Source: Opitutia bacterium (GTDB lineage Bacteria; Verrucomicrobiota; Verrucomicrobiia; Opitutales; Opitutaceae). From it: 50,221 nucleotides of DNA. Below, one piece after another: positions 1 to 50,221 of the stretch. Numbering within the stretch: the stretch's first letter is position 1; each line of letters begins with the position of its first letter. The DNA lies in assembly GCA_016190985.1 (NCBI GenBank), contig JACPPI010000008.1:1-50221 (forward strand). The letters are read 5' to 3'. Position numbers and translations under genes: made by a program. Under the pieces are notes generated by a model. That model made no database searches and had not been told where the DNA came from. It worked only from the letters and a program-made list of their open reading frames with translations.

Positions 1-213
1 GATCATCGTGCGGAGGACGCCCCCCACGTGTGCCAATCTGCCCTCGCCGGGTTTTGCGCCGGCTCAGGTTAATTTTTTTAGCCGCTTCCACAGCGGCTGC
101 GCCAGTTCCCATCGACTCGGATACATCATAGTCGCGCCTTCTGACCCGACTCGCTTTATCCGGTTCCACGAGGTTTGAATACACGCCCTAGGGCCGATTT
201 CCGCCGCCACTTT

Positions 214-248
214 CTACTCGCTACCCACTACCCGCTGCTCGCTACTTT
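214..248. repeat. heptanucleotide tandem repeat upstream of the first gene
   Basis: Five consecutive 7-nt units of the form CTACTCG / CTACCCA / CTACCCG / CTGCTCG / CTACTTT end 6 nt before the ATG at 255. The rest of 1-254 shows no convincing gene. This belongs to the class of locus-private 7/8-nt tandem repeats that recurs through the window. Confidence 0.7.
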
Positions 249-254
249 CCTCCC

Positions 255-1271
255 ATGCCCTGGCCCGACCCGCGTCCGCTGCGAATCCTGGTTATTCGCT
301 ACCGCTTCATCGGCGACACCGTCCTGGCCATCCCCACCCTGCGCAACCTGCGCCGCGCGTTCCCGCAGGCCCAGATCGATGTCCTCGGCGAACCGGTCTC
401 GGGCCACACCCTCGCGCACTGCCCCTACAAGGACGAACTGCTCTACTTCGCCCCGCGCCTGAAAGGTGAGAAGAAGCGCGCCGCAACCTTCCCCACCAGC
501 CTGCTCGGGGCCGCGCGTTTCCTCCGTGCCCGCCAATACGACCGCTGCTACATCCTGCGCCGCTCCTTTTCCAGCGCCATCCTGCCGCTGCTCGCCGGCA
601 TCCCCCACCGCGTCGGCTTCGCGACCGATGGCCGCGCGTGGCTGCTGCAGCGCAGCACGCCCTACGCCGACAAGCACGAGGTCGAATGCTTCCTCGATGT
701 CTTGCGGGCCGACGGCATCCCGGTCACCGACACGCACAATGAGAACTGGACCGATCCCGCCACCGATGCGCGCGTCGCCGCCGCGCTGCCCGCGGGGAAC
801 CGCACGCGCGTCTTCGTCTGCGCGAAGTCCGTCTTCGACCTCAAGGACTGGGCGCCGGAACGGTTCGCCGAGGTGCTGACCTGGCTCGTGCGCGACCGGA
901 ACAGCGGGATTCATTTCTGCGACTCACCGGGCAACGCCGGCTATTATGCGTCCATCCTGGCCGCGATGCCGCCGGAGTTGCGCGCCCACTGCCACGACTG
1001 GAGCGCGAAACTCGGCATCCGCGAGGCCGGCTCGCTCATGCGCCGGATGCAGCTGACCTTCGGCATCGACACGGGCTTCATCCACATCGCCGCGTCATTC
1101 CATGTGCCGGTCGTCGGGCTCTACGGCCCGCTCGAACCCTGGCGCTGGCATCCGTGGGACACAAAGCACACCGTGCTCCGCCCCGCCGATGTGTCCGGCC
1201 CGCGCCCATTGCTCCGCATCTCCGTGGCCGAGGTGCAGACCGCGCTCGAACCTTACCTGTCCAACCCATGA
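255..1271 (+). CDS. glycosyltransferase family 9 (heptosyltransferase-like)
   Basis: 338 aa, the usual size for GT9 enzymes that transfer ADP-heptose or a related sugar to the LPS core at the inner face of the cytoplasmic membrane. The N-terminus has the family's opening Rossmann strand and helix (RILVIRYRFIGDTVLAIPTL, about residues 10-29). The C-terminal half has the sugar-nucleotide loop, GIDTGFIHIAA followed by VVGLYGP, where family members read D-S/T-G-x-x-H-x-A-A. The start at ATG 255 puts strand 1 at the expected distance. The stop overlaps the next glycosyltransferase by ATGA, so the two are probably translationally coupled. The actual acceptor sugar cannot be read from sequence. Confidence 0.88.
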   Translation: MPWPDPRPLRILVIRYRFIGDTVLAIPTLRNLRRAFPQAQIDVLGEPVSGHTLAHCPYKDELLYFAPRLKGEKKRAATFPTSLLGAARFLRARQYDRCYILRRSFSSAILPLLAGIPHRVGFATDGRAWLLQRSTPYADKHEVECFLDVLRADGIPVTDTHNENWTDPATDARVAAALPAGNRTRVFVCAKSVFDLKDWAPERFAEVLTWLVRDRNSGIHFCDSPGNAGYYASILAAMPPELRAHCHDWSAKLGIREAGSLMRRMQLTFGIDTGFIHIAASFHVPVVGLYGPLEPWRWHPWDTKHTVLRPADVSGPRPLLRISVAEVQTALEPYLSNP

Positions 1272-2374
1272 GCGCGAAGCCGCGTGTGCTCCATTTTGTC
1301 ACCGGCGGTGGCTCCGGCGCCACCAAGGTCGCGCTCGAACTCGCCTGCGGCCACCTGCGCACGGGCCGCTACGAGCCGCTGCTCGTGCTGCGCCGCAAGA
1401 AGGCGTCCTTGCCCGCGACGATGCAGGCGCAGATCGCCGCCGCCGGCCTGCGCACGGTTTGGGTGGACCGTGGCTGGAAGTGGATCACCCTCCGCCAGCT
1501 CGCCGCCGTCATCGCGGAATTCAAGCCGCAGATATTCGTCGCCCACGGCAACAGCGAACACCTGTGGGGCCGGCAGGCCGCCTTCGCCGCCCGTGTGCCG
1601 GTCGTCCTGCACGTGGAAATGAATTGCGAGCGGTATCCGTTCTGGCGCCGCTGGGCCGCCCGGAAACTTGCGCCGCGCACCACGGCAACGGTCTGCGTCT
1701 CGCACGGCGTCGCCGACCATCTCCGCTCGCTTGGCCTGGCCGGCCCGCGCCTGGAGGTCGTCCACAACGGCGTCGACGCATCGCGCTACTCCGCCGGTGC
1801 ACCACCATTCGGAACGCGCAGTCAGGACATCGTCATGGTCGCGCGCTTTGCCCGGCAGAAGGACCAGCCCACGCTCATCCGCGCCGCCAAGCGCTTGGTT
1901 GATTCTGGTTGGACGGGCCAACTTTTGCTCGGCGGAGATGGCAAGGCCTCACACCGGCGTGCTTGCGAAAGACTCGTCGCGTCGCTTCGCCTCAGTGATC
2001 GCGTCGAGTTCCTCGGTCGCGTGAGCGATGCCGCCCCACTCTACCACCGCTGCCGCGCCGCCGTGCTCTCCACCCATTACGAGGGTCTGCCGCTGGTGTT
2101 GATCGACTATATGGCCGCCGGTTGCGCGGTAATCGGGAGCGACGCCCCGGGCGTCAACGACATCATCGAGCCGGGGGTCAACGGCTGGCGCTTCCCGCAG
2201 GGCGACGATGAGACGCTGGCCAAAATCCTCACCCAGGTGCTCGCCGGCGGCCCCGCTGTCGAGGCGGTGGTGGCCCGCGGCCAGGCCGACGCCCCCGCGC
2301 GGTTTTCCCTCGGCCAAATGCTCGCGCGCTACGAGGCGCTGTTCGCAGAATTGGTTTCCGGCTCGAAACCGTAG
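1268..2374 (+). CDS. glycosyltransferase family 4 (GT-B fold)
   Basis: 368 aa when started at ATG 1268, inside the ATGA overlap with the upstream GT9; an in-frame extension back to 1154 lies inside that gene and is rejected. The N-terminal domain opens with RVLHFVTGGGSGATK. The C-terminal donor domain has VVHNGVD, the VARFARQKDQPTLI segment and the acidic motif EGLPLVLIDYMAAGCAVI, all typical of GT4 glycosyl-1-transferases. With its neighbour it most likely builds LPS core or an exopolysaccharide. Its TAG stop (2372-2374) lies inside the first bases of a GTAG-type palindromic repeat (2371-2393), so the repeat supplies the stop codon. Confidence 0.87.
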   Translation: MSAKPRVLHFVTGGGSGATKVALELACGHLRTGRYEPLLVLRRKKASLPATMQAQIAAAGLRTVWVDRGWKWITLRQLAAVIAEFKPQIFVAHGNSEHLWGRQAAFAARVPVVLHVEMNCERYPFWRRWAARKLAPRTTATVCVSHGVADHLRSLGLAGPRLEVVHNGVDASRYSAGAPPFGTRSQDIVMVARFARQKDQPTLIRAAKRLVDSGWTGQLLLGGDGKASHRRACERLVASLRLSDRVEFLGRVSDAAPLYHRCRAAVLSTHYEGLPLVLIDYMAAGCAVIGSDAPGVNDIIEPGVNGWRFPQGDDETLAKILTQVLAGGPAVEAVVARGQADAPARFSLGQMLARYEALFAELVSGSKP

Positions 2375-2393
2375 GAGCGGCTTTACGCCGCGA
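2371..2393. repeat. GTAG-headed REP-like palindrome
   Basis: The sequence starts GTAGGAGCGGC and forms a short stem with GCCGC after a TTTAC loop. It has the layout of REP sequences mobilised by RAYT transposases in gammaproteobacteria. It contains the stop codon of the upstream glycosyltransferase. Confidence 0.6.
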
Positions 2394-2401
2394 TGTATTT
2401 G

Positions 2402-2462
2402 GGTGGAACGCGCTGACCCCAGCGCGTTTTCAGCCAGCGTCTTGAGGTCAAGCCGCTCCACC
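2402..2462. repeat. GGTGGA...TCCACC palindromic repeat, copy 1
   Basis: About 61 bp bounded by GGTGGAACG and CGCTCCACC, with an inner stem built on GCGCTGACC / CAGCGCG. Related copies lie at 11680-11745, 37112-37166, 39120-39191, 46517-46580 (inside mnmA) and 47284-47358. The outer ends are conserved and the interior varies. Confidence 0.75.
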
Positions 2463-2538
2463 GGTCGGGGCATAATGCCCCTCCTGCAATTTGCGTTGCC
2501 GCCCGCCCGCGCACTTTCACTCTCACTTTCACTTCGCC

Positions 2539-4281
<1,743 letters not shown>

Positions 4282-4369
4282 CAAGCGGCTCGGGCCGACT
4301 GGGGTGCGAGCCTGACTGCAATCGGCGCCAGGGCCTGAAGCCACCTCGCCTGGCAGTGGTCTCAACGCG

Positions 4370-4840
4370 CTATTTGGCGGACGGCAAACCCACCTGCCGC
4401 AGCGCCTCGTAGGCCGCGATGCCGGCCGCCGTGGACAGGTTGAGCGAGCGGAGTTCGCCGTTGGCGTGGGGGATTTTCACGCGCCACGGCTCGCCGAGTT
4501 CGGCATGGAGCCAGTCGGGCGCACCGGCCTCCTCGTTGCCAAACACCAGCCCGTCGCCGTCGGCGTAGGCCGCGTCCCAGAAGCTCCGGGTCGCGTGCGT
4601 GGTGAACAGCCACAGCCGGCGCGGCGCCACCGCGCTCGCCTTGAACGCCGGCCAATCCGCGTGGTGGTGGACATCGAGCGAGTGCCAGTAGTCCATCCCC
4701 GCGCGCTTGAGGTTCTTGTCCGTGACCTCGAACCCCAGTGGGTGGACCAGGTGCAGCCGCGACCGCGTCACGGCGCACATCCGGCCGATGTTGCCGGTGT
4801 TTTGCGGAATCTGCGGCTGGTATAGCACCATATGGAGCAT
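4370..4840 (-). CDS. trmL: tRNA (cytidine/uridine(34)-2'-O)-methyltransferase TrmL
   Basis: 156 aa, the family's normal length. It is a minimal SPOUT methyltransferase that methylates the wobble ribose of tRNA-Leu isoacceptors using SAM. Visible are the N-terminal ALYQPxIPxNTGNxxR-like motif (LYQPQIPQNTGNIGRMC), the middle LVFGNEEAG segment and the knot motif NLSTAAGIAAYEAL, which forms the SAM site. The start at 4840 gives the canonical N-terminus MLHMVLYQ. It is convergent with the ABC ATPase gene and divergent from the response regulator. Confidence 0.9.
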   Translation of the reverse strand: MLHMVLYQPQIPQNTGNIGRMCAVTRSRLHLVHPLGFEVTDKNLKRAGMDYWHSLDVHHHADWPAFKASAVAPRRLWLFTTHATRSFWDAAYADGDGLVFGNEEAGAPDWLHAELGEPWRVKIPHANGELRSLNLSTAAGIAAYEALRQVGLPSAK

Positions 4841-4932
4841 GGCGCCGGTGGTTGGACGACTTAATCCGCTTTACGGCAAGCCGTTTTCCCCTAGAAAGCC
4901 CCTGCCGCCCGGCCGGCGGCCCTGCTCACCCC

Positions 4933-5397
4933 ATGCCCCCCACGGCGTCCAAATCGGGAGAAAAGATCGTGATGCTCGTCGACGACGAGTTCTCCTACAT
5001 CGACCTGCTGCAGCAGCTCCTCGGCGAACACCTTGACCGGCCCGTGCACGGTTTCACCAAGCCGGCCGACGCCCTCCGCGCCCTCCCCTCGCTCAATGTC
5101 GGCCTCATCATCACCGACTACCAGATGCCCGACATCAACGGCCTGCAGTTCATCGCGCGGGTGCAGAAGCTCAACCCGAACATCCCGGTGGTGATGATCA
5201 CGGCCTACAACATGACCTTCACCGATCGCGAACTGGCGGCCGTGCCCTCGCTCAAGGCCATCGTCCGGAAACCGTTCAAGTGGACGGCGCTCGCCGCCGA
5301 GCTGGTCAAGCACTGGCCCGACGCCAACCCGCCGAAGGTCATCAGCTCCAAGTCATCCTTCAAAGACAGCTCAGGCACGCCGTTTAAGCACGCGTAG
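4933..5397 (+). CDS. single-domain response regulator
   Basis: 154 aa from ATG 4933; in-frame codons back to 4738 overlap trmL and look non-coding. This is a stand-alone receiver (CheY-like) domain: acidic pair D17-D18, phosphoacceptor D62 in TDYQMPD, T90, and K113 in the RKPFK switch. About 30 residues of Ser/Lys-rich tail follow, with no output domain. The partner kinase is not in the window. The 3' end overlaps the 3' end of the convergent thrB by 27 bp, where the last ThrB codons come from inserted repeat DNA. Confidence 0.85.
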   Translation: MPPTASKSGEKIVMLVDDEFSYIDLLQQLLGEHLDRPVHGFTKPADALRALPSLNVGLIITDYQMPDINGLQFIARVQKLNPNIPVVMITAYNMTFTDRELAAVPSLKAIVRKPFKWTALAAELVKHWPDANPPKVISSKSSFKDSSGTPFKHA

Positions 5398-6528
5398 GCC
5401 GCCGGATTTTGCAGGGCGGGATGCTGATCCCGCCATATTCTCTTTGGGCCCAATACCCCGCGGCTTGCTTCGGCTTGGTTTGATTGTGGGAGCGTGCTTG
5501 CACGCGACTGTCGCGACCAAGGTCGCTCCCACAAAAGCGGGACAAGAGCTGTCTTGACCAAATGCCTCGGGGCTTGCCCCGAGGATCTTTCCTCTTGGCG
5601 GGGTCAGCGACCCCCGCCCGACAACGCGCAGGCCGCGGTTGTCGGCGAAGAGCGGGTGGATGGTCGCGGGGAGTTTGTGGGCCTTGAACGCCGCCGCCAT
5701 GGCGCGGCCGACCCGGGCGGCCTTCGCCGGCCGGGCCACGCAGAGCACGCTCGAGCCGCTGCCGCTCAGCCAGCCGGCGAGCGCCCCGGCGGCCACGCCG
5801 GCTTCGATCGCGCCCTTGGCGCCGGGGATCAGCGGCAACCGGTAGGGCTCGTGGAGAAAATCGCACACGGCGTCGCGCAGCCGGTCGTATTCGCCGGACA
5901 GGATCGCCGCCACCACGTAGGTCGCGCTGTTCACGCTCTTGATCGCGTCGAAATACGGCAGCTCCTTCGGCAGGATGCCGCGCGCCTTCCTAGTCTCCAA
6001 TTCCTGGTCGGGCGACGCGACGACGAAACACAGGTCGCGGCCGATGCGCCTGCGCAACACGCCGAGCAATTCGCCGGTGTGCGGGTGGCAGCGCGCCACG
6101 CAGAAGCCCCCGAGGACGGCCGCCGTCGCGTTGTCGGGATGCCCCTCCAACTGGGTCACGAGGGTGCACAGATCGTTCTTCGTCAGCTTGGCCCCGGACA
6201 TCTCGTTGAGCGCGGCGACCACGCCGGCGCGCAGCGTCACGCTGGAGCCGAGCCCGCGCGACATCGGCACCTCGCCCGTGAGGCCGAGTTCGTAGCCGAA
6301 CTCCTCGACGCCAGTGCGCACGAAGAACAGCGCCGCCGCCTCGTCGGCCATGCCAAGCCCGGCGTTGTCGCGGTCGGTCATCGGCCGCGCCCCGCTCCAG
6401 TCGCCGCGGGTCAGCGCGATGTCGTTGTAGATCGAGAGGGCGAGGCCGAGCGTGTCGAAGCCCGAGCCGCAGTTGGAGGTGCTGCCGGGCACGCGGACGG
6501 TGACGCTGTTGGGAAGTTTCCTGCTCAT
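5371..6528 (-). CDS. thrB: homoserine kinase with a repeat-derived C-terminal extension
   Basis: 385 aa against roughly 300-320 for the family. It phosphorylates homoserine in threonine synthesis. GHMP-kinase motifs are present: VRVPGSTSNCGSGFD at the N-terminus, the ATP loop VPMSRGLGSS (residues 88-97), and the C-terminal GAxAGWLSGSGSS-like segment. Native homology seems to end near residue 303 (DNRGLRVVG). Residues about 315-360 are encoded by a palindromic element also present in the pyrE 3' end. The last residues (GGLRVLKRRA) partly repeat the GLRVV just before the insert, as if an original tail had been split. Its start overlaps the smpB stop by ATGA, so it is coupled to smpB. Confidence 0.9.
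   Translation of the reverse strand: MSRKLPNSVTVRVPGSTSNCGSGFDTLGLALSIYNDIALTRGDWSGARPMTDRDNAGLGMADEAAALFFVRTGVEEFGYELGLTGEVPMSRGLGSSVTLRAGVVAALNEMSGAKLTKNDLCTLVTQLEGHPDNATAAVLGGFCVARCHPHTGELLGVLRRRIGRDLCFVVASPDQELETRKARGILPKELPYFDAIKSVNSATYVVAAILSGEYDRLRDAVCDFLHEPYRLPLIPGAKGAIEAGVAAGALAGWLSGSGSSVLCVARPAKAARVGRAMAAAFKAHKLPATIHPLFADNRGLRVVGRGSLTPPRGKILGASPEAFGQDSSCPAFVGATLVATVACKHAPTIKPSRSKPRGIGPKENMAGSASRPAKSGGLRVLKRRA
5449..5586 (-). repeat. composite palindromic element translated in frame in thrB
   Basis: About 138 bp. It contains a CCTCGGGGC/GCCCCGAGG hairpin and then an inverted pair of GTGGGAGCG REP units (5485-5533). By hand alignment it differs from the copy in pyrE (16467-16607) at about 8 positions over roughly 135 bp. 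It is in the same orientation and the same reading frame relative to the host gene. Confidence 0.85.
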
Positions 6529-6998
6529 GCGCGGTGTTTGAGGGCCTTGCGGGCCTCGAGGTTCTGCTCGCGCTTTTTGACGTCGGCGCGCTTGTCGAAC
6601 TGCTTCTTGCCGGAGGCCGTGGCGATCCCGACCTTCACGAGGGCCTGCTTGAAATACATCCGCAGCGCCACGATGGTCTTGCCGCCGGTCTCGACGGCCT
6701 GCGCCAGCTTGCGGATTTCGTTCGCATTGAGGAGGAGCTGGCGGACGCGGCGCGGGGCGTGCTGGGAGAGGCCGCCGTGCGAGTATTCCTGGATGTAGGC
6801 GCCGTAAAGCCAGACCCCGCCCTTCTCCACCCGGGCGAACGCGTCGGTGATCTGCGCCTTGCCGGCGCGGATGGATTTCACCTCGGTGCCGACCAGCTTG
6901 ATGCCCGCCTCGAACTTGTCGTGAATGAAATAGTCCCGCAGCGCCTTCGGGTTGCGAAGCTCGGTGTAGCGGGCGGAGTCGGGCGGCTTGGGGGCCAT
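6525..6998 (-). CDS. smpB: SsrA-binding protein SmpB
   Basis: 157 aa, normal length. It binds tmRNA and delivers it to stalled ribosomes for trans-translation. It shows the SmpB core: NPKALRDYFIHDKFEAGI, LVGTEVKSIRAGKAQITDA, and HAPRRVRQLLLNANEI, with a lysine/arginine-rich tail (KKQFDKRADVKKREQNLEAR) that enters the decoding centre. ATG at 6998. It overlaps the thrB start by 4 bp. A terminator at 7037-7068 separates it from rpoZ upstream, so smpB-thrB should have its own promoter in the short gap. I see no ssrA gene in the window. Confidence 0.95.
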   Translation of the reverse strand: MAPKPPDSARYTELRNPKALRDYFIHDKFEAGIKLVGTEVKSIRAGKAQITDAFARVEKGGVWLYGAYIQEYSHGGLSQHAPRRVRQLLLNANEIRKLAQAVETGGKTIVALRMYFKQALVKVGIATASGKKQFDKRADVKKREQNLEARKALKHRA

Positions 6999-7036
6999 GG
7001 GTGGAGTCCAGTCATGCGCCGGTCAGCGTGGGCCGC

Positions 7037-7068
7037 AAACAAAAGAAGCGAGGCCGGGGCCTCGCTTC
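7037..7068 (-). terminator. intrinsic terminator after rpoZ
   Basis: Read on the minus strand: a perfect GC-rich stem GAAGCGAGGC/GCCTCGCTTC with a 4-nt loop (7045-7068), followed by TTTTGTTT. It is placed downstream of rpoZ and before smpB. Confidence 0.8.
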
Positions 7069-7115
7069 GCGGAAACCGTGGGAGGAGCGCGTTGCCCGCA
7101 ACGCGCCGGGCCGGG

Positions 7116-7316
7116 TCAGGCGGTGTGCAGCTCGTAGCTGATCTTGCCCTCGATGACCTCGCGCAGGGCGATGTCCTCGGGGCTCAGTTTCTCGAGCGAC
7201 TCGACGAGCGGGCGGCTGCCGCGGCGGAGCTGCTTCACGCGGCGGGAAACCACGTTGATCAGGACGTTGGGGTCCTGGATGATCTTCTGGGCGTCGCGGA
7301 TGTATTCGTCTCTCAT
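7116..7316 (-). CDS. rpoZ: RNA polymerase omega subunit-like protein
   Basis: 66 aa from ATG 7316; the frame runs 17 codons further upstream, but those do not look like omega. The protein MRDEYIRDAQKI...PNVLINVVSRRVKQLRRG...LVESLEKLSPEDIALREVIEGKI matches the short omega proteins. These have an N-terminal helix, the NVVSRRVKQL helix equivalent to the conserved ARRARQL region, and a C-terminal 'ALREI..GKI' helix. Omega binds the beta' subunit and assists polymerase assembly. An intrinsic terminator follows. Assignment rests on motif recognition in a small protein. Confidence 0.8.
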   Translation of the reverse strand: MRDEYIRDAQKIIQDPNVLINVVSRRVKQLRRGSRPLVESLEKLSPEDIALREVIEGKISYELHTA

Positions 7317-7523
7317 GGGTGGGAAAAATAAAGGGGAAACACCTAGGTCGGGTCGCCGGAGCGTCAAGGGCTAATTGGGGGAATTGCATTGTTCCATGGG
7401 GTCCTGATCGGCCCGCGCGGCGCAAAGCCGTTGGCCATGGTCCCCAGCATGGACCCGGCCGTCATCAAGATATCCGACTTGCTGTGTCCCAGTGAGTTGG
7501 TGAGTGTGCCACGGTTTGCAAAA

Positions 7524-9752
7524 ATGAGCACCCTCCCACCCCAGACTTCGACCGCCGTCTTCCTGAGCTACGCGCGGGAAGACCAGGAAGCGGCGCGGCG
7601 CATCGCGGACGCGTTGATCGCGGCCGGGATCGTGGTGTGGTTTGACCAGTCGGAATTGCGCGGCGGGGACGCCTGGGACGCCAAAATCAAAAAGCAGATC
7701 CGCGAATGCGCGCTTTTCCTGCCGGTGATATCGGCCCACACCCAGACGCGCGGCGAAGGCTATTTCCGGCGCGAGTGGAACCTGGCCGCCCAGCGCATGC
7801 TCGACATGGCGCCCGGCCGACCTTTCCTCCTGCCGGTGGTCATTGACGATACGACGGAAAGGGCGGCGCTGGTTTCCGAGGAATTTCTCCGCGTGCAGTG
7901 GTCCCGTCTGCCCGGCGGCGGGTTTACCCCGGAGTTTCTCCGCCGCGTGCAGGAACTCGCCGCCGCGCTCCAGCAGGAGGCGGCGCCGCCGGCCGCCGGG
8001 GGCTCGCAAACACCCTGGCGGCCGCCGGCCCCGCCGCGCCCGCGTTTTTCCCGGCCCTGGCTGGCCGCCGCCGGCCTCCTGGCGCTGGGCGCCTCCTGGC
8101 TCGCGCAGCAGCAAGGCTGGCTCGGGGGCGACAGCAGCGCCGGCACCAAGCAGCTGGCCGTCCTTCCCTTCAAGAATATCGGCGCCGCGCCCCACACCAA
8201 GGCCCTGAGCGACGGCCTGTCCGAGACGCTCACCTCCCAGCTGGCCCAGTTGCAGCAGTTCCAGGACACGCTCGTGGTGATCCCCATGTCGGAAGTGCGG
8301 AAGGAACTCATCGCTACGGCCAGCGACGCGCGCAAGGTTTTCGGCGCCACCCTCGCCCTCACCGGCAGCGTGCAACACGCCGAGGACACGGTGCGCGTGA
8401 CCGTGAGCCTGGTGGACACGGCCACGTTGCGCATCCTGCGCAGCGCGACGCTGGACAACCCGACCTCGGAGTTCTACCGCCTGCAGGACCGGGTGGCCGC
8501 CGAAGCCGCCCGTTGGCTCGGGCTGCGGCTGTCCCCGGAAGCCCGGCGCGTGATCTCCGCCGGGCAGACCCAGGTCGCGCCGGCCTACGAGCTGTATCTG
8601 CAAGGCCGGGGTGAATTCGCCCGCCGCGATCTGGCGGGCAACCTCGACGCCGCCATCGTCCACTTCCAGCAGGCGCTGGTGAAGGATCCGCGCTACGCCC
8701 TGGCGCATGCCGCCCTCGGCGAGGCGTTCTGGGAAAAATACGCGGAGACGAAAATCCGACTGTGGGCCGACGAGGCCCGCGTCAGTTGCAACTCCGCGCT
8801 CGAATTCGGCGGCTCGCTGGCCAGCCCGCGCGTGACCCTGGCCGTGATCCTGAACGGGACCGGCCAATACGAGCAGGCGGTCGCCGAGGCGCAGATGGCG
8901 CTGCGGCTCGACCCGGCGAACGCCGACGCCGCGCGGACCCTGGCCCGGTCCTACGCCCGGCTGAACCGCGCGGCCGAGGCCGAGGCGACCTACCAGCGGG
9001 TGATCGCGCGCAACCCCGACAACAGCCGCGCGCACAGCGACCTCGCGGTCTTCTACTGGCTCGCCGGCCGGAATGCGGAGGCCGAGAGGCATTTCCTGCG
9101 CGTGGCCGAGCTGATTCCCGACAACTACATCGTCTATCGCAACCTGGGGGGGCTCTACGTGATGATGGGGCGGCGGGAAAAAGCCGCGGAATTCCTGCAA
9201 AGATCGCTGGACCTCAAGGCCTCCGCCCCCGCCCTTTCCAATCTCGGCACCCTCCGCTTCCAGGAGGGACATTACGCCGAAGCCGCAACGCTCTTCGAGC
9301 GGGCCCACAGCCTCGCCCCCCGGGATCATGTCCTCCTCGGCAATCTGGGCGACGCGCTGCGCCATCTCCCCGGCCGCTCCGCCGAAGCCCGGCCGGTCTA
9401 TGAGCGGGCCATCCAGCTGGCCGAGGATTTCCTCCAGGTAAACCCCAAGGATCCGGCGGCCCGCGCGAGCCTCGCCCGGTATTGCGCATTCAGCGGCAAC
9501 CTGCCCCGGGCGCTGGCCGAGATCGAGCAGGCGCGGTCGCTCGCCCCCGCCAATCTCCCCATCATGATCAGCGCCGCGCTGGTGTTTGAGCGGGCCGGCC
9601 AGCGCGACCAGGCCCTGGCCAGCCTGCTCCGGGCGCTCAAGGAGGGCTACGCCCGGGCGGACATCGAGAAAAACCCGGACTTGCAGGCCCTGCGGAGCGA
9701 CCCGCAGTTTCCGCCCGCCGTTCCCGAGGTCGCAGCGGCCCAGCCCAAATGA
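7524..9752 (+). CDS. TIR-domain / transmembrane / TolB-like / TPR protein
   Basis: 742 aa from ATG 7524; upstream in-frame codons to 7389 do not resemble the family. An N-terminal TIR domain (about residues 9-150) opens AVFLSYAREDQEAA, has the WFDQSEL region, and keeps a glutamate (E84 in YFRREWN) at the place where TIR NADases have their catalytic Glu. A Pro-rich linker and one membrane segment (about 178-194) follow. Then comes a domain like the TolB/FlgO-type N-terminus (QLAVLPFKNIGA...LSDGLSETLTSQLAQL, about 209-330), and finally many TPR units (about 352-730). The topology suggests a cytoplasmic TIR and an external TPR scaffold. The role is unproven: NAD+-cleaving signalling or defence, or a plain protein-protein adaptor. 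No partner effector is adjacent. Confidence 0.8.
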   Translation: MSTLPPQTSTAVFLSYAREDQEAARRIADALIAAGIVVWFDQSELRGGDAWDAKIKKQIRECALFLPVISAHTQTRGEGYFRREWNLAAQRMLDMAPGRPFLLPVVIDDTTERAALVSEEFLRVQWSRLPGGGFTPEFLRRVQELAAALQQEAAPPAAGGSQTPWRPPAPPRPRFSRPWLAAAGLLALGASWLAQQQGWLGGDSSAGTKQLAVLPFKNIGAAPHTKALSDGLSETLTSQLAQLQQFQDTLVVIPMSEVRKELIATASDARKVFGATLALTGSVQHAEDTVRVTVSLVDTATLRILRSATLDNPTSEFYRLQDRVAAEAARWLGLRLSPEARRVISAGQTQVAPAYELYLQGRGEFARRDLAGNLDAAIVHFQQALVKDPRYALAHAALGEAFWEKYAETKIRLWADEARVSCNSALEFGGSLASPRVTLAVILNGTGQYEQAVAEAQMALRLDPANADAARTLARSYARLNRAAEAEATYQRVIARNPDNSRAHSDLAVFYWLAGRNAEAERHFLRVAELIPDNYIVYRNLGGLYVMMGRREKAAEFLQRSLDLKASAPALSNLGTLRFQEGHYAEAATLFERAHSLAPRDHVLLGNLGDALRHLPGRSAEARPVYERAIQLAEDFLQVNPKDPAARASLARYCAFSGNLPRALAEIEQARSLAPANLPIMISAALVFERAGQRDQALASLLRALKEGYARADIEKNPDLQALRSDPQFPPAVPEVAAAQPK

Positions 9753-9863
9753 CCGACAGCCATTCCTGCGACCACACTTTCAAGGCCTCGGGTTTCAAGG
9801 ATTAGTGGTTTACATGAACCTGTCACCCGCTTCCCTTTCCTCCCACAACCACTCAACACAACC

Positions 9864-10328
9864 ATGACTACCCCTGCATCCCGCCGCCCCCTGTTCTCGC
9901 TCCTCCTCGCCATCCTGGCGCTGGCCCTGCCCGCCGCCTTGTGGGCCCAGCCGGCAGTCAGCCCGGTTTCCGACAACCCCAAAAAGACCCACACCATCAC
10001 GATCACCTATGCTGACGCCGGTTGGCATTATTCCATTTATCCGGCTCAGGCCGACCCCAAAAAGGCGAAGGTCAAGCGGGGCGACACCCTGAATTGGATT
10101 TGCTCTGACGGCAGCTGGCAGGTTTTTTTCAAAAACGGCGCCACGCCGCTGGTGGACGGCAATGGATATCCGGTCACTGCGGTCAATGGCGGAAGCGGCG
10201 AGACGGCTGGTGCCGCCGTCGGGGCAAAGGCCAAGGACGGCGACACCTTCACCTATGGCGTCAAAGTCCATCCCAACGGCGGTGGCGCCCCGGTGGTTGA
10301 TGACCCCGAGATCATCATCGAATCCTGA
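9864..10328 (+). CDS. secreted small beta-rich protein of unknown function
   Basis: 154 aa with a clear signal peptide (hydrophobic residues about 9-26, cleavage after ALWA). The mature part includes KVKRGDTLNWICSDGSW, then VFFKNG, and ends with FTYGVKVHPNGG and DPEIIIES. This is the rhythm of cupredoxin-like or plastocyanin-fold domains. The Cys/His/Met ligand set of a type-1 copper site is not visible, so copper binding is not claimed. It stands alone between the TIR protein and cutA, with 111 bp upstream. I do not recognise a named family. Confidence 0.7.
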   Translation: MTTPASRRPLFSLLLAILALALPAALWAQPAVSPVSDNPKKTHTITITYADAGWHYSIYPAQADPKKAKVKRGDTLNWICSDGSWQVFFKNGATPLVDGNGYPVTAVNGGSGETAGAAVGAKAKDGDTFTYGVKVHPNGGGAPVVDDPEIIIES

Positions 10329-10423
10329 TCGACCGGTTGCAGCCCGGCGTCCGTCATCCCGGCCCGCACGTGATTCCACATGCGGGCTTTGACATCCGGC
10401 CGTCGCCGGATGAAATTCGCCCC

Positions 10424-10762
10424 ATGTTCGTGGCCTGGACCACCACCGCCAAACGCGCCGACGCCGACCGGCTGGCCCGGGGCGCCGTCGAGGCGCGGCT
10501 CGCTGCCTGCGCCCAGGTCGACGGCCCGGTGGCCTCGTATTATCATTGGGAGGGCAAGCTGGAGACGGCCGAGGAATTCCGGGTGTGGTTTAAATACCTG
10601 CCGGGCAACGCCTCGGCCCTCAGCGGCTGGGTGCGCAACCACCATCCCTTCGCCACGCCCCAATGGATCGAGGTCAGCGCCGAGAGCGTGGGCGAAAAAT
10701 ACTTGTCATGGGCCATAGCCAACTCTACATCCGCACCCTTCCCCAGCCCGAAACCACGTTAA
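10424..10762 (+). CDS. cutA: divalent-cation tolerance protein CutA
   Basis: 112 aa from ATG 10424; the frame back to 10337 is unrelated. The trimeric ferredoxin-like CutA fold is recognisable from VAWTTTAKRADADRLARGAV, EARLAACAQV, SYYHWEGKLE and EEFRVWFK. The region after that (HPFATPQWIEVSAESVGEKYLSW) corresponds to the usual HPYE.PEI...N..YL.W. The role attributed to the family, copper/divalent metal tolerance, is poorly defined biochemically. It lies 15 bp upstream of the small basic protein gene and may be cotranscribed with it. Confidence 0.88.
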   Translation: MFVAWTTTAKRADADRLARGAVEARLAACAQVDGPVASYYHWEGKLETAEEFRVWFKYLPGNASALSGWVRNHHPFATPQWIEVSAESVGEKYLSWAIANSTSAPFPSPKPR

Positions 10763-10776
10763 TCCCACTCCCCTTT

Positions 10777-10935
10777 ATGTCCCAACATCCCAGTCTCAAG
10801 GCCTCCGGCGGCGGCCTCGTCGTCAAACGCAATGTCCTCAAGCGCTTCGAGCGCGTGGCCCTGCTCAAGAAGCGCGGCCAGTGGAAGGCCGGCGACCGCG
10901 TCCAGGGCCTCCGCAAGACCAAGGCCGACGTTTAA
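10777..10935 (+). CDS. small basic protein of the Chlamydiae/Verrucomicrobia type
   Basis: 52 aa, start ATG 10777. It is Lys/Arg-rich: MSQHPSLKASGGGL, then VKRNVLKRFERVALLKKRG and WKAGDRVQGLRKTK. I recognise this as the short conserved 'small basic protein' found across the Verrucomicrobia/Chlamydiae assemblage, with proposed association with RNA or ribosomes but no established function. It is followed 18 bp later by a strong intrinsic terminator. It is the best lineage marker in the window. Confidence 0.88.
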   Translation: MSQHPSLKASGGGLVVKRNVLKRFERVALLKKRGQWKAGDRVQGLRKTKADV

Positions 10936-10953
10936 CCGGCCCATCGCCATGTT

Positions 10954-10982
10954 GGCGGGCGTCACGCACGCCCGCCTTTTTT
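10954..10982 (+). terminator. intrinsic terminator after the small basic protein
   Basis: The stem GGCGGGCGT (10954-10962) pairs with ACGCCCGCC (10968-10976) over a 5-nt loop and is followed by six T (10977-10982). It ends 4 nt before the ATG of the DedA gene. Confidence 0.9.
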
Positions 10983-10986
10983 GTTT

Positions 10987-11613
10987 ATGCACGACCTCCT
11001 CAAGGACCTGATCGACTGGTATGTGAAGTCACTCGAGGCGGGCGGCTACCCGCTGATCGTGCTGCTCATGTTCATCGAGAGCACGTTCCTGCCGCTGCCG
11101 AGCGAGCTGATCATCCCGCCCGCCGCCCATCTCGCCTACACCAAGGGCCACATGAGCCTCGCCGGCATTGTGCTCGCCGGCGCGCTCGGCTCCTGGCTCG
11201 GCGCCACCGCGATGTATTGGGCGTCCCGCTGGGCCGGACGCCCGCTGGCCCTGAAGTTCGGCAAATACTTCCTCGCCCCGCCGGAAAAGATCGAGAAGGC
11301 CGAGCGCTGGGCCGCCGCCTACGGCAACTACGGCATCTTCGCCTCGCGCCTGCTGCCCGTCGTCCGCCATCTCATCGGCATCCCCGCCGGCATCGTGCGC
11401 ATGGATTACTGGAAGTTTTCGCTGTGGACCCTCGTCGGCTCCGGCCTCTGGTGCGGTGTCCTCTGCTGGCTCGGCATCAAGGCCGGACAGGACGAGGCCC
11501 TCATGAAGGGCGAGCTGCACGCGATCACGCTCTGGGGCGCCGGCATCCTCGGCGTGCTGGGCGTCATCTACTGGTTCTTCGTCCACCGCCAGATGCATGA
11601 GGGGAAAAAATAA
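10987..11613 (+). CDS. DedA-family membrane protein
   Basis: 208 aa from ATG 10987; a TTG at 10981 would lie in the terminator T-run. The DedA/VTT (SNARE-associated) signature is seen in the pattern E-x-x-x-P-x-P-x-E (ESTFLPLPSELIIPPA), followed by LGSWLGATAMYWASRWAGR. The re-entrant arginine segment is FASRLLPVVRHLIGIPAGI. Four or five membrane segments are present. DedA proteins are implicated in lipid scrambling or flipping (C55-P, PE) and in membrane potential homeostasis. No Shine-Dalgarno fits between the terminator stem and the ATG, so its transcript must start close to or inside the upstream gene and read through, or be nearly leaderless. Confidence 0.9.
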   Translation: MHDLLKDLIDWYVKSLEAGGYPLIVLLMFIESTFLPLPSELIIPPAAHLAYTKGHMSLAGIVLAGALGSWLGATAMYWASRWAGRPLALKFGKYFLAPPEKIEKAERWAAAYGNYGIFASRLLPVVRHLIGIPAGIVRMDYWKFSLWTLVGSGLWCGVLCWLGIKAGQDEALMKGELHAITLWGAGILGVLGVIYWFFVHRQMHEGKK

Positions 11614-11631
11614 GACTCAAAAGGTTTCTGT

Positions 11632-11678
11632 AGGGCGGGGTCGCGACTAGTGCGCAGCCTCGGCGGCTCACCCCGCCT
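11632..11678. repeat. GTAGGGCGGGGT...CCCCGCC palindromic repeat
   Basis: Inverted ends TAGGGCGGGGT and ACCCCGCC lie in the gap between the DedA gene and the PFK gene, directly before another palindromic repeat (11680-11745). The 238-bp gap is thus mostly repeat DNA. Confidence 0.5.
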
Positions 11679-11679
11679 T

Positions 11680-11745
11680 GGTGGAGCGGCTTGACCCCAA
11701 GACGCTGGTTTGCATGAAAGCGCGCTGAGATCAGCGCGCTCCACC
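11680..11745. repeat. GGTGGA...TCCACC palindromic repeat, copy 2
   Basis: Bounded by GGTGGAGCGGC and GCGCTCCACC, with the inner palindrome GCGCGCTGAGATCAGCGCGC. Same family as 2402-2462. Confidence 0.75.
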
Positions 11746-11851
11746 CTCATTGGCTGGAGCCACGGCGACCCCGCCGTGGATGGACCATGACACTGATCGC
11801 GATTGCCTCCGGGCGGACGAACGTGGCAGGTTTCCGGCCCACATCTTCACC

Positions 11852-13084
11852 ATGAGCTCTCCCAAGAAGAAAGTCGCCATCCTCACCGCGGGCGGACACG
11901 CCCCCTGTCTCAGCGCCGCCGTCGGCCAGCTCATCCTCCACTACACGAAGCAGTGTCCCGACTGGGAGATCATCTGCTACCGCTCCGGTTACAAGGGCCT
12001 GCTCCTCGGCGACAGCATCAAGGTCACGCCCGAGATCCGCGCCTCGGCCGCCGTCCTCCGCCAATACGGCGGCAGCGTCATCGGCAACAGCCGCGTCAAG
12101 CTCACCAACGTCAAGGACGCCGTGAAGCGCGGCCTCGTGCAGGAAGGCCAGCTCCCCCTCGACGTCGCGGCCGGGCAGCTTGCCAAGGACGGCGTCGACA
12201 TCCTCCACACCGTCGGCGGCGACGACACCAACACCACGGCCGCCGACCTCGCCGCCCATCTCCACAAGAACAACTACCAGCTCAACGTCATCGGCCTGCC
12301 CAAGACGATCGACAACGACATCATCCCCATCCGCCAGAGCCTCGGCGCCGCCACCGCCGCCGAGCAGGGCGCGCGTTTCTTCTCCAACGTCGTCACCGAG
12401 CTTGGCGCCAGCGCCCGCATGCTCATCGTCCACGAGGTGATGGGCCGCAACTGCGGCTGGCTCACCGCCGCCACCGCCCGCGAATACCAGAAAAGCCTCG
12501 CGACCAGGCAATGGGTCCCCGGCATCGGCCTCGCCAAGGAGCGCTACGGCGTCCACGCCATCTACCTGCCCGAGCTGGCCCTCGACATCGAGGCCGAGGC
12601 GAAACGCCTCCGCGCGCTCATGGACCGGCAGGGCAACGTGAACCTCTTTGTCAGCGAGGGCGCGGGCCTCGACAGCATCATCGCCGAGATGACCGCCCGC
12701 GGCGCCGCCATCGACCGCGACGCCTTCGGCCACGTGCGCCTCGACACCATCAACCCCGGCAAGTGGTTCGCCGAGCAATTCGCCAAGCTCATCGGCGCCG
12801 AAAAGACGCTCGTGCAGAAGAGCGGCTACTTCGCCCGCTCCGCCCCGGCCAACGACGAGGATTTCAAGCTCATCGACACCTGCGTGCTCAAGGCCGTCGA
12901 GTGCGCGAAAGCGGGCGTCACCGGCCTCATCGGCCACGACGAGGAACGCGGCGACGAGCTGCGCGCCATCGAATTTCCCCGCATCAAGGGCGGCAAGGCC
13001 TTTGACACCACCCAGCCCTGGTTCCAGGACCTGCTCAAGCAGATCGGCCAGCCGCTGACCAAGGTCGTCCACGTAAAGCACTGA
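11852..13084 (+). CDS. pfp: pyrophosphate-type 6-phosphofructokinase
   Basis: 410 aa from ATG 11852, which directly precedes the conserved strand KKVAILTAGGHAPCLSA. The phosphate-donor loop reads VGGDDTNTT (GGDD at residues 122-125). In the PFK family GGDD marks PPi-dependent enzymes, whereas GGDG is ATP-dependent, so PPi is the likely donor. The substrate loop PKTIDNDI (150-157) and the sugar-binding segment MGRNCGWLT are intact. It catalyses reversible phosphorylation of fructose-6-phosphate in cytosolic glycolysis and gluconeogenesis. It stands alone. A palindromic repeat begins immediately after its TGA. Confidence 0.9.
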   Translation: MSSPKKKVAILTAGGHAPCLSAAVGQLILHYTKQCPDWEIICYRSGYKGLLLGDSIKVTPEIRASAAVLRQYGGSVIGNSRVKLTNVKDAVKRGLVQEGQLPLDVAAGQLAKDGVDILHTVGGDDTNTTAADLAAHLHKNNYQLNVIGLPKTIDNDIIPIRQSLGAATAAEQGARFFSNVVTELGASARMLIVHEVMGRNCGWLTAATAREYQKSLATRQWVPGIGLAKERYGVHAIYLPELALDIEAEAKRLRALMDRQGNVNLFVSEGAGLDSIIAEMTARGAAIDRDAFGHVRLDTINPGKWFAEQFAKLIGAEKTLVQKSGYFARSAPANDEDFKLIDTCVLKAVECAKAGVTGLIGHDEERGDELRAIEFPRIKGGKAFDTTQPWFQDLLKQIGQPLTKVVHVKH

Positions 13085-13148
13085 GGTAGGGCGAATCCTC
13101 CGGATGAGCCGCTTCACGCCCGGCTCGTCTGGGACGACTCGCCCTACC
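13085..13148. repeat. GGTAGGGCGA...TCGCCCTACC palindromic repeat
   Basis: 64 bp bounded by perfect inverted GGTAGGGCGA/TCGCCCTACC, starting on the base after the PFK stop codon. An 18-bp exact match to its right end (GGTAGGGCGAGTCGTCCC on the other strand) is translated inside mnmA at 47132-47149. Confidence 0.75.
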
Positions 13149-13205
13149 CTGCAAAACCTGCTTGAACTCCCGCCCCGCTCGCGGAAGCTGGGCACCCTGT
13201 TGATT

Positions 13206-13280
13206 GCGAGCGTAGCACAATGGATAGTGTAGTGGCCTCCGAAGCCATTGATCCGGGTTCGACTCCCGGCGCTCGCACCA
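13206..13280 (+). tRNA. tRNA-Arg (anticodon CCG)
   Basis: A complete cloverleaf: acceptor GCGAGCG/CGCTCGC, D stem GCAC/GTGT, anticodon loop CTCCGAA with CCG at 13239-13241, and T arm CCGGG-TTCGACT-CCCGG. The discriminator is A and CCA is encoded (13278-13280). It reads the CGG arginine codon. Confidence 0.95.
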
Positions 13281-13307
13281 CTTTTTGATCCGGAGCGGAT
13301 CAAAAAG
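13281..13307. terminator. 12-bp perfect hairpin after tRNA-Arg
   Basis: The arms CTTTTTGATCCG (13281-13292) and CGGATCAAAAAG (13296-13307) surround a 3-nt loop and start directly at the tRNA CCA end. There is a T-run in the 5' arm rather than after the stem, so it may serve 3' processing or termination. Another repeat follows at 13310. Confidence 0.55.
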
Positions 13308-13309
13308 TG

Positions 13310-13335
13310 TCCGCCCTAGCCTTGGCGAAGGCGGA
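13310..13335. repeat. TCCGCC-nnn-CCTTGGCGAAGGCGGA repeat
   Basis: A short palindromic repeat with core GCCTTGGCGAAGG and TCCGCC/GGCGGA ends. Related copies: 23861-23883 (translated in uvrA), 33933-33955 and 49657-49682 (inside the integrase fossil). Confidence 0.65.
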
Positions 13336-13416
13336 CTCCTCACCCGCGACACCCCCTGAGAGCATCCCATGCAGGCCGATCTCTGGCTCTCCTCGCCGAC
13401 CGCCGCGGCGCGCCCG

Positions 13417-15141
13417 TCAGTCCCCCGCGGGCATGAAGCCGACATCCGGCAGCGTGCTCCGCTCCACTTCCTCCAGCGTGGTCCAGCCGATCAGGGCCTT
13501 CTTCAGGCCGTCATGGCGCAGGGACCGGTGGCCGACGCGCTTGGCCTCCTCGATCAGCAGCGCCACGCTCTGTTTTTCGGTGATGAGCTCGCGCATCCGT
13601 TCGGAAACCTCGACAAACTCGTAGATGCCCACGCGCCCGCTGTAGCCCGAGCCGAAGCACTTCGGGCAGCCGCGGCCGCGGTAGAGCGTGACCGGCGCAT
13701 CCGCGCAGCCGGTGAAGAACGGCGCCAGCTCCTGCTCGGTCGGCTGATAGGCCTCCTTGCACGAGGCGCAGATGCGGCGGACCAGCCGCTGCGACAGCAC
13801 GCCCATGGTCGTCGGGGCCACCAGGTAGGGATCGACCCCGATCTCCACCAGCCGCGTCACGGCCTGCAGGGCGTTGTTGGTGTGCAGGGTCGTGAGCACA
13901 AAGTGCCCGGTCAGCGCCGCCTCGGTGGCGATGAGCGCGGTCTCCAGGTCGCGGATCTCGCCGATGAGGATGACATCGGGGTCCTGGCGCATGATGCTGC
14001 GCAGCACCTTGGAGAAAGTCAGGCCGGTCGCCGGGTTGACCTGGTGCTGGGTGATGTCGGGCAGCCGGTATTCCACGGGATCCTCGATCGTCGTGATGTT
14101 GAGATCGGGCCGGTTGATGTGGTTGATGCCGCCGTAGAGCGTCGTGGTCTTGCCGCTGCCGGTGGGGCCGCAGACGATGAGGATGCCGTTGGGCCGGGCG
14201 AGCACGCGCTTGATCGCGGCGAGCGTGGAGCGCGGAAACCCGAGGGTGTCCAGGCTCAGCAGGGACTGGTCGAGCGGTGAGCCCAGGACCCGCAGCACGG
14301 CTTTCTCCCCGTAGAGGCTGGGCAGGGTCGAGACCCGGAAGGAGGTGTTGAGCGTGCCGAAGTTGAGCTCGAAGGCCCCGTCCTGCGGGAGCCGGCTTTG
14401 CGAGACATCGAGCTGGCAGAGCACCTTGATGCGGGCGACGAGGGTCCCATGCACCGGGCGGGGCAGCTCCATGATGGTCTGCATGTCGCCGTCGATCCGC
14501 ATCCGCACCCGGCTGTCCTCGGCCCGGGTCTCAAAATGAATGTCGGAGGCGCGGCGCCGGTAGGCCGTCAGGATGATGCTGTTGAGCAGTTCGATCACGG
14601 CCTTGGACTCGACGAGGTCGGCGACGTCGGCCGCGGCCTTGATCTCCCGGGCGCCGATCAGGCCGGGCAGCTGGTCGCACACGCTCTGGAGGTTGGCCAG
14701 GACGTTGCCCTCGGAGCCGAGATACATGTCGATGACGGTGGCAATCTCGTCGGGGTGGGCGAAGACCGGGCTGATGCTCTTGCCCAGGATCTTGCCCAGG
14801 GACTCGATCTGGCGGGTGTTGAGCGGGTCGGACAGGGCGACCGTGACGTTGTCACCCAGGGAACTCAAGGCGATGGCCCCCACGCGGCGGGCGATCTCGA
14901 CGGGCAACTGCTCCTGGCTGGCGGTCGGGATCGAGACGGTGATCGGGTTGACGTAGGCCACGCCGAGCGAATCGGCCCACAATTGATACAGCCGCGCCTT
15001 GGGCAGCACCGACCGCTCCATCAGGTCCTTGAGCAGCCGCATCGGGTCGCTCCGCAGCATCTCGGTCCGCGCCTCGATGACTTTCGCCTGCGTCGGGACC
15101 TGCTGGCGCAGGGAATCCAGGAATGTCTCCAGATTGATCAT
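13417..15141 (-). CDS. GspE/PulE/PilB-family secretion ATPase
   Basis: 574 aa. An N-terminal MshEN-like region (about 40-150) precedes the ATPase core. Walker A is GPTGSGKTT (residues 325-333), followed by the Asp box TTIEDPVEYRLP, the Walker B-like PDVILIGEIRD and the His box TGHFVLTTLHTN. A C-terminal tetracysteine zinc module (CASC...CPKC) also matches type II secretion / type IV pilus assembly ATPases. It should power pseudopilus or pilus assembly from the cytoplasmic face. Its ATG overlaps the stop of the 66-aa gene by 4 bp, so translation is coupled to that gene and the response regulator. No pilin or inner-membrane platform gene is adjacent. Confidence 0.9.
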   Translation of the reverse strand: MINLETFLDSLRQQVPTQAKVIEARTEMLRSDPMRLLKDLMERSVLPKARLYQLWADSLGVAYVNPITVSIPTASQEQLPVEIARRVGAIALSSLGDNVTVALSDPLNTRQIESLGKILGKSISPVFAHPDEIATVIDMYLGSEGNVLANLQSVCDQLPGLIGAREIKAAADVADLVESKAVIELLNSIILTAYRRRASDIHFETRAEDSRVRMRIDGDMQTIMELPRPVHGTLVARIKVLCQLDVSQSRLPQDGAFELNFGTLNTSFRVSTLPSLYGEKAVLRVLGSPLDQSLLSLDTLGFPRSTLAAIKRVLARPNGILIVCGPTGSGKTTTLYGGINHINRPDLNITTIEDPVEYRLPDITQHQVNPATGLTFSKVLRSIMRQDPDVILIGEIRDLETALIATEAALTGHFVLTTLHTNNALQAVTRLVEIGVDPYLVAPTTMGVLSQRLVRRICASCKEAYQPTEQELAPFFTGCADAPVTLYRGRGCPKCFGSGYSGRVGIYEFVEVSERMRELITEKQSVALLIEEAKRVGHRSLRHDGLKKALIGWTTLEEVERSTLPDVGFMPAGD

Positions 15142-15338
15142 GCGGAGCCGGTTTTGGTCGGGGCGGCGCGTTTGCGGAAACGGGCCGCGATGTCCTTCTG
15201 GTTCAGCAGCCGGGGGGTGCCCGAGGAGGCCTGGTTGTAGTCCAACCGGGCCTCGGCCAGCAGTGTCATCAGGTCATAGCGCACCAGATAGTCGGCCAGA
15301 GAAGGAATTTTGGCCTTGGTGTCCTTGGCGTCGTTCAT
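15138..15338 (-). CDS. 66-aa protein between a response regulator and PulE
   Basis: The start ATG 15338 overlaps the regulator's stop (ATGA), and its own stop overlaps the PulE start (ATGA). It is therefore a real coupled cistron despite its size. The sequence is mildly basic and helical (SLADYLVRYDLMTLLAEARL, then LNQKDIAARFRKRA), with no membrane segment or signal peptide. I do not recognise a family. Context suggests an adaptor linking the receiver domain to the secretion ATPase. Confidence 0.7.
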   Translation of the reverse strand: MNDAKDTKAKIPSLADYLVRYDLMTLLAEARLDYNQASSGTPRLLNQKDIAARFRKRAAPTKTGSA

Positions 15339-15742
15339 GAGGCGATCTTTTCGGCGGGAAAAAACAGTTTCAGCATGTCCTGCAATTCGGCCTTCAGGAT
15401 GTCGGCCCCGACATCCTTGCGGATGAAATAGGAGGCGCCCTTGGCCGCGCATTCCTCGACGACCGCCTCCTCGGAGATGGAGGTCAGCATCACGATCGGC
15501 GTGTCCGGCCTGAGGGCCCGCATCTCCCGCAACGCCTGCACCCCGTCGACCCGCGGCATGTTGATATCCAGCAGGATCAGCTCCGGGTCACACACCGCGC
15601 ATTTGGCGATGGCCTCTTCCCCGTCGCGCGCCTCCGTCAGCGCGCAATTGATCGACATGGACATGACCCGGCCGACAAAAGCCCTCATATAGGTTTCGTC
15701 ATCGACCAGCAGGACTCGGAGTGGCGGGTGGTGGTTCAGCAT
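15335..15742 (-). CDS. single-domain response regulator (CheY-like)
   Basis: 135 aa receiver domain with acidic residues in LLVDDE (D14, D15), phosphoacceptor D59 in LLDINMPRVDG, T87/S88 in MLTS and K109 in YFIRKDVG. There is no output domain. It is the first gene of a three-gene unit with 4-bp overlaps, ending with a PulE-type ATPase. This suggests phosphorylation-dependent control of pilus or secretion activity. The cognate kinase is not present here. Confidence 0.88.
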   Translation of the reverse strand: MLNHHPPLRVLLVDDETYMRAFVGRVMSMSINCALTEARDGEEAIAKCAVCDPELILLDINMPRVDGVQALREMRALRPDTPIVMLTSISEEAVVEECAAKGASYFIRKDVGADILKAELQDMLKLFFPAEKIAS

Positions 15743-15827
15743 GCTAAGTCATCCCATGTCCCTATCGGCCCGAATCCGACGGACTTGAGCGCGGGCCGCA
15801 GGTCTGACCGCCACGCGGCTCCCGAAC

Positions 15828-16646
15828 ATGCCTTGCCGCCAAGCGTTACCCAGTTTCACTCAGGAGATGCGGAACGACCTGCTGAAACTCCTCGCCGGCC
15901 GTCGCGGCCACTTCCGGATGGAATCCGGTTGCCACAGCGACCAGTGGTTCAACCTCGACCGGCTCTTCGACGATCAGGCCCGCCTCCAGCCCTTCGTCGA
16001 CGAACTCGCCCGCCGCCTCGCCGCCCATCGCTTCGAAGCCGTGGTCGGTCCGATGACCGGCGGAGCCAAACTGGCCGACCTGATCGGGGCCAAACTCGGC
16101 TTAACGAGTTTCCATACCGGGCGCCACGAGACGCCCGGCGCCACCGGCCTCTTCCCCGTCCGCTACGTCGTGCCCGCCGCCCAACGCGAGAACCTCCGCG
16201 GCAAGCGCGTCGCCATCGTGGACGACGCCATCAGCGCCGGCTCGGCCGTGAAGGGCACCCACACCGATCTGCTCGCCTGCGGCGCGCGGCCCGTCGCGTG
16301 CGGCGCACTCCTCATCTTCGGCGACCGGGCTGATGCCTTTGCCACCGAGAACAACCTGAAACTCGAAGCCATCGCCCGCATGTCATTTGGCATGTGGAAA
16401 CCCGGAGACTGTCCTCTCTGCAAAGCAGGCGTTCCTATCGAACAGGTCTCTGACGCGCCCCAAGTAAATATCCTCGGGGCGAGCCCCGAGGCATTTGATC
16501 AAGACAGCTCTGGTCCCGCTTTTGTGGGAGCGACCTTGGTCGCGACAGTCGCGTGCAAGCACGCTCCCACAACCAGACCAAGCCGAAGCCAGCCTCGAGG
16601 TATTGGACTCACTGTGAATAAACCTAATTTCCGCAGTTCAATTTAA
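15828..16646 (+). CDS. pyrE: orotate phosphoribosyltransferase with a repeat-derived C-terminal tail
   Basis: 272 aa against roughly 190-215 expected. The enzyme joins orotate to PRPP in pyrimidine synthesis. The PRPP loop is VAIVDDAISAGSAV (residues 128-141). The early motif GPMTGGAKLADLIG and the cysteine motif WKPGDCPLCKAGVPIE near the native end fit PyrE-type PRTases. Residues about 214-260 come from the same palindromic element as the ThrB tail; after it 12 more residues precede the stop. The start is uncertain: ATG 15828 is given, but ATG 15867 (MRNDLLK, with AGGAG directly before it) is possible. Whether the tail is tolerated or processed is unknown. Confidence 0.85.
   Translation: MPCRQALPSFTQEMRNDLLKLLAGRRGHFRMESGCHSDQWFNLDRLFDDQARLQPFVDELARRLAAHRFEAVVGPMTGGAKLADLIGAKLGLTSFHTGRHETPGATGLFPVRYVVPAAQRENLRGKRVAIVDDAISAGSAVKGTHTDLLACGARPVACGALLIFGDRADAFATENNLKLEAIARMSFGMWKPGDCPLCKAGVPIEQVSDAPQVNILGASPEAFDQDSSGPAFVGATLVATVACKHAPTTRPSRSQPRGIGLTVNKPNFRSSI
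16467..16607 (+). repeat. composite palindromic element translated in frame in pyrE
   Basis: Second copy of the element at 5449-5586, also at a gene's 3' end, in the same orientation and frame relative to the gene. The encoded peptides share ILGASPEAF, PAFVGATLVATVACKHAPT and PRGIG. The core holds two GTGGGAGCG/CGCTCCCAC REP units in inverted arrangement. Confidence 0.85.
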
Positions 16647-16782
16647 TCACAGATTCCACAGATCGCACGGATAGAGGAATTTGCCCGGAAATAACTGTTC
16701 CAAATCCATTCACCCAACGGGTGAAAAGGCAAGGATCCGGAATGGATTGATAATCCGTGTCATCTGCGAAATCCGTGGTTTC
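16645..16782. repeat. inverted-arm 8-nt repeat element downstream of pyrE
   Basis: The left arm reads TCACAGAT-TCCACAGA-TCGCACGG. The right arm (about 16749-16782), read on the other strand, gives ACCACGGA-TTTCGCAG-ATGACACG. A related element lies on the other flank of lpdA (18357-18434). The 228 bp between pyrE and lpdA contain no gene that I can support. Confidence 0.6.
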
Positions 16783-16874
16783 AACTGCTTTTTCTAGGAC
16801 AAAGCCTGCGCAATCGCCGGCCTCGTTGACATAAAGCTGACAGCTTATCGCTTACAGCTGCGCGCAGAGCGTGT

Positions 16875-18269
16875 TCAAGTGTGGATCGCCTTGCCGAGCG
16901 TGGCCAGGGCGGCTTCGCCGAGGGCCTCGGACAGCGTCGGGTGGGCGTGGATCGTGTGGTGGATCTCGTCGACTGTGGCCTCGAGGTTCATCGCCAGGCC
17001 ATATTCGGCGATGAGCTCCGTGGCCTCGTTGCCGATGATGTGCACGCCGTAGATCTCGCCGGTCTTCGCGTCGGCGATGACCTTGACGAAACCCTCGGTG
17101 TCGCCGGCCGCGACGGCCTTGCCGACCGCGGTGAACGGGAACTTGCCGACCTTGTAGTCGAGTTTCTTCTCCTTGGCCTGCTTCTCGGTCAGGCCCGTGC
17201 TGGCGACCTGTGGCTGGCAGTAGGTGCAGCCGGGGAAGATGCCGACCTGCTTCGGTTTGGCATGGCCGAACATGCCCTCGACCGCCTGGATGGCGCGGAA
17301 CGAGGCGACGTGCGCGAGCCACGGCGGGCCCTGGATGTCGCCGGCGGCGTAGATGCCGGGCGTGCTGGTCTGGTAATTCTGGTCAACCTTCACGAACCCG
17401 CGGTCGAGCTCGAGCTTCACCTTGGCCGAGGTCAGGCCGTCGAGCGCGGACGTGATGCCGATGGCGACGAGCACGGTCTCGACCTCTAGCTCGGTCTTGG
17501 CGCCGTCCTTCACGAGGTCGAGCTTCACGCTCTGGGCGCCGACGCGGATGTTCTCGCTCTTGGTGCCGGTGTGGATGACGATGCCCTGCTTGGTGAAGCT
17601 GCGTTCGAGGACCTTGCTGACTTCCTCGTCCTCGACCGGGAGCACCTGCGGCAGCATCTCGATCAGCGTGACCTTTGTGCCGAAAGCGTTGAAGAAATAG
17701 GCGAACTCCACGCCGATGGCGCCGGCGCCGATGATGGCCATCGTCTTCGGCGCGGTCTTGGCGGCGAGGGCCTCGCGGGAGGTCATCACGCGCGTGCCGT
17801 CGACCGGCAGGCCGGGAAGCGGGCGCGGCTTCTGGCCGGTGCAGAGGAGGATGTTTTTCGTGCGGAGAAATTTCCCCTTATGCTCGCCCGCCGTGATCTC
17901 GACCATGCCGGGGATGGTGACGGAGCCCTGGCCGACGAAGTAGCCGACCTTGTTCTTCTTGAAGAGGAACTCGACGCCCTTGGCCATCTGGGCCGCGACG
18001 CCGCGCGAACGCTCGATGACCCTGGCGAAATCGAACGACGCGCCCGTGACGCTCAGGCCGTAGCTGTCGGCCTTCTGGATGGTGCGGTAGAGCTCGGCGC
18101 TCTTGAGCAGGGCCTTGGTCGGGATGCAGCCCCAGTTGAGACAGGTGCCGCCGGCGCGCTCCAGTTCGATCACGGCGACCTTCTTGCCGAGCTGCCCGGC
18201 GCGGATCGCGCCGACGTAGCCGGCGGGGCCGCCGCCGATGATGACCAAGTCGTAGATGTCGTCTGCCAT
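16875..18269 (-). CDS. lpdA: dihydrolipoyl dehydrogenase (E3)
   Basis: 464 aa from ATG 18269, giving MADDIYDLVIIGGGPAGYVG with the FAD-binding GxGxxG at residues 12-17. The redox-active disulfide is GGTCLNWGCIPTK (C43, C48). The second dinucleotide motif IIGAGAIGVEFAYFF and the C-terminal HAHPTLSEA active-site base are present. It reoxidises lipoamide of 2-oxoacid dehydrogenases or the glycine cleavage system. No E1 or E2 genes are adjacent, so it is a shared or remote E3. Both flanks carry inverted-arm 8-nt repeat elements related to each other. Confidence 0.95.
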   Translation of the reverse strand: MADDIYDLVIIGGGPAGYVGAIRAGQLGKKVAVIELERAGGTCLNWGCIPTKALLKSAELYRTIQKADSYGLSVTGASFDFARVIERSRGVAAQMAKGVEFLFKKNKVGYFVGQGSVTIPGMVEITAGEHKGKFLRTKNILLCTGQKPRPLPGLPVDGTRVMTSREALAAKTAPKTMAIIGAGAIGVEFAYFFNAFGTKVTLIEMLPQVLPVEDEEVSKVLERSFTKQGIVIHTGTKSENIRVGAQSVKLDLVKDGAKTELEVETVLVAIGITSALDGLTSAKVKLELDRGFVKVDQNYQTSTPGIYAAGDIQGPPWLAHVASFRAIQAVEGMFGHAKPKQVGIFPGCTYCQPQVASTGLTEKQAKEKKLDYKVGKFPFTAVGKAVAAGDTEGFVKVIADAKTGEIYGVHIIGNEATELIAEYGLAMNLEATVDEIHHTIHAHPTLSEALGEAALATLGKAIHT

Positions 18270-18356
18270 GGAGGAAATTTGTGAACGGGCAAAGTCACTG
18301 TCCTCAGCTGTTCCGTCAAACGGAAAGTCTGTCCTTCGTCCCACGACCTGCTTTTA

Positions 18357-18434
18357 CCACGGATCGCACCGATGCCGATCCGGATTATACGGATTCAAGC
18401 CGCACCATCCGTGATTATCCGTGCAATCAGTGGT
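18357..18434. repeat. inverted-arm 8-nt repeat element upstream of lpdA
   Basis: The left arm begins ACCACGGATCGCACCGAT, the right arm ends CCGTGCAATCAGTGGT, and each arm is built of degenerate 8-nt steps around CGGAT. The unit is related to the one at 16645-16782, so lpdA is bracketed. Confidence 0.6.
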
Positions 18435-18462
18435 CAAGAACCACGACCGCCCAAGACATCGT

Positions 18463-18867
18463 TCAGATATCAATCACATCGTCCCGCCGGGCGGGCGGCT
18501 TGGCCGGCGGCTTCGGCGGCGTGAGCAGCCGCGTCATGATCAGGTTGGTCAGGCTGACGATCAGCGCGCCCCACAGCGCCGCCCCGAACCCCGACACGTG
18601 GAAGCCGTCCACCAGCCGGCCGGCGAAATAAAGCAGCACGGCGTTGATGAACCAGATGCCGATGCCAAGGGTGAGAATGATGAACGGCAGGGCGAACAGC
18701 ATCAGGATGGGTTTCACCACGACATTGAGGAAGCTGAGCAGCAGGACCACGGTGAGCAGGGTCAGGCCGGAATCGTAGCTGATGCCCGGCACGATCTTGG
18801 TGCTCAGCGCGACCCCGAGGGCCAGCACCAGCCACCGCACCAGCAGATTGACGAACGGATGGTTCAT
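18463..18867 (-). CDS. small four-helix membrane protein (phage-holin-family/YvlD-like)
   Basis: 134 aa from ATG 18867. Four hydrophobic helices (LVRWLVLALGVALSTKIVPG, LLTVVLLLSFLNVVVKPIL, LPFIILTLGIGIWFINAVLL and ALWGALIVSLTNLIM) match the short YvlD/phage-holin IV family membrane proteins. The tail PPKPPAKPPARR is proline/lysine rich and cytoplasmic. The precise function is unknown; in other bacteria the family is linked to envelope stress. It is divergent from the glycosyltransferase at 18911, with 43 bp between start codons, so a shared compact promoter region is likely. Confidence 0.82.
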   Translation of the reverse strand: MNHPFVNLLVRWLVLALGVALSTKIVPGISYDSGLTLLTVVLLLSFLNVVVKPILMLFALPFIILTLGIGIWFINAVLLYFAGRLVDGFHVSGFGAALWGALIVSLTNLIMTRLLTPPKPPAKPPARRDDVIDI

Positions 18868-18910
18868 TGAATGATGAAAAGAAACCTTTGCCGCGGCTTT
18901 TCGCGGAGCA

Positions 18911-19996
18911 ATGAAAATTCTCATCGTCCAGGACTACCTCCGCAGCGGCGGCACCGAGCGCCACTCGGTGTTCATGGCAACGGCCTTCGCCAAGGCCGGG
19001 CACGCCGTCACCCTCCTCACCTTCCGCCCGCGCGGCGTGCTGGAAATGAATGGCGAGCAGCAGCCCTTCGCCTTCCGCTCGCTGCAGCCCTTCGACACGC
19101 GGCTCGACTGGTTCGCGCCCGGCCTGCTGCGCGTGGCCGAGGAGTCCGCGCCCGACCTCGTGCTCTGCATGGGCCGCATGGCGAACTGCTACGCGGGCTT
19201 CATCCAGAGCCGGGTGCCCCGCGCCGCCGTCATCTGCACCATGCGCACCGGCAAGCTCCTGCCCTGGCTCTTTGTCCGCTCGCTGCGCCTGTGCCGCCAT
19301 GTCGTCGCCAACAGCCACGTCGCCAAGCGCGTGCTGACCGACGACCACGACATCCCCGCGCGCAAGATCACGGTCATCCACAACTCCATCCTGCGCTTCA
19401 CCGACGACACCGCGCCGCGCAACCTCGCGCTCCGCCGCTACCATGGCGCCAATCCCACCACGGTGGTAATGCTCAACGTCGCGATGTTCCGGCCCGAGAA
19501 AAACCAGCGCGAGCTCATCGAGCTGTGCGCAAAGCTGCCGGGCTATCTGGACTGGCAGCTCTGGCTGGCGGGCGCCGGCCCGGCGAAGGCAAAATGCGAG
19601 CGCCTCGCCCACGACCTCGGCCTCGGCCCGCGCGTGAAGTTCCTCGGCTACCAGTCCGACCCCACGCCGCTCTATCACGCCTCCGACCTCTCGGTGCTCG
19701 CCTCGCAAAGCGAATCGCTCTCCAACTTCCTCATTGAATCCCAACTCCACGGCCTGCCCGCCGTGGCCTACGACGTGGTGGGGGTCGGCGAGTGCTTCGT
19801 GCCCGACAAATCGGGCTGCCTCATCGCCAACCATGACCAGGCCGGCTTCGTCGCCGCCCTCGACCGGCTCATCCGCCAGCCGGCGGACCGCCAGCGCTTC
19901 GCCCGGCACGGGCGCGAGCACGCGGCGGCGAATTTCGTCCCCGAGCGGCAAATGCAGGCGCACCTGAATCTGTTCCGCGAGCTCACGAAGGGTTGA
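18911..19996 (+). CDS. glycosyltransferase family 4
   Basis: 361 aa, ATG 18911. A GT-B enzyme: the N-terminal MKILIVQDYLRSGGTERHSV (acceptor domain, gly-rich turn) is followed by VVANSHVAKRV and IHNSILRF at the hinge. The donor site has FRPEKNQRELI, KFLGYQSDP and SESLSNFLIESQLHGLPAVA, where the usual E-G-x-x-x-x-x-x-E motif reads E-S-L-S-N-F-L-I-E. It probably acts in surface polysaccharide or lipid glycosylation. It is not adjacent to other polysaccharide genes. A palindrome (20014-20039) follows the gene. Confidence 0.88.
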   Translation: MKILIVQDYLRSGGTERHSVFMATAFAKAGHAVTLLTFRPRGVLEMNGEQQPFAFRSLQPFDTRLDWFAPGLLRVAEESAPDLVLCMGRMANCYAGFIQSRVPRAAVICTMRTGKLLPWLFVRSLRLCRHVVANSHVAKRVLTDDHDIPARKITVIHNSILRFTDDTAPRNLALRRYHGANPTTVVMLNVAMFRPEKNQRELIELCAKLPGYLDWQLWLAGAGPAKAKCERLAHDLGLGPRVKFLGYQSDPTPLYHASDLSVLASQSESLSNFLIESQLHGLPAVAYDVVGVGECFVPDKSGCLIANHDQAGFVAALDRLIRQPADRQRFARHGREHAAANFVPERQMQAHLNLFRELTKG

Positions 19997-20013
19997 ACCG
20001 CCTCGCCCGGCAT

Positions 20014-20039
20014 CCTCCTGACAGCATTCTGTCAGCAGG
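20014..20039. promoter_or_regulatory. 11-bp palindrome just upstream of uvrA
   Basis: CTGACAG-CATT-CTGTCAG with outer pairs extending to 11 bp per arm and one mismatch. It lies between the glycosyltransferase stop and uvrA and could be an operator (uvrA is often SOS-regulated) or a hairpin ending the upstream transcript. No LexA gene or consensus for this phylum is available from the window. Confidence 0.4.
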
Positions 20040-20090
20040 TCCGCGTTGAAACCGGCGCGGGTTTGCGTTCCGCTCATTCGTCATCATTCA

Positions 20091-23000
20091 GTGCCTGCCG
20101 TGCCGCCCACCTCCGCCCCCGAGTCCATCCGCCTGCGCGGTGTCCGCCAGAACAACCTCAAGGGCTTCGACCTCGACCTGCCGCTGGGCAAATTCATCGT
20201 CGTCACGGGCCTGAGCGGTGCGGGCAAGTCCTCGCTGGTGTTTGACACGCTCCACGCCGAGGGCCAGCGGCGCTACGTCGAGACCTTCAGCGCCTACACC
20301 CGCCAGTTCCTCGAGCTGCTCGACAAGCCCAAGGTCGATTCGATCGAGAACATCCGGCCGTCCATCGCCATTGAGCAGTCCAACACGGTCAAGACCTCGC
20401 GCTCGACCGTCGGCACCATGACCGAGCTGACCGACTTCGCCAAGGTCTGGTTCAGCCACGTCGCCGAGTGTTTCGACCCCGCCACGGGCGAGAAGGTCGA
20501 CGACGACACCCCCGCCACGATCTGGGCGAAAACTCACGCCGCCCACCCGGCGGCCACGCTCCTGCTCTGCTTCCGCATCGCCAAGCCCGAAAACCTCAAG
20601 TGGACGGAGGTGCTCACCAGCATCAAGGGCCAGGGCTACACCCGCGTATTGGTCCAACGCTCAACGTCCAACGCTCAACGCCCAACATTCACTGATACTT
20701 CTGTCGAATTGCACAAGATCGACGACGCTCTGGCAGCCTTGGCGGGTTCGAAAGTTGGGCGTTCAAAGTTAAATGTTGAGCGTTGGGCGTTCCTTTTTGT
20801 CATCCAGGACCGCCTGGCCATCGTCGCCGACAGCAAGTCGCGCTTCCTCGAGGCCTGCGAAACCGCCCTGCACTTCGGGAAGGGCGAGGTCCACCTGTTT
20901 GCGCCGCAGAATCGCGACGAATGGCGCGCGAGTTCTGCGGACGCATCCCGGGCGGCGAGCACGCCGCAACGGGACGGCTCTCAACCATTCCCCCCCGCCG
21001 GCCATTACTCGCGCGGCCTGCATTCGCCCAAGACCGGCCGCACTTTCCGCGCCGCCTCGCCGGGCCTGTTTTCCTTCAACTCGCCGCTCGGCGCCTGCCC
21101 GAGATGCCGGGGCTTCGGCCGCGTCATCGACATCGACTACCGCCTCGCCATCCCCGACCATTCCGTGTCGATCGACGACGGCGCCATCCGGCCGTGGGAG
21201 GGCGAGATCTACGGCGAGTCCAAGAAGGATCTGCTCAAGTTCACCCGCAAGCTCGGCATCCCGACCGCCATTCCCTTCGCGGCCATGTCACCGGAGCACA
21301 AGGCCTTCGTCATCGACGGCTCGCCGGGCTACGATGGGCAGACCAAACGCTGGCCGAAATACTGGTATGGGCTGAAGGGATTTTTCCGCTGGATGGAGAA
21401 GACGACCTACAAGATGCACGTGCGGGTCTTCCTCTCGCGCTACCGCGCCTACAACTCCTGCCCCGACTGCCACGGCGCCCGCCTCCAGCCCGACGCGCTC
21501 TGCTGGCAATGGCGCGGCTGCACTCTGCCCCAGCTCTACCAACTCCCGATCAGCGAACTGCTGGCCATGGTTCAATCTTGTGGGAGCGGGCTTGCTCGCG
21601 ACAACGTGGCATCAGCCCACAGCGCGTCCATCGCCCACGATTCCATCGTCACCCGCCTCCGCTACCTCGCCCAGGTCGGCCTCGGCTACCTGACGCTCGA
21701 CCGCAGCTCCCGCACGCTTTCCGGCGGCGAGGTCCAGCGCGTCAACCTCACCTCCTGCCTCGGCACCTCGCTGGTCGACACGCTGTTCGTCCTCGACGAG
21801 CCCTCCGTCGGCCTGCATCCGCGCGACATCGACCGCCTGCTCGGCATCATCCGCACGCTCACCGACGCCGGCAACACCGTCGTCGTCGTCGAGCACGACG
21901 AGGCGATGATCCGCGCCGCCGACCACGTGATCGAGGTCGGCCCCGAGCCCGGCGCGCGCGGCGGCCACATCGTGTTCCAAGGCACGGTCGGCGGCATGCT
22001 CGCCTCGCCCGGGAGCATCACCGGCGCCTACTTCTCCGGCCGCCAGCGCATCGACGCGCCCGCCCAGCGCCGCCCGGCGCCTAAGCACTGGCTTAATTTC
22101 AAGAACGCCACCAAGCACAACGTCCGAAACCTGTCCTTCCGCCTGCCCCTGCAGCGCTTCGTCTGCCTCTCGGGCGTCTCCGGTTCCGGCAAGTCCACTC
22201 TCCTCGACAACGTCATCTGCCAGGGCCTGCTTACCCAGCGCAGCCTGATGACCGAGGACCCGGCCGAGATCGAGGCGATCAGGTCCGGCCTCGCCTTCTC
22301 CGAGGTCGTGCTGGTCGACCAGTCGCCGCTGAGCCGCACACCGCGTTCCAACCCCGCCCTCTACTGCGAGGCCTGGGAGCTGATCCGCGAGCTCTACGCC
22401 ACCGTGCCCGCCGCCCAGGAGGCCGGCTTCACGGCCTCCAGCTTCTCCTTCAACAGCGGCGACGGCCGCTGCGACAACTGCCAGGGCCTCGGCAGCGAGC
22501 GCGTCGAGATGCAGTTCCTCTCCGATGTCTTCGTGCCCTGCCCCATCTGCGAAGGTCGGCGCTTCAAGCCCGAGGTGCTGGCCGTCACCTGGAACGGGCA
22601 CTCCGTCGCGGACCTCCTGGCCACGACCGTCGGCGACTCGCTGCCCATATTTTCCGCTCACCCCGAGATTCACCGCCGGCTCGCCGCGCTCGACGAAGTC
22701 GGCCTCGGTTACCTGCCGCTCGGCCAGCCGCTCAACACCCTCTCCGGCGGTGAATCGCAAAGGCTGAAACTGGTCAGATATCTGTCCGATTACGCTGGCG
22801 AGGATATCCAATCCAAAATCGAGAATCCAAAATCGGAAATCCCGGCAGGGGCCCTGCTCCTCCTCGACGAGCCCACCACCGGCCTGCACCGCCACGACGT
22901 GAAGCGCCTGCTGGCCGTGCTGCAGCGCATCGTCGACCGCGGCCACAGCATCGTCGTCATCGAGCACAACCTCGACGTGCTGAAATCCGCCGACTGGGTC

Positions 23001-26000
23001 CTCGAGGTCGGCCCCGAGGCCGGCGCCGACGGCGGCCGGATCGTCGCCGAAGGCCCGCCCGAGGCCCTCGCCCGCGCCGCCACGGCCACCTCGCCCTTCC
23101 TGCGCGCCGCCTTGGAGGTTGGTAGTCTATTAGATGACCAACCGGCCTTGGCCGCCGCCGAAGAGGCCGCGCCCTATCAGGCCGGTCTCGCGCTGGTGCC
23201 GGGTGAGCTGACCGTGCTCGGCGCCCGCGAGAACAACCTCAAGAACATCTCCGTCTCCATCCCGCACTGGCAGCTCTCCGTCGTCACCGGCGTGTCCGGC
23301 TCGGGCAAGTCCACCCTGGCCTTCGACATCATCTTCGCCGAGGGCCAGCGGCGCTTCATGGAATCCATGTCGCCCTACGCCCGGCAGTTCGTCGAGCAGC
23401 TGCCCCGGCCCGACATCGACCGCCTCAATGGCATCCCGCCGACCGTGGCCATCGAGCAGCGCGTCACCCGCGGCTCCCGCAAATCCACCGTCGCGACCAT
23501 CACCGAGGTCGCCCAATACCTCCGCCTCCTCTACGCCCGCCTCGGCGTCCAGCACCACCCCGAGACCGGCCGGGCCGTCACGCCTCTTTCCCCGAGCCGG
23601 CTCCGCCAGCTGCTCGACAAGATCCTCGCCACGCCCAAGGCGAGAAAAGCCAAGCATCTCTACCTGTGCGCGCCGCTCATCCGCAGCCGCAAGGGCCACC
23701 ACGAGCCCATCGCCAGGTGGATCGGCAAACAGGGCTACGAACTGATGCGCGCCGACGGCCGCCTGCTGCGGGTGGACACCTTCCAGAAACTCGACCGCTA
23801 CAAGGAACACGACATTGAAGTGGTGGTGGCTGACTTAAAATCAGCCACACCCACTTCACCCTCCGTAGCCTTGGCGAAGGAGGGCCGCTCCCGCAGCCGG
23901 CAAATTCACGATGCCTTGGCCCTGGCCCTCCAGCTCGGCAAGGGCGCTTGCTTCCTGCTCACGCCCGGCGGTGAGGTGCTGTCCTGGTTCTCGACCACCC
24001 GCACCGACATCGACAGCGGCGAGTCCTTCCCGGAACTCGACCCGAAACATTTCTCCTTCAACTCGCCGAAGGGCTGGTGCCCGACCTGCCGCGGCCACGG
24101 CCGCATCTACGAATGGATGCTGGCGCCCGACGGGGACGACGAGCGTTCCGACGAGGTGGCCGATGCATTGCGCGCCTTCGACCACGACGAAGTCTCCGCG
24201 CACGGCAAAGCCTGTCCCACCTGTCATGGCGAGCGCCTCAGCCGCATCGCCCGCGCCGTGCGGCTGCCGCTGCGACCAGGCGCCAAGTGTTCGACTCTCA
24301 ACCCTCAGCTCTCAACCTTCAACTCTGGCAGCATCTCCCTGCCCGAGCTGACCAAGCTCACGCCCGACGACCTGCTCGCGGCATTGCGCAACCTCCAGCT
24401 CGAAGCCCGCGGCAAGCTCATCACCCAGGACATCGTCCCGCAGATCGAGGAGCGCCTGCGCTTCCTCGGCGAGGTCGGCCTCGACTACCTGCAGCTCGAC
24501 CGTCCCACCGAGACGCTCTCCGGCGGCGAGGCCCAGCGCATCCGGCTCGCCGCCCAGCTCGGCTCGAACCTCTCCGGCGTCCTCTATGTGCTCGACGAGC
24601 CGTCCATCGGCCTCCACGCCCGCGACAACGACCGGCTGGTCGACACGCTCCTCTCGCTCCGCGACAAGGGCAACACGGTGCTCGTCGTCGAGCACGACGA
24701 CGTCGTCATGGAGCGCGCCGACCGCATCATCGACCTCGGCCCCGGCGCCGGCATCCACGGCGGCGCCGTGCTGGCCAACGAAAGCCCCGCCGGCATCAAG
24801 CGCAACGCCTCGTCGCTGACCGGGCTGTTCCTGAACAAGGGCATCGCGCATCCTCTGCGCGGCATGTATCGGCCTCTTCATTGTGGGAGCGAGCTTGCTC
24901 GCGACAAGACCGGCAGGAAGTCGCGAACAAGCTCGCTCCCACAGAAAGACACCCACCCCGAATGGCTCGAACTGACCGGCGTCAATTTCCGCAATCTCCA
25001 CGACCAGACTCTGCGCCTTCCCCTGGGCCGCCTCACCATGGTCTGCGGCCCAAGCGGGGCCGGCAAGTCCACCCTCTTCCGCGACATCCTGCATCCGGCC
25101 GTGGCCGCGGCAATCAAAGCCAAGAAGGCCAAGCTCGCCGGCAAAGACTTCGTCAGGTTCTCAAAGTTCGAGTCCGACAGCTCTCAACCCTCAACCCTTT
25201 TGCCTGGCGACGGCCAGCACAAATACCGGGCCGGCAGCAGCCAACAACGGCACAACTCTCAACTGCCGTTCGCCGAGCTGCGCTCGGCGAACGGCTTCCG
25301 CACCGTCGTCGAGGTCGACCAGTCCCCCATCGGCAAGACGCCCCGCTCCACCCCGGCCACCTACCTCGGCATCTTCGACCTCATCCGCTCGTTTTTCGCG
25401 TCGCTGCCCGAGGCCAAGATGCGCGGCTACAGCGCCGGCCGCTTCTCGTTCAACACCGCCGGCGGCCGCTGCGAGACCTGCGCCGGCGCCGGCCGCATCA
25501 AGCTCGAGATGGCGTTCATGCCCGACTCCTACCTGCCCTGCGACGCCTGCGGCGGCTCGCGCTTCGGCCCCGAACTCGCCGACATCGCCTGGAAAGACAA
25601 GACCATCGGCGAGGTGCTGAAGCTGTCGTTCGACGAGGCGGCGGTGTTCTTCGACTTCCACTCGCAGCTCGCGCAGGTGTGCCGGCTGATGGTCGACTGC
25701 GGCCTGGGCTACATGACGCTCGGCCAGAGCAGCCCCTCGCTCTCCGGCGGCGAGGCCCAGCGCCTCAAGCTTGTCACGGAACTCGCCAGAGGCCTGGCCA
25801 CCTACCAGGAGCGCTCGCACAATATCGCCGTGCGCAACCTCTACCTGCTGGAGGAACCGACCATCGGCCTCCACCTCAGCGACTGCGAGAAGCTCATCCG
25901 CGTGCTGCACAGCCTCGTGGACCAGGGCCACACCGTCGTCGTCATCGAACACCACCTCGACCTGCTCGCCGAGGCCGACTACATCGTCGAACTCGGGCCC

Positions 26001-26111
26001 AACGGCGGACCCGGCGGCGGCGAGATCATGTATCAGGGTCCCCTCGCCGGCCTGCTGAAATTGAAAAATAGCCCGACAGCTCCATATTTGCGCAATAAGC
26101 TGAAAGCGTAA
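20091..26111 (+). CDS. uvrA: double-length excinuclease ABC subunit UvrA
   Basis: About 2006 aa, twice the usual 940. It recognises damaged DNA and loads UvrB in nucleotide excision repair. Four ABC modules are present. Walker A motifs lie near 20208, 22174, 23290 and 25045. Four LSGGE signatures lie near 21718, 22741, 24519 and 25741, each with a Walker B ([27 protein letters not shown], and LEEPTIGLH in the last). Zinc-type CxxC pairs occur in both halves (CPRC...CPDC, CDNC...CPIC, CPTC...CPTC, CETC...CDAC). This is a head-to-tail UvrA fused in one frame, as in Chlamydiae. At least seven repeat tracts are translated within it without breaking the frame. Start uncertain: GTG 20091 or TTG 20046. 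Confidence 0.92.
20655..20793 (+). repeat. inverted-arm heptanucleotide repeat translated in uvrA
   Basis: The left arm 20655-20689 has five 7-nt units (CAACGCT, CAACGTC, CAACGCT, CAACGCC, CAACATT). The right arm 20751-20793 carries the same type of units on the opposite strand. The 20 codons between them (ELHKIDDAL region) look like native UvrA. Both arms are translated in frame. Confidence 0.8.
21579..21603 (+). repeat. single GTGGGAGCGGGCTTGCTCGCG REP unit translated in uvrA
   Basis: The stem GAGCGGGC/GCTCGCG follows a TGTGG head. It encodes CGSGLARDN in UvrA. It is close or identical in sequence to a REP unit abundant in Pseudomonas genomes. Confidence 0.75.
22804..22845 (+). repeat. heptanucleotide tandem repeat translated in uvrA
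   Basis: Six 7-nt steps: ATATCCA, ATCCAAA, ATCGAGA, ATCCAAA, ATCGGAA, ATCCCGG. They encode the hydrophilic [13 protein letters not shown] stretch between the second LSGGE signature and Walker B. Confidence 0.75.
23826..23883 (+). repeat. palindrome plus CCTTGGCGAAGG repeat translated in uvrA
   Basis: The arms GTGGCTGA (23826-23833) and TCAGCCAC (23841-23848) are followed by the repeat CTCCGTAGCCTTGGCGAAGG (23861-23880) of the family at 13310-13335. They encode the [15 protein letters not shown] segment. Confidence 0.65.
24297..24324 (+). repeat. heptanucleotide tandem repeat translated in uvrA
   Basis: Four 7-nt units: CTCAACC, CTCAGCT, CTCAACC, TTCAACT. They encode [11 protein letters not shown], a low-complexity stretch foreign to UvrA. 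Confidence 0.7.
24882..24943 (+). repeat. inverted REP pair translated in uvrA
   Basis: TGTGGGAGCGAGCTTGCTCG at the left and its inverted counterpart ending GCTCGCTCCCACA at the right enclose a 62-bp BIME-like unit. It encodes [20 protein letters not shown] in the linker before the fourth ATPase module. Confidence 0.8.
25181..25295 (+). repeat. heptad tract and 14-bp perfect hairpin translated in uvrA
   Basis: CTCTCAA-CCCTCAA-CCCTTTT lies at 25181-25201, with further CAACTCTCAACT-type sequence up to 25264. A 14-bp perfect stem with a 3-nt loop follows (25265-25278 with 25282-25295, GCCGTTCGCCGAGC). It is translated as a low-complexity stretch, then [12 protein letters not shown]. Confidence 0.7.
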
Positions 26112-26259
26112 GCGCAGCCCGCTTGCCGGGCCATAGCTCCGCAGGAGCGACGGCGGGACCGCTCCCTGCCTCCGCGAGAAACTGGCAAGGCAGCGCCCAA
26201 TTCCGGCTTCCGTCGGGAGCCCGTTTGTGAGAATAATGCGTCAAACAACCCCCTACCCC

Positions 26260-26820
26260 ATGAATGCCCTCCTCTCCCTCTGGCTGCCGATCCTGCTCAG
26301 CGCAGTGGTCGTTTTCGTGATCAGCTCCCTCGTCCACATGGTCTTCAAGTGGCACAATCCCGACTACAGGGGCTTCGCCAACGAGGACGCCGTGCGCGCC
26401 GCGATCAACGCCGGCAGCCCGGCACCCGGGCAGTATGTGCTGCCGTATTGCACGGACATGAAGGACCTCGCCACCGAGGCGATGAAGAAGAAACACCAGG
26501 AAGGCCCGGTGGGATTCCTCCGGCTCAACGCACCCGGTCCGGTCAACATGGGCAAATCGCTCGGCAGCTGGTTTCTGTTCACCCTGATCGTGACGACGGT
26601 CGCCGCCTACCTGGCGTGGCGCGTCTGCGGGCTCGATCCCGCGCAGGGCCTGCGCGCGGGCAAGTGGGCCGGCTCGATCGCCTTCATTGCATTTGGATTC
26701 GGCGGTGTGCCGGAATCGATCTGGATGGCGCGGCCGTGGATCTCGACCGCGAAGTATCTGCTCGACGCCGCGCTCTACGGCCTCGGCACCGGCCTCGTGT
26801 TCTGGTGGCTCTGGCCCTGA
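26260..26820 (+). CDS. conserved membrane protein of unknown function
   Basis: 186 aa from ATG 26260 (an in-frame ATG at 26236 is possible). A signal-anchor-like helix (LWLPILLSAVVVFVISSLV) is followed by the motif HMVFKWHNPDYRGFANEDAV. A hydrophilic middle comes next, with PGPVNMGKSLGSWFL, and then two or three C-terminal helices (FTLIVTTVAAYLAW, SIAFIAFGFGG, YGLGTGLVFWWLW). I recognise the general type of small conserved bacterial membrane protein but cannot name a function. The 148 bp before it is GC-rich with partial palindromes. Palindromic repeats follow it. Confidence 0.75.
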   Translation: MNALLSLWLPILLSAVVVFVISSLVHMVFKWHNPDYRGFANEDAVRAAINAGSPAPGQYVLPYCTDMKDLATEAMKKKHQEGPVGFLRLNAPGPVNMGKSLGSWFLFTLIVTTVAAYLAWRVCGLDPAQGLRAGKWAGSIAFIAFGFGGVPESIWMARPWISTAKYLLDAALYGLGTGLVFWWLWP

Positions 26821-26839
26821 GGGACGAGGGCAGAAACGA

Positions 26840-26873
26840 GCTGTAGGTTGCGTGTTTGCGCGCCACCTACAGC
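26840..26873. repeat. GCTGTAGGTTGCG...CCACCTACAGC palindromic repeat
   Basis: 34 bp with inverted ends GCTGTAGGT and ACCTACAGC. A longer relative at 38044-38089 contains the ispA stop codon. Confidence 0.65.
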
Positions 26874-26883
26874 TTGATGCCCG

Positions 26884-26959
26884 TGGAGGCGGGGCCATCA
26901 GCCCCGCGTGACATGGGTCGCGAAACCTGAAGTCTGCGGGGCTGATGGCCCCGCCTCCA
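26884..26959. repeat. 24-bp perfect inverted repeat
   Basis: Arms 26884-26907 (beginning TGGAGGCGGGGCC) and 26936-26959 are perfectly complementary around a 28-nt spacer. The element ends 4 nt before the displaced tsaD remnant. Confidence 0.75.
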
Positions 26960-26963
26960 AAAA

Positions 26964-27165
26964 TCAATGCGCCAGCGGCAGGCTCGGGGCGATCCCCAGC
27001 GCGAGACCAGCCTCATTGACGCCGCCAGCCTCTCGCTCGGCCCAGGCGGCGAACGCGATCATGCCGGCGTTGGCGCCGGTGTGCTGCGGCTGGGCGCTAA
27101 GAAAGGGAATGTTCTGCGCTTTGGCCGGTGGCTGCCTGTTCGAGTTCGGCCGGCAATTCGTGCAT
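26964..27165 (-). pseudogene. displaced 3'-end copy of tsaD (fragment, frameshifted)
   Basis: About 200 bp homologous to the last 60-65 codons of the intact tsaD at 28018-29157, on the same strand, keeping its own stop codon. Shared stretches include IPFL-AQPQHTG-NAGMIA and FAAWAEREAGG. The upstream part (LPAELEQAATGQ, compare LQAELAKVAQGQ in tsaD) is in another frame because of a short insertion of about 7 nt. The HepT/MntA pair lies between this fragment and tsaD, as when an inserted segment brings a new gene 3' end and displaces the old one. Confidence 0.85.
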
Positions 27166-27178
27166 TCATGCTGAGTCA

Positions 27179-27287
27179 TACCAATTGCGTTGTGAATTGA
27201 CACTGTAGGGGCGGACCTTGTGTCCGCCCGCGAGGGCGTGGACCAGCCACGCCCCTGCAATAGAGCCAAACCGAACCGCAATTGGTA
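27179..27287. mobile_element. MITE-like element, 11-bp terminal inverted repeats, TCA target duplication
   Basis: The ends TACCAATTGCG (27179-27189) and CGCAATTGGTA (27277-27287) are perfect inverted repeats, flanked on both sides by TCA (27176-27178, 27288-27290). The interior holds a second palindrome (TAGGGGCGG...CACGCCCCTGC). There is no coding capacity. The right TCA is the complement of the hepT stop codon. Confidence 0.7.
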
Positions 27288-27626
27288 TCACTCCGAAATC
27301 TCCCGATCCACCTCTGCCATCAATCGCGGCAGGCGCGCCTCTATGACGCCCCAGACCATCGCATTGTCCACCGTATCGTAGCCATGAATGATCCGGTTGC
27401 GAAAGCCCACGATTTGCAGCAATTCGGTGATGCGGGCCGCCAAGATCGGATCCGTCCGGCTCACCCGATTCAGCGCCTCGCCGATAATTTCGAACTCGCG
27501 CTCCACGGCGCGGCGGAACTGGCGGTCCAGCTCGTATTCGGCGAAACTGCGGCCCGCGCACCAGCTCTGGATGCTCCGCCCCGATTCCTGGACATCAAAC
27601 AGCAGCTTGCGCGAGCGACTGGTCAT
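27288..27626 (-). CDS. hepT: HepT-like HEPN ribonuclease toxin
   Basis: 112 aa from ATG 27626. It is a DUF86/HEPN protein with the catalytic RX4HXY motif as R76-NRII-H81-G-Y83 (FRNRIIHGYD). Known HepT toxins cleave RNA as dimers and are silenced when the MntA partner AMPylates the motif tyrosine, which is present here. The start overlaps the 3' end of mntA by 32 bp in a different frame, so the two form one transcript with the antitoxin first. Its stop codon lies in the target-site duplication of the MITE at 27179-27287. The pair sits between a tsaD fragment and tsaD. Confidence 0.88.
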   Translation of the reverse strand: MTSRSRKLLFDVQESGRSIQSWCAGRSFAEYELDRQFRRAVEREFEIIGEALNRVSRTDPILAARITELLQIVGFRNRIIHGYDTVDNAMVWGVIEARLPRLMAEVDREISE

Positions 27627-27927
27627 ACACGAGCTGCCGGGTGGTCTCAACCTCGCTCCGGAAATGCGGATTGCGGACGGATTCCTCAGTAACGAGATCG
27701 ACCCGCCGGCCGAAAAGCCGCTCCAAACCATCGGCCAGATTCAGATAGCGATCAGCATAAGCGCCAGTCGGCTGCCGGCCGGCCAGGCGCACCAGGAAAT
27801 CAATGTCGCTCGTCAGCGGACTGAACTCGCCCGAAGCGGCGGACCCAAAGACATACAGCCGCTCCACTCCGAACTTACGGCAAAGTTCGGTCAATTCCGT
27901 CTGCTTGTCGTGGAGTAACGGGATCAT
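27595..27927 (-). CDS. mntA: MntA-like minimal nucleotidyltransferase antitoxin
   Basis: 110 aa from ATG 27927. The nucleotidyltransferase motif is G28-S29, eleven residues, then D41-I-D43 (VFGSAASGEFSPLTSDIDFL), with a third acidic residue likely in RRVDLVTEE. In characterised pairs MntA uses ATP to AMPylate HepT and block its RNase. It is upstream of and overlaps hepT. Its start is 91 bp from the tsaD stop, so the cassette may be read from tsaD or from its own promoter in that gap. Confidence 0.88.
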   Translation of the reverse strand: MIPLLHDKQTELTELCRKFGVERLYVFGSAASGEFSPLTSDIDFLVRLAGRQPTGAYADRYLNLADGLERLFGRRVDLVTEESVRNPHFRSEVETTRQLVYDQSLAQAAV

Positions 27928-28017
27928 GTGGATGCATGGACAAGGATGCTCAACCTCCGTCTCCCGTCAACGCCGGCTTTGCGGGAAAAATTGAGAAAGG
28001 CAGGTCACAGCCTTGCC

Positions 28018-29157
28018 TTAGTTGGCCAATGGTAAACTCGGTGCGATCCCGAGTCCCATGCCGGCTTCGTTGATGCCGCCAGCCTCTCGTTCGGCCCAGG
28101 CGGCGAACGCGATCATGCCGGCGTTGTCGCCGGTGTGCTGCGGCTGGGCGCGGAGAAAAGGAATGTTCTGACCCTGCGCGACCTTCGCCAGTTCGGCCTG
28201 CAGGGTCTTGTTGTTCGCCACGCCGCCGGAGAGCCCGAAGCTGCGATACTCAGAAGACAGAGGACGGAGGACGGAAGACGGAGGACCGTGATCCGCCGGG
28301 TGTGCGGGTTCTTGAAGGGTCGGCTCGTCGGGACGATCCGCCCCACCTACAAACCCCCGCTCCAGCGCCAACCCTGACTTGCGCACGAGGGCGTTGAACA
28401 CCGCGGCCTGGTAGCTGGCGCAAAGGTCGGTCTTGCGCTGCTCGATCTCGGCCGGAGCCATTTTCTCGAGCTGGTAACGCAGGCTGGTCTTGAGGCCCGA
28501 GAAACTGAACTCCAGCGACGAGCGCTGGGCGACCGCCTTGGGAAATTCGAACGTGGCCGCGTTGCCCGTCGCCGCCAGCTTCTCGACCTGCGGGCCTCCG
28601 GGATAGCCGAGGCCCATGAGCTTCGCGCCCTTGTCGAGCGCCTCGCCGGCGGCGTCGTCCATCGTCGAAGCCAGCAGGGTGATGCGCCGCGCCCCGTCGA
28701 TGCTGAACAGCGCCGTGTTGCCGCCCGACACGAGCAGGCCGAGGTGCGGCAGCAGCTTCGCGAACTCCGCGTCGAAGGCCGCGGGATTCGCCGCATGCAG
28801 CGCGATGAACGGCGAGAAGGCATGGGCCCGGAGATGATTGACACCGACCACGGGCACGCCCCAGGCCAACCCGAGGCTCTTCGCCGTGGACAAGCCCATG
28901 GCCAGGCACGCGGCGAGGCCCGGGCCGTTGGTCGCGGCGAGCTTGGATATTTTCTCCGCCGGCACCGCCGCGAGCGCCCGCTGCAACAACGGCCCGAAGT
29001 GCGACAGATGCTCGCGGCTGGCGAGGTCGGGCACCACGCCGCCGTAGGCCTCGTGCAGGGCGATCTGGCTGTGCACCCACTCGCCCACGAGGCCGCGCGC
29101 CGGATCGAAGACGGCCACCGCCGTCTCGTCGCAGGAACTTTCGAGGGCGAGGATCAT
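28018..29157 (-). CDS. tsaD: tRNA N6-adenosine threonylcarbamoyltransferase TsaD with an in-frame insert
   Basis: 379 aa against about 335-350 expected. It transfers threonylcarbamoyl to A37 of ANN-decoding tRNAs, an essential reaction. N-terminal ILALESSCDETAVAV, the metal motif H108-LRA-H112 (VNHLRAH), SGGNTAL and the C-terminal LSGGVANNK/HTGDNAGMIA motifs are intact. Residues about 269-303 are foreign low-complexity sequence encoded by heptanucleotide repeats and a palindrome. They lie just before the conserved YRSFGLSGG loop. A second, decayed copy of its 3' end lies 0.9 kb downstream. Confidence 0.93.
   Translation of the reverse strand: MILALESSCDETAVAVFDPARGLVGEWVHSQIALHEAYGGVVPDLASREHLSHFGPLLQRALAAVPAEKISKLAATNGPGLAACLAMGLSTAKSLGLAWGVPVVGVNHLRAHAFSPFIALHAANPAAFDAEFAKLLPHLGLLVSGGNTALFSIDGARRITLLASTMDDAAGEALDKGAKLMGLGYPGGPQVEKLAATGNAATFEFPKAVAQRSSLEFSFSGLKTSLRYQLEKMAPAEIEQRKTDLCASYQAAVFNALVRKSGLALERGFVGGADRPDEPTLQEPAHPADHGPPSSVLRPLSSEYRSFGLSGGVANNKTLQAELAKVAQGQNIPFLRAQPQHTGDNAGMIAFAAWAEREAGGINEAGMGLGIAPSLPLAN
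28252..28350 (-). repeat. heptanucleotide tandem repeat and associated insert translated in tsaD
   Basis: Five plus-strand 7-nt units: AGAAGAC, AGAGGAC, GGAGGAC, GGAAGAC, GGAGGAC (28252-28286). A GC-rich stretch follows with GGATCCGCC/GGCGGATC-like half palindromes, up to the GTAGGTGGGG-type end near 28350. The whole insert is translated without a stop. Confidence 0.7.
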
Positions 29158-29167
29158 GGAACGAAAT

Positions 29168-29191
29168 CTGAGACCCGAGACCTGAGACCTG
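29168..29191. repeat. heptanucleotide tandem repeat upstream of tsaD
   Basis: CTGAGAC, CCGAGAC, CTGAGAC, CTGG directly upstream of the tsaD ATG (29157). Same 7-nt class, with a private unit. Confidence 0.65.
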
Positions 29192-29290
29192 GAAAAAGGC
29201 CGTTTTCACACGAAGCACGCAAAGGGATCAAAGGATAGAGCCTGATGCCTTCGCTTGCTTTGCGGCCTTGGTGTAGAATTTTTTCCCCGT

Positions 29291-30550
29291 TCATTTCACT
29301 TTCGCGGCGAGGACACCTTGGAGGACCTCTTCGGCGGCGTTGAGCTGGACGTCCTCGATCTGGGTGAAGCCGAACCGGTCGCTGAATTCCGCCGGAGCGG
29401 TGAGGTCGGCGCGCGATTGCTGCAGGCGGAGCTTGGCCTCGTCATCGGGCGAGACCTCGATCTCCACGTGCGGCTGGATGCCTTTCTCGTGGATCGTGAT
29501 GCCGCCGGGCGTGTAGTAACGCGCGGTCGTCAGCCGCAGGCCCTCGCCGTTGCGCAGCTCGATGATGCTCTGGACCGAGCCTTTGCCGAAAGTCTTCTCG
29601 CCGACGATGACGGCGCGCTTGGTGTCCCGCATGGCGCCGGAAACGATCTCCGCCGCGCTGGCCGTGCCGCCGTTGACGAGGATCGCCACCGGATAGGCGC
29701 GCCTCGCATGGCCGCCCCCGGCCTTGAAATCCTCGCGCGATTCCGGCGACCGGCCCTGGGTGTAGACGATGAGTTCGCCGGGCTCGAAGAACTCGTTGCA
29801 CACGTCGATCGCCGCGTCGAGCAGCCCGCCGGGATTGTTGCGCAGGTCGATGACCAACCCGCGCAGGCCTTGTTTCTCCAAACCGGCCAATGCCGTCCGG
29901 AATTCCTTGCCGGTGCGCTCGCTGAACTGCGTGATCTGGAGGTAACCGAGGCCGTCGGGCCGGATGCCGGCATTGCGCACGCTGTCGAGCCGGATGCGGG
30001 CGCGCGTGAGCGTGAAGTCCAGCGTCTGCTTGGTGGCCGGGCGGAAAACGGAGATCGTCACCGAGGTGTCAGGCTCGCCGCGCACGAGCTTGAGCGTGCC
30101 GGCGATGGTGGGATGCTCGATGGGCTTGCCGTCGATCTTCACCAGGCGGTCGCCGCGGCGGAGGCCGGCCCGCTCGGCCGGGGTGCCGGCGATCGGGGTG
30201 ATGATCACGATCTGGCCGTCGCGCAGCTCGACCTGGATGCCGACCCCGCCGAAGGCGTTGGTCATCTCCTCCTCGGTCTGCTGGTAATCGTCGGCCCGCA
30301 GGAACTGCGAATGCGGGTCGAGCTGGCCGAGCAGGCCGTCGAGCGCCGCCCGGGTCAGGTCGTCGTAGCCGGCGGGGGCGTCGCCCACATAGTTTTCCTT
30401 CACCAGTTGCAGCACCTCGCGGAAATACTTCACGTTGCGGTCGCGCTCGCGGTCCGGCCACCAGCCCGGCGCGCCGCCGCGGGCCGCGAACTGGGCGAGC
30501 CCGAAGCCGCAGGCGATGGCGACGGCGATGAGCAGAAGGCGTTTAAGCAT
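29291..30550 (-). CDS. C-terminal processing peptidase (S41, CtpA/Prc family)
   Basis: 419 aa from ATG 30550, giving an N-terminal signal/anchor helix (LKRLLLIAVAIACGFGLAQF). A PDZ domain (GGVGIQVELRDGQ to RRGDRLVKIDGKP, about residues 105-190) precedes the protease core. The Ser of GGTASAAEI and the Lys of GEKTFGKGSVQS form the Ser-Lys dyad. The segment LVIDLRNNPGG is the family hallmark. It acts in the periplasm on protein C-termini. The 104 bp between the ctpA start and the next gene's start (30551-30653) should hold both divergent promoters. Confidence 0.92.
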   Translation of the reverse strand: MLKRLLLIAVAIACGFGLAQFAARGGAPGWWPDRERDRNVKYFREVLQLVKENYVGDAPAGYDDLTRAALDGLLGQLDPHSQFLRADDYQQTEEEMTNAFGGVGIQVELRDGQIVIITPIAGTPAERAGLRRGDRLVKIDGKPIEHPTIAGTLKLVRGEPDTSVTISVFRPATKQTLDFTLTRARIRLDSVRNAGIRPDGLGYLQITQFSERTGKEFRTALAGLEKQGLRGLVIDLRNNPGGLLDAAIDVCNEFFEPGELIVYTQGRSPESREDFKAGGGHARRAYPVAILVNGGTASAAEIVSGAMRDTKRAVIVGEKTFGKGSVQSIIELRNGEGLRLTTARYYTPGGITIHEKGIQPHVEIEVSPDDEAKLRLQQSRADLTAPAEFSDRFGFTQIEDVQLNAAEEVLQGVLAAKVK

Positions 30551-30653
30551 GACTTTAGGTGGCCACAAATGGTTGAGTTGGCAAACAGTGATATGCGCGT
30601 CGCCTTGTCCCCGACAAACCAGCGGCGCGCCGATCCTCCTGCACAATTTTAAA

Positions 30654-31643
30654 ATGGCCTCCTCGTCCGACTTTTTTGAAATCTTCGCCGCTGAACCGGG
30701 CGCCGCCACCGGGGTGCCGTTTGCGCGCTACATGGAGCTGGCGCTGTATCATCCGACGGCGGGATATTACACGCGGGACTTCAAGCGCGTCGGCCGGGAC
30801 GAGAAGGCGGATTTCTTCACCGCCACGACCTTCAGCCCCGTGTTCGGCGAGCTGGTGGTGGCGGCGTGCGTCAAGCTGCTCGCGCCCGACCGGCCCGCCG
30901 AGTTCACCTTTGTCGAGGTGGCCGCCGAGCCCGGCGCGGGCATCCTGCGCGATGTCGCCCACCACCCTTTTGCCGCTTGCCGGACCATTTCCTACGGCCA
31001 GCCCTTCGTCTTTCCGGCGCGCAGCGTGGTGTTTTCCAACGAGCTGTTCGACGCGCAGCCGTTCCACCGCGTCGTGTGGCGCGAGGGCCGGTGGCGAGAA
31101 CTCGGTGTGGCCCTGCACGGCCGCCACCTGCGCGAGGTGGAGCTGCGGGAACTCTCCGCCGAGCTCGCCGCCTACGCCGACCGGTTGCCCAAGACCGCCG
31201 AGGAAAACTACCACATCGACCTGCCGATCCGGACGGCGCCGATCCTGGAGCGCATCGTCGGACCGAAGTGGCGCGGCCTGTTCCTCGCCTTCGACTACGG
31301 CAAATCCTGGGCGGAGCTGGCGGAGCACTGCCCGGCCGGCACCATCCGCACCTATTATCGCCAGAAGATGGGCAACGACATCTACTCCCGCCCGGGCAAG
31401 CAGGACATCACCGGCCACGTCTGCTGGGACTGGCTGGAAGACGGGCTGGTCCGCGCCGGCTTTGGCGAGACGCGCGTCGACTCCCAGGAGAGTTTTTTCA
31501 TGAGCCAGGCCAGCGAGGTGCTCGCCGCCATCACGAAGGCCGAGGCGGGCAGTTTCAGCCCGCGAAAAAGAATGCTCATGCAGTTGCTCCACCCGGCCAA
31601 CATGGGGCAGAAGTTTCAGGCCCTCCACGCCTTGCGCCAATGA
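30654..31643 (+). CDS. SAM-dependent methyltransferase, MidA/NDUFAF7 family
   Basis: 329 aa from ATG 30654; upstream in-frame codons overlap the divergent ctpA. The family's N-terminus is evident (FARYMELALYHPTAGYY, then DFFTATTFSPVFGE), followed by a degenerate SAM loop (FTFVEVAAEPGAGILRD), VVFSNELFDAQPFHRVVW and the C-terminal LAFDYGK. In mitochondria NDUFAF7 methylates an arginine of complex I. In bacteria the substrate is usually unknown. It lies upstream of rpmB with an 84-bp gap. Confidence 0.85.
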   Translation: MASSSDFFEIFAAEPGAATGVPFARYMELALYHPTAGYYTRDFKRVGRDEKADFFTATTFSPVFGELVVAACVKLLAPDRPAEFTFVEVAAEPGAGILRDVAHHPFAACRTISYGQPFVFPARSVVFSNELFDAQPFHRVVWREGRWRELGVALHGRHLREVELRELSAELAAYADRLPKTAEENYHIDLPIRTAPILERIVGPKWRGLFLAFDYGKSWAELAEHCPAGTIRTYYRQKMGNDIYSRPGKQDITGHVCWDWLEDGLVRAGFGETRVDSQESFFMSQASEVLAAITKAEAGSFSPRKRMLMQLLHPANMGQKFQALHALRQ

Positions 31644-31727
31644 GGCGCGACGCGGGAGTTTTCCAAAATTCCCTTGCTAAGCCGAAGAGCCGTCCTTTAC
31701 TCACGACCCTTTAACTCAAGAAACACC

Positions 31728-31958
31728 ATGGCACGAATTTGCGCTATCACCGGCAAACGCCCCACCAAGGGCAAGATCATCAACCGCAAGGGTCAGTCCA
31801 AGAAGAGCGGCGGCATCGGCACGCACGTCACCAGCACGACGACCCGCCTGTTCCGCCCCAACCTCCAGTGGATCAAGGTCAAGCTCCCCAACGGCGGCGC
31901 CAAGCGCATGTGGGTCTCGGTCAAGGCCATCAAGGCCGGCCTCGTGCAGAAAGCCTGA
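31728..31958 (+). CDS. rpmB: 50S ribosomal protein L28
   Basis: 76 aa, ATG 31728. MARICAITGKRPTKGKIINR at the N-terminus and the basic middle TRLFRPNLQWIKVKLPNG are typical of L28. The CxxC zinc pair found in some L28 proteins is absent (only one Cys in the N-terminal CAITG). It is monocistronic with an intrinsic terminator 24 bp after the stop, and no rpmG or rpmE is adjacent. Confidence 0.95.
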   Translation: MARICAITGKRPTKGKIINRKGQSKKSGGIGTHVTSTTTRLFRPNLQWIKVKLPNGGAKRMWVSVKAIKAGLVQKA

Positions 31959-31981
31959 GCCAAACCCGCCCCCCTTCCCGA

Positions 31982-32008
31982 CCCGCAGCCCCAAGCTGCG
32001 GGTTTTTT
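31982..32008 (+). terminator. intrinsic terminator after rpmB
   Basis: The stem CCCGCAGC (31982-31989) pairs with GCTGCGGG (31995-32002) around a 5-nt loop and is followed by six T. Confidence 0.92.
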
Positions 32009-32049
32009 GTTGGGTTGAACCCGCCTCCGGCCCGGCCATGCCTTGACCT

Positions 32050-33861
32050 GTGCAGGCACCGTCCTTCAAGCGGCTTTTTCAAAACGTCTGGCCGGCGGCC
32101 CTGATCGCCCTCCTCACGCTGGCCGTCTACCATAACACCTTCTCCTCGCCGCTGCTGCTGGACGACCACACTTCGATCTCGGAAAACCACTCGATCCGCG
32201 ACCTGAGCAAGCTCGGCGAGGTGTTGAGCCCGCCCAAGGGCATCACGCCCAGCGGGCGGCCGGTGCTCAACCTCTCCCTCGCGGTCAATTACGCGATCAG
32301 CCGCAAGGAGGTGTGGAGCTACCACGTCGCGAACCTCCTGATCCACCTCGGCGCCGGGCTCGCGCTCTTCGGTTTGGCGCACCGGACGCTGTTGCTGCCG
32401 TCGCTGCGCGCGCGCTTCGGCGCCGACGCCCGACCGCTCGCCCTGATCGCGGCGCTGTTGTGGACCCTTCACCCGCTCCAGACGGAATCCGTCACCTATA
32501 TCGTCCAGCGGGCGGAATCGCTCATGGGTTTGTTCTATCTGCTGACGCTCTACTGCTACGTGCGCAGCACGGACTCGCCCGCGCCCGGCCGCTGGCAGGT
32601 GCTGTCCGTGGCAAGTTGCGCCCTCGGGATGGCCACCAAGGAGGTCATGGTCACGGCGCCGATCATGGTGCTGCTGCACGACCGGGCCTTTGCCGCCGGC
32701 TCGTTCCGCGAGGCGTGGCGGCAGCGCCGCCGGCTGTATATGGGGCTGGAAGCGACCTGGGCGATCCTCGGCTTCCTCGTCGCCAGCACGGGCGGGAATC
32801 GCGACGGCACGGTGGGCCCGGGCGTGGAAACGGCGTGGATCGTGTATTTCCTGGCGCAAATCAAGGCGGTGGCCCACTACCTGTGGCTGTCCGTCTGGCC
32901 GCATCCGTTGATCTTCGAGTTTGGCTGGTTTGAGATCAAAGGCTTTGCGCAACTGGCCCCCAGCCTCCTGGTGGTGGGGCCGCTGGCGGGGCTGACGTTG
33001 TTCGCGCTGTGGCGGCATCCCCGGCTCGGTTTTCTCGGCGGCTGGTTCTTCGGCATCCTCGCGCTCACCTCCATCATGCCCGGGACCACGCAGATCATCG
33101 TCGAGCATCGCATGTATCTGTCGCTCGCCGCCGTAGTGACCGGCCTGCTGCTCCTCACCCACGCCTGGTGGGACCGGCGCTGCTGGCCCGCCTGGATTGC
33201 GCTCATCCTCGTGCTCGGCGCCGTCACCGTCCGGCGCAACCACGACTACCGCAGTCCTCTGGCCCTGTGGCAGCAAACGCTTGAGCACCGGCCGGACTAC
33301 GGCCTCGCCAACTACTGCGTGGGCCAGGCCCTGCTGGCCGAGGACCGGACGCTCGAGTCGGTCCCCTATTTCGAGCGGGCGATCAAGTCTGCCCCCCACC
33401 GCACCCTGGCCTACATCGGCCTGGCCCTGGCCCTGGACCATGCCGGGCGGACGGACGACGCCGCAAAGACATTTGAGGAGGCCCTGAAATTCAAACCGAC
33501 TTCCGCCGACACGCACCGCTATTACGGCGCGCTGCTGAGCCGGATCGGCCGGCACCGGGACTCATTGGTCCAGCTCGACGAAGCCATCCGCCTGAAACCG
33601 GAGGAAGCCAAAAACTACAACGAGACGGGCATCGCCCTGGGGCGCGCCGGACACCTGATCCCGGCCGTCGCCAACTTCGAGCGGGCGCTGGAGCTCGACC
33701 CGGAAAGCGTCGTGGTCGTCAACAACCTCGGCTACGCCCTGATGCGGCTGGCGCGCTTCGACGAGGCCCGCGCCCGGTTTCAGCAAGCGCTGCGTCTCGA
33801 TCCGGACTACATCTCGGCCCGCACCAACCTGGCGCATCTCGCGAAACTGACCAAGCAGTAG
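32050..33861 (+). CDS. TMTC-like multi-pass membrane protein with TPR domain
   Basis: 603 aa with a GTG start at 32050; an in-frame ATG at 32038 is closed by a stop two codons later. The N-terminal half has about nine membrane helices. It carries the GT-C-like luminal motif near the N-terminus (LLLDDHTSISENHSI, with the DD pair) and LLWTLHPLQTESVTYIVQRA, which is characteristic of TMTC-type O-mannosyltransferases. The C-terminal third is TPR repeats (about residues 410-595). Eukaryotic TMTCs O-mannosylate cadherins; in bacteria the acceptor and the lipid donor are unknown. It stands alone, and a glycosyltransferase activity is inference. Confidence 0.8.
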   Translation: MQAPSFKRLFQNVWPAALIALLTLAVYHNTFSSPLLLDDHTSISENHSIRDLSKLGEVLSPPKGITPSGRPVLNLSLAVNYAISRKEVWSYHVANLLIHLGAGLALFGLAHRTLLLPSLRARFGADARPLALIAALLWTLHPLQTESVTYIVQRAESLMGLFYLLTLYCYVRSTDSPAPGRWQVLSVASCALGMATKEVMVTAPIMVLLHDRAFAAGSFREAWRQRRRLYMGLEATWAILGFLVASTGGNRDGTVGPGVETAWIVYFLAQIKAVAHYLWLSVWPHPLIFEFGWFEIKGFAQLAPSLLVVGPLAGLTLFALWRHPRLGFLGGWFFGILALTSIMPGTTQIIVEHRMYLSLAAVVTGLLLLTHAWWDRRCWPAWIALILVLGAVTVRRNHDYRSPLALWQQTLEHRPDYGLANYCVGQALLAEDRTLESVPYFERAIKSAPHRTLAYIGLALALDHAGRTDDAAKTFEEALKFKPTSADTHRYYGALLSRIGRHRDSLVQLDEAIRLKPEEAKNYNETGIALGRAGHLIPAVANFERALELDPESVVVVNNLGYALMRLARFDEARARFQQALRLDPDYISARTNLAHLAKLTKQ

Positions 33862-33932
33862 GCCGCGTCAGCTGGCCAGGAGATCCTGATACTCCCTCTG
33901 TTCCGCTCGATGAACTGGGCGACGTAGGATCC

Positions 33933-33955
33933 TCCGTCGCCAAGGCTACGGCGGA
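33933..33955. repeat. TCCGTCGCCAAGGCTACGGCGGA repeat unit
   Basis: Copy of the CCTTGGCGAAGG family (opposite orientation to 13310-13335) in the 108-bp gap between the TMTC-like gene and the GNAT gene. The gap holds nothing else I can support. Confidence 0.6.
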
Positions 33956-33969
33956 CAAAGCAAGCCGGT

Positions 33970-34254
33970 TTAGTCATTCAGCAAAACCTGATATTCCTTA
34001 TGGCCCTGGATGAAGCGCTCGACATATGAGCACTGGGGCACGACGCGCCGGCCCGTCGCCCGCGCCTCCGCGAGCGCGGCCCGCACCAGCTTTTCCGCGA
34101 TGCCCCGGCCGCGCAGCTCCGGCGGCACCACCGTGTGCGTGAAGATCATGCGCCCCTCCGCCAGCTCGTATTCGCAGACCGACAGGTGGCCGTCCACCAT
34201 CGCCTCGTAGCGATGCGCGGCGGCGTTGTGCGTGACAGCAAGGGCGTCGGACAT
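33970..34254 (-). CDS. small GNAT-family N-acetyltransferase (NATD1/YjdJ-like)
   Basis: 94 aa from ATG 34254; the longer frame to 34278 begins with TTG. A one-domain GNAT of the YjdJ/GTL3B type, with the acetyl-CoA loop as HTVVPPELRGRGIAEKLVRA (R-x-x-G-x-G/A), then RRVVPQCSYVERFIQGHKEY. The conserved P-x-C-x-[YF]-V shape at the end is typical of this subfamily. Substrate unknown. A GC-rich hairpin and an AT-rich 13-bp palindrome (34339-34371) lie upstream. Confidence 0.88.
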   Translation of the reverse strand: MSDALAVTHNAAAHRYEAMVDGHLSVCEYELAEGRMIFTHTVVPPELRGRGIAEKLVRAALAEARATGRRVVPQCSYVERFIQGHKEYQVLLND

Positions 34255-34292
34255 GGGCTGAGTATTGAGCGGAATCAAGCGGAGTCAAATTG

Positions 34293-34319
34293 CCGGGCGG
34301 GATCCCTGATTCCGCCCGG
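34293..34319. repeat. CCGGGCGGGA...TTCCGCCCGG hairpin
   Basis: A near-perfect 10-bp stem with a 7-nt loop between the GNAT start and the AT-rich palindrome. A similar GGCGGGAT/ATCCCGCC hairpin occurs at 5415-5434 in the thrB tail. Confidence 0.5.
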
Positions 34320-34338
34320 ATCGGCGGCAGGACGGCAC

Positions 34339-34371
34339 GATAATTTGTAATATAATAGATTACAAATTATC
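34339..34371. promoter_or_regulatory. AT-rich 13-bp perfect palindrome
   Basis: The arms GATAATTTGTAAT (34339-34351) and ATTACAAATTATC (34359-34371) enclose the loop ATAATAG, in otherwise GC-rich DNA. It is 84 bp upstream of the GNAT start and 25 bp beyond the murJ stop. It may be an operator/promoter or a stem ending the murJ transcript. Confidence 0.45.
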
Positions 34372-34396
34372 CCGCTGCTTTCATTGGCGGGCGGGG

Positions 34397-35992
34397 TCAG
34401 CCGACCCCGCCCCGCCTCTTCGCCCGGAATTTGGCCCACAGCGCGCCGATTTCCTCGCGGCCCTCGATCTTCAGCGTCCAGAGCAGCACGCCATACACCG
34501 CGCAGGCGACGGGAATCAGGCCGACGACGACCACGAGATCCTGCGTCTTGCCGATCAACGGCAGCGCCACCGCGAGCTTCCGTCCGCCCCAGACCACCGC
34601 GCCCATAAGCGCGCTCGCGACCGCGATCTTGCCCAGGCTGGGCAGCAGCGGCGCGAAGTTCAGCCCGGCCATCCGGCGACTCAGGCGCGTCTGCAAAAAC
34701 CAGGCCTGAGCCAGCACGGCCAGATTGCCGGCGAGGGCGAGGCCGACGGTCGAGAGCCAGTGCATCAGCGCGATGCTCAACCCGAGGTTCACGACAAAAC
34801 TCAGTCCCGCCGCGCGCACGGGCGTCGCGGTGTCCTTCAGCGAGTAGAAACCCCGCAGCGCCACCGTGGTGAACGACAGGAAGGGCAGCCCGAGCGCGTA
34901 GACCGCGAGGATGGGCGTCATCAGCGCCGTGTCGCCGGCCGTGAAAGCCCCGCGCTGGAACAGCAGGCGCGTGATCGGCTCGCTTAACAGGGCGAGGCCC
35001 ACCGCCGCCGGGATGTTGATGATCATCACCAGCCGGAGCCCCTTGTGGTAATCGTCCGCCAGCGCCGCCCAATCCTGCTTGGCCGCGTGCCGGGCGATGA
35101 GCGGGAACACGACGGTCGCGATGGCCGCGGCAAACACCCCGATGGGCAGCTCCATGACGCGGGTCGCGAGGTTGAGCACGGCGGCCGCGTGGTCGTTGAG
35201 CGAAAGTCCGATGAACCGGGAGACGGACATGTTGACGAGATAGATCGCTGAACCGATCAGGGTCGGCGCCATCAGTCCGGCGATTTCGCGCACGCGCGCG
35301 TCGGCCTGCAGGTCGAAATGCGGCCGCCAGCCCTCGGCCCAGAGCACGGCGGCCGGCACAGCCATCTGGAGAAACCCGCCCGCCAGCACGCCGCCGCAGA
35401 GCAGCCGCATCCGCGCGGTGTCGCCCCACGCCCACCAGCCGCCGAGGCCGAGCGCGCCGAGGATGGCGAGGTTCAGCCAGACCGGGGAAAGGGCCGGCTC
35501 GGTGAACCGCCCGAGCACCTGGCAGGCCGCGCTGAACGCCGCCGCCAGACAGACAAAGATCATGTAGGGAAACAGGAGGACGGCGAGGTCCGCGCCGAGC
35601 AGCAGCCGCCCCGCCGTGGCGGCATCCAGCCCGAAGCCGCCCGCCGCGCGCAGCAGCGTCCCCGCGTTGGCCATGACCAGCAGCGCCACGGCCACAAGCC
35701 CGGTCGTGACGACCAGCAGCCAGCTCGCGACCTTGCTCAGGAGCGCGAAGGCCGCGGTGCGCTGCCGGTGCTCCAGCTCATGGCTCAGCGTGGGGATGAA
35801 CGCCGCGGTCAGCGCCCCCTCGCCCAGCAGCCGCCGGAAAAGGTTGGGCAGCGTGAAGGCGGAGACAAAGGCCGAGCTCAACGCGCTGGTGCCGAACACC
35901 GCCGCGATGAAGATCTCGCGCACCAGCCCCAGCACGCGCGACAACACGGTCGCCGTGGCGACCACGCTGATGTTTTTCAGGTTCTGCGACAC
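34397..35992 (-). CDS. murJ: lipid II flippase MurJ (MviN)
   Basis: 531 aa with about 14 membrane helices, normal for MurJ. The N-terminus MSQNLKNISVVATATVLSRVLGLVREIFIAAVFG and the LPNLFRRLLGEGALTAAFIP motif are diagnostic (arginines of the central cavity, and the GEGA loop). It flips lipid-linked peptidoglycan precursor across the cytoplasmic membrane. It is the last gene of an apparent unit fmdB - hypothetical - murJ, with gaps of 12 and 28 bp. Confidence 0.95.
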   Translation of the reverse strand: MSQNLKNISVVATATVLSRVLGLVREIFIAAVFGTSALSSAFVSAFTLPNLFRRLLGEGALTAAFIPTLSHELEHRQRTAAFALLSKVASWLLVVTTGLVAVALLVMANAGTLLRAAGGFGLDAATAGRLLLGADLAVLLFPYMIFVCLAAAFSAACQVLGRFTEPALSPVWLNLAILGALGLGGWWAWGDTARMRLLCGGVLAGGFLQMAVPAAVLWAEGWRPHFDLQADARVREIAGLMAPTLIGSAIYLVNMSVSRFIGLSLNDHAAAVLNLATRVMELPIGVFAAAIATVVFPLIARHAAKQDWAALADDYHKGLRLVMIINIPAAVGLALLSEPITRLLFQRGAFTAGDTALMTPILAVYALGLPFLSFTTVALRGFYSLKDTATPVRAAGLSFVVNLGLSIALMHWLSTVGLALAGNLAVLAQAWFLQTRLSRRMAGLNFAPLLPSLGKIAVASALMGAVVWGGRKLAVALPLIGKTQDLVVVVGLIPVACAVYGVLLWTLKIEGREEIGALWAKFRAKRRGGVG

Positions 35993-36020
35993 GGCCGCGG
36001 CGGTGACGGGGCCGCGAACG

Positions 36021-36746
36021 TCACTGCGTGGCGAGCTTCAGCGCGCCACCCTCGATGGTCACGCCGGTGAGTTTGGCCCAGGCGGCGCGGACCTCATCGG
36101 GCACCTTCATCTTGGAGATCATATGAGAGACGAGCGGCCCGGAGGCGGCGGGCAGCAGATGGAACGGGCAGGAACCGAGGTAGACCTTGTCGGCCACGAA
36201 GCTGACCGTGTCGCCCGATTTGGCGAAGGTGCCGGTGGTCAGGTAGGTCACCTCGTAGGTGAGGCCATACCAGTTGAGCACGCACTTGCCCCCGATCTGC
36301 AGCTTGCCGTCCACGATGCGGAAATTGGGTTTGCCGGGATTGAAGATGCCGTCGACGGCCGGTTTGGGCGCCTCGGTCGCCGGAGCGGGAGCGGGCTTGG
36401 CGCCCTTGGGTGTCTTGGGCGCCGGGGCGGGCGCAGCGCCGCCGATGGTGGCACCCCACATGTTCAGCTCGTCCTCCCCCAGCGAAATGACGGGCGTCGT
36501 GCCGGCGAGAAACTGCTTTTGCTTGGCCTGCCAGCCCTTGCTCTTGGCGTTGCTCTCGCCGCCGGGGATGTAATAGACGACGCTGCGCAGCGGCTCCTTG
36601 GGCAGCTCCTTGACCTGCGCCACGGGCTTGAACACGAGGTAGACACAGGCGCCGAGCACGCCGGCGACCAGGCCGAGCACGGCCCCGAGGGCGACTTCCG
36701 TCATGCTCGGACCATAGAGCGCTTTTTCGAGTTTTTTGTCAGCCAT
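36021..36746 (-). CDS. membrane-anchored protein of unknown function upstream of murJ
   Basis: 241 aa from ATG 36746. A single N-terminal membrane segment (VALGAVLGLVAGVLGACVYL, about 18-37) is followed by KPVAQVKELPKEPLRSVVYY. A Pro/Ala/Lys-rich linker (about 105-130) leads into a C-terminal beta-rich domain (FNPGKPNFRIVDGKLQIGGK to VTIEGGALKLA). This looks like an external lipid- or envelope-associated domain. I do not recognise a named family. It lies between fmdB and murJ on the same strand, so an envelope role is plausible. Confidence 0.7.
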   Translation of the reverse strand: MADKKLEKALYGPSMTEVALGAVLGLVAGVLGACVYLVFKPVAQVKELPKEPLRSVVYYIPGGESNAKSKGWQAKQKQFLAGTTPVISLGEDELNMWGATIGGAAPAPAPKTPKGAKPAPAPATEAPKPAVDGIFNPGKPNFRIVDGKLQIGGKCVLNWYGLTYEVTYLTTGTFAKSGDTVSFVADKVYLGSCPFHLLPAASGPLVSHMISKMKVPDEVRAAWAKLTGVTIEGGALKLATQ

Positions 36747-36758
36747 GGGAGGAGGGAG

Positions 36759-37031
36759 TTATTTGGCGGCCGCAGCGGCTGCGGGCTTGGATTCGGTGGG
36801 CTTGGAGGCGGGTTTGGCGTCCGGCTTGGCGTCGGGGGTGCCGGACTTCTTCTTGTAATCCGTGATATAGAAGCCCGAGCCCTTGAAAATCAACCCTGCA
36901 CCGCCGCCGACCTGGCGCTTCAGCCCGGCTTTCCTGCACGCCGGGCACTGCTTCAACGCCGCGTCGTTCATCGACTGGAAGGTCTCAATCTCGTGACCGC
37001 ACTTGGCGCAGATGTAGTCGTAGGTGGGCAT
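36759..37031 (-). CDS. FmdB-family zinc-ribbon protein
   Basis: 90 aa from ATG 37031. MPTYDYICAKCGHEIETFQS followed by CPACRKAGLKRQV supplies the two CxxC knuckles of the FmdB putative regulatory zinc ribbon. The middle GLIFKGSGFYITDYKK is also family-typical. The tail is an Ala/Lys/Pro repeat (PDAKPDAKPASKPTESKP). The function is unknown although old annotations call it a transcriptional regulator. It is the first gene of the unit with the membrane protein and murJ. Confidence 0.9.
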   Translation of the reverse strand: MPTYDYICAKCGHEIETFQSMNDAALKQCPACRKAGLKRQVGGGAGLIFKGSGFYITDYKKKSGTPDAKPDAKPASKPTESKPAAAAAAK

Positions 37032-37111
37032 CGGGAAAAGCGGGCCCAGATATGATTCGGCCCCCGCGGCTTGGCGAGTCTGTTCTTGCCCCGGGCCGCC
37101 GCCCACGGCTT

Positions 37112-37166
37112 GGTGGAGCGGCTTGACCCCAAGCCGCTGAGCGCGTTGAGGTCAACGCGCCCCACC
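37112..37166. repeat. GGTGGA...CCCACC palindromic repeat, copy 3, abutting the ispA ATG
   Basis: Bounded by GGTGGAGCGGC and GCGCCCCACC, with an inner AGCGCGTTGAGGTCAACGCG palindrome. Its last base is adjacent to the ATG at 37167, so any ribosome-binding sequence of ispA has to be repeat sequence. Confidence 0.8.
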
Positions 37167-38048
37167 ATGGATTTCAACGCCCAGTTGCAGGCTTACCGCG
37201 AGCGGATCGAGCACGGCCTCGGCGCCCTGGTGCCCGCCGCCACGACCCGCCCGGCCCGGCTCCACGCCGCCATGCGCTACAGTCTCGAAGCCGGGGGCAA
37301 ACGCCTCCGCCCGGTGTTGGTGCTGGCCGCCGCCGATCTTTTCGGGGCGAAGACCGACGCATTGTCGGCGGCGGTCGCCCTGGAGTGCCTGCACACCTAC
37401 TCGCTCATCCACGACGATCTGCCGTGCATGGACAACGACGATCTCCGGCGCGGCCGGCCCACGGCGCACAAGCAGTTCGACGAGGCCACGGCCCTGCTCG
37501 CGGGCGACGCGCTGCTCACCCTCGCCTTCCAGCTCATCGGCCGGCACTACGCCGCCACTCCCGCCCTCTGCGCCGCGCTCACCCGCGAGATCGCCGGCGC
37601 GGCCGGCAGCGAGCGCCTGATCGGCGGCCAGATGGAAGACCTGCTCGCCGAAAAGAAAAACGACGTCACGGCGAGCGAACTTGAATTCATCCATCTCAAC
37701 AAGACCGCCGCCATGCTCAGCGCGTCACTCGTCGCCGGCGGACTGTGCGGCGGCGCGAATGAAAGCCAGCTCGCCACGCTGCGCGACGCCGGCCGGCACC
37801 TCGGCCTGGCGTTCCAAATCGTGGACGACATCCTCGACGCCACCGCCGACACGGCGACGCTCGGCAAGACCGCCGGCAAGGACGCCAAGGCTGGCAAGAC
37901 CACCTACGTGAAACTCCACGGCCTCGACGCCTCGCGCCGCCACGCCCGCGAGCAGTCCGCCGCCGCCAAGGCCGCCCTCGCCCGCCTGCCCGGCGGCGCG
38001 CCGTTCCTCACCACTTTGGTAGAGAACATGGCTGCGCGAACCATGTAG
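37167..38048 (+). CDS. ispA: farnesyl/geranyl diphosphate synthase (polyprenyl synthetase)
   Basis: 293 aa from ATG 37167. The first aspartate-rich motif is DDLPCMDNDD (residues 83-92), with the two-residue insertion typical of bacterial FPPS (type II). The second is DDILD (220-224), preceded by FQIVD. EAGGKRLRP and the GGQMED motif are present. It condenses IPP with DMAPP/GPP. The segment between the two motifs is intact. It is bracketed by repeats: the ATG abuts a GGTGGA-family palindrome, and the TAG stop (38046-38048) lies in a TGTAGGTTGCG palindrome. Confidence 0.93.
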   Translation: MDFNAQLQAYRERIEHGLGALVPAATTRPARLHAAMRYSLEAGGKRLRPVLVLAAADLFGAKTDALSAAVALECLHTYSLIHDDLPCMDNDDLRRGRPTAHKQFDEATALLAGDALLTLAFQLIGRHYAATPALCAALTREIAGAAGSERLIGGQMEDLLAEKKNDVTASELEFIHLNKTAAMLSASLVAGGLCGGANESQLATLRDAGRHLGLAFQIVDDILDATADTATLGKTAGKDAKAGKTTYVKLHGLDASRRHAREQSAAAKAALARLPGGAPFLTTLVENMAARTM

Positions 38049-38089
38049 GTTGCGCGCGCGCAACGTGGCGTGCCAGCACGCCACCTACA
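38044..38089. repeat. TGTAGGTTGCG...CGCCACCTACA palindromic repeat holding the ispA stop
   Basis: 46 bp with inverted ends TGTAGGT/ACCTACA and an inner GCGCGCGC run. The TAG stop codon of ispA is part of its left end. Related to 26840-26873. Confidence 0.75.
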
Positions 38090-38097
38090 GGCAGCGC

Positions 38098-39081
38098 CTA
38101 CTTCGCGCTGACCGCCAGCCCGTCGAGCAGCTCGGTGATGTCACCGTTGACATCGGCGTATTCGACATCCTTGGCCCAGCCGCGGAGCTGCACCGCACCC
38201 TCCTTGCCGCTGTAGAAATAGCCGTGGTTCACGTAGGTGACGTTGTCGACGCGCGCGGCGAACTCCAGTTCGGTGAGCGAGGTGGCACCGCGGAGTTTCG
38301 ACCCGCGCCGGCGGAGGGTGACGTTTTCCGCGCCCTCCCGCGCCGTGTTAATCACCGCCGCCTCCATGCTGCCCTCGATCGGCTGCGGCTCGGCGATGAG
38401 CTGGGCCTCCGCCCGCTGGTCGACGCGCAGGAGGTTGAAGACGCCCGGCTCCTTGTCGGCCGGGTCGCGATACCACCGCGCGGCGTCGTAACGCAGCCGG
38501 AAATTGCCCGCGACCAGCTCGCGCCAGCGCTCCTTCTCCTGAACAAGTGGCAGGTTGGTGTAGTCGGGTTTCAACTGGATGCTGCGGAAGAAATCCTCGG
38601 CGCGCGCCGCGCCCTTGCCCGCCTCGGGCCACTCCGCGCTGAAGAGGTAGAGCGTGGAGCCGACAACCAGCAGGCGCACCTCGCGGATGGTCCGGTCGCG
38701 TTTTTGGGCGATGACCAGGCGCTCACCCTCGAAGGGCCCGAGCAGGAACTTGCCGCGTGCCTTCACCTCGCCAGGACGCGATTTCAGCATGTCGCCAAAG
38801 GACTTGGTGTAGACGCCCGCCTCCTCCCCCGGCAGCAGGGCCAGCGGATAGGAGAAGCGCACGAGGAAGGTGCGCTCGCCGCCTTGCTCGGTGAAATAGC
38901 GCGTGGCCCTGATGTCGCCCTGCGGCGAGGGCGTGAGCACCGCATCGGTGCCCGGCGCCTGCGGCAGCCGCGCCTCAATCGCCCAGCCCGCCGGGGCGAA
39001 GGCCTGGTCCGCGCCCACGGCCGCACCGGTCAGACCGAGGAGAAAACAGAGTATGCCGGTGATGCGCCGCACGCACGCCAT
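38098..39081 (-). CDS. secreted protein of unknown function
   Basis: 327 aa with a signal peptide (RITGILCFLLGLTGAAVGA, cleavage near residue 23). The mature part looks like two alpha/beta halves: FAPAGWAIEARLPQ to FFRSIQLKP (about 27-170), then a similar opening WRELVAGNFRLRYDAARWY. This could be an internal duplication of a PsbP/DUF1795-like domain. No catalytic motif is visible. It lies downstream of tpiA in the same direction, but 122 bp and a palindromic repeat separate them. Confidence 0.7.
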   Translation of the reverse strand: MACVRRITGILCFLLGLTGAAVGADQAFAPAGWAIEARLPQAPGTDAVLTPSPQGDIRATRYFTEQGGERTFLVRFSYPLALLPGEEAGVYTKSFGDMLKSRPGEVKARGKFLLGPFEGERLVIAQKRDRTIREVRLLVVGSTLYLFSAEWPEAGKGAARAEDFFRSIQLKPDYTNLPLVQEKERWRELVAGNFRLRYDAARWYRDPADKEPGVFNLLRVDQRAEAQLIAEPQPIEGSMEAAVINTAREGAENVTLRRRGSKLRGATSLTELEFAARVDNVTYVNHGYFYSGKEGAVQLRGWAKDVEYADVNGDITELLDGLAVSAK

Positions 39082-39119
39082 CTAATCGGAGGGGGTTCCG
39101 GTGCGGCAACGAGGAAATG

Positions 39120-39191
39120 GGTGGAACGCGGCCTCCGGACGCGTTTCCTCAGACGCCAATCCAACAACCCGCCCGGAGGTCGGGTTCCACC
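39120..39191. repeat. GGTGGAACG...GGTTCCACC palindromic repeat
   Basis: 72 bp with inverted ends GGTGGAACGCG and GTTCCACC and inner CCTCCGGACGCG / CCCGGAGG arms. It has the same outer ends as the 2402-2462 family but a different core. Confidence 0.65.
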
Positions 39192-39203
39192 TTGCAGCAC
39201 CCC

Positions 39204-39971
39204 TCACTTCGCCGCGTCGGCGGCCTTGACGAGGTCGATGAACGACCGGGCCTCGAGCGACGCGCCGCCGATGAGGCCGCCGTCAATGTCCTTTTCGGCG
39301 AGCAGCTCGGCCGCGTTGGACGGCTTCATCGAACCGCCGTAGAGGATGCGGACCTTCTGCGCGAGCGGCGCACCGTAGAGTTTCGTCAGCAGATCGCGGA
39401 TGAAGGCATGGACCTCCTGGGCCTGCGCCGTGGTCGCGACCTTGCCCGTGCCGATGGCCCAGACCGGCTCGTAGGCGACGATGACCGAGGTGATCTGCTC
39501 CTTGGTCACGCCCGCCAGGCCGCTTTCGACGTGGCGCTGCACCACCGCGAGCGTCGTGCCCGCCTCGCGCTCGGTCAGCGTCTCGCCCACGCACAGGATG
39601 GGCTTCAGCTCGTGGGCCAGCGCGGCGAGGACCTTCTTGTTGATGAAGGCGTCGGTCTCGGCGAAATACGTGCGGCGCTCGCTGTGGCCGAGGATGACAT
39701 GGGTGACGTAGAGGGTGCGGAGCATCTCGGCCGAGATCTCGCCGGTGTAGGCGCCGCTTTTCTCGGGGTGCATGTTCTGCGCGCCCAGCCGCACCGCCTG
39801 GCCCTCGAGTTCGTGGGCGACCGCCGCCAGCGCCGTGAACGGCGGACACAGCACGATGTCGACCGACGTCTCGCGGCCGATCGCCTCGATGATGTCCTGC
39901 GTGAGCGTGACGGCCTCGGCGGCCGTCTTGTTCATCTTCCAGTTACCGGCGATGACTTTCTTTCTAAACAT
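39204..39971 (-). CDS. tpiA: triosephosphate isomerase
   Basis: 255 aa. N-terminal KKVIAGNWKMNKT with N10/K12, HVILGHSERR with the electrophilic His, and VAYEPVWAIGTGK with the catalytic Glu; the C-terminal phosphate loop ILYGGSMKPSN and GGLIGGASL complete the active site. It interconverts DHAP and GAP. It is the third gene of gapA-pgk-tpiA on the minus strand. The pgk-tpiA spacer contains an inverted-arm 8-nt repeat element. Confidence 0.97.
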   Translation of the reverse strand: MFRKKVIAGNWKMNKTAAEAVTLTQDIIEAIGRETSVDIVLCPPFTALAAVAHELEGQAVRLGAQNMHPEKSGAYTGEISAEMLRTLYVTHVILGHSERRTYFAETDAFINKKVLAALAHELKPILCVGETLTEREAGTTLAVVQRHVESGLAGVTKEQITSVIVAYEPVWAIGTGKVATTAQAQEVHAFIRDLLTKLYGAPLAQKVRILYGGSMKPSNAAELLAEKDIDGGLIGGASLEARSFIDLVKAADAAK

Positions 39972-39995
39972 GAAGGTTGAAAAACAGGGTTAATG

Positions 39996-40062
39996 AGGAA
40001 CTCAGGAAATCAGGAACATAATCCGAAAGATTACCAGTCCCTTTCCAGAATTCCTGAGTTCC
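39996..40062. repeat. inverted-arm 8-nt repeat element in the pgk-tpiA spacer
   Basis: AGGAA recurs at 39996, 40004 and 40012 (8-nt steps), and the complementary TTCC recurs at 40043, 40051 and 40059. GGAACTCAGGAA and TTCCTGAGTTCC can pair. It fills most of the spacer between the pgk stop and the tpiA start. Confidence 0.75.
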
Positions 40063-40066
40063 ACAT

Positions 40067-41308
40067 TCAGTTTTCCAGGAACGCCACGCCGGGGAGCACC
40101 TTGCCCTCGAGGAACTCCAGGCTCGCGCCGCCGCCGGTCGAGCAGTGCGTGACCTTGTCGGCCACCTTGAGTTTCTTGGCCGCCGTGGCGGTGTCGCCGC
40201 CGCCGACGACCGTGGTGGCGCCGCGCGCGGTGGCCGCGGCGATGGCCGCCGCCATCGACGCCGTGCCGGCATTGAAGGCCTTGAACTCGAACACGCCCGG
40301 CGGCCCGTTCCAGATGATGGTGCGCGCGCGGCCGATGGCGTCGGCGAAAAGCGCGTTCGACTTCGGGCCGACATCGAGGCCCATCCAGCCGGCGGGGATG
40401 CCGCTCGCATCGTCGGCGGACTTGGTGGCGGCGTCCTCGGCGAACCTGTCGGCGCAGACGTAATCGACCGGCAGGTGTAGTTTCACCCCGCGGGCCTGGG
40501 CCTTGGCGACGAGGTCGGGCACGAGCTTGGCGCCCTCGGCGTCGAACAGGCTGGAGCCGATCGCCATGCCTTGGGTGACCTTTTTGAAGGTGAAGGCCAT
40601 GCCGCCGCCGATGATGATCTCGTCGGCCTTCTCGATGAGGTTCTTGATGAGCGGAATCTTGTCGGCGATCTTGGCGCCGCCGAGGATGGCGAGCAGCGGG
40701 CGCGCCGGGTGGTCGAGCACGGCGGCGAAGGCCTTCAGCTCCGCCTCCATCAGGAAACCGGCGGCCTTTTGCGGCAGGCTCACGCCGACCATGGAGCTGT
40801 GCGCGCGGTGTGCGGTGCCGAAGGCGTCGTTGACGAACACGTCGCCGAGCCTCGTGAGCGAGGCGCGGAACGCCGCGACGGCGGCGGGATCGGCCTTCTT
40901 CGAGGTGCCGTCCTCCAGCTTCACCTTGCCCTCCTCCTCGATGTGGAAGCGCAGGTTCTCCAGCAGCACGACCGTGCCGGGCGCGAGCTTCGCGCAGGCC
41001 GCCTCGACCGCCGGGCCGACGCAGTCGTCGAGGAACTTCACCGGGCGACCAAGGAGCTTCTCCAGTTCGGTCGCGACGGGCTTGAGCGAGAATTTGGCGA
41101 GTTTCTGGCCGTCGGGCCGGCCCAGGTGGGACATCAGGATGACGGACGCGCCTTGTTCCAGGGCGTATTTGATCGTGGGCAGCGCGGCGACGATGCGCTG
41201 GTTGTTGGTGATGGCGCCGGTGGCTTTGTCCTGCGGGACATTGAAGTCGACGCGGATGAGGGCGCGCCGGCCGGCGAGCGTAAGATCGCGGATGGATTTG
41301 AAGTTCAT
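40067..41308 (-). CDS. pgk: phosphoglycerate kinase
   Basis: 413 aa. [11 protein letters not shown] at the N-terminus, SHLGRPDG, and [12 protein letters not shown] with the family's R-F-H; the hinge and C-terminal nucleotide site show [25 protein letters not shown] and the [12 protein letters not shown] phosphate loop. It converts 1,3-bisphosphoglycerate to 3-phosphoglycerate with ATP formation. It is the second gene of the gapA-pgk-tpiA unit, with repeat elements in both spacers. Confidence 0.97.
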
Positions 41309-41313
41309 AAGGG

Positions 41314-41399
41314 CTGAAAAACTGAAGGACTGAATGGCTGAAACCTGAAAAGGCCGAAGGTCTGAATATGTTCAGCCCTTCAGCCTTTCAGTCTTTCAG
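41314..41399. repeat. inverted-arm 8-nt repeat element in the gapA-pgk spacer
   Basis: CTGA recurs at 41314, 41322, 41330, 41338 and 41345. The complementary TCAG recurs at 41372, 41380, 41388 and 41396 in exact 8-nt steps. The arms are complementary, so the intercistronic RNA can form a long stem. It occupies most of the 115-bp spacer. Confidence 0.8.
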
Positions 41400-41423
41400 C
41401 CTTTGCGGCGAGCCGCGCGCGAC

Positions 41424-42620
<1,197 letters not shown>

Positions 42621-45098
42621 TCAGGCCTCGCAGGTCCACAAACTGCAACCCAGCGCCGGAATGAACAGCTCGGGCGCCGCCACCTCGCCCGGCGGGTGCC
42701 GCCCCTCGTGGTAGAAACATTCGTGGTCGGCGAGCAGTTCCCACTTCCATTCGCCAAACTCCCCGATCGGCACCGTGACGTCGTCGGTGTGCGGGTTGAC
42801 GGCGAACATGAGCCGCGCCGGCCCCTGGCTGCCGTCGGCGTTGTAGAGGGCGACGAGCGCGGGCGCGCCGGGGCGGCTGAAGCACTGGAAAAATCCCTCG
42901 CCGGGCCGGCTGAAATGCCGCAGCAACCGCCCGCGCTCCGACCGCCGGAACGCGATCCAGTCGGCGAAATAGGCGTGCGTGGCCGGGTAGCGCGCGAGGC
43001 GGTGGTAATCGAGGGCGTTGAGGTCGCCGCGCAGGTAGGTGTTGTTCACGCCGTGCTTGGAGCGCAGGAAATCCTGTCCCGCCGCCAGCATGGGGATGCC
43101 GACCGAGGCGAGCAGGATGGCCGCCATCAGGTGCGTGCGCTGCCGGTCGTTCTGTGTCGGGTGGAAGCCGTTGTGGCCGTCGTTCTCCGTGATCAGGTCG
43201 AGCCAGGTGCGGTCGTCGTGCGACTCGGTGTAGTTGACCGTCTGCGCCGGCCAGTAGGCGAAGTGCCAGGGCGAGCCCTTGAGGAAATACTCCAACCGGT
43301 CCGCCGTCCCCCGCCCGTGCACGTAGTCGCGCAGGAAGTTCCGGTAGCCGTCGTTCCAGGACGCGTAGCCGGTCGGCCGCAGCGCGGCGGCGATGTGCCC
43401 GCGGAAGCTCCACGGCTCGGCGATGAGGATCACGTCGGGCTTCACGCGCTTCACGGCCGCCTCGATCTCGCGCAGCGCGTCCACCCCGATCAGCTCCGCG
43501 AGGTCGAAGCGGAAGCCGTCCACGCCGTAGACCTCGATGCAGTGGATGAGGCTGTCGCTGATGAGCCGCCTGGTCATGGCCGAGCGGCAGCGCAGGTCGT
43601 TGCCGCAGCCGCTCCAGTTCTCCAGCGCGCCGGCGGCGTCGAGTTCGAAGTAATAGAGCTTGTCCACGAAGAGCAGGTGCGCCGGCACGCCCACATGGTT
43701 GTAGACCACGTCGAGCACCACCGCGAGGCCCTGCTCGTGGAACGCCGCGACCAGCTCCTGCAGTTCCTTCACCTGCGAGGCCTGCGCGCCTTCGAGCGCG
43801 TAGCTGCTCGCCGGGGCGAAGCAGTTCGCCGGCATGTAGCCCCACTGGTATTCCTCGCGGGTCTGGTGGTCGAACTCGTGCACGGGTTGCAGCTCGACGC
43901 AGTTCACCCCGAGTTGCTTCAGATAAAAATCCGGGCTCCGCACCCATTTCGTCAGGCCGGTGAAACCGAGCCGCTCCTCCGCGTCCAGGGCGATGGGCGC
44001 GTGGGCCGTGAGGTCGCGCACGTGCGCCTCGGCGATGACGAGATCCTGCCATTGCGGCGTCGCGAAACTCCGGTCCGCGCGCCCCACCCACGCGGGGTCG
44101 AGCACGATGCCCGGGCCCTCGCCGCCCACGGCCGCCTGCGCGTAGGGATCGAGCACCTTGTGGTTGGGGCGGAAGTGCCCGAACACGTCGTGCGGCCCGC
44201 TGAGCGAATACCAGTAATACCAGCCGTGCAGGTTGCCGTCGATCTGCGCCTCCCACACGCCGCGCCAGCCGCCCTCCTCCTCCCGGCGGTCCAGCTCGTA
44301 GCCGAAGGCCGCGTCCATCTCGGCGAGATCCTCGCAGAGGAAAAGCCGCACATGCTTGGCCCGGGGCGCGAACAGCCGGAAGACGGTCTCGTCCGGCTGC
44401 ACGAGCGCGCCGAGCGGCAGGTCGCTGCGCAGCTCGTGGAAAAACTTTCCCAGCCGCACGCGGGTCTTCGGCGCCTCCCTGCCGTCGCGCACGTGGACGA
44501 CCGAGTGGGCCTGGTTGAGCAGCGCCGGCTCCGTGGTCGTGAATTCAAAGAGGTTGCGGCCGGTGCGGTGCCGCAGCAGCGCGCGGTTGAAATGCCCCTT
44601 GCCGTCGGAGACGAGATTGGTCGCGTCGCGCGGCAGCTCCAGCCAGCGGTGCTCGCCGGTGATGAACTTGAACTGCTGCGGCGGCTCGGTCAGCAGAGTC
44701 GCGCCGGGTTTGCGCCGCAGCCACACGGCACGGCCGTTGACCTCGCCGCGCTCCAGCGCCCAGTCCGCCTGCCCCACCGCCAGCTCCCAGCCGTTGAAAT
44801 CGCCCGCGACGTAGACGGGCATCGTCGCGAAGTCCACCCAGCTGTGCTCCGCCGGATCGAGCACGAAGACCACCTGCCCCGTGTCGTCCACGTAATACGC
44901 CGCCTCGTCCGCGTAGAGCGAGGGCGCCGCCGGCCGCAGGTCGGCAAAGGCAAAGGCCTGGTCGCCCGGCGCCAGCAGCGGCAGCGACGCCCCGGTCCAG
45001 TCCGCGTCGAGTTCGATGACCCCCGACGAGGGCGCGATCAGCCAGGCCCGGGCGATGCGCTGGGCCTGCTCGGCGGTGAAGGGCGCGCGGGTGTTCAA
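42621..45098 (-). CDS. GH13 pullulanase/debranching-type glycoside hydrolase
   Basis: 825 aa. N-terminal beta-sandwich modules (about 1-330) include a CBM48-like segment (VFRLFAPRAKHVRLFLCEDL). The (beta/alpha)8 catalytic domain of GH13 follows. Motif I is VVLDVVYNH, and motif II DGFRFDLAEL supplies the nucleophile Asp (about residue 529). The acid/base Glu is in LIAEPWSF (about 559), and the transition-state Asp is in TESHDD (about 625). The C-terminal part lies near FQCFSRPGAPALVALYNAD. It should cleave alpha-1,6 branches of glycogen, amylopectin or pullulan. No signal peptide is seen, so it is probably cytoplasmic. The ATGA overlap with the phosphodiesterase gene upstream implies one transcript. 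Confidence 0.9.
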   Translation of the reverse strand: MNTRAPFTAEQAQRIARAWLIAPSSGVIELDADWTGASLPLLAPGDQAFAFADLRPAAPSLYADEAAYYVDDTGQVVFVLDPAEHSWVDFATMPVYVAGDFNGWELAVGQADWALERGEVNGRAVWLRRKPGATLLTEPPQQFKFITGEHRWLELPRDATNLVSDGKGHFNRALLRHRTGRNLFEFTTTEPALLNQAHSVVHVRDGREAPKTRVRLGKFFHELRSDLPLGALVQPDETVFRLFAPRAKHVRLFLCEDLAEMDAAFGYELDRREEEGGWRGVWEAQIDGNLHGWYYWYSLSGPHDVFGHFRPNHKVLDPYAQAAVGGEGPGIVLDPAWVGRADRSFATPQWQDLVIAEAHVRDLTAHAPIALDAEERLGFTGLTKWVRSPDFYLKQLGVNCVELQPVHEFDHQTREEYQWGYMPANCFAPASSYALEGAQASQVKELQELVAAFHEQGLAVVLDVVYNHVGVPAHLLFVDKLYYFELDAAGALENWSGCGNDLRCRSAMTRRLISDSLIHCIEVYGVDGFRFDLAELIGVDALREIEAAVKRVKPDVILIAEPWSFRGHIAAALRPTGYASWNDGYRNFLRDYVHGRGTADRLEYFLKGSPWHFAYWPAQTVNYTESHDDRTWLDLITENDGHNGFHPTQNDRQRTHLMAAILLASVGIPMLAAGQDFLRSKHGVNNTYLRGDLNALDYHRLARYPATHAYFADWIAFRRSERGRLLRHFSRPGEGFFQCFSRPGAPALVALYNADGSQGPARLMFAVNPHTDDVTVPIGEFGEWKWELLADHECFYHEGRHPPGEVAAPELFIPALGCSLWTCEA

Positions 45099-46030
45099 GG
45101 GGCGGGCGGATTCTCGAAGGCCGGCAGCACCGGCGCGCCGTCAAAGTAGGGCAGGACCGGCAGGCCGAGCACATAGCAGGCGGTCGCGCAGGTGTCCTCG
45201 ATGCGCAGCACCAGCTCGCGGACCTGGGTCAGGTCGCAGCCCCGCTTCACCCCCGGCCCGGCGATGATCCAGGGAATGGTGCGGCTGCGCGGATCGTCGG
45301 CGCCATGGCTCAGGCCCGCGCCGCCGTGATCGGAGGACAGCATGATCAGGGTGGAGGCCCGCGTGCCCGCCGTTTCGAGCGCGGCCAGCAGCCGGCCCAC
45401 GCAGGCATCCGCCTCCTCGATGGCGGCCAGTTGCTCGGGCGAGCCCCAGCCCTTGGCGTGGCCCGCCGCGTCCACGCCGGGCAAGTGCACGAACAGCACG
45501 TCGGGTTTCATCTCCGTGATAAGGCGGACCGCCTCAACCACCACCTGCTGGTCGGTTGCCCTGTCCTCAGCCGGGACGGAGACGAAATCGATCGTGCCCG
45601 GCTTGTCCAGATGCCGGAACTTGGATTTGCCCGCGACCATGGCGGTCTTGTATCCGCCTTGGTGCGCCATCTCGAACAGCGTGGGCCGCGCCGGCCACTC
45701 GGGGGCTTGCAGCTTGAGCAGCTTGTTCCAGGTGATGCCGTGCTTGGCCGGTGACACCCCCGTGAGCATGCTGGTGAACGACGGCAGGGTGTTTCCGCTC
45801 GCGACCGTCAGCATCCACATCGAATAGGCGCCCTGTTTCATCAGCCCCCGGATCACGGGGGTGTTCGCCAACAGCAGCCGGTCGGGCCGCAGCCCGTCGA
45901 TGCCGATGATCAACACCCGCCCGATGCCGGCGATGGGAGGCGGCACCGGTTTCACCACTGGCGCGCCGATTTGGGCGCGGGTGCCGGCCGTCAGGCCGAG
46001 CGCCAGCAGACCTGCGAGGAGTCGTCTCAT
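45095..46030 (-). CDS. secreted type I phosphodiesterase / nucleotide pyrophosphatase family protein
   Basis: 311 aa with a signal peptide (RRLLAGLLALGLTAGTRAQ). Alkaline-phosphatase-superfamily fold: metal ligand D45 in LIIGIDGLRPD, nucleophile T81 in SGNTLPSFTSML, and later metal ligands in HLPGVDAAGH and SSDHGGAG. It probably hydrolyses phosphodiester or pyrophosphate bonds of nucleotides or sugar-nucleotides in the periplasm. It is short for the family (ENPPs are larger), but the core is complete. It is cotranscribed with the GH13 gene through a 4-bp overlap. It is divergent from mnmA, with 97 bp between start codons. Confidence 0.88.
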   Translation of the reverse strand: MRRLLAGLLALGLTAGTRAQIGAPVVKPVPPPIAGIGRVLIIGIDGLRPDRLLLANTPVIRGLMKQGAYSMWMLTVASGNTLPSFTSMLTGVSPAKHGITWNKLLKLQAPEWPARPTLFEMAHQGGYKTAMVAGKSKFRHLDKPGTIDFVSVPAEDRATDQQVVVEAVRLITEMKPDVLFVHLPGVDAAGHAKGWGSPEQLAAIEEADACVGRLLAALETAGTRASTLIMLSSDHGGAGLSHGADDPRSRTIPWIIAGPGVKRGCDLTQVRELVLRIEDTCATACYVLGLPVLPYFDGAPVLPAFENPPAP

Positions 46031-46127
46031 CGCCCCACCCTAGCCGGCCGGCCGGGCCTGTAAAGCACCACGATGCGACCGCGCCGGCGGGTTGACAAAA
46101 TCCCCGCCCGGCGAACTCCTTGTCGCC

Positions 46128-47267
46128 ATGGAACGCATCCTCGTCGCGATGTCCGGCGGAGTGGACAGCTCCGTCGCCGCCCTCCTGCTCAAGCAGCAGG
46201 GGCACGCCATTGTCGGCGCCTACATGAAGAACTGGATCAACGAGGACAATGTCATCGGTCACTGTCCTTGGATGCAGGACATCGAGGACGCGCGCGCCGT
46301 GGCGGAGCAGATCGGCATCGAGTTCCGCGTCGTCAACCTGATGGCGGACTACCGCCGGCTCGTGGTGGACTACCTGCTCGACGGCTACCGGCGCGGACTC
46401 ACACCCAACCCCGACGTGATGTGCAACCGCGAGATGAAATTCGGCGTGTTCGCGAAATACGCCCAGGCGGAGGGCTTCGCGGCCGTGGCGACGGGGCATC
46501 ACGCAAGAAGGGTGGAGGTGGAGCGCGCTGACCTCAGCGCGCTTTCCCAAGCCAACGCGTTGGGGTCAACGCGTTCCACCTTCGCGCTCCTCGAAGGCTT
46601 GGACAAAAACAAGGACCAGTCCTACTTCCTCGCCCTGCTTTCGCAGACGCAGCTCGCCGCCGCCCGCTTCCCCATCGGCCATCTGAAAAAGCCCGAGCTG
46701 CGCGAACTCGCCGCCGACGCCCGGCTCCCCAACGCCGCCAAGAAGGACAGCCAGGGCATCTGCTTCATCGGCGAGGTGAAGATGGCGGATTTCTTGAAAA
46801 CCTACGTGCCCGACCATCCCGGCCCGATCGTCCGAGCGACGGACGGCAAGATCCTGGGTGAGCACTGCGGCCTGCACTACTACACCATCGGACAGCGGCG
46901 CGGCATTCGCATCCCGTCGAACACCGACGACCAGGCCTACGTCGTCACCGGCAAGCGCGCCGCCGACCACGCGCTGCTCGTGGCCTTCGACGGACCCGAC
47001 GCGCCCGGACTGTGGACCAACGAGTGCCGCGTGCACAGCGTCAGTTTCATCGGCGAGCCGGTCACGGAGCCGCGCCGCCTCGAGTGCAAGGTCCGCTACC
47101 GCGACCCGCGCGTCTTCATCGAGTTTTCACCGGTAGGGCGAGTCGTCCCCGGCGGGCCGTTGTCCGCCGCCGTGAAATTCGAACAACCGCAGCGCGCCCT
47201 CGCCGCCGGCCAGATCCTGGCGCTCTACGACGGCGAAAAACTGCTCGGCGGCGCGGTGTTCGCCTGA
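46128..47267 (+). CDS. mnmA: tRNA-specific 2-thiouridylase MnmA with a repeat-derived insert
   Basis: 379 aa from ATG 46128. It thiolates U34 of tRNA-Lys, -Glu and -Gln. The ATP-pyrophosphatase loop is [10 protein letters not shown] (residues 8-17). The catalytic cysteines are C99 (PDVMCN) and C212 (SQGICFIG). ATGHHAR leads into the insert. Residues 130-151 ([17 protein letters not shown] region) are encoded by a GGTGGA...TCCACC palindromic repeat placed between the conserved ATGH and NKDQSYFL motifs. Residues 335-341 match the end of another repeat family. A further copy of the first repeat begins 17 bp after the stop. Confidence 0.95.
46517..46580 (+). repeat. GGTGGA...TCCACC palindromic repeat translated in mnmA
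   Basis: 64 bp with ends GGTGGAGCGCGC and GCGTTCCACC and the inner palindromes GCGCTGACCTCAGCGC and AACGCGTTGGGGTCAACGCG. It is read through in frame. Confidence 0.85.
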
Positions 47268-47283
47268 TCGAGGAACTCTTGGT

Positions 47284-47358
47284 GGTGGAGCGCGCTGACC
47301 TCAGCGCGCTTTGTCCGGCAGACTCCAAACCAGCGTGCTGGGGTCAGCACGCTCCACC
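47284..47358. repeat. GGTGGA...TCCACC palindromic repeat downstream of mnmA
   Basis: 75 bp. Its first 27 or so bases match the start of the copy inside mnmA (GTGGAGCGCGCTGACCTCAG). It ends GTCAGCACGCTCCACC. Confidence 0.8.
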
Positions 47359-47416
47359 CGATCAGCGCCTTGGATTTTCTTGAGAAATTCCCTGGCCCAA
47401 AGATGCTGCGACCCCG

Positions 47417-49504
47417 ATGCCGTCCCCATCGCAAAGAATCCCGCCCCGCTGGCAGATGTTCATCCTCTCGTTCACCGCGCTCTTCCTGGAGCTGATGGTG
47501 ATCCGCTGGGTGCCCTCGGTCGTGCGGCTGGTCGCCTATTACGCGAATCTGATGCTGCTCAGTTCGTTTCTCGGCCTGGGGGTCGGAGCGATGCTGAGCG
47601 GAAAAAAATGGCGGCTCTTCGGCTGGTTTCCCGTGCTGCTGGCTGTCTACATCGGTGCCCTCCTTCTCAGCCGGCAGCTGGTTCTCGGCTCCAGCGATGC
47701 GGAGGTGCGGTTCGGCGCTCTCGATATCCAGTGGGCGAACCACGCCATCCTGTTCGCCCTCTTCATTGCCAACGCGCTCGTGTTCGCGCCGGTCGGCCAG
47801 CAGATGGGCCTGCTCTTCGGCAGCCTGCCGCGCCTGACGGCCTACGCCTGGGACCTCGGCGGCAGCCTGGGCGGCACGCTGTGCTTCGGGCTGTTCTCGC
47901 TGCTGCATTTCTCCCCTCTGGCCGGGATGGCGGGCGTGATGCTGCTCTACCTGGGCCTGATCCCCCTGCGGCGCTGGCTCTGGGCCGTGCCGGTCTTCGC
48001 GCTGGTGCTGCTCGGCATGTCCACGGCCAACGATGCCGGCACGCGCTGGTCGCCCTACTACCACATCGTCGTGCGCGACATGGTGACGAAGCAGCCGGCG
48101 ACGGAGCCGCCGCCCGGCCTGGCCACGATGCGCGATCCGCCGCTCTACATCGTCAGCGTCAACCAGGACTTCTACCACATGGACGCCTCGCAGCAGACCG
48201 GGCGCTACACGCCCGGCACCCGCGCGGCGGAGGAAGCCGCGAAGCAGAGCGCCCAATACGCCATACCCTATCTCATCGGCGGTCCGCGCCCGCGGGTGCT
48301 CGTCGTCGGCGCGGGCGGCGGCGCGGATGTGCAGGGCGCGCTGGCCGCCGGCGCCACGCAGATCGACGCAGTGGAAATCGACCCGATCGTCGCCGCGATC
48401 TCGCGGCGCTTCAACGCCGACGCCCCCTACTCCGATCCGCGCGTCCACCTGCATGTCGACGATGCCCGCTCGTTCATCTCCAAGGCGCAGCCGGGCTACG
48501 ATCTCGTCACGTTCGGCTACCTCGATTCACAGGCGCTTTTCAGTTCGATGAGCAACCTCCGGCTCGACGGCTATGTCTACACCGTCGAGAGCATCCGCAC
48601 CGCCTACGGCCTGCTCAACGAGCGGGGGCTCCTCACCCTCTCCTTCGGCTACGGCCAGCACTGGCTGCTGCTGAAGCTCTACCGCATGGTCAAGGAAGCC
48701 ACCGGCCGCACGCCGATCTTCTATCTCGGCCCGGGGCATGTCGTGTTCTGCGTGCCGAAGACCGTGCTGCCGGCCCGGCCGCCGCAGATCGTGAACGGAC
48801 TGGAATTCTCCGTGATGACTGGTGAACCCAAGATCGAACCCCCGACCGACGACTGGCCCTTCCTCTACCTGCTGGGCCGGGGCATCCCCTCCGACTACCT
48901 GATCGTGATCGGCGGGCTGCTGGCGATCTCGGTGCTGGCGGTGCTGACGCTGCGCGGCCGGTCGTTTGGCCGGAGCGACGCCCACTTCGCCCTGCTCGGC
49001 ATGGGCTTCCTGCTGCTGGAGACGAAAAGCATCACCGACTGCTCGCTGTATTTCGGCGCCACCTGGCTGGTGACGCTGCTGGTGGTCACCGGCGTGCTGC
49101 TGATGGTGCTCGCCGCCAATGTCGTGGCCGGCCGCCTGCGCGGCTTCTCGTTCTGGTTCTATGCCCCCCTGTTCGCCTCGCTGGCTCTGCTGATCCTGGT
49201 GCCGCGCGAATCGATCCTCGCCCTTGGGCTGAACGGCCGCCTGGCGTGGACGCTCCTCGTGGTGCCGCTGCCGGTGTTCTTCGCCGGCCTGATTTTCTCC
49301 ACCGGATTCCGGGAGTCGGCGAACCCCGCCGCGCTCTTCGGCGCCAACCTGATCGGGGCCATGATCGGCGGCTTCGCCGAATATCTCGGCATGGCCGTCG
49401 GCAGCCACCATCTGTCCTACCTCATCATCGCCGCCTATGCCGGCAGCCTGCTGTGCCTGATGATGGACCTGAGGGGAACAACGTCTGCGATTGCGACGGC
49501 TTGA
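47417..49504 (+). CDS. membrane-embedded spermidine-synthase-like protein
   Basis: 695 aa. N-terminal membrane helices (about 15-215: FILSFTALFLELMVIRWVPS onward) are followed by a soluble Rossmann domain. Its SAM/decarboxy-SAM loop is VLVVGAGGGADVQGAL, with AVEIDPI and the post-loop VHLHVDDARSFI; more helices follow to the C-terminus (about 490-690). This fused transporter-like/spermidine-synthase architecture is common in bacteria. Real aminopropyl transfer is not shown, and the characteristic spermidine-synthase YDVI.D motif is replaced by YDLVTFGYLD, so a different methyl- or aminopropyl-type reaction is possible. ATG 47417; the gene follows a palindromic repeat. Confidence 0.85.
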   Translation: MPSPSQRIPPRWQMFILSFTALFLELMVIRWVPSVVRLVAYYANLMLLSSFLGLGVGAMLSGKKWRLFGWFPVLLAVYIGALLLSRQLVLGSSDAEVRFGALDIQWANHAILFALFIANALVFAPVGQQMGLLFGSLPRLTAYAWDLGGSLGGTLCFGLFSLLHFSPLAGMAGVMLLYLGLIPLRRWLWAVPVFALVLLGMSTANDAGTRWSPYYHIVVRDMVTKQPATEPPPGLATMRDPPLYIVSVNQDFYHMDASQQTGRYTPGTRAAEEAAKQSAQYAIPYLIGGPRPRVLVVGAGGGADVQGALAAGATQIDAVEIDPIVAAISRRFNADAPYSDPRVHLHVDDARSFISKAQPGYDLVTFGYLDSQALFSSMSNLRLDGYVYTVESIRTAYGLLNERGLLTLSFGYGQHWLLLKLYRMVKEATGRTPIFYLGPGHVVFCVPKTVLPARPPQIVNGLEFSVMTGEPKIEPPTDDWPFLYLLGRGIPSDYLIVIGGLLAISVLAVLTLRGRSFGRSDAHFALLGMGFLLLETKSITDCSLYFGATWLVTLLVVTGVLLMVLAANVVAGRLRGFSFWFYAPLFASLALLILVPRESILALGLNGRLAWTLLVVPLPVFFAGLIFSTGFRESANPAALFGANLIGAMIGGFAEYLGMAVGSHHLSYLIIAAYAGSLLCLMMDLRGTTSAIATA

Positions 49505-49612
49505 AAGATTCAGGCCGATCCAGCGGACCGGTCCGAGTGCCGGCCTGATCAATTCGTCAATTAATACGTTACAAATATCCCGGGCGGCTCACTGGTCCAA
49601 CGGGCCTGCCCG

Positions 49613-49735
49613 GAGCGAGTCGAACGGACTGCACACGCCGAGCCCCGGCTTCCCTGCCCTGCGTGGCCTTGGCGAAGCGGGGTGCATGACGTGGGTGTAG
49701 ATCTGCGTCGTCTCCACGCTGGCTTGGCCGAGCAG
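49613..49735 (-). pseudogene. fossil C-terminus of an integron-type tyrosine recombinase
   Basis: One frame encodes LLGQASVETTQIYTHVM, including the nucleophile-type Tyr, then KPGLGVCSPFDSL. These match the end of integron integrases (LLGH..V.TT.IYTHV, then GVRSPLD.L). Eleven residues between the two blocks come from a CCTTGGCGAAG-family repeat (49657-49682). Homology stops abruptly before LLGQ at a GCCGCCCA-loop-TGGGCGGC palindrome, so the rest of the enzyme is missing. The 700 bp after 49504 contain no intact gene that I can support. Confidence 0.75.
49657..49682. repeat. CCTTGGCGAAG-family repeat inside the integrase fossil
   Basis: CCCTGCGTGGCCTTGGCGAAGCGGGG; compare 13310-13335. It separates two conserved integrase blocks while keeping the frame. 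Confidence 0.65.
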
Positions 49736-50004
49736 TCGAGGCCGCCCAAATCCTGGGCGGCCGGCCGTGGTTCCATGGGCCGCAAGTGCGGCGGCCGGGC
49801 CTTGGCCGGGGGCCCTGCCGTCAGTAGATCGCGTCCTCCCGTAGCATCCGGCGCGGTCTGCTGGGCCAAGGCTGCCTTCCAACCGGGGAATGATACGGGT
49901 GGCGGCGACATACACTTGGCCAGTGCAGGTCGAGTTCAGCTTTCCCCGGGTAAATATCCCCGGAGCAAGCTTGTATGTCCCACCTCGTGAATAGACGCAG
50001 GGCA
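49736..50004. other. non-coding remnant region with small palindromes
   Basis: I see no gene here. It begins with GGCCGCCCAAATCCTGGGCGGCC (hairpin) and contains a GGCCGGGCCTTGGCCGGGGGCC stretch and a CCCCGGGTAAATATCCCCGG hairpin. It probably represents decayed integron-associated DNA, but no attI or attC site is recognisable. Confidence 0.4.
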
Positions 50005-50066
50005 GTGACAGAAGCGGCTTCTGAGAATGGGCCGATTGGCTCGTCGGAAGAAGCCGCTTCTGTCAC
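50005..50066. repeat. 18-bp perfect inverted repeat with 26-nt centre
   Basis: Arms 50005-50022 (GTGACAGAAGCGGCTTCT) and 50049-50066 are perfectly complementary. The centre has a partial secondary stem (GGGCC-GATT-GGCTC). It is a REP/BIME-like unit with no homologue elsewhere in the window. The remaining 155 bp to the window end show nothing else. Confidence 0.75.
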
Positions 50067-50221
50067 GGTCGCTTTGGCGTTGGGGGGGGCGAACCTCCCT
50101 TGATGTCGCCAGGGTGCGCGGACGGCTGGCCGTCGGCCGCGCAGCAGGGCAGACAGATCGATTAGCAAGCCGAGCCTCCAACTCGTCCCGGAGCAAGGAT
50201 CGCTGTCCTGCACCTGGTTTA

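Follow-up and report, generated by a model that had tools for sequence, protein, structure and literature searches.

Two genes in the window, by which we mean the whole 50,221-nt stretch of Opitutaceae DNA analyzed here, contain the same short palindromic element toward their 3′ ends: thrB on the reverse strand and a pyrE-like gene on the forward strand (Table 1). In a gap-free alignment of the window copies, 5436-5600 (-) and 16456-16620 (+) were identical at 147 of 165 positions, and when the whole genome was searched with the PyrE copy as query, the ThrB copy was recovered with 93% identity (E 8.4e-57). An earlier reading made without database searches (here, the sequence-only reading) had claimed this near-match and placed the elements at 5449-5586 and 16467-16607. 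The copies are real, but their extents needed correction, as each measures 154 nt between its termini, i.e., 3n+1. Both have the same orientation relative to their genes and share one reading frame, through which the two ORFs pass uninterrupted, gaining the common peptides which that reading had pointed out. Its description of a mobile palindromic element that is part of two unrelated core enzymes is supported by our analysis.

Table 1. Features of the thrB and pyrE loci in the window (RE and LE, right and left end of the element).
Feature	Position	Strand	Remarks
thrB ORF, 385 aa including insert	5371..6528	-	NCBIfam TIGR00191, 174.4 bits (cut-off 168.25)
Native thrB 3′ end GLRVLKRRA*, in frame downstream of insert	5371..5400	-	Comparison with congeners
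Outer REP-type hairpin, downstream (gene sense) of element in thrB	5415..5434	-	
Element copy in thrB, 154 nt	5440..5593	-	RE at 5593, LE at 5440
Interior REP dimer of ThrB copy	5486..5532	-	
Outer REP-type hairpin, upstream (gene sense) of element in thrB	5597..5618	-	
pyrE-like ORF, 272 aa including tail	15828..16646	+	Best profile TIGR01367, 56.7 bits (below cut-off 150.25)
CAA codon where most orthologs have the stop (..SDAP*)	16461..16463	+	One T-to-C step from TAA
Element copy at pyrE 3′ end, 154 nt	16463..16616	+	RE at 16463, LE at 16616
IS right-end (RE) module of PyrE copy	16463..16510	+	With hairpin
Reverse complement of last tnpA codons and stop (GAGCTGTCTTGATC) in PyrE copy RE	16497-16510		
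Interior REP dimer of PyrE copy	16524..16570	+	Two inverted GTGGGAGCG..CGCGA repeats
IS left-end (LE) module of PyrE copy	16571..16616	+	Hairpin degenerate; target-like AATAAA adjoins

According to the sequence-only reading, both native enzymes appeared to end just before the element. This is not the case for ThrB. Its match to the TIGR00191 profile stops at residue 302. ThrB of congeners such as G004 and G013 ends in ..GLRVLKRRA*, and the same tail sits after the insert, in frame. As the thrB orthologs place this tail after the insert, we dropped the idea that both genes had lost their own C-terminus. The insert is nested, with the element enclosed by the two outer hairpins and these in turn by two near-copies of GGCCTRCGCGT lying 234 nt (78 codons) apart; such an 11-nt duplication would be unexpected for IS200/IS605. 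A similar pair of outer hairpins is present in G015, where the stop comes immediately after. The native thrB 3′ end also overlaps the 3′ end of a convergent response-regulator gene at 4972-5397 (+).

For PyrE the expectation was borne out, with eight of 12 family orthologs ending at the equivalent of ..VSDAP* and the remaining four extending 1, 3, 10, and 10 residues further. When the pyrE flanks were rejoined and compared with G010, no unique empty site was found; the pre-insertion sequence is not reconstructable because even the closest ortholog is too divergent downstream. The two copies differ in how many frames they leave open. Over 154 nt the PyrE copy is open in two of six frames (one sense and one antisense), and the ThrB copy, which has neither of the usual sense stops, in four (all three sense and one antisense). 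The earlier statement that most frames contain stops therefore holds for the PyrE copy and fails for the ThrB copy, and within the narrower coordinates first proposed four of six frames are open in each. The frame of PyrE was forced because the other sense frames stop early in most copies of the element. That of ThrB was not, as every sense frame is open there, and its agreement with PyrE is a one-in-three coincidence.

The ends of the element are those of an insertion sequence. Two intact 563-bp copies of this IS, 99.5% identical to each other, are present in the single-contig congener G013 with LE and RE as in the element, and TnpA of the intact relatives belongs to IS200/IS605 (NF033573, 125.1 bits, cut-off 55; Y1_Tnp, 123.2 bits). 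In the window copies a REP dimer occupies the place of tnpA, of which the end codons and stop are retained; this vestigial ..ELS* stop is read in element frame -1. End-pair lengths were bimodal, with 99 pairs at 92-237 nt and another 5 at 553-555 nt before removal of duplicates. Unique copies comprised 88 short and 4 long ones, so that 88 of 92 are under 300 nt and too short for a transposase, while the IS200-type TnpA is found in the 555-556-nt versions. On contig C23 of G000 a truncated tnpA adjoins an element end, and a search of G000 for an intact matching tnpA at E 1e-40 gave none. We considered the Y1_Tnp match on C23 as a RAYT and dropped this assignment, its closest intact relatives being IS200 TnpA. 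Among the other Y1_Tnp matches in G000, a partial element end lies beside C5:316-579 (L149), and the remaining flanks showed by eye no further element ends.

Both terminal palindromes are maintained across copies. In a pairing test on 84 RE and 78 LE segments, 73-83 of 84 copies were paired at each of nine RE positions and 58-73 of 78 at each of seven LE positions, and two pairs of the RE hairpin covary, being G-C (or C-G) in 42-43 of 84 copies and A-T (or T-A) in 31-35 of 84. The LE hairpin of the PyrE copy folds no better than shuffles. The element thus shares its ends with intact relatives that have IS200 TnpA, keeps a vestigial tnpA stop, has hairpins with compensated changes, and, as described below, is placed exactly at stops in several relatives. 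We are confident, for this identification jointly with the explanation of the tails as a whole, that it is a short transposase-less derivative of the IS200/IS605 family, of the palindrome-associated transposable element (PATE) type. A bacterial family rich in REPs and little studied is thereby linked to an IS200/IS605 system that can be defined.

Inside the window copies lies a REP dimer of GTGGGAGCG type, and contig C30 has a RAYT gene (NF047646, 85.5 bits, cut-off 80) with similar dimers on both sides. One could therefore take the whole for an ordinary REP or REPIN spread by a RAYT transposase, the outer sequences being mere flanks. However, it is only to the inner 47 nt that the features of REPs and REPINs apply (a short GTAG/GTGG-tagged hairpin, dimers, a RAYT in the genome). 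Copies that differ in their interior (32 of the 88 short copies have GGAGCG..CGCTCC instead) still have conserved outer ends, and in the intact IS the same ends bound an IS200 tnpA. With the whole element bounded by IS ends and not by REPs, we regard this alternative as very unlikely, while RAYT may move the inner REPs on their own. Units like the interior REP also occur singly many times in the genome.

We then surveyed the element in the window's genome and relatives. There were 149 RE matches; 45 without a partner LE were left out, and the 104 pairs merged into 92 unique copies. Its usual sites are intergenic or at the stop codons of genes. No called gene abuts 52 of the 92 copies, and at 17 the stop of a sense gene falls on element bases 3-5 (TAA 15, TGA 2; genes were called with a home-made hexamer caller, by which 4 of these 17 genes score weakly, <45). 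For comparison, other loci totaling 314 kb contain 242 AATRAA sites, of which 10 end a gene (Fisher p 6e-5), or 10 of 130 when non-coding AATRAA sites are considered (p 0.02); these background loci are the ones fetched for ThrB, a fumarase-like gene, and PurA, and three of them carry the element at the stop. The element sits exactly at the stop of the fumarase-like gene in three genomes, and 11 of 15 genes of the same family without it end there too; it sits at the purA stop in two records, where 19 of 20 complete ends of the same family are equal in length. At both of these genes, the two stop-register cases whose native ends were compared with relatives, the protein is unchanged by the element. 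On the LE side the 17 copies have TAA 6 times, TGA 6 times, and TAG twice, with 3 unassigned, which for the most part does not look like a target duplication. By eye, the flanks of one fumarase site join up cleanly when compared with relatives.

Sense read-through was found in three recognizable genes, all in one frame: thrB, pyrE, and an ArsC-family gene in a relative (L182). A fourth read-through ORF is weak and has no Pfam match. By gene call alone, one copy is read through in antisense (L237), and at two others (L120, L128) genes enter the element from its other end and stop. Frames and orientations are thus not uniform among the copies, an outcome of the kind that the sequence-only reading had itself named as counting against its proposal. 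L105 was dropped as an antisense in-gene copy, since by eye the N-terminal half of this ORF probably stems from a gene downstream that was falsely extended at its 5′ end. The L128 gene is pnp-like by eye and seems frameshifted.

That reading had suggested an element adapted to be translated, resembling the palindromic elements of Rickettsia but unrelated to them in sequence. Such a coding palindrome would keep one frame free of stops because translation allows it to persist in genes, perhaps with a useful peptide. In line with this proposal, core enzymes of a single genome carry two in-frame copies, of which that in ThrB keeps the native C-terminus, and a third gene with the same frame exists in a relative. 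When phases were counted in 86 of the 88 short copies (two with ends running off the locus were left out), sense phase 1 had a stop at offset 2 in 76 copies and sense phase 0 a stop at offset 33 in 32, while sense phase 2 was open through RE in 80. The frame common to ThrB and PyrE is the one sense frame without early stops in most copies. In 85 of the 88 short copies (3 were skipped), five of the six frames had fewer stops than dinucleotide shuffles; the translated frame was open in 42 of 85 copies against 21.4 expected. However, the excess was larger on the antisense strand, where one frame was open in 46 of 85 against 16.2 expected, and the copies are related to each other. In the translated frame, LE had a mild synonymous excess (0.379 vs. 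0.296) but RE had none (0.287 observed, 0.306 expected), after 6 of 90 RE and 25 of 90 LE segments were dropped as too far from consensus. Constraint tracks the hairpin, and the sequence is accounted for by the IS relatives. The scarcity of stops relative to shuffles and the loss of both usual sense stops in the ThrB copy are points in favor of adaptation to translation. With three recognizable read-through genes among 92 copies, set against the 17 genes that end at the element and the 52 copies without an abutting gene, this adaptation is unsupported, and we consider a coding palindrome highly improbable. The same reading had added that the element might hold simply a stop-free frame, which the data favor, and the tails on the two enzymes apparently arose by accident rather than design. 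A striking same-frame coincidence can thus reflect how stop codons are laid out in a mobile element and not selection for translation. Least probable of all is an assembly or base-calling error that removed native stops and made the tails unreal: the genome is a draft of 34 contigs and a single codon decides for PyrE, but neither locus contains an N, for ThrB several errors would have had to act together (every sense frame of the element free of stops; a 234-nt insert), and an independent third case exists.

The IS200/IS605 derivation suggests how the tails may have formed. TnpA acting in trans would insert the element without target duplication beside TTYATT (AATRAA in the gene sense), a motif that would often contain a stop codon (NAA TRA A). 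The right end, AGTAAA, would give NAG TAA, keeping the last amino acid followed by a stop; with NAG TAA rebuilt at insertion, the protein would be untouched, and insertion at stops looks silent. In thrB and pyrE the element would lie in another register, its usually stop-free sense frame facing the ribosome. In pyrE, a stop overlapping the element edge may have been lost by one change (TAA to CAA), followed by run-through. In thrB, the element may have landed between two REP hairpins already present in the last codons of the gene; since this copy lacks the usual sense stops and the insert measures 234 nt, the native C-terminus would still be read. The tails would be tolerated by-products, and this explanation needs no function for them. 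We give an even chance to the proposal that an Opitutaceae IS200/IS605 lineage has a TTYATT target coinciding with stops and a right end, AGTAAA, that rebuilds NAG-TAA, with mutation of the stop leading to a protein tail in the frame that is usually open. Among the papers listed by our literature searches, none dealt with an IS200/IS605 element restoring stop codons. If true, the proposal would amount to a stop-codon safe harbor for an IS lineage and a repeatable route to new C-termini, and this path from transposon end to protein tail is open to testing.

Several known systems resemble parts of this one. PATEs of Haloquadratum are IS605-derived and are like the present element in having no transposase, near-terminal palindromes that match IS200/IS605, and more copies than the parent IS (PMC3119063). 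Neither in these PATEs nor here are inverted terminal repeats evident, and target duplication, not evident in PATEs, is probably mostly absent here too. The Opitutaceae element differs from those described there in being bacterial, in sometimes having a REP dimer inside, and in often lying exactly on stops that its right end replaces. As in IS200/IS605 elements (PMC7290912), hairpins are subterminal and a target-like sequence is kept beside the left end; unlike them, the window copies have no tnpA, and the TTYATT target is here a putative one. GTAG REPs lie mostly downstream of genes, with some in ORFs, and their termini often give flanking ORFs a TAG stop (PMC3733652). The inner REP starts with GTGGGAG and by this start is likened to GTAG-20 of Opitutus terrae (GTGG termini; PMC3733652), whereas the outer IS ends, by which the element is defined and the stop supplied, are not REPs. 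Rickettsia palindromic elements are similar by description, being ~150 bp long, palindromic, and in some cases translated in frame in core genes; nearly half of 44 elements were in ORFs, as were 11 of 12 homologs from other species (PMC10969869). Unlike these, the present element is rarely read through in sense (four ORFs among 92 copies, three with a recognized family) and has a clear IS origin. In different elements and hosts, enterobacterial repeat units with ORFs are small mobile sequences that form gene fusions (PMC2759123), and IS605 stem loops of Borrelia overlap the 3′ ends of lipoprotein genes (PMC2775950).

The two elements in the window are true copies of each other, as the sequence-only reading had proposed, with 147 of 165 positions identical (93% identity across 144 nt, E 8.4e-57, in the genome search), and the same reading frame runs through both in their ORFs without any stop inside the element. 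Alignment of long copies placed the termini, in gene sense, at 5′ AGTAAAGATCC and 3′ GAATAAA. We searched the genome (2.95 Mb in 34 contigs, the window lying on C3) with a 150-nt query and obtained 71 matches (E ≤ 10), many covering the central hairpin of ~50 nt only and many scored on both strands. At E 1e-6, 16 of 57 genomes of relatives had a match.

Copies of the element in the window, with termini taken from aligned long copies
Feature	Position	Strand	Length (nt)
Element copy in thrB	5440-5593	-	154
Element copy at pyrE	16463-16616	+	154

A truncated tnpA-like ORF on another contig of this genome (C23) terminates within the element's 5′ end, and the fragment, used as a query, found matches in 2 of 57 genomes, this one and a relative (G013). 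The relative carries two 563-bp copies, 99.5% identical, with the layout TTTATTC..CCAATACCCCGGAGCTTGCTCCGGCTTGG - tnpA - GAGCTGTCTTGATCAAATGCCCCGGAGCTTGCTCCGGGGATCTTTAC, whose protein is an IS200/IS605 TnpA (NF033573, 125.1 bits, cut-off 55). Reverse-complemented, the window element corresponds to both ends of this IS with a REP dimer in between, and the final codons and stop of TnpA are still present in it as '..ELS*'. At E 1e-40, 10 of 252 family genomes contained full or partial relatives of this TnpA, giving 12 matches; among the eight whose flanks were examined, six had clear left and right ends (LE and RE), one had RE alone and one had diverged ends. Pairing of RE and LE profiles over the collected loci yielded 104 pairs, 99 of 92-237 nt and 5 of 553-555 nt, and removal of duplicates left 92 unique end-to-end copies (88 short, 4 long). 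A degenerate RE pattern matched 83 stretches in GTDB species genomes; the 80 matches listed came, by title, from Opitutaceae, Opitutia or other Verrucomicrobia MAGs, including two stretches from one bin labelled Spartobacteria.

The REP dimer inside the element does not share the origin of the IS ends. The interior is of the GTGGGAGCG type in 32 of the 88 short copies, and a RAYT gene on contig C30 (NF047646, 85.5 bits, cut-off 80) has GTGGGAGCG dimers on either side. At this locus (L150, C30:77539-81700, 1750-2490) the RAYT gene between GTGGGAGCGAGCTTGCTCGCGAC dimers constitutes a REPtron, and its REP type is that of the element interior.

Gene calls for the 92 unique copies were made with a hexamer model trained in this analysis. 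No called gene adjoined 52 copies, while in 17 the element's bases 3-5 were the stop of the sense gene (TAA 15, TGA 2), four of these being weak gene calls. At two loci (L005, L187) the A of a TGA is the element's first base, and at two others (L003, L221) a stop precedes it by 12 or 0 nt. The read-through from which adaptation to translation had been suggested does recur, but is confined to four sense ORFs among the 92 copies: thrB, pyrE, an ArsC-family gene (L182; PF03960, 40.9 bits) and L193, a weak ORF with no Pfam match. Antisense ORFs were called across the whole element at L237 and, doubtfully, L105; at L120 and L128 antisense genes enter the element and then stop, and six antisense genes end near LE. 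The ten paired copies in the window's genome comprise two read through, one at a gene end, one sharing a stop base and six intergenic.

In the window's genome and two relatives (G007, G012) the element lies precisely on the stop of a fumarase-like gene (L242, L246, L248), reflecting either a shared or a repeated insertion; of 15 same-family genes lacking it, 11 end at that position and four extend 1-2 residues further. It also lies at the stop of purA at two loci (L166, L162); complete ends from the same family are of that length in 19 of 20 cases. The G012 flanks, rejoined by eye, give GAA AAA TAA AAA.., matching the type of sequence found in relatives that lack the element here. Beyond LE, the codons of the 17 stop-register copies are mixed (TAA 6, TGA 6, TAG 2, none assigned 3) whereas RE has TAA in 15, which argues that there was mostly no duplication. 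The left flanks of the six examined IS copies with clear LE read TTTATT or TTCATT, from which we infer a putative target TTYATT, or AATRAA in gene sense. Other loci totalling 314 kb contained 242 AATRAA sites, of which 10 were stop codons in the same register and 112 lay within coding sequence. The stop-register share of 17/92 exceeds 10/242 (p 6e-5) and is modestly above the 10/130 of non-coding sites (p 0.02), these p values being optimistic because the copies are related. In G012, two tandem elements (L110, about 2150) have one ARTAAA in common, as if the edge of the first were the target of the second.

Phase 2, the sense frame translated in ThrB and PyrE, has no stop within RE in 80 of the 86 usable short copies and none over the whole element in 42. 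Phase 1 has a stop at offset 2 in 76/86 and phase 0 at offset 33 in 32/86, so that long read-through is mostly feasible in phase 2. It is the sole open sense frame of the PyrE copy. All three sense frames of the ThrB copy are open, so that its agreement with PyrE is a one-in-three coincidence. Counting against an explanation from the IS layout, stops are below shuffle expectation in five of six frames (phase 2 stop-free in 42/85 copies versus 21.4 expected), although for one antisense frame the figures are 46 versus 16.2. Codon analysis of the translated frame gave synonymous fractions of 0.287 in RE (expected 0.306) and 0.379 in LE (expected 0.296). The clearest signal was in the hairpin: of 84 copies, 42-43 have G-C and 31-35 have A-T at each of two RE pairs. 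The apparent target of selection is the DNA structure recognised by an IS200-type transposase.

Both native enzymes had been thought to end just before the element. This was borne out for PyrE, as 8 of 12 family orthologs stop at ..VSDAP* or equivalent; in the window the codon at this point is CAA, its last A common with the element, and TAA is one change away. The enzyme name is tentative because the best profile is under its cut-off, and when the genome was searched with a pyrE profile nothing scored above cut-off, a weak result since the window gene was also not listed. ThrB proved otherwise: the ..GLRVLKRRA* end of close congeners is present after the insert and still in frame. The insert lies nested within a pair of further REP hairpins; a relative (G015) with a similar pair has a ThrB that stops immediately. 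The native tail overlaps a convergent response regulator (4972-5397), and its DNA would therefore be kept anyway; given open sequence, its being in frame would be a one-in-three event. Within 5371-5635, near-identical GGCCTRCGCGT copies 234 nt apart bound the insert, a duplication not expected for IS200/IS605 or REP insertion.

This kind of element is already known, and its anatomy fits the description of the PATEs of Haloquadratum (PMC3119063). In a survey of GTAG REPs, REP termini frequently provided stops and Opitutus terrae had the highest number of intragenic GTAG repeats, most of its GTAG-20 repeats ending in GTGG (PMC3733652). Palindromic elements fused into proteins are reported from Rickettsia (PMC10969869) and enterobacteria (PMC2759123). 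Neither the Opitutaceae IS lineage nor its stop-codon register seems to have been described in the literature searched.

A second family of small palindromes, GGAGCGCGCTGACCTCAGCGCGCTTT, occurs in the window at 2398-2430, 11716-11745, 46513-46545 and 47280-47312. The 2007-codon ORF at 20091-26111 has long internal repeats, contains ABC-type motifs more than once and resembles a UvrA-type protein of double length. A variant LE with the common flank GTATGTCCCACCTCGTGAATAGACGCAGGGCAGTGACAG is found at the ends of contigs C1, C24 and C5 (L007, L019 and L149, respectively), which suggests a larger repeat interrupting the assembly.
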